Positions 1-54,430 of a DNA stretch of 54,430 bases are shown here, one piece after another. The number at the start of each line of letters is the position of its first letter. Within the stretch, counting starts at the first letter, position 1. The DNA comes from a bacterium (lineage in GTDB: Bacteria; Verrucomicrobiota; Lentisphaeria; Victivallales; GWF2-38-69). The stretch is taken from the NCBI GenBank assembly GCA_021781705.1, contig JAJXWI010000011.1:1-54430 (forward strand), given 5' to 3'. The notes beneath the pieces were generated by a model. The model was not told where the DNA came from. It made no database searches and saw only the letters and a list, made by a program, of their open reading frames with translations. A program made the translations under genes and the position numbers.

Positions 1-672
1 TGCCTCTTTGGCTTTATCCTGCAACTCCTGGGCTTTAGCTTTCGCTCCTTCTATCGCTTTCTCTACTGTTGCCTTGGCTTGGGTTTTGGCGTTTTCTACT
101 GCCTCTTTGGCTTTATCCTGCAACTCCTGGGCTTTGGCTTTGGCGCCTTCTATCGCTTTCTCTACCGTTGCCTTGGCTTGATTTTTGGCATTTACTACTG
201 CAGCCTTGGCTTGATCCTGCAATTCCTGGGCTTTGGCTTTGGCATCTACTATCGCTTTCTCTACTGTTGCCTTGGCTTGGGTTTTGACATTTTCTACCGC
301 AACTTTGGCTTTATCCTGCAATTCCTGGGCTTTGGCTTTAACCTCTGTTACAACTTTTTCCTGTAACTCTTTAGCTTTGGCTTTTGCATCTACTACAGCT
401 TTTTCCACCGTCTCTTTGGCTTTGTCTTGCAACTCTTTAGCTTTGGATTTTGCTTTATCTTGCAATTCCTGAGCTTTAGCTTTAGCTTCCGCTACAGCTT
501 TTTCTTGCAACTCTTGAGCTTTGGCTTTGGCATCTGCTACAGCTTTTTCTACCGTTGCTTGGGCTTGGGCTTGCAATTCTTTGGCCTTGGCTTGAGCTTT
601 AGCTTGAGCTTCTTTCAATGCAGCTTCAGCTTTGGCTTTGGCACTGTTTAACAGATCATCAAAGAAAGACAT
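1..672 (-). CDS. Hendecad-repeat (LEA/apolipoprotein-like) protein, partial
   Basis: This reading frame has no stop from an ATG at 672 to the window edge (224 codons) and continues leftwards. After a short hydrophobic start (MSFFDDLLNSAK) the protein consists only of Ala/Lys/Glu/Gln-rich units. The last copies repeat every 99 bp, which is 33 residues or three 11-residue units of the type AKAKAQELQDK, AKEAVENAKTQ, AKATVEKAIEG. Eleven-residue amphipathic repeats are typical of group 3 LEA proteins, apolipoproteins and hendecad coiled coils. There are no Cys, Trp, Pro or His residues in the visible part and no membrane segment. It starts 50 bases after the clpV stop on the same strand, with a possible ribosome site (AAAGG), so it is probably the next gene of the T6SS operon. 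The function is unknown: a structural rod, a membrane-surface binder, a stress protein or a secreted cargo are all possible. Confidence 0.8.
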   Translation of the reverse strand, partial: MSFFDDLLNSAKAKAEAALKEAQAKAQAKAKELQAQAQATVEKAVADAKAKAQELQEKAVAEAKAKAQELQDKAKSKAKELQDKAKETVEKAVVDAKAKAKELQEKVVTEVKAKAQELQDKAKVAVENVKTQAKATVEKAIVDAKAKAQELQDQAKAAVVNAKNQAKATVEKAIEGAKAKAQELQDKAKEAVENAKTQAKATVEKAIEGAKAKAQELQDKAKEA

Positions 673-721
673 ATTTACAACCTTTATTATCTCACATTTC
701 TTGGGAATTTATTTTAGAAAT

Positions 722-3472
722 TCATTCCCACGAATACGCAAAATTCTCTTTTTTATCGGTTCTTATTGTAACCTTCTTAATTTCTTTTCCCTCAGACAAA
801 CGCATTAAATACTTATTGCTTATCTCAGGCAAAATATTATGCGTTAAGATTGCATCAACCATACGCGCCCCGCTCTCGAGTTCTGTACATTTTTTTGCTA
901 TCTGTTTTACGACTGAATCATCATAAACAAGCTGTATATCTTTATCTTCAAGCATCCGAGTCTTTATCCTAGACAGTTGAAGTTTTATAATTGCACTCAG
1001 CATTTTATCACTTATAGGGTAGTATGGAACAACAGATAACCTGCCAAGAAAGGCAGCAGGGAAAACTTTCAACAGGGGCTGGCGCAAAGCTTTTTCCAGA
1101 GCTTCAGATTCTGGCATAATTTCAGGATCTTTACACATGTTCATTATCAAATCGCTGCCCACATTAGTAGTCAAAAGGATAACTGTATTCTTAAAATCAA
1201 TTTCCCGCCCTTCTCCATCTTCCATCATGCCTTTATCAAAAACCTGATAAAAGATTTCATGAACATCATGATGCGCCTTTTCTACCTCATCTAACAGGAC
1301 GACACTGTACGGTTTACGCCTGACCGCTTCTGTCAAAACACCACCCTCTCCGTACCCGACATATCCTGGAGGCGCTCCTTTTAGCGTAGAAACAGTATGA
1401 GCTTCCTGAAATTCGCTCATGTTTATTGTAATAAGGTTGTGTTCTCCGCCATAAAGAGCCTCCGCCAAAGCAAGGGCCGATTCTGTTTTCCCTACTCCGC
1501 TTGGACCAGTAAGCATAAATACGCCTATTGGGCGACCTGGATTGCCCATGCCTGCACGCGAAGTTTGAATGCGTCTGCTTATCGTATCCATGGCATGACG
1601 CTGGCCAATAACACGTTTTTCAAGAGTGTCTGAAAGTTTCAGTACTGATGACACCTCATCTTTAACCATTCTTCCTGCGGGAATACCAGTCCAGTCAGAG
1701 ATGACAGCGCCTATAACATTTGCATCTACATCTGGCAGGATAAGCGGATTTTCACCTTGTAATTTTTCTAGCTTATTTTGCACCTGTTTAAGGTTTGCCA
1801 ACATAGCAACTTTCGGATCATCTTTTGCCTTAGAAGCAGATTTTGTCGTTTTTTTCTTACCCGTCTCAACTTTTTCAGCTACCGTTTCCGGCTCGGATAA
1901 ATTATCAACCTTTTTACCGTGAGACCTAAGCTTTTTCCGTAGCTCGAGAATTTCATCTACCAATGTCTTCTCTTTCTGCCAGTTTTCTTCCAAAACGTTA
2001 AGCTCACCCTTAGCCACATCAATCTTTTTTAAAACTTCTTTTCTGCGCGACTCGTGGTCGTAACCTACAGAAGTTTCTCTATCGATTATTCCTAGCTCTG
2101 TTTCAAATGTTTCAACCCTTCTTCTTGTATTTTCCACCGCAGAAGGGACAGCATACTGACTGATCGCGACTCTGGCGCACGCAGTATCAATTAAACTTAC
2201 GGCTTTATCTGGAAGTTGACGTCCTGAAATATACCTGTGAGAGAGCTTAACAGCTGCTTCAAGAGCCTCGTCCAACAATAATACTTTATGATGTTTTTCA
2301 AAAGGAGCCGCAATTCCTCTCATCATTATTAGAGCCTTCTCTTCCGTGGGTTCGTCTATTTTTACCACTTGAAATCTCCGAGTCAAAGCAGCGTCCTTTT
2401 CAATGTGCTTCTTATATTCTGCCCATGTAGTAGCAGCTATTGTCCTTAATTGACCTCTAGCAAGAGCCGGCTTTAAGAGATTTGCCGCATCTCCAGTCCC
2501 AGAGGCACCTCCTGCCCCGATAAGAGTGTGAGCTTCATCTATAAATAGTATAATCGGTTGTTCCGATGCTTGAACCTCTTCAATGACCTGACGAAGCCTG
2601 TTTTCAAATTCACCTTTCATGCTCGCACCAGCCTGAAGCAAGCCTATATCTAAAACTCTGATTGAAATATTTTTCAACGGTGGGGGAACATCTCCGCTGG
2701 CAATCCTGAGGGCAAGCCCATCAACCACAGCAGTTTTTCCTACTCCTGCGTCTCCTGTAAGGATGGGATTGTTTTGCCTCCTGCGCATAAGAATATCCAA
2801 CATCTGCCTGACTTCCTGATCTCTACCTAAAACAGGATCTATTTCGCCCTTTCTCGCTCTTTCCGTTAAATCTACTGCATACTTCTTTAACGCTTCCTGT
2901 TTTCCCATCATAGCGGGGGCAACCGCTCCGCTCGCCTCGCCTGGAGCGTATCCGGCGGCTATCGCTGCTGTGTCATCAGAAGAAGATAAATGATTTTCAT
3001 TTGAATTCTTGACTATACTCCTAAAAGAGTCTACCAACTCATCGATTTTTATTTTCTTAAACTCATCTGATATACCGTAAATTTCATTAGCCAAATTTTT
3101 AGTTTTTAGCACGGCAATAATCAGATAACCTGTTCTTATTTTTATGTCTTTGAAGAATAGTGTGGTATAGAGCCAGGATTGCTCCATTAATTCATCAATT
3201 CGCGATGACAAATCTGAAATAGAACTTGCTCCAGTAGGTAAACGATCAAGATAGCCAATTATATCCGCAGTCAATTTAGAGCTATCGATATTAAAATGCC
3301 TGACAATAAAAAATAAATCTGAATTGTCATATTGAAGCATTTGCCGAAACCAGTGCACAAGCTCTACATAAGGATTGCCTCTTAGTTTACAAAATACAGT
3401 AGCACCTTCAAGAGATTTGTACCCGACACTATTAAGTTTTTCAAACAATGAAGCTCTTTGAATATCCGACAC
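722..3472 (-). CDS. clpV: T6SS ATPase ClpV (TssH)
   Basis: An AAA+ unfoldase of the ClpB/ClpV class, 916 aa, which disassembles the contracted TssB/TssC sheath so that subunits can be reused. The N-terminal domain (about 1-160) begins in typical ClpV fashion, with ALF-type and EGATVFCKLRGNPYVELVHW motifs. The first nucleotide-binding domain has Walker A GDAGVGKT at 240-247 and Walker B LFIDEAH. A charged coiled-coil middle region carries a Lys-rich insert (KKKTTKSASKAK). The second nucleotide-binding domain has GPSGVGKT and VVLLDEVEKAH. The start is GTG at 3472, preceded by AAGGAAA. It lies 24 bases after the PAAR-like gene in the T6SS operon, which separates it from housekeeping ClpB. Confidence 0.96.
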   Translation of the reverse strand: MSDIQRASLFEKLNSVGYKSLEGATVFCKLRGNPYVELVHWFRQMLQYDNSDLFFIVRHFNIDSSKLTADIIGYLDRLPTGASSISDLSSRIDELMEQSWLYTTLFFKDIKIRTGYLIIAVLKTKNLANEIYGISDEFKKIKIDELVDSFRSIVKNSNENHLSSSDDTAAIAAGYAPGEASGAVAPAMMGKQEALKKYAVDLTERARKGEIDPVLGRDQEVRQMLDILMRRRQNNPILTGDAGVGKTAVVDGLALRIASGDVPPPLKNISIRVLDIGLLQAGASMKGEFENRLRQVIEEVQASEQPIILFIDEAHTLIGAGGASGTGDAANLLKPALARGQLRTIAATTWAEYKKHIEKDAALTRRFQVVKIDEPTEEKALIMMRGIAAPFEKHHKVLLLDEALEAAVKLSHRYISGRQLPDKAVSLIDTACARVAISQYAVPSAVENTRRRVETFETELGIIDRETSVGYDHESRRKEVLKKIDVAKGELNVLEENWQKEKTLVDEILELRKKLRSHGKKVDNLSEPETVAEKVETGKKKTTKSASKAKDDPKVAMLANLKQVQNKLEKLQGENPLILPDVDANVIGAVISDWTGIPAGRMVKDEVSSVLKLSDTLEKRVIGQRHAMDTISRRIQTSRAGMGNPGRPIGVFMLTGPSGVGKTESALALAEALYGGEHNLITINMSEFQEAHTVSTLKGAPPGYVGYGEGGVLTEAVRRKPYSVVLLDEVEKAHHDVHEIFYQVFDKGMMEDGEGREIDFKNTVILLTTNVGSDLIMNMCKDPEIMPESEALEKALRQPLLKVFPAAFLGRLSVVPYYPISDKMLSAIIKLQLSRIKTRMLEDKDIQLVYDDSVVKQIAKKCTELESGARMVDAILTHNILPEISNKYLMRLSEGKEIKKVTIRTDKKENFAYSWE

Positions 3473-3496
3473 GTTTTATTTTCCTTATTTTTTATT

Positions 3497-3886
3497 TTAT
3501 GCAATATTTGTAGTTGCCTGTCCTGCGTTATTAATGCTGATCACACCCCCATAGCTGCATATGCATTTTGATGAATTATTGAGAGCCGGCATGTTGCCGA
3601 TTAAAACCGTAGGAGATCCGGGCACCCATGGAGCTACCGTCGCAGGAACGCAAGGCATTGGAGTTAAAACTCCCAAAGCTGCTGCCGTAGCCGAAGCAAC
3701 CGTTGGATTAGCAGGACAACTGCACATTCCAAAAGTCGGAATATTAACAATTGGTTTGTTGTCCATAATATTAGCCGCCGGCACATTATTGCACATTGTG
3801 CAATTTGTCGGCAACACAATAAGACTCGTAGGAGCTGCACCGAAAGAACATTGCAACATTGCACCCATCACTACCAGTTGCCCCAT
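3497..3886 (-). CDS. DUF4280-type PAAR-like T6SS spike tip
   Basis: A small Cys-rich, Gly/Pro/Asn-rich protein of 129 aa with the DUF4280 pattern: an MGQLVVMGAMLQCSFGAAP start, a VLPTNCTMCNNVPAANIMD segment, a GMCSCPANPTV block, CVPATVAPWVPGSP and a final ALNNSSKCICSYGGVI. DUF4280 proteins are regarded as PAAR-like, forming the sharpened tip on VgrG, often with metal held by Cys or His. The conserved Cys pairs are all present. No effector domain is fused to it, so it is a bare tip. A strong ribosome site (AGGAGAG) precedes the ATG at 3886. It sits between the lipoprotein gene and clpV, in keeping with a T6SS role. Confidence 0.85.
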   Translation of the reverse strand: MGQLVVMGAMLQCSFGAAPTSLIVLPTNCTMCNNVPAANIMDNKPIVNIPTFGMCSCPANPTVASATAAALGVLTPMPCVPATVAPWVPGSPTVLIGNMPALNNSSKCICSYGGVISINNAGQATTNIA

Positions 3887-3947
3887 ATTTTCTCTCCTAT
3901 AGCTACCATTTTAAAATCTCTGTTTTTACAATAAATTCCGATATCTC

Positions 3948-4439
3948 TTAATTCTTAACATCTAGTACCCCATTACGTACGTTAACATTTAATTTTTCAT
4001 CGCATAATCCCCACCAATTACGATGTTTGAGCTGAACAAACTTCTTCCAGTCAACATCCTTTCTAGCACTATCAGTAAAGTCAGGCGAATAAGCAACAAT
4101 ACATAGATATTCCATATCAGTGTCCTTCCAAACACCCCACACATTATCGCTATAGTCCAAAGACTGAGCTCTAGTAGTTTCTGGACCAAAATAAAAAACT
4201 TTTCTATTCTCAGGATATTGACCTTTAGAGTCAAAAACCTTCATCCAAAAATCATTGTATGTTATTATTTTCATCCCTTCAAATTTATCAGAAGGAATAC
4301 CAAAAAGGTAAATTTCAACGCTTTCTTGATTATTATTCAAATCATTAGTTATTTCAGTGGAATAATTGTAACTCGAACACGCAGTTATAATCACTATAAC
4401 TATCAGAGTCAAGAACCATACATACCATTTTATCTTCAT
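3948..4439 (-). CDS. TssJ-like lipoprotein (inferred)
   Basis: A 163-aa exported lipoprotein: a hydrophobic signal of about 20 residues ends in a lipobox (IITAC-SS), so Cys21 would be lipidated. The mature part is a small domain with VEIYLFGIPSDKF and NDFWMKVFD segments. These recall the strand and F-x-x-A-D-F-F-x-L pattern of TssJ, the outer-membrane lipoprotein that anchors TssM. Its place directly upstream of the PAAR-like gene and downstream of tssM, with no other TssJ candidate in the operon, supports that role. Sequence similarity alone is too weak to be sure, and an immunity or accessory lipoprotein remains possible. The ATG at 4439 has a GGAG site nearby. Confidence 0.55.
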   Translation of the reverse strand: MKIKWYVWFLTLIVIVIITACSSYNYSTEITNDLNNNQESVEIYLFGIPSDKFEGMKIITYNDFWMKVFDSKGQYPENRKVFYFGPETTRAQSLDYSDNVWGVWKDTDMEYLCIVAYSPDFTDSARKDVDWKKFVQLKHRNWWGLCDEKLNVNVRNGVLDVKN

Positions 4440-4505
4440 AAATATTTCATCTCCGTAGCTTCTATGGTTTTATATTATACTAAAAAGGCGTTTGTTGTCT
4501 ATGGG

Positions 4506-7500
4506 CTAATTCTGATACTCATTTATTTTCTTCAATATCAGTTTATGATCTTCGCTTTCAAGACACCCCCTAAGGCATTCAGCTCCCTCGGGCATTGTAA
4601 ATGCTAAATATATATTCAACTCTTTCTTATCTTTAAAAACAAAACTGATCTTTGAAATCCATACACCTATATCTTTATTGAATCTTGCGGCATGCCATGT
4701 AATCGAGTACTTATTATTAAACATCGGCACAGGGCTTGGGTTATCAATCATAAACTTGAATAGTGGCAAAGTCCCCATTAATAAAGATTCCTCCGGCTTA
4801 TCACTCGCTAAACTCTCAAATGTTCTATAAAATTTAATTTTTAGAGACTTATTGTCTGTCAACAGAACTTTGTCAAGAAGAGAATTATCCTTCGTTCTTG
4901 TCAATGCTGCAACTGGCTTATAATCCGCCCCCTTTTGTTCGACACTGACAGCTATCCATACATTTGAAGCACTATCTTTCTCAAAATCCTTTGAATAATC
5001 CGTACCTAGCAGATAGACTTTTGAAACAAAATCCCTATTGGTACGTACAAATGAAATTATCTCCCTTGCGCTGCTTATCCATTGAGTTAGAACAGGCGGC
5101 AAATCTTGCTTGATCTTTATAATCTTCTGAAACTTGACAGGCTGAGCATCTGTTTTGCCAATCTCGTCCTTAACAGCAACATCGGGCGGCAAAACCTCAT
5201 CAAGAGCACTACTTAACTTATCTGCATTACGAATCAAATCTTCATTTGGCTGTAATTCATTAAAAGTAAAGGGAAAACTGGATTTCGAAAGAATATCGAG
5301 ATACATGCCAATTACTGAAAATTCTACGAGATACGGAAAAATAAAACCGACATTTTCACTATATTTTATTTCTTTGTTATTAAGAAGGCTAAAAATGTTA
5401 TTTGCAATTTTATCTTTCGATTTTTTATTATAATCTGACATAAAATCAATGAGGCGCCTTAGTGCTAGGTCATATAACAAATCAGATTTAAAAGTGTCTA
5501 CTTCGTTCGCATACTTTTTTGAAAAATTATTATTCTTGTAATTGAACATTTCATAAAATGGAGAGAACAAGTAGTCTTGTTCTTTTGTTAACATTATTTC
5601 AAGGAGCCAGTTCCGATACAAATTCCTTTTTAGCCCCAGTTCAAAAAACAATGTATCTCTAAAATCTTTGATAACATCGAATTTGATTGTATTATTGGTG
5701 GCATCAAATGTTAATACATGACTATCCGCATTAATTGAATCTTGATCTCTTGCCACTATTGAATATCCCATAACAATCGTTTTGTTATCATCTGACATCT
5801 CCATATCAATATTGCGGACTGTACTTATTAGATCTTTTAAAGTTCTTCCCTTTTTTACCATTTCATCTATGGATAAATTCTGGAAGAAATGTTCTTCGTC
5901 TTTTTCGTAGTTTTTGGCGTCAATTAAAAACTGCCTCATTAAAAGTGTATTTATATGACGATCACGAAGATTCATTGACTTAGGTCCCAAAACATAATCT
6001 TGTATACAATATTCAATAAAACTTAAAACATTGCTTTTATAAACCTCATCATTTGCCATAAAGTCAGATTTTTTAAGTTTGGTAAAACTTCTGCCAATTC
6101 CATACGGCAAACTACTCGAATCAAAAAGCTGTTGTAATCCTATTTTTACTCCAGACAACAACTTTAATTTGTTATCTGTATTTTTATCAAAACTCTTCAA
6201 CAAGTATCTATATGTATCCTCAAGGTAAAGATATAATCCAGAAAATTGCCACGAGCCAAGATAGTAGTGAAAGAAATTCTTTTTCCCTGCCTCATAATCA
6301 CATAGGATTTTTGCGTATCCAAAAACATTAGCAAATATCTCTGCCTTAAAGTGGTCAAATTTATTAACCTTGACTGAATATTCCTTTAACAAAGCTTCCA
6401 TAAGAGGGCTAATAATACTGGTATATAGAACTGTATTTCTTGCCCTGTCTTTTTGTTTGTTTATCCCAGCAGCCCATTCAGACAGTAAATATATTGATGG
6501 AATATTTATTTGCGCATCATTTTGCCTGTAGAAATCCAGAATGAAATCAAGATTATCCTTTCCATTTATCGTGGAGTTTGCCAAAGAATAGTCTCCCTTG
6601 TCGGATAATAAAAGAAGAGGGCTGAATTTTCCATTTTCCCAATAGTTAACGTTCGAACAAATTCTCCACGATTTTGCCTTTGTAGCCATAACCTCTTTAC
6701 TGAGATTATCAGTGTTAGTAAAACTGTAGTATACAAATAAAAAAATTGCCGCCACACCTATAGTCGATAATAAAATTTTCAGGATTCTCATAAACAAAAA
6801 GTAAAAATCTGTGTAGACTATTAAATTACGCTCTTTTAATATCTTATTTCGAAATAAATCTTCTAAGAAAAACACAGAGTTGTCTTTGGTTTCTGCAAGA
6901 GCTTTAGACTGCTTGTCTGCCGGGATTTTATAGTATCGCAATTGTGAATTAACATCAGAATAACTCATATAAGTGTATCTGTTATCACTTTTGATAGCCG
7001 TAAAATAAACGCCCCTTAATTGAAGCGGATTAAAATGCCATGTCGCATTAGAGAAAACATTTCCTACAAAAATCTTTAAAGATGGAATAATATTCTTAAT
7101 AGTTTTACAAAAACAAAAGGAATTAATCCCTGAGTTTTTAGTTGTTAGATGAAGCTTGCCTTGTTCTTTGTATAATGGTTTGTAGATACTATTTGAAAAT
7201 TCTTCAAAATAATTATTAATGCTTTTTTCGTCTAAGACTTCATTAATTTTCAGATCAGATGACCATCCCACCATTTGCTTAGATCCATAGTGTTCGAGGC
7301 TAGCAGCATAGTCATAAAAGCCGTAAACAAGATCTGCTCTATCAATCAAAAGATAAGCTGGAAATCTTATTCTTAACTTGCGTTGAACAATCTCCATTTT
7401 TTTTGCAATATTTTTTGCATTCTCTTTTAATTCAGAATGATCTGTATGGGAAAAATAGTTAAAAGGAAAAGACATGACATAAGAGTTAATAGGAGCATAT

Positions 7501-8042
7501 CTTCTTGCTTTTTTCAAAAATCTTAACAGATACCTGAATTTTTCGTTTAGAGGCGAAGAAGCACTGGTAATATCGAAAAACTCTGGACCTACATCAAATA
7601 CCGTAAACTCCGGAGAATACCATACAGAAAAACCACTATCCTGTTTTTTGTTTAGCTGTAGTAATTTTAAATTTGCTCGTGAAAACAATTCATCCCCGGT
7701 TGCCTCCTCTGTGCTAGTAAATAAAATCAATGGGGTTTTTTTAAAATTTTTATCTTCTTTTTTTAATTTCTTAAAAATAGCTTTCAATTCTGATTTCATT
7801 TTGCCAGACACAGTATCTGTAAGGCTTTTTCTTTTTTTATTCATGAAAAAGAACATCAGAAACAAAGCTATTATGAAAGCAAAGAAAATCACTCCCACCA
7901 CAAGCCAAAACAGAACTGACTGATTGTAAATTTCTTGCTTAGAAAGGAAATAAAGCGCTAATGCGCTAGCTAAAACAACAACAATAGACACACCTACTTT
8001 TTTTGAAAAATAACTCTTAAGAAAATCTAATAATTCATTCAT
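4506..8042 (-). CDS. tssM: T6SS membrane-complex protein TssM (IcmF), P-loop lost
   Basis: A large inner-membrane and periplasmic core protein of the T6SS membrane complex, about 1,178 aa. Two membrane helices lie near the N-terminus (about 20-37 and 47-70), a cytoplasmic domain follows, a third helix is near residue 430 (ILLSTIGVAAIFLFVYYSF), and the rest is a long periplasmic region, as in IcmF. Where TssM usually has GPPGAGKT, this protein has TSTEEATG (about 112-119). The Walker B-like stretch reads TVFDVGPEF instead of VLIDTAGRY, so ATP/GTP binding is unlikely. Some functional TssM proteins also lack the motif. I prefer the ATG at 8042, nine bases after a GAGGGG site, over a TTG at 8051 that abuts that site. 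It follows tssL directly. Confidence 0.88.
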   Translation of the reverse strand: MNELLDFLKSYFSKKVGVSIVVVLASALALYFLSKQEIYNQSVLFWLVVGVIFFAFIIALFLMFFFMNKKRKSLTDTVSGKMKSELKAIFKKLKKEDKNFKKTPLILFTSTEEATGDELFSRANLKLLQLNKKQDSGFSVWYSPEFTVFDVGPEFFDITSASSPLNEKFRYLLRFLKKARRYAPINSYVMSFPFNYFSHTDHSELKENAKNIAKKMEIVQRKLRIRFPAYLLIDRADLVYGFYDYAASLEHYGSKQMVGWSSDLKINEVLDEKSINNYFEEFSNSIYKPLYKEQGKLHLTTKNSGINSFCFCKTIKNIIPSLKIFVGNVFSNATWHFNPLQLRGVYFTAIKSDNRYTYMSYSDVNSQLRYYKIPADKQSKALAETKDNSVFFLEDLFRNKILKERNLIVYTDFYFLFMRILKILLSTIGVAAIFLFVYYSFTNTDNLSKEVMATKAKSWRICSNVNYWENGKFSPLLLLSDKGDYSLANSTINGKDNLDFILDFYRQNDAQINIPSIYLLSEWAAGINKQKDRARNTVLYTSIISPLMEALLKEYSVKVNKFDHFKAEIFANVFGYAKILCDYEAGKKNFFHYYLGSWQFSGLYLYLEDTYRYLLKSFDKNTDNKLKLLSGVKIGLQQLFDSSSLPYGIGRSFTKLKKSDFMANDEVYKSNVLSFIEYCIQDYVLGPKSMNLRDRHINTLLMRQFLIDAKNYEKDEEHFFQNLSIDEMVKKGRTLKDLISTVRNIDMEMSDDNKTIVMGYSIVARDQDSINADSHVLTFDATNNTIKFDVIKDFRDTLFFELGLKRNLYRNWLLEIMLTKEQDYLFSPFYEMFNYKNNNFSKKYANEVDTFKSDLLYDLALRRLIDFMSDYNKKSKDKIANNIFSLLNNKEIKYSENVGFIFPYLVEFSVIGMYLDILSKSSFPFTFNELQPNEDLIRNADKLSSALDEVLPPDVAVKDEIGKTDAQPVKFQKIIKIKQDLPPVLTQWISSAREIISFVRTNRDFVSKVYLLGTDYSKDFEKDSASNVWIAVSVEQKGADYKPVAALTRTKDNSLLDKVLLTDNKSLKIKFYRTFESLASDKPEESLLMGTLPLFKFMIDNPSPVPMFNNKYSITWHAARFNKDIGVWISKISFVFKDKKELNIYLAFTMPEGAECLRGCLESEDHKLILKKINEYQN

Positions 8043-8059
8043 ATCATACAACCCCTCAA

Positions 8060-8767
8060 TTAATTCTCTGTGACATCTTCGTACTGGGCGTTATCTTGAA
8101 TCCCTTTAAATTCTGATAATAACGGCAGTGATGTTTTATAAAATAAAAAAAAGTTAATACCAAAGGCAACTAAGAATAAAGCTATTAGTATCCATGAAAT
8201 CATTCCAAAAGAAAGAAAAGCCTTATAAACAAAGCTATCGCCACAAATTCTTTCATAATTCTTCTCACATAAAACACGACTTGCCTGTTTTAAATGAATT
8301 TCAGGAACTCTATTTGATATTCTATACATAATATTTTCAATTTTTTCGGGATTATTTTCATAATATCCCCTAAATCCTAAGACGAGAAATAAGTAAAACA
8401 CATCAAGACATTTGTCATATTGAGGGTCATTTTTACTATAGATTTCTTCAAAAATATCAAAAAATTTTTTATCCCCTGTCATTATAGCCTTACTGTACGC
8501 CAACCTATTTTTATCCCATTCCCCAGCAATTGGCAAATTCGAGCTGGCAATCATATAATCTATAAAAAAAATCAAAGGCAATTCCATCTTTTTGTATAAA
8601 TCACTAGTTTCTATACCTGCTGCTTTTACCTTACTTTCTATGTCGGCAATCAGTCCAAAAATTTCCCTCACAACTTCAGAGAGTTCTGTCTTGCTTGTCG
8701 TATCTATATCACTTCTGAGAAATGCGATATAATTTAAAACAGGCTCAAATAATAAAGACAAATTCAT
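8060..8767 (-). CDS. tssL: T6SS membrane protein TssL (DotU)
   Basis: A DotU-family inner-membrane protein of 235 aa that pairs with TssM. A cytoplasmic helical domain with the family's ELPLIFFIDYMI-like and GEWD segments and a FYLFLVLGFRGYY block is followed by one C-terminal membrane helix (about 185-210) and a short tail. It has no peptidoglycan-binding OmpA extension, so anchoring to the wall would depend on other proteins. The frame extends 13 codons upstream into tssK, but the ATG at 8767 has a good AAGGAT site and lies four bases after the tssK stop, so I use it. The gene ends just before tssM. Confidence 0.9.
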   Translation of the reverse strand: MNLSLLFEPVLNYIAFLRSDIDTTSKTELSEVVREIFGLIADIESKVKAAGIETSDLYKKMELPLIFFIDYMIASSNLPIAGEWDKNRLAYSKAIMTGDKKFFDIFEEIYSKNDPQYDKCLDVFYLFLVLGFRGYYENNPEKIENIMYRISNRVPEIHLKQASRVLCEKNYERICGDSFVYKAFLSFGMISWILIALFLVAFGINFFLFYKTSLPLLSEFKGIQDNAQYEDVTEN

Positions 8768-8771
8768 ATTG

Positions 8772-10154
8772 TTATCCTTCGTTTTTTTGTATATACAAAT
8801 CGACACTCTTTATCGGTTCAGCTACCTCATCTGTCAGAGAAACATCTATTTTCTTTTCTTTGATTATCTTGTGCCAGATCAAATCGTCTTTTGAGGAAGT
8901 ACTCAAACGGAAGTAGTAAAGACCAATAAATTTCGGAAACCCGTTTGGCAAAATGTGCTGATGTTCAAGTTTTATGCCAGGAACAGCCTTCCCTTTATTC
9001 AGGGAAGGAGGTAACACCTTGAAGCTGTCACCCTTTTCCACAACGTTTATGATATCAGTTGATGGGCTTTGAGTAAATATGCCTATGTAATATTCATTAA
9101 TATTGGTAGAAGTGACGCTGCTTATGTCAACTTCATATAGATTTTTGTTAATTGATTCAAACTTTTCTTTCCTGTACAATTGTATATACGCAGGATGCAA
9201 CAATAGCTTCCCTATAGCTTCTTTAAGGCTCTGCAAGCAAGTAAACAAATCTTCATGATTATATTCTGGAACTTCAGTAAATAAATCAAACTCAGGCACT
9301 ATGATAGCTAGCTCGCCTGCAAGAGAAACCAATTTTAAATACACATCAAAAGGTGTAATGTTTTTTTGAGAAATCATTCTCGATAAAAACATTCCATTTG
9401 AATTTAAGGACGATAATCTTAAAAAAGCTTTTACAAGTCTTTCAGGAGCATCATAAAAAAACTCTGAATCTTTTATTACTTTATCAAGCGCTTTCGCTGC
9501 AGTCCTGATTTTATAAATTGTGTCATTAAAAATTCGCAAAAGTTCAGCCGATGCAGAAATAAAATAACAGGGAGGAATGAAGTTACTACTAACCTTACGA
9601 CCTTCACGTCCGTCGGAGAGTACCTGTTTCTCAATCTTCATAAGGGGAATTATTTCATACCCGTCTCTGTCTTCACTTTCAAAAAATAGACGAAGCTTTA
9701 TTTTCCTAGTAAGAATAGGCATCGGATTTTCGCAATTATCTTCGTCATTCCAATTTAATTCTTCGACACTATATAGCCGGTCTATCTGCCACTTGGAATC
9801 TCCAACTGCAGTGTTCGGACGATTATTAGACCAGATTGGAATACCAAGATAAACTAAAGAGGAACTACTTAAGACTTCTTCGTAGTCCTTTAGATTAACA
9901 CCCTTCAGCACGGCATTTGCATTTATATCAACATAGGTTCCGCTTGGCATGTAGGCGCTTAACTCATTGAATTCCAGATACCCTTCCTTAATCCTTGCCG
10001 TATTAATATCGAAACTTGTAATACCATAACTGTGACACTTGTTTCGGCTATGTTCATGCTGAAACTGTTCTTCTATACCTCTTTGAAATTTTTGAAAATG
10101 ATGGGGCTGTATAAACAACCCTTCATGCCAATATAAATCTCCTGAAACAAACAT
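8772..10154 (-). CDS. tssK: T6SS baseplate protein TssK
   Basis: A 460-aa baseplate adaptor that links the TssE/F/G wedges to the TssL/TssM membrane complex. The N-terminus carries the family signature of a W-x-E-G-L-F motif followed by PHHFQ (WHEGLFIQPHHFQ, about 9-21). The rest matches the usual TssK length and layout, with a shell-like domain and a C-terminal domain that contains YYFRLS. The ATG at 10154 is preceded by AAAGGAAG. It sits between tssG and tssL, its usual neighbours. Confidence 0.94.
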   Translation of the reverse strand: MFVSGDLYWHEGLFIQPHHFQKFQRGIEEQFQHEHSRNKCHSYGITSFDINTARIKEGYLEFNELSAYMPSGTYVDINANAVLKGVNLKDYEEVLSSSSLVYLGIPIWSNNRPNTAVGDSKWQIDRLYSVEELNWNDEDNCENPMPILTRKIKLRLFFESEDRDGYEIIPLMKIEKQVLSDGREGRKVSSNFIPPCYFISASAELLRIFNDTIYKIRTAAKALDKVIKDSEFFYDAPERLVKAFLRLSSLNSNGMFLSRMISQKNITPFDVYLKLVSLAGELAIIVPEFDLFTEVPEYNHEDLFTCLQSLKEAIGKLLLHPAYIQLYRKEKFESINKNLYEVDISSVTSTNINEYYIGIFTQSPSTDIINVVEKGDSFKVLPPSLNKGKAVPGIKLEHQHILPNGFPKFIGLYYFRLSTSSKDDLIWHKIIKEKKIDVSLTDEVAEPIKSVDLYIQKNEG

Positions 10155-10203
10155 TTTTTCTTCCTTTCTATTAAATACAGCTAATCAAGTCTTTTTTAAT
10201 ATT

Positions 10204-11229
10204 TTAAACAACATTTATAACCACCTTATTGTCAACAAAAACTGCCGGACTGCTTCTTAGCCAAAAAGTGTACCCAAGATAGCATGTTTTCCCTAACGAC
10301 ATAACCGGAATTTCAGGATAGTCAAGTATTAACTGAATGTCAAAAGTGAATTTCTCTGTAACATAATACCTAACCCAGCTAACCAGTTGGTAGTACGCAT
10401 GCTTGCCTGGAAACATCTGCATATATTTCACAAGCTTCATAGGTCCTAAAATCACCCTGAATTTCATCATGCAGTCAATAAATCTTTCTCCCAAAATAAT
10501 GTTCTCCCCAAGCATTCCAGATCCACTCTTTCTTCCAAGGCAAAAGCGATCTTCTATCGGGATGTTAAACTTTTGAACTATAAAAGGTTTCACTTCGGCT
10601 TTTGTTTTAAAATAATCGCTTAAGATTGCCGTTAAATTTGAAATGTTTGGCGTATAGAGCATGTGGCCGGAAAAGTAAAGGCGCGAATACAAAGATATGG
10701 GAGACTCATCTTTGGCCCTAAGAAAAACTCCAAGCCCAACTATTGAAGCTAAATATTTTGTAAAATTATCATCTTCTCTCCTGTCCGCATTAACCGTCTG
10801 TTGATTTATTGCCCATGCTTTGTAAAAAAGAGACAACATCCTGTGATGGAATATATCCATGAAGTTTATCAGGCTGTTGTCGTCATAATGCTTATTGCGA
10901 TCAAATGCGTATTCAGTAAAAACCAATGGCAAAGGAGCATTATTCCCCCATAATCCAAAAAAATTCACATATACGCACGCAGGATTTTCTTCTGAATGAG
11001 CAGAATACTCGTCAATTTCCGAATCTTTAAAAGCAAGGGACGGCTTCTGCTTAAACCTTACAGCCTCTTCTTCAAGAGTATCCGAATCACCTGTCCTTCT
11101 ATAGTTTTTATTTTTAGAATAATAGAAACTGTCAAGATTCCTGACTGCCTGAAAAAAACCCCACTTTAGAGGATTATCTTGCAGTGATGACTCTATGAAG
11201 TTTGCTGATATCCTATTCTTATAGGCCAT
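10204..11229 (-). CDS. tssG: T6SS baseplate protein TssG
   Basis: A 341-aa TssG-family baseplate wedge component that acts with TssF and TssE. Recognisable segments are FFQAVRNLDS near the start (about 25-34), the FFGLWGNNAPLPLVFTEY block (about 90-107) typical of TssG (F-G-L-x-G-x-x-x-P-L-P), FMDIFHHRMLSLFYKAW, and a C-terminal LGKTCYLGYTFWL. The start overlaps the 3' end of tssF by 37 bases with its own GAGGGG site, so the two are probably translationally coupled, as expected for proteins that assemble in a fixed ratio. Confidence 0.92.
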   Translation of the reverse strand: MAYKNRISANFIESSLQDNPLKWGFFQAVRNLDSFYYSKNKNYRRTGDSDTLEEEAVRFKQKPSLAFKDSEIDEYSAHSEENPACVYVNFFGLWGNNAPLPLVFTEYAFDRNKHYDDNSLINFMDIFHHRMLSLFYKAWAINQQTVNADRREDDNFTKYLASIVGLGVFLRAKDESPISLYSRLYFSGHMLYTPNISNLTAILSDYFKTKAEVKPFIVQKFNIPIEDRFCLGRKSGSGMLGENIILGERFIDCMMKFRVILGPMKLVKYMQMFPGKHAYYQLVSWVRYYVTEKFTFDIQLILDYPEIPVMSLGKTCYLGYTFWLRSSPAVFVDNKVVINVV

Positions 11230-13064
11230 TTTGCAATAACCCCTCTTCCTTTAGACAAAATTTGAGTTTCAGTAAAAGAATTTATCGGCGCGCTAGCTCC
11301 AAAAAACCTGTCCAAAATAGATCCTAATAGAAAAAAACCGCTTCCAGAAAAAGATTCTTCGTTAAAAAGAATATCCACACTAAAACCACGGCCAAATAGA
11401 ATCGGCCCGACAGAGCCTACGCGTCTTACAACGGATTTAATCAATATAGACTCAATGCCATTTTCTATCGTGTTGTGATCTGGCTCAGAATATGCATACA
11501 TCGCCTGTACATTGCGAAGATTTTTAATATTAATCTCATTACTCTCAGTCAGGAATGAAAAAAAATTCACCGCAGTGTTGTTGATAGCTTGCCATTGGGG
11601 AACATCAAACGGCATTCTTGGGACTGTCGGAATCTCGATACATTTTACGCTTACGACAGGCACAGCAGCATCTAACTTAAAGTCTGTTTCGTACTCATTT
11701 ATATTCATTAGCATCGGAAGATCTCTATTAGAACACCATGCGATAACACCTATCTCGTCCAGGGTTCCTTTATAAGGAGGATTCGCTGTATCTATTATGG
11801 ATAAATAAAGTTCAGATCCCCTATAGGACGTTCTTGTGCCGTATTCCTTTTCTTTTTCTGAAATAACCCTCGGAACTCTTTTGTAATTATAGAAAGCCTT
11901 TTTACCAAATCTATTCGCCTTGAAATCAGAATCAGAATAAAATGGTAAAAATTCAAGCCTGTTACTATAGTCAGCGTTATACCCGTCGACGCTTTCGATC
12001 TGCAATATCTCATAATCCATAGGATAAACCCTATCTGCCGGCACGTAAAATTCGGGATCTTTTTTATTGATAGCAACTCTACTTAGGCTACTTCTAAATA
12101 AATTTACAGCCGGACAGCAAAATAAACACAAGTTTTCTTTCCCAAGATTTTTAAGCAGGCTACTACTTTTCTTAAAAAGAAAAACTATGTTTATATCCGA
12201 TTCTTCGCACTTCTTCAATATATCAGATATTCCTGTCAACTCGAAGAACATAAATTTTGGGGGGAATAAATAGTATTCCCGCAAAAGCCTGTGTCCTTCA
12301 AAAGTCCTCTTATCAATTGGAAAAATGGACTCCAATTCGCTAAATCCCACCTGCTTTAAATGCCCCTTCAAAGATGCAGCACTAATTTCGGCATATTTCT
12401 TTCTTCCATTTTTAGACTGGAATAGAACACCAGAACACTCCCCAAAAATCTGTTCATACAACATCATGCCGACATTTCCATCTGCTGAACGTATATAAAA
12501 TCTCAGAGAATCTATGTTTAACTGGCCTATTTTTAGTTTTTCAGGAGTACTCAATGACAATTCCATTGAAGCTCTAACAGATGAATTCACCTCCAACTTT
12601 TCTTCAATCCCGCCAATATTGTATTTCAGAAAAGTTATGGCTATAGGATATAATGCCAGATCTGATGTCGTCCTAAATTTGCATATCTGGTGGTCTTCGC
12701 CGCAAGGATAACTCTTAAGTAATGTTCCGGCCTTAAAAAAAACTCCTTTTGCCAAGACGGGTTTTTTATAATCGGGTAAAAACTGAACAATTGTGCATGA
12801 TGGAGAAGGATTATAATACTGTGGGAAAATTGAGTTCCCTAGAGATTGTGAAAATGAAGAAAGCTCTGTATCCATTTTGTATTGAATACGTGCCGCCATA
12901 TAAGCAAAGCCTTCCAGAAGCCTCTCTACATAAGGATCCTTGCAGTCAAACTCATCAAGCATTAGCCTTTTGGCTATTTTGGGATTCTGCCTGGCAAATT
13001 CACCGCTCATCTCTCGGAGATAACGCAACTCAGTATTGTAATGTTCTAAAAATTTTCTATCCAT
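11193..13064 (-). CDS. tssF: T6SS baseplate protein TssF
   Basis: A 623-aa TssF-family baseplate protein. It opens with the family signature: FLEHYNTELRYLREMSGEFA, then PKIAKRL and DPYVERLLEGFAYMAARIQ. This is followed by the FPQYYNPSPSCTIVQF segment. It forms the baseplate wedge with TssG. The open frame extends three codons upstream to a GTG at 13073, but the ATG at 13064 matches the usual TssF start. It is preceded by tssE and overlaps tssG. Confidence 0.94.
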   Translation of the reverse strand: MDRKFLEHYNTELRYLREMSGEFARQNPKIAKRLMLDEFDCKDPYVERLLEGFAYMAARIQYKMDTELSSFSQSLGNSIFPQYYNPSPSCTIVQFLPDYKKPVLAKGVFFKAGTLLKSYPCGEDHQICKFRTTSDLALYPIAITFLKYNIGGIEEKLEVNSSVRASMELSLSTPEKLKIGQLNIDSLRFYIRSADGNVGMMLYEQIFGECSGVLFQSKNGRKKYAEISAASLKGHLKQVGFSELESIFPIDKRTFEGHRLLREYYLFPPKFMFFELTGISDILKKCEESDINIVFLFKKSSSLLKNLGKENLCLFCCPAVNLFRSSLSRVAINKKDPEFYVPADRVYPMDYEILQIESVDGYNADYSNRLEFLPFYSDSDFKANRFGKKAFYNYKRVPRVISEKEKEYGTRTSYRGSELYLSIIDTANPPYKGTLDEIGVIAWCSNRDLPMLMNINEYETDFKLDAAVPVVSVKCIEIPTVPRMPFDVPQWQAINNTAVNFFSFLTESNEINIKNLRNVQAMYAYSEPDHNTIENGIESILIKSVVRRVGSVGPILFGRGFSVDILFNEESFSGSGFFLLGSILDRFFGASAPINSFTETQILSKGRGVIAKWPIRIGYQQTS

Positions 13065-13121
13065 AACAATCACCGTTCTAGATCACACACGATAGACTAA
13101 AGTCTATGACCTACCGTCTAT

Positions 13122-13646
13122 CTAACCTTTCCTGCTCATCAAACAAGTTCCAGTTTGAAAATTTATTTCAGTTGTTAGGTAAATATTTTCTCTGAAAGGC
13201 AATGACCATAAACTCCCTCTAATTTCGTAAACAAGTACGAAATCTAAACCTTCTCGCGATTGCCTTCCTACTATCCTAACTTCAAGCGTATCGGGAATAA
13301 TTCTTGGCTCAAATGTTAATATCGCATTCTCAATTTCCTTTTGAATCCGATCCGCATTTACCGGATTAGCTTCTAACCCCGCAAATGATGGCACACCATA
13401 AGTAAGAACAGAGCTCCTGACATGTCCAAGGTCTTCATCTATCTCATTTATTGACAAATGAGCACCAGAACCTAGAAGCCAACAAAGATCTCTTAGAACA
13501 TTATCACGGTATTGATCCAATGTAACGTAACGGAATCTTTCGCTGTCCTTCTTTGCCCGTGGATATCGATCTATTAAGCGATCCAAAAGGCATGGCAACA
13601 CTACATCTTTATTACTACTTCTGCCTTTTGGTTCCATTGTTTCCAT
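13122..13646 (-). CDS. tssE: T6SS baseplate protein TssE (gp25-like)
   Basis: A 174-aa gp25/lysozyme-fold baseplate protein that starts sheath polymerisation. It shows the expected N-terminal LLDRLIDRYP segment, the YRDNVLRDLCWLLGS region, the family LTYGVPSFAG motif, and the C-terminal EPRIIPDTLEVRI with an EIRGSLWSLPF segment. The ATG at 13646 has an AGGA site; a second ATG lies three codons in. It sits between tagJ and tssF. Confidence 0.93.
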   Translation of the reverse strand: METMEPKGRSSNKDVVLPCLLDRLIDRYPRAKKDSERFRYVTLDQYRDNVLRDLCWLLGSGAHLSINEIDEDLGHVRSSVLTYGVPSFAGLEANPVNADRIQKEIENAILTFEPRIIPDTLEVRIVGRQSREGLDFVLVYEIRGSLWSLPFRENIYLTTEINFQTGTCLMSRKG

Positions 13647-13703
13647 AAATTATCCTAAGACTATCTACGACAAACCAGTGAGTACAGTTTTCAATCTGTA
13701 CTT

Positions 13704-14474
13704 CTATGTCTTAAACTCTACATTTCTAACATCAAGCAGGGAATATTCGCTCTTATCAGTAGTAAACATCCGTTGCCCAAGCCCACAATAGAAATCTTTA
13801 TATCTTTCATTCCAGATAGTTTTTCTCGCAACCCTCAAATCGTCATCGTCAGAATTTGAGGAATCAACATATCTTGAGGGAATAAATCCAACGGCGTCAC
13901 CTCCATTTGTCCATGTAAAACTAGCTGGACACCACACAAAATCTCGCACCTCAACAGGTGCAGATATTTTTAATGACTTTATATTCGCAAAAGACGTCCA
14001 GTAGTATTTTCCGTTTATGATCACTTCTAAAACAGGACCTAAACGGGAATCCATATCTGCGATCCAGCTGAATTCTTCGCCGTTAATAGTCCCTGCATAG
14101 GCGGGGGATTCATCATACGCCTTACGGCGCAGAGCACACGCCGCCTTATGCTCGGACTTAATACTGAGCTGGTTTGCTTTTACAAGCATTCCCAGCCATT
14201 TCTCAGGCTTGCCAAGAACTAATGGATCATTTCCCTCATGAAAAACACCTTCTCTGATAATCTCGCACTCCGGCAATGGCTTATAGACCATTGCCGTTAG
14301 TGCGGTCTCATCGTCTCCCAACTCGGACATGATTCCTAGTTGAGCTAAAGATTCTTTCCACTTTCCAAAAATAGACAACAACTGAAAATAGAGCACTCTA
14401 GACTTGACATCAGTAGGATTCTTCTTGACCTCAAGCTTAGCTTTTTCCAATCTATGTTTTGTGTCTCTATTCAT
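13704..14474 (-). CDS. tagJ: T6SS accessory protein TagJ (ImpE/SciE family)
   Basis: An ImpE-family protein, 256 aa from the ATG at 14474. The N-terminal helical part (RLEKAKLEVKKNP, VLYFQLLSIFGKWKESLAQL) resembles a TPR-like fold. The C-terminal part has the family signature GEEFSWIADMDSRLGPVLE, followed by GKYYW and a VRDFVWCPA block. In other systems TagJ binds ClpV and the TssB/TssC sheath and helps sheath turnover; it is found in only a subset of T6SS types. The open frame continues upstream to a TTG at 14522 that overlaps the preceding gene; I favour the internal ATG. Confidence 0.88.
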   Translation of the reverse strand: MNRDTKHRLEKAKLEVKKNPTDVKSRVLYFQLLSIFGKWKESLAQLGIMSELGDDETALTAMVYKPLPECEIIREGVFHEGNDPLVLGKPEKWLGMLVKANQLSIKSEHKAACALRRKAYDESPAYAGTINGEEFSWIADMDSRLGPVLEVIINGKYYWTSFANIKSLKISAPVEVRDFVWCPASFTWTNGGDAVGFIPSRYVDSSNSDDDDLRVARKTIWNERYKDFYCGLGQRMFTTDKSEYSLLDVRNVEFKT

Positions 14475-14490
14475 CGATATTGTTCCAGCC

Positions 14491-14997
14491 TCAAGAACCA
14501 ACTGTCTGTTTAATAGTGTCAATGTTTAGCGAGTATTTATTTACTCCTTGTTCATTGAAGACTTCTACTTTAGCAGTTCCTGTAAGTGCTCCGCATACTG
14601 TATTCATAGCCTTACTATCTATACCACTTAGTGTAAATGTCGACTTTATGGCTGGTACTACTTTCGCAGATTCAATAGCTTGGTATGTAGTGACTACAAA
14701 ATCAAACTTCTTAGTCGAGTTATTTCCTAAATCTGGACGTAGTTTTCCCATCACTTCGTCAGGAACTCCGACAACCACAGTGTTATTTGTAAACGCAGAC
14801 ACCTCGGAGGAAGCGGCTGGAAGAGCAACACATGGCTGTAATTTGTGACCTTTGACAAAGTACCAATCTTCTTCTACTCCATCAGCCTTAGGTACATCAG
14901 TGCCCTGCGCTGGGCCGCTGCTACATTTAAAACCATACCCTTTTATAATAATAGGGGTATAACCGGTAGTAAGCACCGAATTTGAATCTATTGGCAT
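14491..14997 (-). CDS. Hcp-position protein, divergent tube protein or unknown T6SS component
   Basis: A 168-aa soluble protein directly after tssC, where hcp (tssD) is usually found. It has a very strong ribosome site (AAAAGGAGAA), as expected for an abundant protein. Its length and apparent beta-rich composition fit a single-domain tube protein. I do not see the usual Hcp motifs, such as an N-terminal FLKIDGIKGES-like segment. Instead it has YTPIIIKGYGFKCSSGPA, DWYFVKGHKLQPC and a C-terminal ALTGTAKVEVF. No other Hcp candidate is present in the window. It is therefore either a very divergent Hcp or an uncharacterised T6SS protein. Position argues for the first and sequence leaves it open. 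Confidence 0.5.
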   Translation of the reverse strand: MPIDSNSVLTTGYTPIIIKGYGFKCSSGPAQGTDVPKADGVEEDWYFVKGHKLQPCVALPAASSEVSAFTNNTVVVGVPDEVMGKLRPDLGNNSTKKFDFVVTTYQAIESAKVVPAIKSTFTLSGIDSKAMNTVCGALTGTAKVEVFNEQGVNKYSLNIDTIKQTVGS

Positions 14998-15023
14998 AAC
15001 ATTTTCTCCTTTTTATCTTTTAA

Positions 15024-16520
15024 TTATTTTTTTTGTGAAGGTAATTTTGTTACTAATCTCAACGACACAGACAACCCTTCAAGTTGAAAGTGTGGTCTCA
15101 AATAAAACGTTGCCTTATAATATCCTGGATTAGACTGATCCTCTTCAACTTTTATTTCTGCCGCAGATAGGGGATACCTTGACTTACTTTCCTGGCTGGC
15201 ATTTGGATCCAAAGTGATATATCTATTAATCCAGCGCTGCAAATATTTTTGAATATCCTCTCTTGAAGCAAACGTCCCAATCTTATCTCTAACCATGCAC
15301 TTCAAATAATGCGCAAATCTTGATATTGCAAACATGTACGGCAATCTAGCCGATAGGTTTGCATTGGCAGTTGCGTCCGGATCGTCATATTGTGACGGTT
15401 CATACGCTGACTGCGCGCCCATAAATGCAGCATAATTAGTATTTTTCCAGTGTATCAGAGGCAAGAAGCCATTTTTGGATAGCTCTGCTTCGCGACGATC
15501 GGTAATTGCAATTTCTGTAGGACACTTCATTGCTACGCCCCCGTCATCAGTCTTAAATGTGTAGACTGGCAAACCAGAGACCATACCTCCGCCTTCAACC
15601 CCGCGAATCGCTGTACACCACCCGAATAGCTTAAACGCTTTATTTATGTTAACACCCATTGCATATGCAGCATTCGACCAGACAAATCTTTCGTCAACTG
15701 CTCCTGCAGTGTCCTCTGTGAAGGAAAATTCTTCAACCGGATTATCCTTTTCATTGTAAGGCAGCCTTGCCAAAGTACGCGGCATAACAAATCCTACATA
15801 CTTTGAATCTTCTGTTTTTCTAAAACCTTTCCAAGCTGCGTATTCAGGACTTGAGAAAATTTTTGTCAAATCTCTTGGATTAGCTAGCTCTTGCCACGAT
15901 TCAATGTTAAAAAGAGTTGGCTTTATCGATGTCAGAAAAGGAGCATGGGCTGCAGCAGCAATCTGTGAAACCCCGCTTAGAATAGCTAGATCAGGTGCAC
16001 TATGGTCAAAGAAATAATCTCCGACAATACATCCGATAGGTTCGCCGCCGGCGCTACCAAACTCTTCTTCATAAAATTTCTTAAACAATGGGCTTTGATC
16101 CCATGCAGTTCCTTTGAAAGCCTTTAGGGTTTTTCCGAGCTCGTTTTTGCTGATATTAAGAACTCTAAGCTTCAAGCTCTCATCAGTCTCTGTGTTATTA
16201 ACGAGATAATCAAGCCCTCTCCACGAAGCTTCCAATTTCTTAAATTCTTCATTATGAAGAATATGATTTATTTGTTCTGTCAATTTCTTATCAATCGCAG
16301 AAACCATATTTTTTATAGTTTCCACAACTTTCACATCGATAAGAGCTGTATTTGCAAGCGCCTGCTGAGCCAATGTATTTACAGCTTTAGTTATAGCTTC
16401 TTTTGCTTGATCACTTTTAGGCTTGAAAGCCTTTGTCAGCAGCGAATCAAGCTCGCTAGCCTGAACATGCTGTTCGGCCACAGCCTCTGTTTGTGGCTGT
16501 AATGATTTCTCTTCAACCAT
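15024..16520 (-). CDS. tssC: T6SS sheath large subunit TssC (VipB)
   Basis: A 498-aa TssC-family protein that polymerises with TssB into the contractile sheath. After an N-terminal leader of about 90 residues come the family motifs EFKKLEASWRGLDYLV, CIVGDYFFDH, the FSSPEYAAWKGFRKTEDSKY region, a VWSNAAYAMG segment, and the C-terminal LRPHFQLEGLSVSLRLV. The length is normal. It follows tssB by 18 bases and is expected to be co-translated in large amounts. Confidence 0.97.
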   Translation of the reverse strand: MVEEKSLQPQTEAVAEQHVQASELDSLLTKAFKPKSDQAKEAITKAVNTLAQQALANTALIDVKVVETIKNMVSAIDKKLTEQINHILHNEEFKKLEASWRGLDYLVNNTETDESLKLRVLNISKNELGKTLKAFKGTAWDQSPLFKKFYEEEFGSAGGEPIGCIVGDYFFDHSAPDLAILSGVSQIAAAAHAPFLTSIKPTLFNIESWQELANPRDLTKIFSSPEYAAWKGFRKTEDSKYVGFVMPRTLARLPYNEKDNPVEEFSFTEDTAGAVDERFVWSNAAYAMGVNINKAFKLFGWCTAIRGVEGGGMVSGLPVYTFKTDDGGVAMKCPTEIAITDRREAELSKNGFLPLIHWKNTNYAAFMGAQSAYEPSQYDDPDATANANLSARLPYMFAISRFAHYLKCMVRDKIGTFASREDIQKYLQRWINRYITLDPNASQESKSRYPLSAAEIKVEEDQSNPGYYKATFYLRPHFQLEGLSVSLRLVTKLPSQKK

Positions 16521-16538
16521 ATTTTTATCCTCCTTGTT

Positions 16539-17039
16539 TTAAGCTTCTTTAGGTTTTGCCTGAGCAGTAAGAGTCTTAAGAAGCTCAGGATCATTTACTA
16601 CTTTTGCAATAAGTTCTTCAGCATCATCTTTCCCATCCATGTATGTAAGAAGGTGAGACAACTCTTCTCTTGCACTCAATAGCTTATTCAATGCATCAAC
16701 CTTCCTGGCGACAGCAGCAGGAGAAAAATCATCCATGCTTTCGAATGTAAGATCTACACTCAATTCGCCTTCTCCTGTTAAAGTATTTGGAACTCTAAAA
16801 CTAGCTCTCGGCTTCATTGCTGCCATGCGATCATCAAAGTTGTCGCAATCTATTGCGAGAAGTTTACGTTCTGAAACTTTCGGCAGAGGTTCAGCAGGAT
16901 TCCCTGTTAGATCAGCCATCACTGTCATCACAAATGGGAGCTCCTTCTTTTTCTCTGCTCCGTATGTCTCTATGTCGTACTCAATTTGTACTCTTGGAGC
17001 TCTATTCCTCCCAATAAACTTTTGACCACTATCTACCAT
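16539..17039 (-). CDS. tssB: T6SS sheath small subunit TssB (VipA)
   Basis: A 166-aa TssB-family sheath protein and the first gene of the T6SS operon. Diagnostic features are the RAPRVQIEYDIETYGAE segment, the LPFVMTVMADLTG motif, the FDDRMAAMKPRASFRVPNTL region, and an FESMDDFSPAAVARKV block. The ATG at 17039 has a GGAG site, and a sigma70-like promoter lies about 50-75 bases upstream. Confidence 0.97.
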   Translation of the reverse strand: MVDSGQKFIGRNRAPRVQIEYDIETYGAEKKKELPFVMTVMADLTGNPAEPLPKVSERKLLAIDCDNFDDRMAAMKPRASFRVPNTLTGEGELSVDLTFESMDDFSPAAVARKVDALNKLLSAREELSHLLTYMDGKDDAEELIAKVVNDPELLKTLTAQAKPKEA

Positions 17040-17085
17040 TTTTATCTCCTTTGTTAGAGTTTATAACCTAATTTATCTTGCCTTC

Positions 17086-17114
17086 ATTATGTCCTAGTGC
17101 TTACAACACGTCAA
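17086..17114 (-). promoter_or_regulatory. Probable sigma70 promoter of the T6SS operon
   Basis: Read on the minus strand, TTGACG (17109-17114) and CATAAT (17086-17091) are separated by exactly 17 bases, about 50 bases upstream of the tssB start. Both hexamers are close to the sigma70 consensus. It lies in the gap between the receiver gene and tssB, so the T6SS operon can be transcribed separately from the chemosensory operon upstream. Confidence 0.6.
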
Positions 17115-17132
17115 TATAGAAAATCAAAAATA

Positions 17133-17534
17133 CTAACAATTCTTCTTATTATGATATATTTTTTTTAAAATATTGACATATTTTTCGACCAATTTTACCA
17201 GTTCTTTCAAATTAATAGGCTTAGTTGTATATTCATTAGCCCCGATTTCTAGATATTTTTCCCTATAGCCTTTCATAGCGCAGCTAGTTATAGCGAAGAT
17301 GGTTATATGTTTTAATTTTGGGATGATTCTTAGATTTTTGATAAAAGTCTTTCCGTCCATGACGGGCATCTGGATATCAGTGATTATCAGATCCGGTTCT
17401 TGTTCTTCGGCTATTTTTAGCCCAATCGACCCATTTTCAGCCTCAAGAACTTCATAACCTTTGATTTTTAATACATCAGTCAACAATATGCGATTTACTT
17501 TATTATCTCCTACAACAAGGATTTTTTTTGACAT
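17133..17534 (-). CDS. Stand-alone receiver domain (response regulator)
   Basis: A single CheY-like receiver of 133 aa with no output domain. It has a phospho-acceptor Asp53 in ITDIQMP, the Ser/Thr switch region (AITS) and the conserved Lys (TTKPI). The acidic pair at the N-terminus is VGDN instead of the usual two acidic residues, which may weaken Mg2+ binding. It follows the disrupted histidine kinase by 14 bases, so it is its likely partner, and it lies just upstream of the T6SS promoter. It could act as a diffusible signal carrier. Confidence 0.9.
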   Translation of the reverse strand: MSKKILVVGDNKVNRILLTDVLKIKGYEVLEAENGSIGLKIAEEQEPDLIITDIQMPVMDGKTFIKNLRIIPKLKHITIFAITSCAMKGYREKYLEIGANEYTTKPINLKELVKLVEKYVNILKKIYHNKKNC

Positions 17535-17548
17535 AGAACTGTGTTTCT

Positions 17549-18976
17549 CTATTGTTTTGAGATTTGATCTTCTATAGAGATAGATTTAGTAGGGATTGTA
17601 AAAACAAATACACTTCCTTTGCCATATTCGCTTTCAGCCCAGATAATTCCGCCGTGCAACTCTACTAATTTTCTAGTTAAAGCCAGGCCCAGTCCTGTTC
17701 CTTTATAGGAGAGTTCGGATTTTACCTGAGAGAAAGGTTTAAACAGTTTTGACATATCCTCTTTCTTCATTCCGATACCTGTATCGCGCACAGAGATTTC
17801 GATAGAATCTTTAGTCTCTGACTGTCGGGCATTAATGGTTATTATTCCATTATCGGGCGTGAATTTTACGGCATTGCTCAGAAGGTTAAACATAACCTGT
17901 TTGAGTCGCCTTAGATCCGCGTTTAATTTTATATCTGCTTCAGGTTTGACTTCAAGGATCAGACGTACATTCCGTTTCATCGCCCCTTCTCTAAGCATAC
18001 ATAAGGATGGTTCGAGTAAATCGCTTTTCAACGAAAATCCTTCTTTGTCAAGATCTACTTTGCCTGACTCAACTTTGGAAATGTCAAGGATATCATTAAT
18101 AAGTTCCAGAAAATGATTGCCGCTTGCGTTAACAAAGCCGACATACTCCTTCTGCTTATCATTGAGCGTGCCGAATAATTCATCTTTTAGGACTTCGCTG
18201 AACCCCATAATGGAATTAAGAGGAGTCCTCAATTCATGGCTCATATTGGCAAGAAATATGCTTTTTGCGTTCGTGGTTTCCTTCAGTTCATTAATGGCGA
18301 TCTCCAATTCATTCGTGCGTTCTTTTACCATTTCTTCAAGATGATCACGATGTTTGATAAGGTCTTCTTCGGCTTTTTGCGATGCCAGTGCTATGCCTAT
18401 TGAAGCGCCAAGGCTTTCAAGAAATTCGATAAAATCCAGGGTAAACCTGTCAGTTCGTTTATCATTTAATTGCAATAAACCTATAATTGTATCAGCATTT
18501 TTAAGTGGAACAATTGCCACAGACTCATATCCTTCTTCGTTACACCGAGCTCTGATCAGCCCATCTTTTTCGGAAGTTGAGGCAATCTGGATTGTATTGT
18601 TAGTCCAGAAACTGCCGCCTTTTGTGAAAAATGGTTTTTGAAGGTTTGTACGGCCTGAAATGACATCGCCGCAAATGCATTCTAAGTACACATTTCCATT
18701 TTTATCCATTACAGGAGCTCCGTCTTTATCACGCTGGCAGAGATAGCGTTCAGCCTTGATAAACTCATTAGAAAAACCATCTGTAAAATAGTAAGGGTAA
18801 TCGCAGCCCTCTTGTAATCTGACTCCCACAGCATCGACTCCGGTGTATTTTTTAACTTTCTTTATGATATCTTGCACTATATTTGAATGCCGGCTATTAC
18901 TATTGATGAGCTGCAGGATTTCTAGGTATAGCCTTTGACGCTTCTCGGACTGCTTTCGCACGGTGATTATCCACAC
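17549..18976 (-). CDS. GAF-histidine kinase, C-terminal part of a frameshifted sensor kinase
   Basis: Residues about 20-200 form a GAF domain that contains several Cys residues. Then come a coiled coil, a HisKA domain with H247 in FLANMSHELRTPL, and an HATPase domain with N, G1 (DTGIGM) and G2 (GTGLGL) boxes. The open frame begins at a GTG at 18976, but the true coding sequence continues upstream in another frame. One extra A near 18966 breaks what would read SVDIT-x-RKQSEKRQ, the usual PAS-to-next-domain junction. The intact gene would start at 19800. It is cotranscribed with the receiver at 17133. Unless the indel is an assembly error, the kinase is separated from its PAS sensors. Confidence 0.85.
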   Translation of the reverse strand: MWIITVRKQSEKRQRLYLEILQLINSNSRHSNIVQDIIKKVKKYTGVDAVGVRLQEGCDYPYYFTDGFSNEFIKAERYLCQRDKDGAPVMDKNGNVYLECICGDVISGRTNLQKPFFTKGGSFWTNNTIQIASTSEKDGLIRARCNEEGYESVAIVPLKNADTIIGLLQLNDKRTDRFTLDFIEFLESLGASIGIALASQKAEEDLIKHRDHLEEMVKERTNELEIAINELKETTNAKSIFLANMSHELRTPLNSIMGFSEVLKDELFGTLNDKQKEYVGFVNASGNHFLELINDILDISKVESGKVDLDKEGFSLKSDLLEPSLCMLREGAMKRNVRLILEVKPEADIKLNADLRRLKQVMFNLLSNAVKFTPDNGIITINARQSETKDSIEISVRDTGIGMKKEDMSKLFKPFSQVKSELSYKGTGLGLALTRKLVELHGGIIWAESEYGKGSVFVFTIPTKSISIEDQISKQ

Positions 18977-19682
18977 TGTATTCTATCACCTGTGAAACAT
19001 TTTCATTTTCATCAAAAACGGGATAAGCGTATATTTCGATATTTTTTTCATTTCCTTCCTTGTCGATAAAAGTATGCTCCACGACAACAGGAGTTTTTTT
19101 CTTTTTAATTTCTTCAAGCGGGCAAATATTAGCACCTGCACACGGGTCGTCAGAATCATGAGTAAGTTTATGACAAGTAGTTATGCCTGTTTCAGTGTAA
19201 TCAAGTCCTGCCATCTTATTTGCAGTCTCAATCGTATAATCAGAAGTGTTTATGACACAAAACGGGTTGGAAATAGAATTTATTACGGTACTGAGAAATT
19301 TGGACTGCTCGCTGATTATCTTCTCAGCCATATTTCGCATAGCGATCTCTTTTTTAAGGTAATCCATTGATGCAGCACTATTCGCCAATTCATCAAGAGC
19401 TGTCTGCAATTTCTTCTCTGCCTGCTTGTATTTTGTAATGTCTGCGGCAACGCCACGCATATTAACAAGTTCGCCACGCTCATCATGGACGGGAAAACCC
19501 CTATCAGAAATCCAACGCTCAGTACCATCCGGCCTAATAATCCGATAAACGATATCCCAAATATCTTTGGCGTGTCCTTCTAAGGCCGCTATGCCCCGCG
19601 CCTGATCGTCGGGATGAACTGCGTCAATAAAAGATAGGCTGTTTGTAGAGACTTTCGCATGAGCGGCCCCAGAGTGTCTCAT
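18900..19682 (-). CDS. PAS-PAS sensor part of the same frameshifted kinase
   Basis: This frame holds the end of a first PAS domain (SFIDAVHPDDQARG, then YRIIRPDGTERWISDRGFPV and GVAADITKYKQAEKKL), a linker coiled coil, and a second PAS-type domain with a Cys-rich insert (TTCHKLTHDSDDPCAGANICPLEE is in this region). The first roughly 15 codons from the apparent ATG at 19682 are out of the true frame: the real N-terminus is encoded from 19800 and shifts near 19635-19650. The last residues after about 18966 (NHRAKAVREASKAIP) are also out of frame. It should be read as the middle of one PAS-PAS-GAF-kinase gene. Confidence 0.75.
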   Translation of the reverse strand: MRHSGAAHAKVSTNSLSFIDAVHPDDQARGIAALEGHAKDIWDIVYRIIRPDGTERWISDRGFPVHDERGELVNMRGVAADITKYKQAEKKLQTALDELANSAASMDYLKKEIAMRNMAEKIISEQSKFLSTVINSISNPFCVINTSDYTIETANKMAGLDYTETGITTCHKLTHDSDDPCAGANICPLEEIKKKKTPVVVEHTFIDKEGNEKNIEIYAYPVFDENENVSQVIEYSVDNHRAKAVREASKAIPRNPAAHQ

Positions 19683-19800
19683 ACCGGGGACTGATGTAGA
19701 TTATCTGGTCAAGGGTCGGCGTGGTTATCCAGAAGACATCCTGAATTTTATCTACCAGGAGCCTGATTTTAGACTCACTATCCTGCAGATTATCTTTCAT
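19624..19800 (-). pseudogene. N-terminal fragment of the frameshifted sensor kinase
   Basis: An ATG at 19800, just after GAAGGA, opens a 58-codon frame whose product is an unmistakable start of a PAS domain (VDKIQDVFWITTP, IIYISPRYETLWGRSCESLY). It ends at a TGA at 19624, while the continuation of the same PAS domain (SFIDAVHPDD) is in the adjacent frame from about 19640. A one-base insertion or two-base deletion between 19635 and 19650 explains this. Together with the indel near 18966, this makes 17549-19800 one broken gene of about 750 codons. Confidence 0.75.
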
Positions 19801-20142
19801 ATTCCTTCGCTCGATTTAGTTTTATCTTTCTTTTTTCTATTCCACAGGCTCACGCCCATAGCTAATATTCCTATATATAGTTGAGCCTCTTGCAAAACTC
19901 AAACGGAAGCGGTTTTGACGGAGCAAAACCCTCCACTTTCGAGTCTGGAGGGTTCCGCTTTTACCATGCGTTTTAGCAAGGTTGTCGGAACCGGAAAAGA
20001 GTTTTGCAAATATCTCCATTTTTATATCTAGCCACGGGTGTAAGCACGTGGGAAACGTTATCCCAGCAAAGCCAAGCCCTCCTGCAGGGAGTGGCGGCAC
20101 TTTGAGTTTTTCGACAACCACCTCACCTCCCACCGGCTCGAA
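19801..20142. other. Gene-free stretch with inverted repeats
   Basis: There is no convincing gene between cheD and the kinase; open frames here run across repeats and lack ribosome sites. It holds an inverted pair AACCCTCC/GGAGGGTT around 19927-19953, which could act as a terminator or processing hairpin, and the 48-bp dispersed repeat listed separately. Confidence 0.6.
19946..19993 (+). repeat. 48-bp dispersed hairpin repeat, copy 1
   Basis: This copy matches 34634-34681 at all but one base. Each copy has GGTTCCG and CGGAACC arms (19951-19957 and 19986-19992) around a loop that contains ATGCGTTTTAGC. The 12-base core occurs again, with one change or exactly, near 32743 and 34513 on the other strand. 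Its intergenic location and hairpin form are REP-like. Confidence 0.75.
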
Positions 20143-20607
20143 TCACAGAGTTAGAATCACCTTGACAATGCCGCTGAACACCGAGAATTCTACTGACCTT
20201 CCGATAGAGCCGCCTATGGACGCTCTGGTTAATTTTACGCCGACTTCTCTTAGCTTTTTTTTAGCGCTCAGGAAGTTATCTTTTCCTATGTCTGGATGGT
20301 AAAGGCCAAACATGTTTGCTCCGCCCACGACCTTGGCTTCAATATTTTCCGGCTCTCCCCCAAAAGCCTTCATTTTTTCCAGAGCCAGATCTATGGCAAT
20401 GTCAACGTATTTGCCATCTGGTATCTCTTCTAACATAAACGAACCAAAAGAGTCTTTTGAATGAGGCAGCATAGCATGAATCATTCCACCGATTTTAAGA
20501 ATATGTTCGTGCATGGTAATCACAAGACAAGAGCCCACTGCTGGCGCAATAAGACAGTCATCTTCTTTGCTTACCACAAATTCTCCCATCGGTACTTCTA
20601 TCTTCAT
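20143..20607 (-). CDS. cheD: Chemoreceptor glutamine deamidase CheD
   Basis: A 154-aa CheD that deamidates receptor glutamines and, in other bacteria, is controlled by CheC. The catalytic Cys27 lies in the GSC motif and His44 in GGMIHAMLP. The VVGGANMFG motif and a C-terminal GGSIGRSVEF segment are also present. The position equivalent to the usual Thr before the motif is Ala (CLIAPAVGSC). It closes the che gene set; a MITE-like element separates it from the cheC-like gene that is its likely regulator. Confidence 0.93.
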   Translation of the reverse strand: MKIEVPMGEFVVSKEDDCLIAPAVGSCLVITMHEHILKIGGMIHAMLPHSKDSFGSFMLEEIPDGKYVDIAIDLALEKMKAFGGEPENIEAKVVGGANMFGLYHPDIGKDNFLSAKKKLREVGVKLTRASIGGSIGRSVEFSVFSGIVKVILTL

Positions 20608-20621
20608 GTTGTTAATGTGTT

Positions 20622-20671
20622 AAATTGTTAGCGAGTTAGCCTGTACCCCGGTTAACCAGTTCACTGGCTTG
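20622..20671 (-). repeat. Degenerate octamer array, left segment
   Basis: A short run of GGTTAACC/GTTCACTGG-like units in the gap upstream of cheD. It belongs to the same family as the arrays at 23.1 and 23.6 kb. The 136-bp element at 20672-20807 interrupts it. Confidence 0.55.
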
Positions 20672-20807
20672 TAAGTATTCAGCAAAGTACGTCATTAAAT
20701 CAAGTGGACAGCTCGGCGATCTGTCCCTACCTAATATTGTATTTTCCAAAGGTAGGGCGGCCTCGCCGAGGGCGCTGCGATGCGGCATGTCCTTTGCTGA
20801 ATACTTA
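20672..20807. mobile_element. 136-bp MITE-like palindromic element
   Basis: Perfect 16-bp terminal inverted repeats (TAAGTATTCAGCAAAG at 20672-20687 and its complement at 20792-20807) bound a highly structured interior. Inside are GGACAG/CTGTCC at 20706 and 20721, CCCTACC/GGTAGGG at 20725 and 20751, and a palindromic CCTCGCCGAGG core. ACTGGCTT occurs just outside both ends, which could be a target duplication or simply two units of the octamer array it sits in. There is no coding capacity. Confidence 0.65.
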
Positions 20808-20850
20808 TACACTGGCTTCGTTCTCTGGTTTACTGACTCACCGGCTTACT
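20808..20850 (-). repeat. Degenerate octamer array, right segment
   Basis: A continuation of the octamer family (ACTGGCTT, CTGGTTTAC, GACTCACCGG, CTTACTT) that runs into the last codons and the stop of the cheC-like gene. Confidence 0.5.
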
Positions 20851-21424
20851 TAATTGAACCGAAAATTTTATTAACCTCTTTAGATTCAACTATCAAAATC
20901 ATAATCCATTCCTTACGCAAGCGCTCTGTCGTAAATTCAATTTTAAAAACTAGTGCCTGTTGAGCATTAATGGCAATGTTAGATGTAATTTCTTCCAATA
21001 TTGCGCCAAACATATCACAAGATATTTTAGGCATACCTCCGATTATCTCGAGTTCAGAGATATTAGAAAAGACAGCTAAATAACATCCCAACAATATGTT
21101 ACCTAGTTCCTTAAGTACTTCTTTGTCGTAGGATGATAATTCCGAGATTGTTCTTTTTGTTTTATTCAATACTTTATCGCACAAACTAGTCGCACTATCG
21201 TCAGAGAAGAGAAAAACACATGCGCCTGAGATATCTCCATTGATAGGCACATAAACTCCTACTCCCCTATTCCTAGCTTCAATCAAGTCCGAAATACTTT
21301 TCACATTAACAATTAAAGGTGTTGTGATTTTTACATCTACTTTTTCACAAAGTATTTTAGAAAAGACAGAAGAGCATTGAATACTGGCATCTTCGTTTAT
21401 CTTTTCTATCTTTAGTCTTTTCAT
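20846..21424 (-). CDS. CheC/CheX-like CheY-P phosphatase
   Basis: A 192-aa protein with the CheC/CheX/FliY phosphatase fold. The signature helix is KEVLKELGNILLGCYL (about 103-118), with the conserved E-x-x-N pair that positions the attacking water. VGVYVPINGDISGACVF resembles the beta-strand start of CheX/CheC. Only one clear E-x-x-N helix is seen. It would dephosphorylate CheY or the downstream receiver and, if CheC-like, bind CheD, encoded next in the operon. The C-terminal SIK and the stop lie at the edge of an octamer repeat. Confidence 0.75.
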   Translation of the reverse strand: MKRLKIEKINEDASIQCSSVFSKILCEKVDVKITTPLIVNVKSISDLIEARNRGVGVYVPINGDISGACVFLFSDDSATSLCDKVLNKTKRTISELSSYDKEVLKELGNILLGCYLAVFSNISELEIIGGMPKISCDMFGAILEEITSNIAINAQQALVFKIEFTTERLRKEWIMILIVESKEVNKIFGSIK

Positions 21425-21468
21425 GATACTTTTCTCTTATGTTTTCACCGCAAGTGATTCTTAAATAA

Positions 21469-23082
21469 TCACGATTTATGAGATAAATTTTTCCTTTTTG
21501 ACAATATTAAGTTGGCTACATCTAAAACAAGAGAGACTTCGCCTGAGCCCAGAATGGTACATCCGGTAAAGTATTTTCCTTCCTTGGCTAGCCTTAACGG
21601 CTTAAGCACAATTTCCTGGGTCTGCCCCAAATCATCTACAGCCAGACCGAAGCGCTCTTCATCCTTTCTTACAATGACGATAGGCTGCGAACTTAAGTCT
21701 AATCTAGGGAGTCTAAATAGGTCATTCAGGCGCGTGATTGGTATATCTTCGCCCTCAAATACAATGGCCTCGTAATTCATCATCCCCTTTATGTCTTGCT
21801 TCTTTACATGGATTAACCTCTCTACATTGGCTAAAGGAATTGCGTATGATTTAGTGTAGACATTAACGAATAAAACCTTAAATACGGCCAGAGTTAAAGG
21901 TATCTCCAAGATAAACTTTGTGCCTTTCAATGGCTGCGACTCCACTTTGACCGAGCCGCCTAGGGATTCAACCCTTTTCTTGACGATATTCAGACCGAAC
22001 CCCCTGCCTGAAAGCTGAGTAACTTCCTTCGTGGTACTGACCCCTGAGAAGAGAACGTTAACGAGATCTTCTCTGGTAGGATGAGACGATATAAGAGTTG
22101 GTTTTGAGGTTTTTTTTTCTATCTCCTGCCAATCAATTCCTTTCCCGTCATCGCTGATTTCTATAACCGCAAAACCGCGCGTTCTTTTGGCAGAGAGACT
22201 CAAAACTGCTTGGGGCGGCTTTTTCATTTTTTCTCTTTCTTTCGGGATTTCTATACCATGATCAATAGCATTCCTGACCAGATGCACCATGGGTTCATTC
22301 ATGGCTTCCACAATTGAGCGGTCTAATTCTATATCTCCTCCGTCCATTTCAAAAGAAATTTGTTTTTTCTCATGTTCCGCCAAGTCCCTTACAAAGCGCG
22401 GAAAGCGGTTAAAAACAAAATTCAAAGGTACGGTACGGGACTGCATAATATTAAACTGCAGTTCAGAAACCAATCTGCTTAAAGTATCTATAGCGTTGGA
22501 TAGTTCGGGATTTTTCAAGTCTTCCTTAATGCGGTCTAAGCCTAGTTTGTTAATCAAAAGCTCCTCGGATAAGCGCATCAATAAATCCAATCTCTCCACC
22601 TTGACCTCGATACTCTGGATTTTTTCCAGCATCGCAGGTTCATTTACCGCCCCCGGCGAGTCTTGAATAGTGGATAGTGGTTCATGGTTGGTGGTTCGTG
22701 GTTCGTGGCTTGAGGCAATAGCCTGTAATTTTTTGATTAATTTTGAAGTGTCCTGCTCTTCTTTATCCTGAGAGACTGCTTTCAGGTTTGCCTCGAGAAC
22801 ATCAAAGCATTCAAATATTAAACTTGCACAGGCGTTAACCTTTAATTTCTTTTTTTTAATACTGACTAGAACATCTTCTATGCCGTGACACAGTGTAGAA
22901 GTCATGAAATGCCGTGCAATCCCCGATATGCTCTTGTAGGTATGACAGGCATGCAACATAGGTCCGAACAATGTCAAATCGCCCGGAGCTTTCTCTAATT
23001 TAATCAGAGAGTTGTTCATAGTCTCAAGATATTGCTTTGCTTCTCTTAAGTATGCGTCTTTGTATTGATCTGTCATTTCCAT
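21469..23082 (-). CDS. cheA: Chemotaxis histidine kinase CheA
   Basis: A 537-aa CheA that transfers phosphate from the receptor array to CheY and CheB. The order is P1/HPt with His47 in ACHTYKSISG, a linker, P3 dimerisation, P4 ATPase (N box HLVRNAIDHG, G1 DDGKGID, G2 GRGFGLNIV) and a C-terminal CheW-like P5. The P2 domain for CheY binding is missing, which makes it shorter than the usual 650 aa. The linker includes a His-Glu-Pro-rich tract encoded by a heptamer repeat (22664-22712). It sits between the four-helix-bundle gene and the cheC-like gene. Confidence 0.95.
   Translation of the reverse strand: MEMTDQYKDAYLREAKQYLETMNNSLIKLEKAPGDLTLFGPMLHACHTYKSISGIARHFMTSTLCHGIEDVLVSIKKKKLKVNACASLIFECFDVLEANLKAVSQDKEEQDTSKLIKKLQAIASSHEPRTTNHEPLSTIQDSPGAVNEPAMLEKIQSIEVKVERLDLLMRLSEELLINKLGLDRIKEDLKNPELSNAIDTLSRLVSELQFNIMQSRTVPLNFVFNRFPRFVRDLAEHEKKQISFEMDGGDIELDRSIVEAMNEPMVHLVRNAIDHGIEIPKEREKMKKPPQAVLSLSAKRTRGFAVIEISDDGKGIDWQEIEKKTSKPTLISSHPTREDLVNVLFSGVSTTKEVTQLSGRGFGLNIVKKRVESLGGSVKVESQPLKGTKFILEIPLTLAVFKVLFVNVYTKSYAIPLANVERLIHVKKQDIKGMMNYEAIVFEGEDIPITRLNDLFRLPRLDLSSQPIVIVRKDEERFGLAVDDLGQTQEIVLKPLRLAKEGKYFTGCTILGSGEVSLVLDVANLILSKRKNLSHKS
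22664..22712 (-). repeat. Heptamer tandem repeat inside the cheA linker
   Basis: Seven 7-base units of the type GGTTCGT (GAATAGT, GGATAGT, GGTTCAT, GGTTGGT, GGTTCGT, GGTTCGT, GGCTTGA on the plus strand) lie in frame inside cheA. They encode a SHEPRTTNHEPLST-like stretch between P1 and P3. The linker position tolerates the insertion. Confidence 0.75.
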
Positions 23083-23087
23083 ATTGT

Positions 23088-23250
23088 TGACCTGTTAAAT
23101 TGTTTGCCGGTTAGCGGGTTAACTGGTTCACTCTTTTACTGGCTCACTGGTTCACCGGTTGGCCGGTTGGCCGGTTAGCCGGTTTGCGGGTTTGCCTGTG
23201 AGCCTGTTAACTGGTTAACTGGTTAACTGGCTTACCTATTAGCCGGTTCT
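23088..23250 (-). repeat. Degenerate octamer tandem repeat between cheA and the four-helix-bundle gene
   Basis: About twenty imperfect 8-base units, such as TGGTTAAC repeated three times at 23210-23235, TGGTTCAC and GGTTGGCC. They supply the last codons of the neighbouring 23239-23601 gene. The same unit family recurs at 23603-23724 and around 20.6-20.8 kb. Confidence 0.8.
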
Positions 23251-23601
23251 TAGATACTTAATGAACCCATTCGCTAATTTTCTTACTAATTCAGACTGCT
23301 CATAATTTTCATAAAACTCCTGTTCTGATATGTACCTTCTATCTAAAGCAACATAAAGTTCAGATTGAACCTCTGATGAAGATCTTTTTGTATAAGAAAG
23401 CATTTGTATGAATTGCTGCTTCGTATCGCTATCAAAACCTTCCGCAATATTTGCCATGCAGGAAACAGAGGCTCTTTGAATCTGTTCTTTTAGACCAAAA
23501 TCTTTCTTAAATAAGTCATTGCTTGTTAAGTCATAAATCATATTAACCAACTTCCTTGACTCCTTCCAAACATCTATGTCCTCAAATTTCTTAATTAACA
23601 T
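23239..23601 (-). CDS. Four-helix-bundle protein (23S rRNA intervening-sequence protein family)
   Basis: A 120-aa protein with the S23/IVP signature: KFEDIDVWKESRKL at the start, FKKDFGLKEQIQRASVS, the NIAEGF motif at about 51-56, then SSSEVQSELYVALD and YISEQEF. Family members are small helical proteins first known from intervening sequences in 23S rRNA and often scattered in genomes; Avd of diversity-generating retroelements is related. The molecular role is poorly known. Here it sits between cheA and cheB with octamer arrays on both sides, which suggests a mobile passenger rather than a chemotaxis gene. The final codons derive from the repeat. Confidence 0.9.
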   Translation of the reverse strand: MLIKKFEDIDVWKESRKLVNMIYDLTSNDLFKKDFGLKEQIQRASVSCMANIAEGFDSDTKQQFIQMLSYTKRSSSEVQSELYVALDRRYISEQEFYENYEQSELVRKLANGFIKYLRTG

Positions 23602-23602
23602 T

Positions 23603-23724
23603 TTACACCTGTTAATTTGTTAGCCGGTTGACGGGTTACCTGGTTCACTGGTTACCTGGTTCACTGGTTCACTGGCTCACTGGTTCACTGGCTCACTGGT
23701 TCACTTGCTCACTGGCTCACCAAA
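23603..23724 (-). repeat. Degenerate octamer tandem repeat at the cheB 3' end
   Basis: Alternating TGGTTCAC and TGGCTCAC units, about 14 in all, fill the gap between the four-helix-bundle gene and cheB. They extend over the cheB stop, so that the last cheB codons (GEPVSK) are repeat-derived. Confidence 0.85.
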
Positions 23725-24786
23725 CTCCATTTCCAACATCGCTCTGCCTATCTCCTCGGCAGGAAGCACTTTATCAGCCAGCCCGGCATCAATCACGGCT
23801 TTAGGCATACCAAAGATGAGCGCTGTTTCATCCTGCACAATAGTTTTGCCCCCTGCTTTTTTAATGCTTCGCATGCCCTCCAGGCCGTCATTACCGATGC
23901 CGCTCAAAATTATACCGATAGAATTTTCCTGATATGCCGCGGCTACTGATTGCATAGCCTTATCGATTGAAGGGGTTATTGTATCAGGCATGGCCTCATT
24001 AAGAATGATTTGCATTTTGTCCCGTGCTTTACCCCCAAATGACGCATGCCGTGTTATTGACAAATGAGAACCGCCTGGAGCAAGATATATTGTTGAATCA
24101 GAAATGATATCGCCATCGCTAGCTACCATAACTTTCAGCGAACAGTGTTTGTTTAGAAAGTGCAGAAATCTTTCGCTGAAAAATCTATTGGGCATATGCT
24201 GACAAACCAGGACCGGAATAGAGAAATCGGAAGGGAGCGATTGAAGGATTACCTCGAGAGTTTGCGGGCCGCCGGTTGAAGAACCTATTACAATTATTTT
24301 ATTTCCTGCCAATAAATTATGGAAAGACGTACTATTTCTCGTGGTGATAAGAGCTTTAAACTTTTTCAAATCAATTTCCGCCGCAGCTTTTATTTCCTGA
24401 GTAAGCCTTTCCTTTACCTCTTCTATATCCAGTGACATCTCCCCTGACGGCTTATGCACAAAACTTATCGCACCAACCTCCAGGCATTCCAAGGCAATAT
24501 CAGTCTCTTCCTTGCTATAAGCCGAGAGTATCACTACGGGGGTAGGAAAGTCGCGCATTATATGTTTTAAAGTAGTTAAGCCGTCTAATCCCGGCATTAC
24601 AAGATCCAGAACGATGCAGTCGGGTCTGGTAAGGGGAATTTTTAACAATGCATCTTGCCCGCTTGATACAGTATCTACCGATTTGATTTGAGGATCTTTT
24701 TTCAGAAAATCCGAAACAAGGCTGCGGATAAAAAGTGAATCATCTACAATAAGGACTTTGATATTTTTTGTATTCGATGCAGTCAT
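23701..24786 (-). CDS. cheB: Chemoreceptor methylesterase CheB
   Basis: A 361-aa CheB with an N-terminal receiver (phospho-Asp in CIVLDLVMPGLDG, Lys in HKPSG) and a C-terminal methylesterase. The catalytic triad is visible as Ser in GSSTGGPQT, His in CQHMPNRF and Asp in GIGNDGLEGM. It removes methyl groups from, and may deamidate, receptor glutamates. No CheR methyltransferase is seen in this window, so methylation must come from elsewhere. It starts seven bases after the cheY stop. Confidence 0.96.
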   Translation of the reverse strand: MTASNTKNIKVLIVDDSLFIRSLVSDFLKKDPQIKSVDTVSSGQDALLKIPLTRPDCIVLDLVMPGLDGLTTLKHIMRDFPTPVVILSAYSKEETDIALECLEVGAISFVHKPSGEMSLDIEEVKERLTQEIKAAAEIDLKKFKALITTRNSTSFHNLLAGNKIIVIGSSTGGPQTLEVILQSLPSDFSIPVLVCQHMPNRFFSERFLHFLNKHCSLKVMVASDGDIISDSTIYLAPGGSHLSITRHASFGGKARDKMQIILNEAMPDTITPSIDKAMQSVAAAYQENSIGIILSGIGNDGLEGMRSIKKAGGKTIVQDETALIFGMPKAVIDAGLADKVLPAEEIGRAMLEMEFGEPVSK

Positions 24787-24792
24787 AATGCC

Positions 24793-25161
24793 TTACATAA
24801 AACCCTTAATTGTTTTTTCTATATCGGCCTCATCAAAGGGTTTCACAAGATAATCCGAAGCCCCCATTTCTTTGCACCTCTTCACCATCGCGTCATGACT
24901 AACTGCAGTAACCATAACTACCTTGGATTTACAATCGATTTTCATTATATTCTTGAGCACATTCAATCCCGCTTCCGCGGTTTCCGGCATAATGATATCC
25001 AGAAGCGTCAAATCAGGCTTTAAAGTCTTAAATCGTTTGATGGCATCTGCCTCACAACTAGCCTCATATAGTTGAGCATCAGGAAATATCTTTTTTAGGA
25101 TGCTTTTAAGAACCATGATAATAAACGGCGAGTCGTCTACTATCAGTATCTTTTTACTCAT
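24793..25161 (-). CDS. cheY: CheY-type response regulator
   Basis: A single receiver of about 122 aa with a complete active site: DD near the N-terminus (LIVDDSPF), phospho-Asp in LTLLDIIMPE, Thr in VTAVS, and Lys in LVKPFDEADIE. I use the ATG at 25161, eight bases inside the end of cheW and preceded by an AGGAG; a TTG two codons upstream is less likely. It is the expected CheA output. With no flagellar genes visible, its target may not be a flagellar motor. Confidence 0.93.
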   Translation of the reverse strand: MSKKILIVDDSPFIIMVLKSILKKIFPDAQLYEASCEADAIKRFKTLKPDLTLLDIIMPETAEAGLNVLKNIMKIDCKSKVVMVTAVSHDAMVKRCKEMGASDYLVKPFDEADIEKTIKGFM

Positions 25162-25795
25162 TACCAATATCTCCTATTTTAATTTGTCTTTTTTGTAACC
25201 TTTTCGCGTCTGTCTGTCTGTGCTTCTCGGCTTCCTGGATAGCCTCCTCTGATCGTGTATCTTTGTGGCTTGATGTCATGTGCGCCAATTTATCGAGTTC
25301 TTCTTCCGAAAGCACCTTCTTGAAATCAAGAAGCATAATCAGCCGTTCATTCGCTGTAATCACGCCACTTATATAGGTGTGGTCAATTTTAGTAATTAGG
25401 TGGGGTGTAGTTTTTATCTCTGTTTTTGCAATTCTCAAGACCTCGGTAACCTCATCTACAAGAAGGCCGTAGAGGTTATCTTCCTGTCCAATGATAATAA
25501 TATGCTTGCTTTCTACGGGATTTTTCACAGGTAGAAAGAAACGCTCTTTCAGATCAATGACAATGATAATTTCGCCCCTGATATTGGTAACACCCCTGAT
25601 AAAATTAGGTGAATCGGGTATGGATGTAACAGTACCGACACGAACAATTTCTCTCACCTGATTAATATCTGTGCCAAAAGATTCGTCCTCCAAGCTGAAG
25701 ATGACTAACTGGATGATTTCAGCCTCCGCGGCGAGAGGCTTACGCCTTTCATGACCAGCCTTAATATTGCTCGTATCTTTAACCACAACAGGCAT
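25154..25795 (-). CDS. cheW: Chemotaxis coupling protein CheW
   Basis: A 213-aa CheW that couples CheA to the receptor. The SH3-like domain pair runs from about residue 25 to 165 (FGTDINQVREIV, IPDSPNFIRGVTNIRGEII, LLVDEVTEVLRI, TYISGVI). An unusual charged C-terminal extension of about 45 residues (SSHKDTRSEEAIQEAEKHR) is present. A very strong ribosome site (AAGGAGGATAA) precedes the ATG at 25795. Confidence 0.94.
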   Translation of the reverse strand: MPVVVKDTSNIKAGHERRKPLAAEAEIIQLVIFSLEDESFGTDINQVREIVRVGTVTSIPDSPNFIRGVTNIRGEIIIVIDLKERFFLPVKNPVESKHIIIIGQEDNLYGLLVDEVTEVLRIAKTEIKTTPHLITKIDHTYISGVITANERLIMLLDFKKVLSEEELDKLAHMTSSHKDTRSEEAIQEAEKHRQTDAKRLQKRQIKIGDIGNE

Positions 25796-25828
25796 TTTAA
25801 TTATCCTCCTTATTTTTTATTATTTTAG

Positions 25829-26056
25829 TTATTTACTTAGCTGTAAAATTTCTTTTTTAAACGCTTGAACTCTTGCCTCGTTCATATACGCTCCGGCAGT
25901 AACATCAATTCCCTGAATAAGTCTGTCAATGTGTTCTTTTTGCAATTGTAACGGATCTAACAAGTCGAAGCTCCTGCACCTTCTTCGCAGATATTCTTCC
26001 GCGGCTATTCCTGTATATTCTTTGGAGATCCTAAACACATCATCATAGAGGCTCAT
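25829..26056 (-). CDS. Small helical protein of the chemosensory operon, unknown
   Basis: A 75-aa, probably all-helical charged protein with an RRRCRSFDLLDP motif and no membrane segment. It overlaps the stop of the dCache gene in an ATGA junction, so translation is probably coupled to it, and it lies just ahead of cheW. I do not recognise the family. Coupling and position suggest a small adaptor of the receptor complex, but this is inference only. Confidence 0.7.
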   Translation of the reverse strand: MSLYDDVFRISKEYTGIAAEEYLRRRCRSFDLLDPLQLQKEHIDRLIQGIDVTAGAYMNEARVQAFKKEILQLSK

Positions 26057-27189
26057 TCTTTATTCTCCATGAATATCTTGATCGCCGCTAGCATGCGTTC
26101 AAAACTTCTTGCCAGATTCCCTATCTCATCTTTTGCGCTGGTATCAATTTTAATACCCGTTTCCCCTTTGCTTATCCGCTCCGCGGCATTTGTCAAAAGA
26201 TTAATGGGTTTAACTATTGTGACGGCAAAAATATAAGCCACCACGCCTACAATGATAATGATATCGAAGCTCACGAGAAGTACATACCATCTCCATTTTG
26301 CCATGGGCTTTTCGAATTCCTCCTGATCCATCTTCGTTACAATTCCCCACTTGACATCCGGGATGTATTTCCATGATGCCATCACCATTTTTCCGCGATA
26401 ATCTTTAGCCAATCCCTCACCTTCATTTCCATGCACCGCTTGTTGCATGGGTGTTCCAATATCATCTCCGAATTTTATCTTTACATTCAACGCACTGTTC
26501 GGATCGTTCCGTGTAGGCGTCAGTATTACTGCCTCGCCGTCACCCTTATTTCCGATACACGACTCTCCGGAGCTTCCCAAACCAGATACATCGCTTATTA
26601 TTTTATAAAATTCATCTAGATTTATGCGTCCCGCCAAAACCCCCAGAAGCGTCCCGTTCTGTTTTTTTATGGGAGAAGCCACCACAAGAGACGACCTGCC
26701 TGTGACGGAAGAAAGGAAAAAATCCTGGAAATAGGTTTTAATGCTGCCCTGCTCAAAATATTCTCTATCTTTTACAGATTTTCCTTCGTTTCCCTTTTCT
26801 GTCGAAACAAGAATCTTTCCCGCAGTATCAATAATGTAAATCTCTTCAAAATCAGTACCTTCTCCGAGAATATTTCTCAGACACTCCCGTAATTCGCCTA
26901 TAAAAGCATCCTTTCCCACTCCATTATACAGACTAGATAGCAGATTGAGCACTCGTAGGGATTGCGCCGCCGTTTCGATCTGATATTTTCTGTTATCTAC
27001 CTCCATCACTAAGGTCCGCTTCTTCATCTCGGAGAACCCTTTGAGGTACGAAAACAAGTTCTCTTTAAGGTAAAAGCTGGCTTGAGTGAAAAGAAGCCAT
27101 GACACGATGAGTGTGGGGATGATAGATACCAACAAGAAAGAAATGATTATCCTCATTTTTAGGCTGGTTGTTAATCTTACGTTCCCCAT
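26053..27189 (-). CDS. dCache-HAMP membrane sensor without an output domain
   Basis: A 378-aa protein: a membrane helix at about 13-35, a periplasmic dCache-type sensor (about 40-298) with PAS-like motifs (EEIYIIDTAGKILVST, KDREYFEQG, GVLAGRINLDEFYKII), a second helix (about 300-322), and one HAMP domain that ends at residue 378. The receptor signalling hairpin that should follow is absent, and the frame stops cleanly with an ATGA overlap into the next gene. The soluble poly-HAMP receptor encoded just upstream in the operon could supply the missing output. The start has GGAGG. Confidence 0.9.
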   Translation of the reverse strand: MGNVRLTTSLKMRIIISFLLVSIIPTLIVSWLLFTQASFYLKENLFSYLKGFSEMKKRTLVMEVDNRKYQIETAAQSLRVLNLLSSLYNGVGKDAFIGELRECLRNILGEGTDFEEIYIIDTAGKILVSTEKGNEGKSVKDREYFEQGSIKTYFQDFFLSSVTGRSSLVVASPIKKQNGTLLGVLAGRINLDEFYKIISDVSGLGSSGESCIGNKGDGEAVILTPTRNDPNSALNVKIKFGDDIGTPMQQAVHGNEGEGLAKDYRGKMVMASWKYIPDVKWGIVTKMDQEEFEKPMAKWRWYVLLVSFDIIIIVGVVAYIFAVTIVKPINLLTNAAERISKGETGIKIDTSAKDEIGNLARSFERMLAAIKIFMENKE

Positions 27190-27225
27190 ATCTCCTCCAT
27201 TTGGGTTTACCCCTCTTTAATTGTA

Positions 27226-29460
27226 TCATGCCGGACTATATTCATTATTCTTCTCTTGTGTTTCTTCTTCTACTACTTCTTCAACCACATCCTTTGCGGT
27301 AACCTTAAACCTCCGCAGAGCGGTACGCAGCTGCTCGGCCAGGCCGGATAAGTTTTGCGCAGATGACGTCATCTGCTGCATGGCTCGAGTCTGCTGCTGA
27401 ATCGATGTAGACATTTGTGATGAACCTGTGGCCGCCTGCTCAGCTGTCAAGGCTATCTCCTCAATAGTTTTGGCAACCTGTTGAGCACCGCCTGCCTGTA
27501 CAGTCGTAGCGTCTGATATTTCCTGAGCTTTGGATGTGATCTCCTGGGTGCCTATACCGATCTGACTCATGATGCTTAGAGCCTGATTGACAATATCAAT
27601 ACTCTCTGAAACCTGCTGAGTACCTGCAGTCATTCCATTAACCACATCAGCTGTGGAATCAGTTATTGTACTTACCATGCCTTCAATCTGTACAGCGGCT
27701 TTTTTAGTCCCTTCGGCTAATTTTCTGATTTCATCAGCAACTACGGCAAAACCGCGACCTGCCTCACCTGCATGGGCGGCTTCAATTGCTGCATTCAAGG
27801 CCAGAAGATTGGTCTGGTCAGCAATATCTTTAGTAGTTCCGACGATTACAGCAATTTCCTTAGCGCGCCTATCCAGATCCTTAACTGTGGAAGTGTTGGC
27901 TTTCACAATATCATCTATGACCTTTAACCTGCCTGCGGCCTGTCTACCTGATTCTGTTCCTTTTTCTGCAAGTTTTGCCGCTTCCTGAGTAGCATCGGCA
28001 GCTGCCTTTGAATTAGTAGCGCCTTGCTGGATGGACTTAGAGAGGTCTGCCACCACCTTTGTCGAGGTCTCCAGTTTCTTGGACTGCTCTCTTGAGCCTG
28101 TAGCTATCTCTTGCGTGGTCTTGGCCACCTGCCCCAAGGCAGTATTTACCTGACGTGAGGAATTGGAGAGTTGATTTGATGAGGAAGCAACTTTTGCCGA
28201 GCTGTCCATTGCCAGACGAATAGCTCTTCCTAAGTCATCAAATGATTTGTTTAACGCATCAGTCAATGTCTTAATATCTCCTCTTGCCTCTAAAGCATAT
28301 CTTTGAGAAATATCTCCTTTGGACAATGCAAGGCTGAGTCTGATTACTTCTTGAACCGGTTTGGCTATAGAGTCAATCAAGGTATTCAGCGTATCTACAA
28401 TATTCTTCCAGCTTCCACCGACACCTTCAACCTTTGCTCTTTCGTTAAGCTTACCTTCCACTCCGGCGACTTGAGCAACTCTGGAAACTTCATTGGCTAA
28501 ACGGTTTAAATTGTCAACCATGTTATTCAGCGTATCTTTTAGCTGAAGAATCTCTCCTGCTGCTTCTACCGTTATTTTCTGAGTTAAATCTCCATTTGCA
28601 ATAGCCGTACCTACCTTGGCAATATTTCTTACCTGTGCAGTAAGATTGGCCGCCATAGCATTCACTCGATCCGTAAGGTCTTTCCATGTCCCGCCGACAC
28701 CCGGAACTAATGCCTGGCCGCCGAGTTTTCCTTCCGTTCCTACTTCCTTTGCCACACGTGTGACTTCAGCTGCGAATGTATTCAGGGAGTCCACCATTGC
28801 ATTGATCGTATTTTTAAGTTCAAGTATTTCGCCCATTGCTTCTGCTGTAATCTTCTGGGTCAAGTCTCCCTTGGCAACGGCAGTTGTAACAAGAGCAATA
28901 TTACGCACCTGTGCGGTAAGGTTGGCCGCCATGGCATTCACTCGGTCTGTAAGATCTTTCCACAGTCCGCCGACGCCTGGCACTAATGCCTGGCCGCCGA
29001 GTTTTCCTTCCGTTCCTACTTCCTTTGCCACACGAGTAACTTCCGCACCGAAGGTGTTGAGGGAGTCAACCATCTTGTTGATGGTATTCTTAAGCTCTAA
29101 TATTTCGCCTTTTGCTTCTACTGTAATCTTCTGGGCTAGGTCTCCGTTAGCCACCGCAGTGGTAACCTGGGCTATATTACGCACCTGGCTGGTTAAGTTT
29201 CCAGCCATGGCATTTACGTTATCGGTAAGGTCTTTCCATGTTCCGCCGACACCTGGCACTAATGCCTGGCCGCCAAGCTTTCCTTCAGTTCCTACCTCCT
29301 TGGCTATACGAGTAACTTCTGCGCCAAAGGTATTCAGTGAGTCCACCATCTTATTGATGGTATTCTTAAGCTCTAATATTTCGCCCATTGCCTCTACTGT
29401 CATCTTCTGAGCCAAGTCTCCCCTGGCAACCGCGGTAGTTACCAAAGCGATATTTCTCAC
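27226..29460 (-). CDS. Poly-HAMP cytoplasmic chemoreceptor, C-terminal part after an amber codon
   Basis: A continuation, in the same frame, of the receptor that starts at 30396. A TAG at 29461-29463 replaces the CAG (Gln) found at the same place in the sister repeats (TAQVRNIA). This open frame begins at the GTG directly after it, which has no good ribosome site. It holds several HAMP-type repeats of about 92 residues ([15 protein letters not shown] and [11 protein letters not shown] motifs). The MCP signalling domain follows, with a typical tip: [20 protein letters not shown] and [17 protein letters not shown]. There is no membrane segment and no C-terminal NWETF-like peptide. Confidence 0.92.
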
Positions 29461-30396
29461 CTACGCAGTAAGGTTGGCCGCCATGGCGTTCACGCGGTCT
29501 GTAAGGTCTTTCCAGGTTCCGGCAACACCCGGCACAACTGCCTGGCCGCCGAGTTTTCCTTCTGTTCCTACTTCCTTGGCCACACGGGTAACTTCCGCGC
29601 CAAATAAAGTCAGGTTGTCCACCATTTTATTGATCGTATTCTTTAACTCCAGAATTTCGCCTTTTGCCTCTACCGTGATTTTCTGTGTCAGGTCTCCGTT
29701 GGCCACTGCGGTGGTTACCTGTGCAATATTACGCACCTGACTGGTTAAGTTTCCGGCCATAGCATTTACATTATCTGTAAGATCTTTCCAGAGGCCTGCG
29801 ACTCTTTCTACCTTTGCCTGCCCGCCTAATTTTCCTTCTGTTCCCACTTCCTTGGCAATACGGGTAACTTCTGCACCAAAGGTGTTAAGTGAATCCACCA
29901 TAGCATTTAAGGTGTTTTTAAGTTCAAGAATCTCGCCTTTTGCCTCTACGGTCATTTTCTGAGATAAATCTCCTTTAGCAACTGCGGTGGTAACCTGGGC
30001 GATATTACGCACCTGCGAGGTGAGGTTAGACGCCATAGCATTTACATTATCTGTAAGGTCTTTCCATGTTCCTGCAACACCCGACACTACGGCCTGGCCG
30101 CCAAGTTTTCCTTCTGATCCTACCTCCTTGGCCACACGCGTAACTTCACTGCTGAAACCTGTAAGAAGATCAACCATGCTGTTATATGAATCTGCCAATT
30201 CTCCGAAGATATCCTCCCCCCTTGACTTCAGCTTTTTCGTAAGATCGCCCCTTCTTACCGCTTCCAGCGCGTCTAACAAATCTCTTAGCCGCTGTTCTGA
30301 CTTATCATCAAACCCTTCCCTTTCTGTTGCAACTGCTTCATCATCTGATTCACGGAAAAGAACCTTCTTTGCTTCTTGTCTAATTGGCTTTACCAT
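29461..30396 (-). CDS. Poly-HAMP cytoplasmic chemoreceptor, N-terminal part
   Basis: Start of the same receptor, with a good site (GGGGAAG) before the ATG at 30396. The first 50 residues are charged, with a basic N-terminal peptide (KPIRQEAKK) and no signal or membrane helix. Three 92-residue HAMP repeats follow (EGKLGG-type units). The frame then ends at TAG at 29461. With the downstream frame the protein would be 1,056 codons with about seven repeat units. Unless the stop is read through or is an assembly error, this part would be made without a signalling domain. parA lies 21 bases upstream. Confidence 0.92.
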
Positions 30397-30417
30397 ACTT
30401 CCCCATCTCCTTAAACT

Positions 30418-31206
30418 TTAGTAAATTTTATTTTTATTCATTACTAATATTTTTTTTGCAATTCTTTTAAACGCCATTCCTATACAGCTAAGAGGCGCAT
30501 AATGAGATATAGGTAGGCCATTCATTTGGGCTTTGAAAATTTTTCGTGAATAAGGCAGAGTAAAAATCTTTAAGCTGGTCATATTATTTTCGACCAGGAA
30601 TTCTTTTATTAATTTCTTGACTTCCCATGTTTGGTAATAGTCCATAACAGATATGGAATTTCTCCTTAGAAGCATCATCATCAGGTTAGTTTCTATACCT
30701 AATTCTTTATTCAGCTCTATGACCAAACTCCTCAGAGTAGTGAGTGTTTCATAGGCAAAAACTCCCGAATCTAAAGGTATGATAATATTCTTGGAAGCGA
30801 CAATTCCGTTAATCATAAGCAGGGTTGATCCCGGGGGGACGTCTATTAAGACATAATCGAAAAATCCTGTTATATAAGACAAGTTTTGTCTCAATAAGGA
30901 CGCATTATTGGGTTTACCAGCCATGTGCGTTTCAGCGGCCAGAAGATCCAAAGAGGAAGGCGCAAGACAGACTCCTGAAGCTGTTTCCAATATGACTTCA
31001 CTCATATTTTTCTGCCCAAAGAGCACATCGTAAACAGAAAAATCGATGGTTTTTCTGTCAATTCCCAGACCGGCAGTAGCATTGCCTTGCGGATCCAAAT
31101 CTATAACCAGCACCCTCTTATTCATTTTTGCAAGGTACCCGGCAATATTCAGGCAGGATGTTGTTTTTCCTGTCCCTCCTTTATGGTGAACAAAAGCAAT
31201 AATCAT
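30418..31206 (-). CDS. ParA/MinD-family ATPase of a chemosensory operon
   Basis: A 262-aa ParA-type ATPase with a deviant Walker A (KGGTGKTTS), the ADP-sensing [13 protein letters not shown] segment, and Walker B (YVLIDVPPG). I use the ATG at 31206, where the conserved [11 protein letters not shown] begins. The frame runs 15 codons further to a GTG without a ribosome site. There is no helix-turn-helix and no parB next to it. It is the first gene of the chemosensory operon, directly ahead of the soluble receptor. In Rhodobacter and Vibrio such ParA proteins (PpfA, ParC) position chemoreceptor clusters, and that role is the natural inference here. Confidence 0.92.
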
Positions 31207-31614
31207 AGCCTTTTTCGCACCACCTGATGTTTTTAAAAACGAGTTTTTCACTTTTATTTAATTCCTTAAATATATCAAAACAAAAAAACAAGCTATTCAT
31301 CAACAAAGGAAGAATACTCTAAAACTACTTCAGCTAGTCATATCTTTTTCGTGGCAAGGCTCCTAATTTTAATCAACTACCCCACGCTAATGATACCCAA
31401 AAGCATTGGAGCATGCAATATTTAAAAATATATATTTTCGTTTTTATTATTTTCTAAGGAGTAAGCATGGACTAATTTTCGAGTGTGCTCAGGAGATTTT
31501 AGCCCCATTTTCCGATTATGTTGACGCCAAACTATTGCCTTTTTTTCTCTTTGCTATATCCTTATATCTTGTGGCGGCGTACAATTTAGAAAACTTTAAA
31601 ACCAGAAGAAGTCA
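31207..31614. promoter_or_regulatory. Divergent control region between parA and tssA
   Basis: An AT-rich gap that must hold promoters for both the chemosensory operon (minus) and tssA (plus). A perfect 14-bp palindrome AAAATATATATTTT lies at 31425-31438. An ideal site AAGGAG at 31457 precedes ATG GAC TAA, a two-codon frame. A 70-codon plus frame (31406-31618) with one hydrophobic stretch overlaps the tssA start by ATGA but lacks a ribosome site, so I do not call it a gene. No clear sigma70 pair stands out. Confidence 0.45.
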
Positions 31615-32676
31615 ATGAATGTAGATTTTGAAAATTTGTTAAAACCGATAACAGAGGAAAATCCGTGCGGAAGAGATATTTCCGATGAAGCAGATTTTTA
31701 CATTTTAGAGGAAATGGCTAAAGGTAAGCAGGAAACTCAGTTTTCTGAAGGTGAACCTCCAAATTGGCACGAAGTTCTAGACCTTGCCCTAACACTGTTT
31801 AAGCAGAGCAAGGATTTATGGGTCGCATACTATATTCTATGCTGCATGGTTAATCTGCATGGCGATGAAGGCATGGTTAAAGGCTTTGAATTTCTGCAAG
31901 CTTTGCTTGAAAAGTTTTGGAATTCGCTCAGCCCTAAACTAGATACAGATAGCGACAATCCTTCATCACAAAGAATTAACGTAATTAAAGATATATTTGT
32001 CCTGCAGGGGTCCTTCGCTACCGGAGTTAAGAACATTCCACTCACAAAATCTGGAATAGGATCTTTTAGCTACAAGGACGTCCTTGACAGCGGCAAAAAG
32101 GAGCAATCAGTAACAGAAAACACAATACTTGCCGCGCTAAGTGACTCTGACAAAGAATTTTTAACAAGCTTGAAAAGCAACTTTAAAAAAACACAAGAGC
32201 TTGCAAAAAATCTGAAGCTTTTCTTGCAAGACAAGGGAATAACTACAGAATTTGAAGAAGCTTTTGAAGCATTCGTATCAATGATCAATACAATGGAAAA
32301 ATACCTTGATTCAAATAATCAGGCAGCAGATGGTGAACAGGATCAAGAAGGTGGATCATTAAATACGTCCGGCAAAACTTCAAAAAACAAGGCGGGTTCT
32401 GCTGAGAGAAAAGTTGCTCCAGACCAGATTTCCAATTATCAGGACGTCGTAAGACTGCTAAAAAAGATTTGTCAGTGGTATGAAGAAAACGAACCATCAA
32501 GTCCTGTGCCTCTCTTTTTGAATAAGGCAGAATCTTTGATAGGTAAAAGTTTTGTTGATATCGTTACAGATGTCGCCTCGTCAGCAATAAAAGATCTTTC
32601 TATGTTAGTAAATCTGGAAATTAAACAGGACTTGGGAAGTGGTTCCGGCACGCATAAAAAATCAACCATCAAATAA
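31615..32676 (+). CDS. tssA: T6SS cap/initiator protein TssA (ImpA family)
   Basis: A 353-aa protein with an ImpA_N domain at the N-terminus: LLKPITEENPCGRDISDEADF is in this region (about 8-28), then PPNWHEVLDLALTLF and KDLWVAYYILCCMV. A low-complexity Gly/Ser/Lys linker (about 242-270) leads to a C-terminal segment with ENEPSSPVPLFLNKAESLIGKSF, typical of the longer TssA classes. It starts or caps sheath assembly. It is on the opposite strand to the other tss genes and 14.6 kb from tssB, with the whole chemosensory operon in between. Confidence 0.9.
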   Translation: MNVDFENLLKPITEENPCGRDISDEADFYILEEMAKGKQETQFSEGEPPNWHEVLDLALTLFKQSKDLWVAYYILCCMVNLHGDEGMVKGFEFLQALLEKFWNSLSPKLDTDSDNPSSQRINVIKDIFVLQGSFATGVKNIPLTKSGIGSFSYKDVLDSGKKEQSVTENTILAALSDSDKEFLTSLKSNFKKTQELAKNLKLFLQDKGITTEFEEAFEAFVSMINTMEKYLDSNNQAADGEQDQEGGSLNTSGKTSKNKAGSAERKVAPDQISNYQDVVRLLKKICQWYEENEPSSPVPLFLNKAESLIGKSFVDIVTDVASSAIKDLSMLVNLEIKQDLGSGSGTHKKSTIK

Positions 32677-33073
32677 TAAACACGCAGATCCACCCAAAAC
32701 GTAAGAGTTCAGTTTCACATGGGGCTATAGCATTACGGCGCCTTACTAAAACGCATGGTTGTCGGAATCAAAAAAGCCTCCCGATTTCAGGCGGTCTTGA
32801 TGTGTAAGATGTTGGCTATCAACGGAAGTTCTTTTTTTTGCAGGGCCCGACATTATTTTATCTAAAAATAATGTAATATATTTATGCAAGGCTTGTTACG
32901 GGAAAAGGAGTCTTGGAATAATTTTCCCGAATAATTTGTAGTTTTTTATGCATTCAGGAGAGACATTTGATGCTATGGCGTAGTATTTGCCGTCAGTTTT
33001 ATTTCTTACTTATGATAAAGCTTGTTCAAAGCATTCTCATGGTAGGCCACTCTTGATATTGTCTGTCCAAAAC
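32677..33073. other. Gene-free region between convergent tssA and mnmE
   Basis: No gene or RNA is recognised here. It contains a perfect 10-bp stem ACATTATTTT/AAAATAATGT with a 5-base loop (32850-32874), possibly a bidirectional transcript end. It also holds a relative of the ACTAAAACGCAT repeat core near 32743, followed by GGTTGTCGGAATC. Confidence 0.5.
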
Positions 33074-34435
33074 CTATTTACCTATACAGAATTTACTAAA
33101 AATGGTTTCGTAAATATCCAAAGACGCATTCTCTCCTGTAATATTTCCCAGGCTGGCGACTATATGTCTCAGAGAGATAGCAGCAAGCTCCCAATTTTCG
33201 AGACGCAGATCTTTGAGAACATCCGGGATAAAAGAGAGCGACCTTTTCAAATGTTCTGCGTGCCTTTGAGATACAGCTAACTCCGGTTCTTTTTCATGAG
33301 GATGGTTCCATGCTTTTCTTTCTACTATATCAAGAAGTTCTTTAATTCCGGATTCATTTTTGACTGAAATAACAGCAGTATCATATTCGACCAGCGGTAA
33401 AGAATTAACATTAGCGAGCAAATCTGATTTATTCCATACGGCTACAATGTTCTTATTTTTGCCTAAATATTTCTCCATTTCAGTTGTTTCAGATTTAATA
33501 TCAGCAATTGATGCATCAAGCAGCCATAAAACTATTTGTGAAGTTTCCAGAGACGAGAGAGTTTTTTGTATCCCAATATTTTCTATTATATTATCAGAGT
33601 CTCTCAATCCTGCCGTATCTATGAGCTTAACCGGAATTCCCCGTATATTTACAAACTCTTCAAGAGTATCTCGTGTAGTTCCGGGAATATCTGTTGTAAT
33701 AGCTCTGTCATAGCCAAGCAGCAAATTCATCAGTGATGACTTTCCCGCGTTTGGTCTGCCTGCAATAACAACCCTGACGCCTTCTCTTATTACTTTTCCC
33801 TCAAGCTTAGTTTCATAAAGATTTAGCACCTCTTTCTGAATTAAAGATATTTCTTTATCCAACTCTTCTTTGGATTTAAAATCTAGTTCTTCTTCAGGAA
33901 AATCTATTCTTGCTTCGCACTCTATCATCACATCAGCTAATCGTGTTCGCAAAGACTTTATTTTTCTGCCTAAAACTCCTTCCATCTGTTTTTCTGCCAG
34001 ATGCACTGCCATGAAGCTGTTTGCGTTTATCAGATCGCACACAGCTTCAGCCTGGGTCAGGTCCATTTTGCCATTTACGAAAGCGCGATATGTAAATTCT
34101 CCCGGTGCGGCCTGCCTAGCGCCATTATTCAGAACTGCGTTAAAAATCCTCCGCGAATTAAATGCTCCGCCGTGCACGTGAAGTTCGACAACATCTTCGC
34201 CTGTGAAAGTATTCGGACCTTTCATAAAAACTGCAAATGCAGTTTCTCCAGCTCCTGATTTATCCGGCATTATTTTTCCAAGAAGAAATCTACCTCTTGT
34301 ATCTTCAGAAAGAGCTTTTCCGGATTTCCAAACCAAATTCCCGACATTAAGAGAATCTCTGCCGGAAATTCTTATCACGGTTATTGAACCGCCTATTCCG
34401 GAGCAAATCGCGGCAATTGTATCTTTATCATTCAT
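33074..34435 (-). CDS. mnmE: tRNA modification GTPase MnmE (TrmE)
   Basis: A 453-aa MnmE that, with MnmG, installs the 5-carboxymethylaminomethyl group on wobble uridines. The N-terminal folate-binding domain has DTIAAICSG and GPNTFTGEDVVELHVHGG. A helical domain carries the inserted G domain with G1 GRPNAGKSSL, G2 TDIPGTTRDT, G3 DTAGLRD and G4 WNKSD. The protein ends in the catalytic FCIGK motif. It is complete, and the ATG at 34435 fits the family start. Confidence 0.97.
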   Translation of the reverse strand: MNDKDTIAAICSGIGGSITVIRISGRDSLNVGNLVWKSGKALSEDTRGRFLLGKIMPDKSGAGETAFAVFMKGPNTFTGEDVVELHVHGGAFNSRRIFNAVLNNGARQAAPGEFTYRAFVNGKMDLTQAEAVCDLINANSFMAVHLAEKQMEGVLGRKIKSLRTRLADVMIECEARIDFPEEELDFKSKEELDKEISLIQKEVLNLYETKLEGKVIREGVRVVIAGRPNAGKSSLMNLLLGYDRAITTDIPGTTRDTLEEFVNIRGIPVKLIDTAGLRDSDNIIENIGIQKTLSSLETSQIVLWLLDASIADIKSETTEMEKYLGKNKNIVAVWNKSDLLANVNSLPLVEYDTAVISVKNESGIKELLDIVERKAWNHPHEKEPELAVSQRHAEHLKRSLSFIPDVLKDLRLENWELAAISLRHIVASLGNITGENASLDIYETIFSKFCIGK

Positions 34436-34796
34436 GTTGTACCTATTTTCATTGATCGCGCATCACGTAGACATTCAGTAAACTATGTATGTCAATGTTT
34501 CTGCTAAGCCCTCGCTAAAACGCATAGCTAAAGGAAATAGCTGCGAATGCTCAACCTGGACGATACACGGCGCCCTCGGCGAGGTCGCCCCACCACCACC
34601 ACCCAACGACGATGCATGAAATTATGATTTAAGTGGAGGGTTCCGCTTTTACCATGCGTTTTAGCAAGGTTGCCGGAACCGCAAAATACTAAAATAAAGA
34701 AATCAGCCAGCTTGAGTCTGGCAACATATTTTACTGAACTTTTACCGCATCACTTATTCATTATTCTATAAAATACAGGCTACTGGCCTGAGTTAA
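34436..34796. other. Gene-free region rich in dispersed repeats
   Basis: No gene is seen. The stretch holds a GCTAAAACGCAT core at about 34513. At 34569-34594 there is a GC-rich palindromic element that matches the inside of the 20.7 kb MITE-like element at 23 of 26 bases (opposite strand). Copy 2 of the 48-bp hairpin repeat follows. It appears to be an accumulation site for small repeats. Confidence 0.6.
34634..34681 (+). repeat. 48-bp dispersed hairpin repeat, copy 2
   Basis: Identical to 19946-19993 except for one base (GTTGCC for GTTGTC). GGTTCCG at 34639-34645 and CGGAACC at 34674-34680 form the arms. Confidence 0.75.
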
Positions 34797-35918
34797 TTAA
34801 AGTACAACATATTTTTTAATTTTAAACTCTGATTTCCCTTTAACTCCAAGAGATACCAGTTCCTTAATTTTATGAATCTGCCTGTATTTTGTAATTCTTG
34901 AAGCAATTTCAGGGCCTATGCCAGGCACTCTCAACAGCAACTCTCTTGGCGCAGAATTAATGTTTACCGGGAAAGTATCAGGATTAAGTTCCGCCCATAT
35001 TTCCTTAGGGTCTTTTTCCAGATTTAAATTTCCATTAGTATCATAAGAAAAATCCTCTTGTTTAAACCCGTATTTCCTTATAAGAAAATCAGATTGGTAT
35101 AGCCGGTGCTCTCTTACAAGCTTATTACTGGAGGCCGGAGGAGGGCTGTCAAGTGCAAAAGTTTCAGACCAAGATGGTTGCAATGGATTTTCCTGGTATG
35201 CGGAAAAATATATCCTATTGAAATTCAGCCTCTCATATAAACCGAAGGAATACTTTAATATTTCCGAGTCAGGCTCATTCGAAGCACCGACTATAAACTG
35301 GGTTGTAAGCTTAACTTTCGGGTATTTTTCTTTTGCTAACCCGGAGAGATGTTTCAAGGATCTTACAATATCTCTGTCAAAATCTTTCCTCTGTGACAGC
35401 TTGTTGAAATAGCTCCTCCCGGGAGTCTCTATGTTCAGTGATACCGCGTTGGAAAGAGACATAGCCTCTTCCATGGATGCCTCCGAGGCACCGGGAATAA
35501 CCTTCAAATGTATATATCCCTTGAAAGAATATTTTTTTCTTATCAGCGAGACCGAAGCAATAAGCTTGTCCATTGTGTAATCAGGAGTGTCGATAATTCC
35601 GGAACTTAGGAATAGTCCAAAAACTTTTCTTGCCTTATAATACTCCATAAAAGTCCGGCTTATCTCATCAGGAGTGAGAATACATCTTCTAACACTGTTT
35701 TCGCTTCTGAGCGGACAGTATTTACAATCGCTTGTGCAAACATTTGAAAGCAGAGTTTTTAATAATACTGAATAGCCGCCATTCGGCAAAGTAACAGGAT
35801 ATATCCACTTACCATCTTCTCCCCTTTTCCTCCTGTCATCCTTACCCGTGCCGCAGGCACACGCTAGGTCATACTGCGAATCTTCCGATAGGATTTTCAA
35901 TTTGTCGACAACTTCCAT
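34797..35918 (-). CDS. Radical SAM protein with C-terminal helix-hairpin-helix
   Basis: A 373-aa radical SAM enzyme. Early Cys residues (ACACGTG) precede the cluster motif CTSDCKYC (C-x3-C-x2-C, about 60-67). A TIM-barrel core follows with KGYIHLKVIPGA and ETPGRSYFNKL. The C-terminus has a helix-hairpin-helix, INSAPRELLLRVPGIGPEIA, of the DNA-binding type. This matches the family annotated as putative DNA modification/repair radical SAM protein. The usual partner gene of that family is not adjacent. The start is the ATG at 35918; a GTG three codons upstream is the alternative. The reaction is unknown. Confidence 0.88.
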   Translation of the reverse strand: MEVVDKLKILSEDSQYDLACACGTGKDDRRKRGEDGKWIYPVTLPNGGYSVLLKTLLSNVCTSDCKYCPLRSENSVRRCILTPDEISRTFMEYYKARKVFGLFLSSGIIDTPDYTMDKLIASVSLIRKKYSFKGYIHLKVIPGASEASMEEAMSLSNAVSLNIETPGRSYFNKLSQRKDFDRDIVRSLKHLSGLAKEKYPKVKLTTQFIVGASNEPDSEILKYSFGLYERLNFNRIYFSAYQENPLQPSWSETFALDSPPPASSNKLVREHRLYQSDFLIRKYGFKQEDFSYDTNGNLNLEKDPKEIWAELNPDTFPVNINSAPRELLLRVPGIGPEIASRITKYRQIHKIKELVSLGVKGKSEFKIKKYVVL

Positions 35919-35968
35919 AAAACCCACAAATTAGCATTTGCACTGACAATGGCTAAATATTCTCTACA

Positions 35969-36005
35969 CAAAAAAAGCAGGAGGTTTTTTGCCTCCTACT
36001 TTTTT
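35969..36005 (-). terminator. Rho-independent terminator after the exported protein gene
   Basis: On the minus strand a GTAGGAGG stem, CAAAAAA loop and CCTCCTGC arm are followed by a run of T residues. It lies just downstream of the 36013-36921 stop. A-rich flanks on both sides mean it may also end transcripts in the other direction. Confidence 0.75.
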
Positions 36006-36012
36006 AGGCTAT

Positions 36013-36921
36013 TTAAATAGAACTAGGGTTTAGCATATGGTGCTGATAATATTGAACCAGATTTTTCGAAAACTCTACAAATTTTTTATCTGGGTTTTCC
36101 GAAGCAGCTTCTTTCTTAAGATATTCCAAAGCGGATCTGATGAAGCACACAGTAATATTACCTTCCTCTTTTTGGCATAGTACCTCTACATTCCAATTTT
36201 CGTCATAATACTTCTTTACAAGGGCATAATTTTTAAGCCATACCTCTTTTTCATGCTTCCTAAGTACTTTATTGCTTTTCAATGAACGATTGACGCTATC
36301 AACGATTTTCACAATTCCTTGCTTATACTCCATGTTGTGATCCTCATGCTTCTCAGATCCTAAGTCGCCAATCACAGTTTTTTTATTTTCTAAACCTGTC
36401 TTTTCTTTCTCTACATCAGATTTTTTCTCTTTTACGCCTATGGGTTCACTTGTTTCCATTTTTTGTTCGGGAGCCTCCTGCTTCTCAAGTCCTGAGTCGT
36501 TATTTACAGACTTTTCCTTTTCTTCAGGCGCAGGATCGGTTGTAGGAGTAATAGTGCATTCGGCTGTTCGTTTAAAAGTAAATGTTGGTAGCGCGGTAAT
36601 ATTTATATCATAATTTTTATCATCATGAGGCAATATTATAGTCCGATAGTGCATCATCATAGGTAATTTCCAAAAATCTGAAATATAGGCAACCCAAAGC
36701 TCCTCTCCTTTAGTGACATCAACAGCAAGCTGACTTGACTCATAAGGTTTAAGGATTTTAATCTCTTTTTTAGTCTTCCCATCAGTCTTCATTACAACAA
36801 ATTTTAGACCATCCTCATATTCCATGCTATTTGTTAAAGTAATGGTGCCGCATTCTGTGTTTTGCCATAGACAAAGCAACAACACTACAAATAACAGTTG
36901 TTTAATTTTTAACCTTTTCAT
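36013..36921 (-). CDS. Unknown exported protein with charged linker
   Basis: A 302-aa protein with an N-terminal signal (KQLLFVVLLLCLWQNTEC, about 8-25). The Cys at 25 is not in a clear lipobox. A predicted beta-rich domain (about 26-125) precedes a Glu/Lys-rich linker (about 130-195) and a helical C-terminal domain with conserved-looking Trp and Cys residues. I do not recognise the family. It is divergent from another unknown exported protein at 37412, so the two may share regulation. A terminator follows it. Confidence 0.75.
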   Translation of the reverse strand: MKRLKIKQLLFVVLLLCLWQNTECGTITLTNSMEYEDGLKFVVMKTDGKTKKEIKILKPYESSQLAVDVTKGEELWVAYISDFWKLPMMMHYRTIILPHDDKNYDINITALPTFTFKRTAECTITPTTDPAPEEKEKSVNNDSGLEKQEAPEQKMETSEPIGVKEKKSDVEKEKTGLENKKTVIGDLGSEKHEDHNMEYKQGIVKIVDSVNRSLKSNKVLRKHEKEVWLKNYALVKKYYDENWNVEVLCQKEEGNITVCFIRSALEYLKKEAASENPDKKFVEFSKNLVQYYQHHMLNPSSI

Positions 36922-37411
36922 AAAAATCCTTTCTTAATAAATATGTTTAATAATAATTGCAACAGCAAAACTAAATTAGTTTATGAATGAAAATTGTTAT
37001 TTCAATGAAATGATGATTTTTTACTATTTCCCCTCACATAAACAGAGAGATCGACATGACAATTATCGTTGGTTTTTCGATTTATTTGTTTTGACGAGTC
37101 GTATGAATTATTTTCGCAATTCTCTGCATATAAAGCGTTACACATTTTATCTTTTCCTCTTTTTTGCTCTTTTCTTAAAGATTGATTGCTAAATCAATAA
37201 ATGATAATACAACAAAATACTATCTTTCACGTTATTTTGTGAAGTTTTTTTACAAAAAGGCTTTTTTTAAAAAAAAAGAGAATAAGCTTCACTGAAAACG
37301 ATTAAAAAATAATAACAAAATAGGAAAGCCGCAAAAAAAGAAATTAAAGTATAGTGCGGCAAAAAACTAATGAAATAAACAATCAAATAAAAAAGGGAGA
37401 GAATTTAAATT
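36922..37411. other. AT-rich divergent intergenic region
   Basis: Very AT-rich, with A/T runs near 37250-37280. A 69-codon plus frame (36983-37192) lacks a ribosome site and has a biased, non-protein-like composition. The inverted pair GCCGC/GCGGC at about 37328-37364 may form a hairpin just upstream of the 37412 gene. Promoters for both divergent genes must lie here, but none is clear. Confidence 0.4.
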
Positions 37412-38578
37412 ATGAGTGGGTGCAATTATTTTCCGTTTTTGAAAACAATTTTATGTTTTTTATTTTTTACCAGTGCTGGGGTAGTTTTTGGAAGGATAAC
37501 TGTTCAAGAGCCAGATAGTATTATGACTAAATCTGACAAAGACTTTTACGTAGAATACGATGCTAAGAGAGAGCTTTGGTTTGGAATGGAGCTTATTAGG
37601 CAAGAGAATGTTAATTGGTGGAAAAAAAGGTTAGCATACGAAGCTTATATGCATTTTCAGCTCCAATCAAGATATAGGCAGATGATAACTACGATGATAG
37701 AGGAGCCTACTCAAGCGGAGATTGATGCGGCGAAAATTTATTCTCCGTTTGAGAGGGAAATGCAAAAGAACCGTAAATTCATTGATCTATTAGACAGGAA
37801 TAGTAACGATAACATTGATTGCGGCACTGCGCTAAAGAGAATAACTACTTTCGATATAGATGATGTTTATGCAGGCGCAGTTAGAGTGTTTGCCTATAAT
37901 CTCAAGCACTATAAGGAGGGGGGAGAAACCACTTGGGTAGCATATGCATCAAGAGTACCTATAGCTAGGCCGTTGTATTTAGAAAAGAATTTTGACGTTG
38001 GCTCTCCCGATATCATGATGGCAGTAACTGTTAAAATTAGTAATACTTTTTATTCTCCTTTAGGGGTATTCGAAAGTCCCATTGCTAAGGTTTTTGACAT
38101 GAAAACTGGAAATACAGCTAAAAAAATATCCGTGCCGTTTCTCTCTTTTGTAGCTCGTGCTGTGGGGGCGATTAATCCTGGCGTTAAATACATGGTGGAT
38201 AGGCTAGGAGCGCCTATGCGTAATATATTTAAGTCAAGCGGAATACATTACTCAATATCAGGATTCAAGCAGAAAGTGTATACCGCGCCTTATATCTGCT
38301 ACGAAAAAGGTAAGAGTCCTTCGTCACTGAGGCACGATTTTGTTTTAGTTGATCCATACGGCGATATAGAATATAAAATTAGCAATAAGCATTGGATTTC
38401 AACAAGTCCATATTTTTCTTGCGTTGATTCACTTGATGTTAAAGAATATCCTTTCCTTGTAACCGATCGTATAGAACTTGGGAACTATACAGCTAAAGAC
38501 CAGGTGCATGTTTTTGTATCCAAGATACTTGAAGACGTGCACTTCAGGGTCAAAAAAGAGGAAGAAGTTTTAAAATAA
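37412..38578 (+). CDS. Unknown exported protein
   Basis: A 388-aa protein with a strong ribosome site (AAGGGAGAG) and a signal peptide (TILCFLFFTSAGVVFG, about 12-27). The mature part starts as a Trp/Tyr-rich helical region and continues as a mixed domain with several Cys residues (NIDCGTAL, YICYEKGKS, YFSCVDS). I recognise no domain. It has no T6SS marker and no membrane segment after the signal. It is divergent from 36013-36921. Confidence 0.75.
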   Translation: MSGCNYFPFLKTILCFLFFTSAGVVFGRITVQEPDSIMTKSDKDFYVEYDAKRELWFGMELIRQENVNWWKKRLAYEAYMHFQLQSRYRQMITTMIEEPTQAEIDAAKIYSPFEREMQKNRKFIDLLDRNSNDNIDCGTALKRITTFDIDDVYAGAVRVFAYNLKHYKEGGETTWVAYASRVPIARPLYLEKNFDVGSPDIMMAVTVKISNTFYSPLGVFESPIAKVFDMKTGNTAKKISVPFLSFVARAVGAINPGVKYMVDRLGAPMRNIFKSSGIHYSISGFKQKVYTAPYICYEKGKSPSSLRHDFVLVDPYGDIEYKISNKHWISTSPYFSCVDSLDVKEYPFLVTDRIELGNYTAKDQVHVFVSKILEDVHFRVKKEEEVLK

Positions 38579-38703
38579 TTAAGAGCGACGGAAAAGCTTC
38601 GCCTCACCTTTTCGACATAGAACTTTTTTTGAGACCGTTTGGGGTATCTGTTAAGGAAACTGTCCTTGCAAAAATGCCCATCATAACAAGAGGCTAATGT
38701 GTT

Positions 38704-39342
38704 TTAGTTTGTTATGGGTCGGTTTTTACAGGAACCCGGCGGGAAAGCATATTCTTTCGCTGCAACTTGTATGTAAATAGCGGATATTCCGGTGAGAGAT
38801 ATTTCCATGTTGTTAAACTTACCGGTACCATTATCAAAATGAAACAGGTGGTTAGCCGGTAATAGGATTGCATTTTTGTTGTTTATATTGATATCAATAT
38901 TCTGATCCGCAGAATAGACAAGAAAATGTCCTGTATCAAGATTGAATCTATGAGTTTTAGTATCCCGTGTAATGTCGACTTTTGAGGTGCAGCAATCTCT
39001 TTTTACAATGATATTAAAGTCCTTGACAGGTCCGTCGATAAGCTTTGCGAAGGTTTTCCTATTTCCTGAGAAATATGCACTATCAAAACGCTTTTTCAGA
39101 ACATCTTTTTTCCCGTTGTCGTGTTCTAGAACAACTCCATTGCCGTCAATCATAACAAGGATACGATCATAACCGGAAAAATCCGAAAATTCTCCATCCT
39201 TAACAATTCCAGCTATGCTCAGCCTCCATGCAAATCCTTCATTTTTTAAAGGATGGTGAACCTTTAATTCTGTAGTAAATCCCATCCCATTCTTCCATGG
39301 AACACGTTTGAAGTCCTTGTCAGATAAAATTGAAAATTTCAT
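38704..39342 (-). CDS. hutD: HutD/Ves family protein
   Basis: A 212-aa cupin-fold HutD protein. The family hallmark is KRVPWKNGMGFTTEL at the start (W-x-N-G-x-G-x-T-x-E), followed by FAWRLSIAGIVKDGEFSDFSGYDR. HutD is linked to histidine use in some proteobacteria and may sense urocanate or formylglutamate, but here no hut genes are nearby. It is a single gene with a normal length, divergent from the kinase at 39501. Confidence 0.88.
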   Translation of the reverse strand: MKFSILSDKDFKRVPWKNGMGFTTELKVHHPLKNEGFAWRLSIAGIVKDGEFSDFSGYDRILVMIDGNGVVLEHDNGKKDVLKKRFDSAYFSGNRKTFAKLIDGPVKDFNIIVKRDCCTSKVDITRDTKTHRFNLDTGHFLVYSADQNIDININNKNAILLPANHLFHFDNGTGKFNNMEISLTGISAIYIQVAAKEYAFPPGSCKNRPITN

Positions 39343-39500
39343 AAAAATACGGCCCGCCTTATTATCACATTTTTCTATTCTAAATATTAACCGGGTACAT
39401 AATAAAATAAACTTTGATTTGAGGATGATATAGTATTATTTTATGGGTCCCATAATATTTGTAATTTTAGAAATGTGTTAGACCGTATTGAGTAAAGTCT

Positions 39501-40652
39501 ATGAAAAGTTCGTTTTTGGATAATCTTATTTCTAAGCTGGACAACCTGGATGCCGGCAATATGCAGGCTTTCGTACACAAGCTGCTAAAACAGAAGGGAT
39601 TCCTTGAAGTGATTTTCGACGCCATTATGGAAGGCATTGTGGTCATAGACAGAGGGTTGAAGATAGTATATTACAATAAAAGCGCCGGGCTCATTTTGGG
39701 GATACCCGAAGAAGACGGCAGGGATCTTAAGATTTCAACTTTTTTAAGGGGCATTGACTGGACAAGAATACTTCAACAGGATGAAGAAGAATGGTATCGG
39801 ATATCCAGGCAGGAAATAGAGATATTTTATCCTGCCAAACGTATCGTGAATTTCTATGTTGTTCCTCATAACGATGAAGATAAACTTGCGACAATAATTC
39901 TGAGTGATATAACAGAGAAACGAAAAAGGGAAGTAGAGAATTTTGAATCTGAAAAGATACAGCTTATGTCCACGTTTGCCGCAGGAGTTGCTCACGAAAT
40001 AGGCAATCCGCTTAACAGCCTGAATATACATCTTCAGCTTCTTGAACGCATTTTTAAGGACAAAATGGATGATGAGGCAAAAGAGATTTTGGGAGTAGCC
40101 AGGAGCGAAGTCAAGAGGCTTGATTTGATTATTACTCAGTTTTTGAGTGCAATAAGACCGACTAAACCCAATATGGAGCCTGTAGACTTGCAGGAAATAG
40201 TGAATTACACACTTGATTTTATGCATATCGAACTGGCCGAGCACAATGTCAAGATTGAAAAAAGGTTCGAAGAAATAGTTCCCCTTGTCCTTGGTGATGA
40301 AAATCAGCTGAAACAGGCTTTTTTTAACATAATAAAGAATGCGATGCAGGCCATGTCTACCGGCGGCGGCATAACTATTGAATGTTATGTTAATGAAGAA
40401 AAAGAGATTCTTTCGCTAGCAATGTCTGATACAGGGAGCGGCATATCCGCCGAAGACATAACAAAGGTGTTTGATCCGTATTTTACTAAAAAGAACAAGG
40501 GTACCGGACTTGGTTTGATGATAGTGGAGCGTATTATAAGAGAGCACGGCGCTGAACTTTTAGTAGAAAGCGACCCCGGCAAAGGAACAAAGTTTATTAT
40601 TAATTTCCCGTTAAGAATTCGTAAAACCAGGCTACTGGAATCTCAAAGATAA
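39501..40652 (+). CDS. PAS histidine kinase, NtrB-like
   Basis: A 383-aa soluble sensor kinase. A short N-terminal helical part precedes a PAS domain (about 35-140; IMEGIVVIDRGLKIVYYNKSA, then SDITEKRKRE). The HisKA domain has H165 in AAGVAHEIGNPLNSL, and the HATPase has an N box (FFNIIKNAMQAM), G1 DTGSGI and G2 GTGLGL. It has no membrane segment and so senses in the cytoplasm. The NtrC-type regulator 160 bases downstream is its obvious partner. Confidence 0.93.
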   Translation: MKSSFLDNLISKLDNLDAGNMQAFVHKLLKQKGFLEVIFDAIMEGIVVIDRGLKIVYYNKSAGLILGIPEEDGRDLKISTFLRGIDWTRILQQDEEEWYRISRQEIEIFYPAKRIVNFYVVPHNDEDKLATIILSDITEKRKREVENFESEKIQLMSTFAAGVAHEIGNPLNSLNIHLQLLERIFKDKMDDEAKEILGVARSEVKRLDLIITQFLSAIRPTKPNMEPVDLQEIVNYTLDFMHIELAEHNVKIEKRFEEIVPLVLGDENQLKQAFFNIIKNAMQAMSTGGGITIECYVNEEKEILSLAMSDTGSGISAEDITKVFDPYFTKKNKGTGLGLMIVERIIREHGAELLVESDPGKGTKFIINFPLRIRKTRLLESQR

Positions 40653-40813
40653 ATATATGTTCCATAAGCGTTTTTTTACGGAATATTATGTTGAGTGTTA
40701 GGTTTTAAGTTTTAGGTATCAATGATAATTAAAGATTAAAGAGATACTAGCACAGGTGTAGAAAAGATTAATTCTTTGCACCTTAGTGTCTCTATGTTTA
40801 GAAAAATAGACAA

Positions 40814-42181
40814 ATGAAAACAGACGCCATTAGAAAAACTATATTGCTGATAGAAGATGACAGAAATACCAGAAATGGCGTGGCTAAACTTCTGCGGCAC
40901 AAATACGAGATAGTTATTGCTGAAGATGGGGCAAGGGGTATCAATGTTCTTCAGAGAAATAATTTTGACCTTGTGCTTACTGACATACAAATGCCAGGAG
41001 CCAATGGCATGGATGTTCTCGCCGAGTGCACAAAGAAAAATCCAGCGATTCCATGTGTTCTTATCACCGCATATGGTTCAATTGAAACGGCTGTAGATGC
41101 AATCAAAGCCGGCGCTTATGATTTTATTTCAAAACCCATTGATGTAAGCAAGCTGGAAGTGACTATAGAAAGGGCTTTGGAATCTAAAGAACTCAAGGAA
41201 GAAAACACTAGCCTTAAAAAACAGATTGATGAAAAACACGGCGTCAAAAATATCATAGGCAGTTCGCCAAAAATGATGGAAATACTGGAAACTGTGAAAC
41301 AAGTCGCGCCGGCAAAGGCTACAATTTTAATTTTAGGAGAGAGCGGGACAGGGAAGGAACTTATTGCAAAGGCTATTCATAATCTGAGCGGACGAAAAGG
41401 CGCCTTTATTCCGGTTCATTGCGCTGCATTGCCTTCCGCGTTATTGGAAAGCGAGCTTTTTGGTCACGAAAGAGGTGCTTTTACTGGAGCCTCAGAGCAA
41501 AGAAAAGGCAGGTTTGAACTTGCTGACGGCGGAACCATTTTTCTTGACGAAATAGGAGAAATAGACCAGCTCGTTCAAGTAAAACTTCTCAGGATACTTG
41601 AAACAAAAACATTCGAGAGGGTTGGGGGAGCGGTTTTAACGAAAACTGATGCCAGAATAGTAGCTGCCACAAATAAAAATCTCGTTACGCTAGTGAAAGA
41701 AGGCAAGTTTAGAGAGGATCTGTTCTTCAGGCTTAATGTCCTTTCAATAGAGCTTCCACCGTTGCGCGAGAGAAAGGAAGACATCCCTTTGCTGGTTAAA
41801 AATTTTATTGATTTCTATTCCAAAGAGAATATGAAAAAAATAGAAGGGATTTCTGAAGATGCCATGAATGTTATTTCAAACTATGATTGGCCGGGCAACA
41901 TAAGAGAGCTCAGGAATTGCATAGAGAGAATGGTTGTTCTTTGCAGAGAAAAGGTTTTACAAACCTCCAACATTCCTCAAAATATTACTGAAAAAATTAT
42001 TCTTGGGAGTTCCTTGAATAAAGCAGCATCGACAGGCGAATTGAATATCGAAAACAATGAAAAAAGCCTGATAATTCAGGCGCTTGACGAAACTAACGGC
42101 AACAGAACCATGGCGGCTGAAAAACTGGGAATAAGCAGAAGAACGCTTCACCGCAAACTTAATGAATACGGATTGAAGTAA
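40814..42181 (+). CDS. NtrC-type sigma54-dependent response regulator
   Basis: A 455-aa activator: a receiver with phospho-Asp57 (VLTDIQMPGANG), an AAA+ domain with Walker A GESGTGKE at 175-182, the sigma54-contacting GAFTGA loop at 221-226, Walker B TIFLDEIGE, and a C-terminal Fis-type HTH (NRTMAAEKLGISRRTLHRKL). All key residues are present, so it should open sigma54 promoters when phosphorylated by the upstream kinase. I saw no clear -24/-12 promoter in the intergenic regions of this window, so its targets are unknown. Confidence 0.95.
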   Translation: MKTDAIRKTILLIEDDRNTRNGVAKLLRHKYEIVIAEDGARGINVLQRNNFDLVLTDIQMPGANGMDVLAECTKKNPAIPCVLITAYGSIETAVDAIKAGAYDFISKPIDVSKLEVTIERALESKELKEENTSLKKQIDEKHGVKNIIGSSPKMMEILETVKQVAPAKATILILGESGTGKELIAKAIHNLSGRKGAFIPVHCAALPSALLESELFGHERGAFTGASEQRKGRFELADGGTIFLDEIGEIDQLVQVKLLRILETKTFERVGGAVLTKTDARIVAATNKNLVTLVKEGKFREDLFFRLNVLSIELPPLRERKEDIPLLVKNFIDFYSKENMKKIEGISEDAMNVISNYDWPGNIRELRNCIERMVVLCREKVLQTSNIPQNITEKIILGSSLNKAASTGELNIENNEKSLIIQALDETNGNRTMAAEKLGISRRTLHRKLNEYGLK

Positions 42182-42312
42182 TAGTTATTTTCAAAAGAGA
42201 ATACAGAGAAAATTTCTTTCTCCCACCATCTCTGAGAGAGAATCAATAATTATCGTTAGTGTAGATATTGAGATATTTCGGAACTCGAAATTTTAGCAAA
42301 AGATACAAAATC

Positions 42313-43652
42313 ATGCAGAATACGAAAGAAACAGATGCAAGTTTGCTTTATCACGAGAAACCGACTCCAGGCAAAATTGCTTTAAAATTGACAAAGGAAT
42401 GCGAGACACAGGAGGATTTGTCCTTAGCCTACACGCCTGGTGTCGCAAATCCCTGTATATCCATAAAAGAAAACCCCGATAATGTATGGAAATATACAGC
42501 AAAAGGTAATCTGGTTGCGGTAATTTCTGACGGCACGGCTGTTCTTGGTTTGGGAAATATTGGACCGGAAGCCGCACTTCCTGTAATGGAAGGCAAAGCT
42601 GTCCTGTTCAAGCGTTTTGCGGATATAGATGCATTTCCTATATGTTTAAAGGATGTGTTTTTAGGAAATGGGAAGACCGATTCCAAAAAAGTAATTGAAA
42701 CTGTCCAGAGACTTGAACCGGCTTTTGGCGGTATTAATCTGGAAGATATTGCCGCACCTGCATGTTTTGAAATTGAAAAAGAATTAAAAAAAACTCTATC
42801 TATTCCGGTATTTCACGATGATCAGCATGGCACCGCTATTATATCGCTTGCTGCTATATTAAATGCACTTAGACTCGTCAACAAAAAAATTGAAACCTGC
42901 AGGTTTGTGATAAATGGTGCCGGCGCCGCCGGTATTGCCTGCGCTGAATACTACATCATGGCAGGCGCAAAAAGAAAAAACTTCATATTATGTGATATTG
43001 GAGGTGCAATTAATAAATCAAGAACGGACCTGACTCCTGAAAGGCAAAAGTTTGCCGATGCTACGGATACTAAGGCTACCACTCTTGCAGAAGTAATAAA
43101 GGATTCTGATATATTTTTAGGCGTTTCCGTGGGAGGATGTGTATCAAAAAATATGATAAAAAGCATGGCAGAGGGAGCCATTGTGTTCCCTATGGCGAAT
43201 CCCGTTCCGGAAATATACCCAAATGAGGCGATTGACGCGGGCGCTGCAGTTGTTGGCACCGGCAGAAGTGATTTCCCGAATCAGATTAATAATGTTTTAG
43301 GGTTTCCGGGTATTTTTAGGGGTGTACTGGATACTGGCGCAGGGGATATTAATACAGAGATGTGTCTCGGCGCTTCTAAAGCTCTCGCTGACTTAGCGTC
43401 AGAGGAAGTTCCTGCCGATATTTATGCGATATTGTCTGCAGCGTATCCTGAAGATGCCGCCAGAGGCATTTTTGACGACAAAAATCCGCTAAAATTTTCA
43501 TATATCCTACCAAAACCTTTTGATCCGAGAGTCGTTCCAAGAGTTGCTCGAAATGTTGCTGAAGCCGCAATGAAAACTGGTGTTGCCCGAATACAAATTC
43601 GAGACCTGGATGGCTACGAAAAACAGGTCGCCAAAAGAATGAGAATTATTAA

Positions 43653-43656
<4 letters not shown>
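42313..43656 (+). CDS. NAD-dependent malic enzyme
   Basis: A 447-aa malic enzyme (malate to pyruvate and CO2) of the short bacterial type without a phosphotransacetylase domain. It shows LAYTPGVANPC, the SDGTAVLGLGNIGPEAALPV block, an EDIAAPACFEIE motif, PVFHDDQHGTA, and the Rossmann motif INGAGAAGIA. The open frame reaches a TTG at 42268; the ATG at 42313 is the better family start. The stop overlaps by ATGA the start of a decayed frame downstream. Confidence 0.93.
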
Positions 43657-45130
<1,474 letters not shown>

Positions 45131-45132
45131 CC

Positions 45133-45810
45133 CTATTTTTTAGATACTGCATTAACTATATAATTAACTACTTGGTCAATTGTCTTATCGCTACTGTCGA
45201 TACAGATTGCGTCCTCAGCTTTTTTCAGAGGAGCGATATCTCTTTTTGAGTCCATCTCATCGCGCAAGGCTATTTCTTTTGCAACACTTTCCACAGTAGC
45301 TGTCTCAAGAACCTCTCCAGATTGCCCCAGCCTGCGTTTCGCCCTTACTTCAGGAGAAGCCGTAAGATAAAATTTATACTTAGCATGAGGAAAAACATTC
45401 GTCCCAATGTCCCGCCCCTCCATAACAATTGTACCAAGCTTCGTCAGTTTTCTCTGTTCCGCAACAAGCCACTTTCTTACAACGAGACTCTTTGATGGAA
45501 CACCGACTTTTGCCGATACTTTGTGAGTTCTTATTTTTTCAAGATTTACCTGTTTTGAATCTATGGTGAGTACAGGCTTTCCATCAACCCCTTTTACATA
45601 TGTTATTCTGTGTTTTTTTTTAAGTTTTTTAAAAACATCTTCGCCGGGATTGGTTAAATCCACCCCGCTCTCTATGGCAGCAAGAGTCACGGCCCTGTAC
45701 ATATTTCCGGTATTTATATAATAAGAACCTAGCTTTTCAGCAACAAGGCTTGCAATCGTACTTTTCCCGGACGCCGCCGGACCATCTATCGCTATAACAT
45801 TACTCTTCAT
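45133..45810 (-). CDS. cmk: Cytidylate kinase
   Basis: A 225-aa CMP/dCMP kinase: P-loop IDGPAASGKSTIA at the N-terminus, YYINTGNMYRAVTLAA, MEGRDIGTNVFPHA, and YLTASPEVRAKRR with the lid and LRDEMDSKRDIAPL motif. The length is normal. It follows the CobS-like gene by 14 bases on the same strand. Confidence 0.96.
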   Translation of the reverse strand: MKSNVIAIDGPAASGKSTIASLVAEKLGSYYINTGNMYRAVTLAAIESGVDLTNPGEDVFKKLKKKHRITYVKGVDGKPVLTIDSKQVNLEKIRTHKVSAKVGVPSKSLVVRKWLVAEQRKLTKLGTIVMEGRDIGTNVFPHAKYKFYLTASPEVRAKRRLGQSGEVLETATVESVAKEIALRDEMDSKRDIAPLKKAEDAICIDSSDKTIDQVVNYIVNAVSKK

Positions 45811-45824
45811 AAAGAAAATTAAGA

Positions 45825-46631
45825 CTAGTTTATATGGGTTATAAATATTAAACCAATTATAAGAACGAATATTTCTGCATACTTTCCGGCAATGCCAATT
45901 GACTCTCCATTGAGCACATCATTCTTTTTCAGATAAGCTTTCATTTTGAACCCAAATAAAAGAGTCAGAAGATATGCAACCGCTACCGGCAAGAAATGAA
46001 ATTCCGAAAAAAATGCACATATTATGGCTGTAATTACCCACATGATACGCTGATCTCGAACCTTTGCATAAATATATATTTCGCTCTGATTTTTAATGTC
46101 ATCAGATGCAAGATACCCCTGAATAGACATCACAAGAGTAGTTGTTATTACTATCCATCCGAAATGATTGTAATATATCAGAAAAACTAAACAGAATACT
46201 CTCAGAGCAAACACCGCCATAAAAACATACATAAAAACATAATTGCTCCCTTTATATGCGGGCTCTTCCATGCCAAGCTTTTTCCTTGAAAATGCTGCCC
46301 ACTTTTCAGCTATAGCCCCCACCATACAGTTCGTGTCTTTACCATGCGCAAGAATTTCCCAAAATATAATGAAGATAGGCGAACATATTACCGCAGCAGG
46401 AATTGCTCCAAAAAAAAGATAGACAGCCGTGGCAACGGCAAAAGCTGCAAATCCCAACATCATACCAATAAGAGGAATTGAGTACAACACTATTGCGTCG
46501 TATTTTACATTTGAATAGTCGATATACTTATTCCAATACTCAGAACCGGGGAAAGAAATTTCAAAAAATATTTTCCATGCCTTTAAAAATGACACAAAAT
46601 ATTTTTGTAAAAACAGACTATTCTTATTCAT
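45825..46631 (-). CDS. CobS-like polytopic membrane protein, active-site motif lost
   Basis: A 268-aa protein with about seven membrane helices. The layout recalls CobS (cobalamin-5'-phosphate synthase): an early FFEISFPGSEYW segment, then LYSIPLIGMMLGFAAF in place of the YFPLVG helix, and a C-terminal DVLNGESIGIAGKYAEIFVLI resembling GGxTGDTLGAxNExTEIxVL. Where CobS has its DGLAD metal motif this protein has AHGKDTN, so catalysis as CobS is doubtful. No cob genes are adjacent. The assignment is inference from pattern. It is cotranscribed with cmk. Confidence 0.5.
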   Translation of the reverse strand: MNKNSLFLQKYFVSFLKAWKIFFEISFPGSEYWNKYIDYSNVKYDAIVLYSIPLIGMMLGFAAFAVATAVYLFFGAIPAAVICSPIFIIFWEILAHGKDTNCMVGAIAEKWAAFSRKKLGMEEPAYKGSNYVFMYVFMAVFALRVFCLVFLIYYNHFGWIVITTTLVMSIQGYLASDDIKNQSEIYIYAKVRDQRIMWVITAIICAFFSEFHFLPVAVAYLLTLLFGFKMKAYLKKNDVLNGESIGIAGKYAEIFVLIIGLIFITHIN

Positions 46632-46827
46632 TGCTTAATTCCGATTAAATTATGGCAATTAGCACTAACAATTGAGCTTTTAGAAACAAATTTCCTTCAA
46701 TAGGAGACTTTAAACTCTATATTACTAAATTACTATAATAGCTTCCGTATAATTTGACAACCACGTCCATGGCATTGTCAATAATAATTAAAAAAAGACT
46801 AACCCAAAACAAAAAGAGTCCTGCACT

Positions 46828-48060
46828 TTAAAAATCAAAATATGCTTTCTTTTTGATCATTCTTAAAAACAGCAGCAATACAAACATTGAAATGGGAGCC
46901 ATCAGCAAGGCGCCATTTAGCATCCATTTCATCAGCCAGCCGCCCAATGGTGCGCTCAGGCTCCACATTCCGAACCCTGTAATGTAGATAAATCCGATAA
47001 CAGTCCCCTGATATTTTTTCTCCAAAGATTCGGAAAATCTGGAGATAAGATAACAAAACAAAACAACATCTCCTCCGGCAACAGGCAAGGCGCTTACCCA
47101 AAATAAAATATTTGCCAAATTATTATTTGGGAAAAATGAAGCTAAATACGCCATAGATACACCGGCAAAACCTGCAAGACATGATGTAAAAATCAATTTA
47201 CTTCCATTGATCTTCGAGGAAAATAACGGAATAATCAGACCCGAAGTAAGAATGAGGCAAACTCCGACTATCCCCATCAATATACCTACTGTTTTGACAT
47301 CATACCCAAAAACAGTTTTTGCTACCGCCGGAATAAAATCATAATAAGTACCCCAGGAAAGTTGGTTTAGAAGATGAATAACAAGAAGAGTAATAAGCAA
47401 TTTACTTTTAAATATGGCTTTTATGGGTTCAAAACTGAATTGTTCGCTTACTCTGGAACGTTCCCTTTTTCGTAACGTTTCTTTCATCAAAAATCGCGAG
47501 TGGAAATAAAGATAAGAAGAACATATTAAGAGAATAACAAATGGCAACATGTAGTAATAACCAAACACTGTTACAGTTCCCACAAAGCCGCCAACTGCCG
47601 GGCCTATCGAAACACCAAGTCCTATCCAAAACTGAACCAAGGCCTGATTCTTAATTTTATTGTCATCCTTAAATGAAATATCATTTATAGCCGCAGTGCA
47701 AACAGGTTTTGTAGCAAACAAAAATGCAAACAGCGTTGCTCCTATAATAAAAATCCACAGGCTCTGCAATATGATAGCAACAATCGTAGCGACCGCAAGA
47801 ACCAGCATCCCCGATACAGTTATCACTGTCGTGACTTTTCTTCCCAGAATGTCTGATAAACCGCCAAAAACAGGGTTGCATATCATTCCCGCAAATTTAT
47901 AAAGTGCCAGAAAAATTCCAAACATCATTGCGCGCTCCGCATCTGAGGTCATGGCAGGAAAGAATGTAGAGTTTGACGAAAAGAAAAGAAAAGTAAAAAA
48001 TGGCAGAACTAGTCCCGTCGCAAACTCAGAGAGAAAAAGTATAAAATAAATTGAACCCAT
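46828..48060 (-). CDS. MFS transporter
   Basis: A 410-aa major facilitator with about 12 membrane helices. The loop 2-3 motif is GGLSDILGRKVTTV, typical of the family, with a central cytoplasmic loop (RKRERSRVSEQF, about 195-206). The N-terminal layout (FATGLVLPFFTFLF, FKFAGMICNPVFGG-like) resembles drug or sugar exporters of the MFS_1 type. The substrate cannot be told. It is a single gene, divergent from the SIMPL gene. Confidence 0.9.
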   Translation of the reverse strand: MGSIYFILFLSEFATGLVLPFFTFLFFSSNSTFFPAMTSDAERAMMFGIFLALYKFAGMICNPVFGGLSDILGRKVTTVITVSGMLVLAVATIVAIILQSLWIFIIGATLFAFLFATKPVCTAAINDISFKDDNKIKNQALVQFWIGLGVSIGPAVGGFVGTVTVFGYYYMLPFVILLICSSYLYFHSRFLMKETLRKRERSRVSEQFSFEPIKAIFKSKLLITLLVIHLLNQLSWGTYYDFIPAVAKTVFGYDVKTVGILMGIVGVCLILTSGLIIPLFSSKINGSKLIFTSCLAGFAGVSMAYLASFFPNNNLANILFWVSALPVAGGDVVLFCYLISRFSESLEKKYQGTVIGFIYITGFGMWSLSAPLGGWLMKWMLNGALLMAPISMFVLLLFLRMIKKKAYFDF

Positions 48061-48167
48061 TATGTATATCTTTTGTTGAAATAAGTTTTACAGCTAACAC
48101 AGAAGCAGTATATTGCAACCCGGGAAAAATAAAATATGTAAACGAATCTTTAAGGAGTGACTAAATC

Positions 48168-48947
48168 ATGAAAAAACCGGTTTTATTTACAGTTCTTTTC
48201 CTGTTTTTATTGGTAAATGCCGCATACTGCAGGCAAGACGAAAAGAATAAGCTTACAAAAATAAATGTTTCAGGCAACTCTACTATTAACGTTTCTGCCG
48301 ATCAGATAAAAATTAGTTTATCCGTAATTAATACAGGAAAAATGCCTGGAAAAATCATAAAAGAAAATGCAGAAAAAATGAATATTCTAATAAAAGCTCT
48401 GAATGATATTGGTCTTACAGGCAAGGAAATAAAAACATCCGATTACAATCTCTCCCCAAACTGGGCATCAAAATCCGAAAATCCTGACAAAAATCGGGCG
48501 TCTAAAATCATCGATTATACCGTAAGCAATACGTTGAGCATTAAAACAAAAAAACTGGAACTCACAGGAACGATAATAGAAACAGTCGTTAATAAGGGAG
48601 CTAACAAAATAGAATTCATCAGTTACGACTTAAGTAAGCCTGAGAAATACAAAACTGAAGCAATAAGACAAGCAATAGCTAACGCAAAAATATATGCAAT
48701 TGCCATAGCGGAATCAACAGAAGTTAGAATCGGAAAAATAGAGTCAATCAATATGTCTGAACCATACCTGTATTCAGCGTCAAATAATTATGCAGAAAAA
48801 ATGAATTCCCTTATGGCAGACGGCTCAGGCAGTGTAAATTCTGAACTTTCAAAAGCACCAGAAATAGTAAAAGGAAATGTCTCAATTTCTGCTTCAGTAA
48901 GCATTACCTATCTGGCGCAGCCAGACAAAGAGTCAAATAGAGATTAA
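48168..48947 (+). CDS. Periplasmic SIMPL-domain (DUF541) protein
   Basis: A 259-aa exported protein. A signal peptide (LFTVLFLFLLVNAAYC) is followed by a SIMPL domain: ISVSGNSTINVSADQ-like start (INVSGNSTINVSADQIK), IKTSDYNLSP, an IDYTVSNTLSIKTK block, and ISASVSITYLA at the end. Family members are periplasmic or outer-membrane proteins of poorly defined role, linked to stress tolerance. The Cys in NAAYC is not a clear lipobox. An AAGGAG site precedes the ATG. Confidence 0.88.
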   Translation: MKKPVLFTVLFLFLLVNAAYCRQDEKNKLTKINVSGNSTINVSADQIKISLSVINTGKMPGKIIKENAEKMNILIKALNDIGLTGKEIKTSDYNLSPNWASKSENPDKNRASKIIDYTVSNTLSIKTKKLELTGTIIETVVNKGANKIEFISYDLSKPEKYKTEAIRQAIANAKIYAIAIAESTEVRIGKIESINMSEPYLYSASNNYAEKMNSLMADGSGSVNSELSKAPEIVKGNVSISASVSITYLAQPDKESNRD

Positions 48948-48974
48948 TGTTCTATGCAGCTAAGGATCAATTGC

Positions 48975-50045
48975 TTATTTGATTTCTTCATTATGTTTTT
49001 TATCATTTTTGATAGTCATTTCTGTTAAATCCATTACTGAAACGACTTCCAGCATCTCGGCTTTTCCCTTCCTGAAAGTTTTATTAAACTCTTCTCCTCC
49101 GACTTTAGGAATATTAGAATTATGCCGATATGAAACATTATCCTTTAAAATGTATTCTGTAGAGCGAACAAGCAGCAAGCTGGTTAGAAATAGATGTTTC
49201 GGATCTTGGGGCATTGAAAAATCTTTCCAGTTATCAGAAGAGATAATTTTTTTAGGAATTTGTATAATAATTAGAGAGGTTCCTCTATTCTTAAAATTTT
49301 CATTAAGAAAATAATAGAAATCGGAATTTTTCAATCCCCCGAGCTCTCTGAAATTCTTTTTGTATCCCGCAATAAGTTCATTATGAAAGCCCCTTACTCC
49401 TGCTCTGCTGAAAGCTACAGCTTCAGATTCTGTTAAAAATTCTCTTTTGCCAGGAAAGGGCTTAAGATGCAATGAGTAATAAGGAATATGACTTTCAAAA
49501 TACTTATTAAACTCTGGAGTATCTGTTGCCTCAAATTGAGGAAAAGGATTTTCTTTTGTAAACTTTTCATTACTCCTTCCAATTACAGCAAATTTAACGA
49601 CCAAATTGTTTTTATCCTCAAAATACTTCTTCAGAATATCATAATGAGGTGATACATTTAAGCCAAAATCCATGATACATTTATTTGTAATATTTTTACT
49701 CTTTATCCCCTCAGGAAACAGATACAACTTAAAGTAAAATCTGCACTCCTTTGGATTTGCCTGTGCGGGAACATCAAATCCAAGAGATAAAAGCCTCGAA
49801 AGATTCATGCCCGATATGTCCGGCTCATATTCCGGCGAAAAAAGAGCTGCAGGAAATGTAATTTTCTTACCTGTGGGAACATTGTCGTCTGGCAAATAAC
49901 AAAACTGAAATTTAAGTGCATCCTCAATTTCCCATGCCGGCTTATTATTGCCTTTTTCGGGTTCAACTCCTAATGCAATAGCAGCAGCCATTAAAAATAT
50001 CAAAATAAGGATTCTCTTAAAGTGAATATCAGCCTTGCTAAACAT
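48975..50045 (-). CDS. Unknown exported protein
   Basis: A 356-aa protein with a signal peptide (ILILIFLMAAAIALG, about 12-26). The mature part is mixed alpha/beta with no domain I recognise. It contains many Tyr/Phe residues and a FYFKLYLFPEG strand-like segment. It lies downstream of htpG on the same strand, 75 bases away. The ATG at 50045 has a weak site. Confidence 0.75.
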   Translation of the reverse strand: MFSKADIHFKRILILIFLMAAAIALGVEPEKGNNKPAWEIEDALKFQFCYLPDDNVPTGKKITFPAALFSPEYEPDISGMNLSRLLSLGFDVPAQANPKECRFYFKLYLFPEGIKSKNITNKCIMDFGLNVSPHYDILKKYFEDKNNLVVKFAVIGRSNEKFTKENPFPQFEATDTPEFNKYFESHIPYYSLHLKPFPGKREFLTESEAVAFSRAGVRGFHNELIAGYKKNFRELGGLKNSDFYYFLNENFKNRGTSLIIIQIPKKIISSDNWKDFSMPQDPKHLFLTSLLLVRSTEYILKDNVSYRHNSNIPKVGGEEFNKTFRKGKAEMLEVVSVMDLTEMTIKNDKKHNEEIK

Positions 50046-50119
50046 AAGTCATCTTTTTTTTCAAATTTTCAGCTATTCTTCCCATTCACCGCACCCGAGA
50101 ACCACAAACCTTTGGCTTA

Positions 50120-52072
50120 TTACTTCCCGCTCGAACCTATTGCATTGTTTGCGTCAAGCACCATAAGATTGGCAACTCTTTTAGCAAATTGCATCGGGTT
50201 TGAGATAGGACTCCCTTCAGCAAGCAGAGCCTGATCATAAAGAAGTTCAGCAAACTCACCAAGTTTTGGATCATTTGAATTTACTTCATAGAGTTTTTTC
50301 ATGGCCGAAACAAGAGGATGGTTTTGATTAAGCTCAAGAACTCTCTTGTTTTTAGGCATGGCCTGATTCATTGACTTCATAATTCTTTCCATGTAAGGGC
50401 TTTGATCATAAGCACCGCCAACCAGGCAGCATGCGCTATCAATGAGTCTTTTTGAAAAGCGCACTTCATTTACATTCTCATCCAGCTTCTTCTGAATGAA
50501 CTCAAGAAGCGAAGAATACTCTTTTTTGGCTTGTTCTTCTTTTTCTTTATTTTGCTTTTTCTCTTCTTCTGTATCTAAGTCTATCTCCCCTTTGCCGACA
50601 GCTCTCATTCCTTTCTCGCCATACTTGAACATATTCATAACGACAAATTCGTCTATAGGCTCTGTCATAAAAATCACATCAAATCCTTTAGCCTTAAACA
50701 TTTCAAGATGCGGAGAATTTTCTATAATTCTTCTGCTTTCGCCGACAATATAGTAAATATCCTTCTGTTCTTTCGGCATTGCGTCCGAATATTCTTTCAG
50801 GCTAATTAATTTACCAGGCTCATTTTTCATGCTCTCAAACAATAGCAAGTCCTGGAGTTTATCTTTGTTTTCATAATCGCTATGAACACCCTCCTTTATG
50901 TACCTGCCGAATTCCTTGAAAAATGAAGTGTACTTTTCTTTTTCGCTTTCTTTTATTTGCGTAAGCGTTGCAATAATTTTCTTGATAAGATTTTTCTCTA
51001 TTTTATCAAGGGTAGGATTGTCCTGGAGCGTCTCTCTTGAAACGTTCAATGGAAGGTCATTTGAATCCACAACTCCGTCAACAAATCTCAGATATTCTGG
51101 AAGCAAATCAGGGCATTCGTCTGTAATGAATATCCTGCGGATATAAAGATGCAGGTTCTTCTTCCTAGTGTCAGGCATAAATACTGTAACTGGATTTTTT
51201 GAGGGTATGAACAGTAGCGCCTTAAATTCAGAAGTACCTTCAGCAGAATAATGAATTGTTTTAAGCGGATCTCCTCCGGAACGGCTCAGATGATTAAAGA
51301 ATTGCTTATACTCTTCTTCGGTAATTTCTTTCTGATTCCGGAGCCAGATAGCTTTTTGAGAATTAAGTATTTCGTCTTTTTCTACATCAATATATTCCGG
51401 TTTTTCCGACTTGTCTCCCTCTTCTTTCTTCTTGGGCTCCTTTACCATATCTTTCATTTTTATCGGATACTCAATAAAATCAGAGTATTTCTTGACTATT
51501 TCTTTCAACTTCCAAGTCTCAAGATATTTCTCTTCATCCTTTTTAAGGTAAAGAGTAACGGTTGTCCCCTGTTCTGTTCTAGTTGAATCATCGATAGTAT
51601 ATTCCCCTTCCCCTCGTGAAACCCATTTTACAGCTGGCTCGCTTGAACCGCCTTTTTTTGTTTCGATTTCAATATTATCAGAAACCATAAATGCCGAGTA
51701 GAAACCAACCCCGAACTGTCCAATAAGCTCGGGCGCATTCTTTTGGTCTTTTTTTGAAAGCTCTTCGATAAACCCCTTCGTACCGGATTGCGCTATTGTC
51801 CCAATATTTTTAACAACTTCGTCATGAGTCATTCCTATGCCGTTATCCATGATTTTGATTGTTTTTCTCTTCTTGTCAGGCTCAATCCTTATTATCCAGT
51901 CCTGCGCCATATCCTTATGCGAAAGCGAATGAAACCGCGCCTTATCTATCGCGTCAGCGGCATTTGCTATAAGCTCTCTCAGAAAAATATCTTTGTTTGA
52001 GTAGAGAGAGTGAATCATCAAGTCTAGAACTTTTTGGGTTTGCGCTTCAAATTTTCTTGTTTCTTTGGTCAT
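50120..52072 (-). CDS. htpG: Chaperone HtpG (bacterial Hsp90)
   Basis: A 650-aa Hsp90. The N-terminal ATPase has ELIANAADAID, MDNGIGMT and the lid motif GQFGVGFYSAFMVSD. The middle domain has IYVRR-type LYIRRIFITDECPDLLPEYLRFV and SRETLQDNP. A charged linker (TEEEKKQNKEKEEQAKKEYS region, about 500-520) leads to the C-terminal dimerisation domain. It is complete. GAGGAAA precedes the ATG at 52072. Confidence 0.97.
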   Translation of the reverse strand: MTKETRKFEAQTQKVLDLMIHSLYSNKDIFLRELIANAADAIDKARFHSLSHKDMAQDWIIRIEPDKKRKTIKIMDNGIGMTHDEVVKNIGTIAQSGTKGFIEELSKKDQKNAPELIGQFGVGFYSAFMVSDNIEIETKKGGSSEPAVKWVSRGEGEYTIDDSTRTEQGTTVTLYLKKDEEKYLETWKLKEIVKKYSDFIEYPIKMKDMVKEPKKKEEGDKSEKPEYIDVEKDEILNSQKAIWLRNQKEITEEEYKQFFNHLSRSGGDPLKTIHYSAEGTSEFKALLFIPSKNPVTVFMPDTRKKNLHLYIRRIFITDECPDLLPEYLRFVDGVVDSNDLPLNVSRETLQDNPTLDKIEKNLIKKIIATLTQIKESEKEKYTSFFKEFGRYIKEGVHSDYENKDKLQDLLLFESMKNEPGKLISLKEYSDAMPKEQKDIYYIVGESRRIIENSPHLEMFKAKGFDVIFMTEPIDEFVVMNMFKYGEKGMRAVGKGEIDLDTEEEKKQNKEKEEQAKKEYSSLLEFIQKKLDENVNEVRFSKRLIDSACCLVGGAYDQSPYMERIMKSMNQAMPKNKRVLELNQNHPLVSAMKKLYEVNSNDPKLGEFAELLYDQALLAEGSPISNPMQFAKRVANLMVLDANNAIGSSGK

Positions 52073-52258
52073 AGTTTTCCTCTTAGTTTTTATAATAAAA
52101 TTTAAATTTAAAAGAAACTGACACCTATCATCTGATAACCGTCAACAAAATCAGAGAAAGTTATAATAAAACAAACTAATGAAATATCAACTCAAAAATG
52201 AGATTGAAAATAAACCTCTTCAAAGATAAAATAAAGAGACAAAAGAAAGGACTTTACC

Positions 52259-52705
52259 ATGATAATAGACCATCTCTCAAATATCAGACGTTACCAAAAT
52301 CTTCACAAACACTTTCCGGAAATTTTTGAATACCTCGAAAAAAATAATATAAAAGACCTCCCGATTGGAAAGCACGATATTATCAAAGACCAGGCGTATA
52401 TAAGCATAGACAAAGTTCCGGCTAGAGACAAGAAAAATGCACATCTTGAAGCACACAGAAAATATATAGACATTCAAGTAATTTTCTCAGGCTTGGACAC
52501 TATGGGATGGAAACCCGTTTTTCATTGCAAAAAAACACAGAATGACTACGATGAAGAAAAAGATATCATTTTCTATAAAGATTCTCCGGATTTTTTTGTA
52601 TCGGTAGCTCCAGGTTTCTTTGTAATCTTCTTTCCGGAAGACGCTCATATGCCGCTTATCGGAACAAAAGAAATTCATAAAGCTGTGGCAAAAATAAAAA
52701 TTTAA
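52259..52705 (+). CDS. YhcH/YjgK/YiaL family protein
   Basis: A 148-aa cupin-like protein of the YhcH/YiaL (EbgC-like) family, with LEAHRKYIDIQVIFSG and the metal-site FFPEDAHMP motif. Relatives bind a divalent metal and are linked to sialic-acid or other sugar use, though the reaction is not settled. The strong AAAGGA site lies before the ATG. It is followed by a methyltransferase on the same strand, 12 bases away. Confidence 0.9.
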   Translation: MIIDHLSNIRRYQNLHKHFPEIFEYLEKNNIKDLPIGKHDIIKDQAYISIDKVPARDKKNAHLEAHRKYIDIQVIFSGLDTMGWKPVFHCKKTQNDYDEEKDIIFYKDSPDFFVSVAPGFFVIFFPEDAHMPLIGTKEIHKAVAKIKI

Positions 52706-52717
52706 AAGAGTTCAAAT

Positions 52718-53791
52718 ATGAGCCAAAATGTGTTTGCACGCGAGGAAACTTCTCAGCTATACGCAATTAGAGATGATATAAAAAACAACAAATCTCTTTG
52801 CGAACTTTTAAAAAAGTGCGAAACCCTTAATTTAAAAAATGACTTCGCCTATTTATATACCGGAATAATGCTAGCTTCCTATGGAAGAACTAAAGACTCC
52901 TTGATTTTATATAACTCGGTGAAATTTTCGGGTGGTCTAGCTCATGAGCTTTTCAGATACATCAAGCAAAATGGTTCTATCCAGCATAAAATAACAGTCT
53001 TTAAAACAACTGATGCTTATGACGCGTGGGTAAAAACCAATCTGTATAAAATCGAGCTTGAAGGAACATTGAAAGCAATAGAAAAATTTATCAAAACGAG
53101 CGCTCATGCAAAAGAAGTAAATATTATGGATATCGGACCTGGCAACGGGAAAATGACTACACAGATCATTAATCACATTCTTGCATTTTCCAATATAAAA
53201 AAAATCAATCTTGTTCTTTTAGACAAATTTTCGGCAATGCTCGATATGGCATCAAAAACTTGCATAACCGATATAAAGGCTAACCTTGAAATAAGTAGAG
53301 TTTACGGAGAAGCTCAGCACCTGACTAAAATTGATGTTGAAAAACTTAAATCTTCTGCACCATTCTGGCTGACTATTTGCTCACGCTCGATTCATCATAT
53401 GCCTTGGGAGCAAAAACAGGATCTGCTAAAACTACTCCGTTCCCTTACTCAAAATCTCTTTATTGTAGAAATGGAAGCAAATCATGACATTCCTGAAAAG
53501 GACAGCCCGGAAATAGTTTATTCCGTCAACAAAAGATACAGTTTTATATTTGATGATATAAATTCAAGCTCTATTTCCGAAAAAGAGAAAAAGTCAGCTA
53601 TTGATGAATTCATGCTAATAGAGGCTATTATGATGCTTATAAAAGAGAGATCTGAACGTATAGATTATCATACCACTGCTAAAGAATGGGAAAAACTCTC
53701 AACCCAGGCAGGATTCAAAGTTTTAAATTCAGAGATTTTAGCACGCGAGCACGACAATATCGTTCATTACTTCGCAATGACGATAAAATAA
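52718..53791 (+). CDS. SAM-dependent methyltransferase
   Basis: A 357-aa protein with a class I methyltransferase core from about residue 125: motif I IMDIGPGNGKMTT, then NLVLLDKFSAMLDMA and an RSIHHMPWEQKQDLL segment after the acidic loop. The N-terminal 120 residues are helical and not recognised. It resembles SAM-binding proteins that act on small molecules; the substrate is unknown. It is the last gene of the short YhcH operon. Confidence 0.8.
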   Translation: MSQNVFAREETSQLYAIRDDIKNNKSLCELLKKCETLNLKNDFAYLYTGIMLASYGRTKDSLILYNSVKFSGGLAHELFRYIKQNGSIQHKITVFKTTDAYDAWVKTNLYKIELEGTLKAIEKFIKTSAHAKEVNIMDIGPGNGKMTTQIINHILAFSNIKKINLVLLDKFSAMLDMASKTCITDIKANLEISRVYGEAQHLTKIDVEKLKSSAPFWLTICSRSIHHMPWEQKQDLLKLLRSLTQNLFIVEMEANHDIPEKDSPEIVYSVNKRYSFIFDDINSSSISEKEKKSAIDEFMLIEAIMMLIKERSERIDYHTTAKEWEKLSTQAGFKVLNSEILAREHDNIVHYFAMTIK

Positions 53792-53855
53792 AAAATGGTG
53801 CAAAATGACAAAGAATGGCTAAAGTGCAACTTTGAATTGAGGTAAAAATTATCAT

Positions 53856-54243
53856 ATGCGCATAAATATGACTAACCAGAAAACATATAAACATTACACA
53901 CACATTCTGCTATTTACACTTTTCTTGACTCTACACGCTGCCGTTTTTTCTCGCGAGATTGACAAAAAGAAATCCTATGACTTCGGCGACGGGGTTACCG
54001 CACATTTTGACAATTGGGGGTAATGATTCATACATGAAAGTAGATGAACAGACAATACCCTTGCCAAAGGGGCGTTACTGCATGTCACCGCCAGATGATT
54101 ATTTGAAAATTTTGAAGCGTGAGAACGGCGACATTTATCTAATTTTTGGCTGGCAAAGTCCAGGTGACTTTGTAGGTGTTAAGATGTGGATATTGGCATT
54201 CTCGAATTATAAGAAGAATATAATATACTGCCTGAAACCGTGA
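53856..54243 (+). pseudogene. Exported protein split by a poly-G frameshift
   Basis: An ATG at 53856 gives a signal peptide (ILLFTLFLTLHAAVFSRE) and a short mature start that ends GVTAHFDNWG, at a TAA (54021) directly after GGGGG (54016-54020). The next frame continues sensibly as NDSYMKVDEQTIPLPKG, then YLKILKRENGDIYLIFGW, to 54243. Removing one G joins them into a protein of about 128 aa. The slippery tract suggests a sequencing error, a phase switch or real decay. The family is not recognised. Confidence 0.55.
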
Positions 54244-54347
54244 AGAAATTGTGAAAAAATAGTATAAATATTGCATAACCTATTGATAGGCAGCACATTG
54301 AGCATTGCAACATAAAACAATATAAGACTAACCCAACAGGTTATACA

Positions 54348-54430
54348 ATGAGAATAAAAATAGAGCGTAGTAAGGAAGAAATCAATAGCGTCGGCGGAAT
54401 TTCCATAATCGGCAGAATTCTGAATAAGAT
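54348..54430 (+). mobile_element. Start of a probable transposase gene, partial
   Basis: A reading frame from the ATG at 54348 to the window end (27 codons visible) gives RIKIERSKEEINSVGGISI, then IGRILNK. It resembles the N-terminus of IS1380-like transposases (GGLxLLxRLLxxLGL pattern). An AGG lies a few bases upstream. No terminal inverted repeat can be confirmed from the visible sequence. The call rests on 27 residues. Confidence 0.45.

Follow-up and report, generated by a model that had tools for sequence, protein, structure and literature searches.

The window analysed here, a whole contig of 54,430 nucleotides (one of 140 in a 2.58 Mb genome that is 96% complete), begins inside a long repeat-containing gene located directly behind clpV of a T6SS cluster. 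The position raises the question of whether the gene product is a novel component of the secretion apparatus or a lineage-specific neighbour of it.

A hendecad-repeat gene behind clpV

The gene was found at the end of a minus-strand cluster comprising clpV/tssH (722..3472; TIGR03345, 1258 bits), a gene for a PAAR-like, IglG-like DUF4280 protein (3497..3886; PF14107, 125 bits; NF041248, 63 bits, below its cut-off), a gene for a small lipoprotein with an ITAC lipobox in a TssJ-like position (3948..4439; assigned from its sequence and from weak similarity, tblastn 3e-4, to the stretch before tssK in a relative's locus, L124), and tssM, tssL, tssK, tssG, tssF, tssE, impE/tagJ, hcp, tssC, and tssB (4506..17039; identified by Pfam and NCBIfam matches and tblastn to relatives, with hcp, which had no Pfam match, assigned by position). 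This cluster is a genuine, nearly complete T6SS. A TssA-like (ImpA_N) gene (31615-32676, plus strand) is separated from the main operon by chemotaxis genes and is encoded on the other strand. Two adjacent in-frame ORFs elsewhere in the window (27226-30396, minus strand), one encoding HAMP repeats and the other HAMP repeats plus an MCP signalling domain, look like one HAMP-array chemoreceptor interrupted by a lone in-frame TAG codon (about 29461-29463); the paralogous repeats of this protein read through the equivalent position.

The assembly was searched for vgrG with TIGR01646, PF04717, and a relative's VgrG, and none was found. Given a nearly complete T6SS, a missing vgrG is most simply placed in the gap beyond the repeat gene, and we conclude that the assembly has probably lost a vgrG island past window position 1. 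Alternatively, the VgrG of this genome may be too diverged for the queries used, because PF04717 recognised two of three relatives' VgrGs and missed the third.

The hendecad-repeat ORF starts with an ATG at position 672, reads on the minus strand to position 1, and is still open there (1..672, at least 224 residues); since the contig ends inside the gene, the C-terminus is missing. When the rest of the gene was sought in the same genome with the protein, the DNA, and a 23-base repeat pattern, only the window locus matched. The 49 nt that separate the clpV stop from the ATG (673..721, minus strand) contain an AAAGG ribosome-binding-like site suitably spaced 5' of the start, and a terminator scan of this gap reported no terminator-like site. 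The GC3 of the ORF, 0.38, falls within the range of the other window genes (0.31-0.39), so the ORF bears no mark of foreign origin. A preliminary description had proposed a helical Ala/Lys/Glu/Gln protein of this length, encoded downstream of clpV and in line with the operon; both points were confirmed, the two genes being on the same strand.

The preliminary description also spoke of near-perfect 99-bp repeats. These were recovered in the distal half of the readable gene (1..339, minus strand), where TRF and a repeat-spacing search revealed 99-bp, or 33-residue, tandem units (3.4 copies, 89% matches), but the proximal repeats have diverged and are interspersed with 15-residue insertions: here, TRF reported 144-bp units of 48 residues (33 + 15) built of 45-bp and 33-bp subunits (215..606, minus strand; 2.7 copies, 77% matches). 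Repeat spacings were 99, 99, 144, and 144, with identities of 100, 90, 84, 65, and 60%; divergence thus rises from the contig end toward the N-terminus. Self-matches of the protein peak at lags 11, 15, 22, 33, and 48, which, taken with the TRF units, indicates that it is made of 11- and 15-residue units (33 = 3 x 11; 48 = 33 + 15). Mixing the two keeps the hydrophobic seam.

Since the contig terminates within a repeat, and its bases 1-36 are identical to bases 100-135, the tandem copies could be false products of assembly. Against this, the copies diverge stepwise, the reading frame remains open and is preceded by a ribosome-binding site, and the distal two copies differ by synonymous changes only (four, versus no non-synonymous changes, in 26 codons), a pattern consistent with a tandem array that expanded recently while its protein sequence was maintained. 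We therefore consider an artefact highly improbable. Short-read assembly is expected to stop where the first 36 bases of a contig recur, and it is more likely that the repeat caused the contig break than that the break created the repeat.

Helix geometry and similarity to known families

The hydrophobic periodicity of the protein peaks at 3.68 residues (11/3 = 3.667), with a power of 2829 versus a maximum of 1489 in 2000 shuffles. The best helical angle was 98.5 degrees (3-11 helix, 98.2; heptad, 102.9), while the heptad coiled coil of the chemoreceptor from the same window, used as a control, gave ~103 degrees. Measured from the hydrophobic face, basic residues lie at a mean angle of 89 degrees and acidic residues at 132 degrees, a charge order matched in 0 of 5000 permutations of K/E positions (a test that overstates significance, the repeats not being independent) and not seen in the chemoreceptor control. 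Lysines beside the hydrophobic face and acidic residues further round constitute a class-A/LEA-type layout. The face itself is chiefly Ala with some Val, Leu, and Ile (15% non-Ala hydrophobics). The protein contains 43% hydrophobic residues, 39% charge, and no aromatics past residue 11; the mean hydrophobic moment is 0.264 (18-residue windows, own script), and the helix is weakly amphipathic. AlphaFold2, run on the single sequence, returned one helix spanning residues 3-223 (pLDDT 78.5), which, being modelled without an alignment, lends weak support. The helix thus begins at residue 3, and no N-terminal domain was recognised. The sole aromatic or bulky hydrophobic patch, MSFFDDLL, lies in the N-terminal segment MSFFDDLLNSAKAKAE (625..672, minus strand; hydrophobic moment 0.37 for residues 1-18). 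On inspection of the readable sequence, no signal peptide or membrane span was apparent, and the protein is therefore taken to be cytoplasmic.

The best Pfam match of the protein was Apolipoprotein (PF01442; 6.6e-11, 42.7 bits versus a cut-off of 90), and the traits of that type are present, namely an amphipathic 3-11 helix in which Lys lies at the interface and acidic residues occupy the polar centre. There was no match to LEA_4 (PF02987) at E<=1, nor did the LEA_4 profile match anything else in the genome. The protein also matched ATP synthase b, DivIVA, tape-measure, and designed proteins, but these hits were dismissed as generic to helices. We conclude that the protein resembles LEA and apolipoprotein helices in its physics, and to this extent the likeness originally proposed stands; membership of either family does not follow from the profile scores.

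In common with exchangeable apolipoproteins, the protein has interfacial Lys and outward-facing acid; it differs in having no proline at all and low hydrophobicity. In common with group 3 LEA proteins, it is hydrophilic, rich in Ala, Lys, and Glu, and composed of 11-residue amphipathic units. The group 3 11-mer reads hydrophobic, hydrophobic, E/Q, X, hydrophobic, K, E/Q, K, hydrophobic, X, E/D/Q (PMC10295645); the present protein contains no full match, and at most two 8-of-9 windows, which are identical copies. Perilipin 4 shares with it 33-mer repeats (3 x 11), near-identical distal copies, and almost no aromatics (PMC5889406), as well as a similar moment (0.257 at 35% hydrophobic residues; PMC5889406), although this comparison is approximate because the published values were obtained via Heliquest. 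Among the lipid-binding helices of the published table, perilipin 4 has the lowest moment (apoA-I, 0.39), and its helix gains affinity with length (PMC5889406). However, perilipin 4 is a eukaryotic lipid-droplet protein of 29 uninterrupted copies, with 15% charge versus 39% and no 15-residue insertions, and the likeness is one of type, not of demonstrated homology. BilRI of Aggregatibacter is likewise encoded by a stand-alone LEA-like gene beside an envelope machine, but it is an outer-membrane protein encoded next to competence genes, and its deletion lowers transformation (PMC8096337). By this precedent, an indirect influence of the hendecad protein on the T6SS is possible.

Distribution of the protein and clpV loci of relatives

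At 1e-6, the 137 genomes of the order contained no relative outside the genome of origin, and a 388-genome sample of the phylum gave two faint helix matches and no convincing relative. A scan of 84,980 species contigs with the repeat protein, which may leave out records very near this genome, produced 279 pattern matches and no confirmed relatives; plasmid and phage searches also revealed none. Such searches can miss orthologues of fast-evolving repeats. With the low-complexity filter on, a self-search still scored 2e-63, so the filter would lose weak relatives only.

Among 198 genomes of the class, TssF scored over its cut-off in five others, all of the same order, and the hendecad protein is absent from all five. 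The family of this genome is represented by three genomes, and the other two have no detectable TssF. In three of the five, L121, L122, and L123, where the region after clpV in the main cluster was read, it holds vgrG directly, or after a short PAAR-like stretch (the latter deduced from an antisense ORF at that place). Eighty named clpV loci of other organisms, of which 71 extend more than 1 kb past clpV (358 kb of downstream sequence in total), contained no ORF of such composition and no match to the protein. A vgrG gene was detected in 31 of the 80 loci, about 0 to 4.8 kb beyond clpV, indicating that the stretch after clpV is variable. DUF6931-related proteins are encoded after vgrG in order relatives (L124:10246-11382; L121:19251-20000; L122:19233-20000; the latter two matches just under the Pfam cut-off), and that of L124 contains a long Ala/Lys/Glu-rich helical linker. 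Homology of the hendecad protein to DUF6931, considered on account of this linker, found no sequence support.

Proteins of similar appearance do occur in the phylum, where the Apolipoprotein profile detected 11 and the LEA_4 profile two sub-threshold proteins. Among those read out, L137, L142, and L144 are short and lipoprotein-like, L146-L148 are DUF883/ElaB-like and have a C-terminal glycine-zipper (profile test on L146), and others look like RmuC-like or other membrane-linked coiled coils, named from the appearance of their sequences. L137, L144, and L146-L148 have Ala/Lys hendecad helices with a period of 3.6-3.7, but differ from the present protein in carrying lipoprotein-like signals or a C-terminal glycine-zipper anchor, and show no close sequence relation to it. 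No T6SS genes were found in the roughly 1.5-kb flanks of the proteins read out. Ala/Lys hendecad helices are therefore scattered and recurrent in the phylum, only the present one being beside a T6SS. This comes near to the scattered, T6SS-unlinked orthologues that the preliminary description regarded as arguing against a T6SS role, except that these proteins are analogues rather than proven orthologues.

Possible functions

The reading that we favour, with a probability of about one half, is that the gene encodes a lineage-specific, cytoplasmic, amphipathic surface-coating protein of the LEA/apolipoprotein/perilipin 4 type, whose gene occupies an accessory slot after clpV and probably shares a transcript with the T6SS genes, the product having no structural role in the machine. 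Such a protein would be weakly folded in water; on lipid surfaces or partly dehydrated ones it would adopt a single long 3-11 helix. The narrow Ala/Val/Leu face would rest on the surface, Lys would lie at the interface, and Glu and Asp would point outward, so that the surface is coated or shielded. The N-terminal MSFFDDLL patch could position the end of the helix on a membrane, while the long repeat part might zip along the surface or shield proteins, with affinity growing with length as in perilipin 4. The gene would adjoin the vgrG/effector island. The main uncertainty of this reading lies in the unread C-terminus, where a further domain could alter the picture. The tight 49-nt spacing behind clpV, free of a terminator-like site, fits a functional tie to the T6SS and counts against this reading, as does the fact that the protein barely fits the group 3 LEA rule.

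The cargo and ruler roles suggested earlier draw only on the position of the gene and are opposed by the lack of a relative in any other T6SS locus examined. That the protein is an accessory or cargo component, either the N-terminal helical stalk of, or a stand-alone adaptor for, a VgrG or effector encoded just past the contig end, is unlikely. The slot is suggestive, as it follows clpV and precedes the position at which vgrG (with or without a PAAR gene) and then DUF6931-related genes occur in order relatives, the missing vgrG points to an island in the gap, and the Ala/Lys/Glu-rich helix of the L124 protein provides a parallel; yet the protein is unrelated in sequence to DUF6931, and its helix starts at residue 3 in place of a recognised N-terminal domain. 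Right-handed coiled coils can be built from hendecads as well as from 15-residue units, which favours a structural rod or ruler, for example one that controls T6SS sheath length or a tape-measure analogue. The protein also weakly matches a phage tape-measure family (3.9e-4), which points in the same direction, and the weak ATP synthase b and coiled-coil matches may leave room for a rod. However, tape-measure and ATP synthase matches are typical of low-complexity helices, core positions that are mostly Ala with few bulky residues would make a poor core (though Ala-rich packing is possible), and the T6SSs of relatives lack such a gene, which means that the machine does not need one. We regard a rod as quite unlikely. 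It is likewise quite unlikely that a giant LEA/perilipin-like helix has been recruited to the T6SS, e.g., to coat a membrane or spike cargo, or to shield the firing cell. A literature search joining T6SS with hendecads or with LEA proteins returned nothing relevant, and such recruitment, if true, would be a T6SS-associated function absent from the literature searched. Should the hendecad protein indeed act with the T6SS, the machine would gain a factor that coats membranes or cargo.

The link of the hendecad gene to the T6SS is weak, and the gene is probably more a lineage-specific neighbour than a new machine part, although a private T6SS role in the present lineage alone could still exist. 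The case warns against assigning a gene to a T6SS solely by its place in an operon. The repeat explains why the contig breaks here and probably also the break of the vgrG island. The protein is an expanding bacterial helix built of 11- and 15-residue repeats, with numbers like those of perilipin 4, whose helix type is known mainly from eukaryotes.
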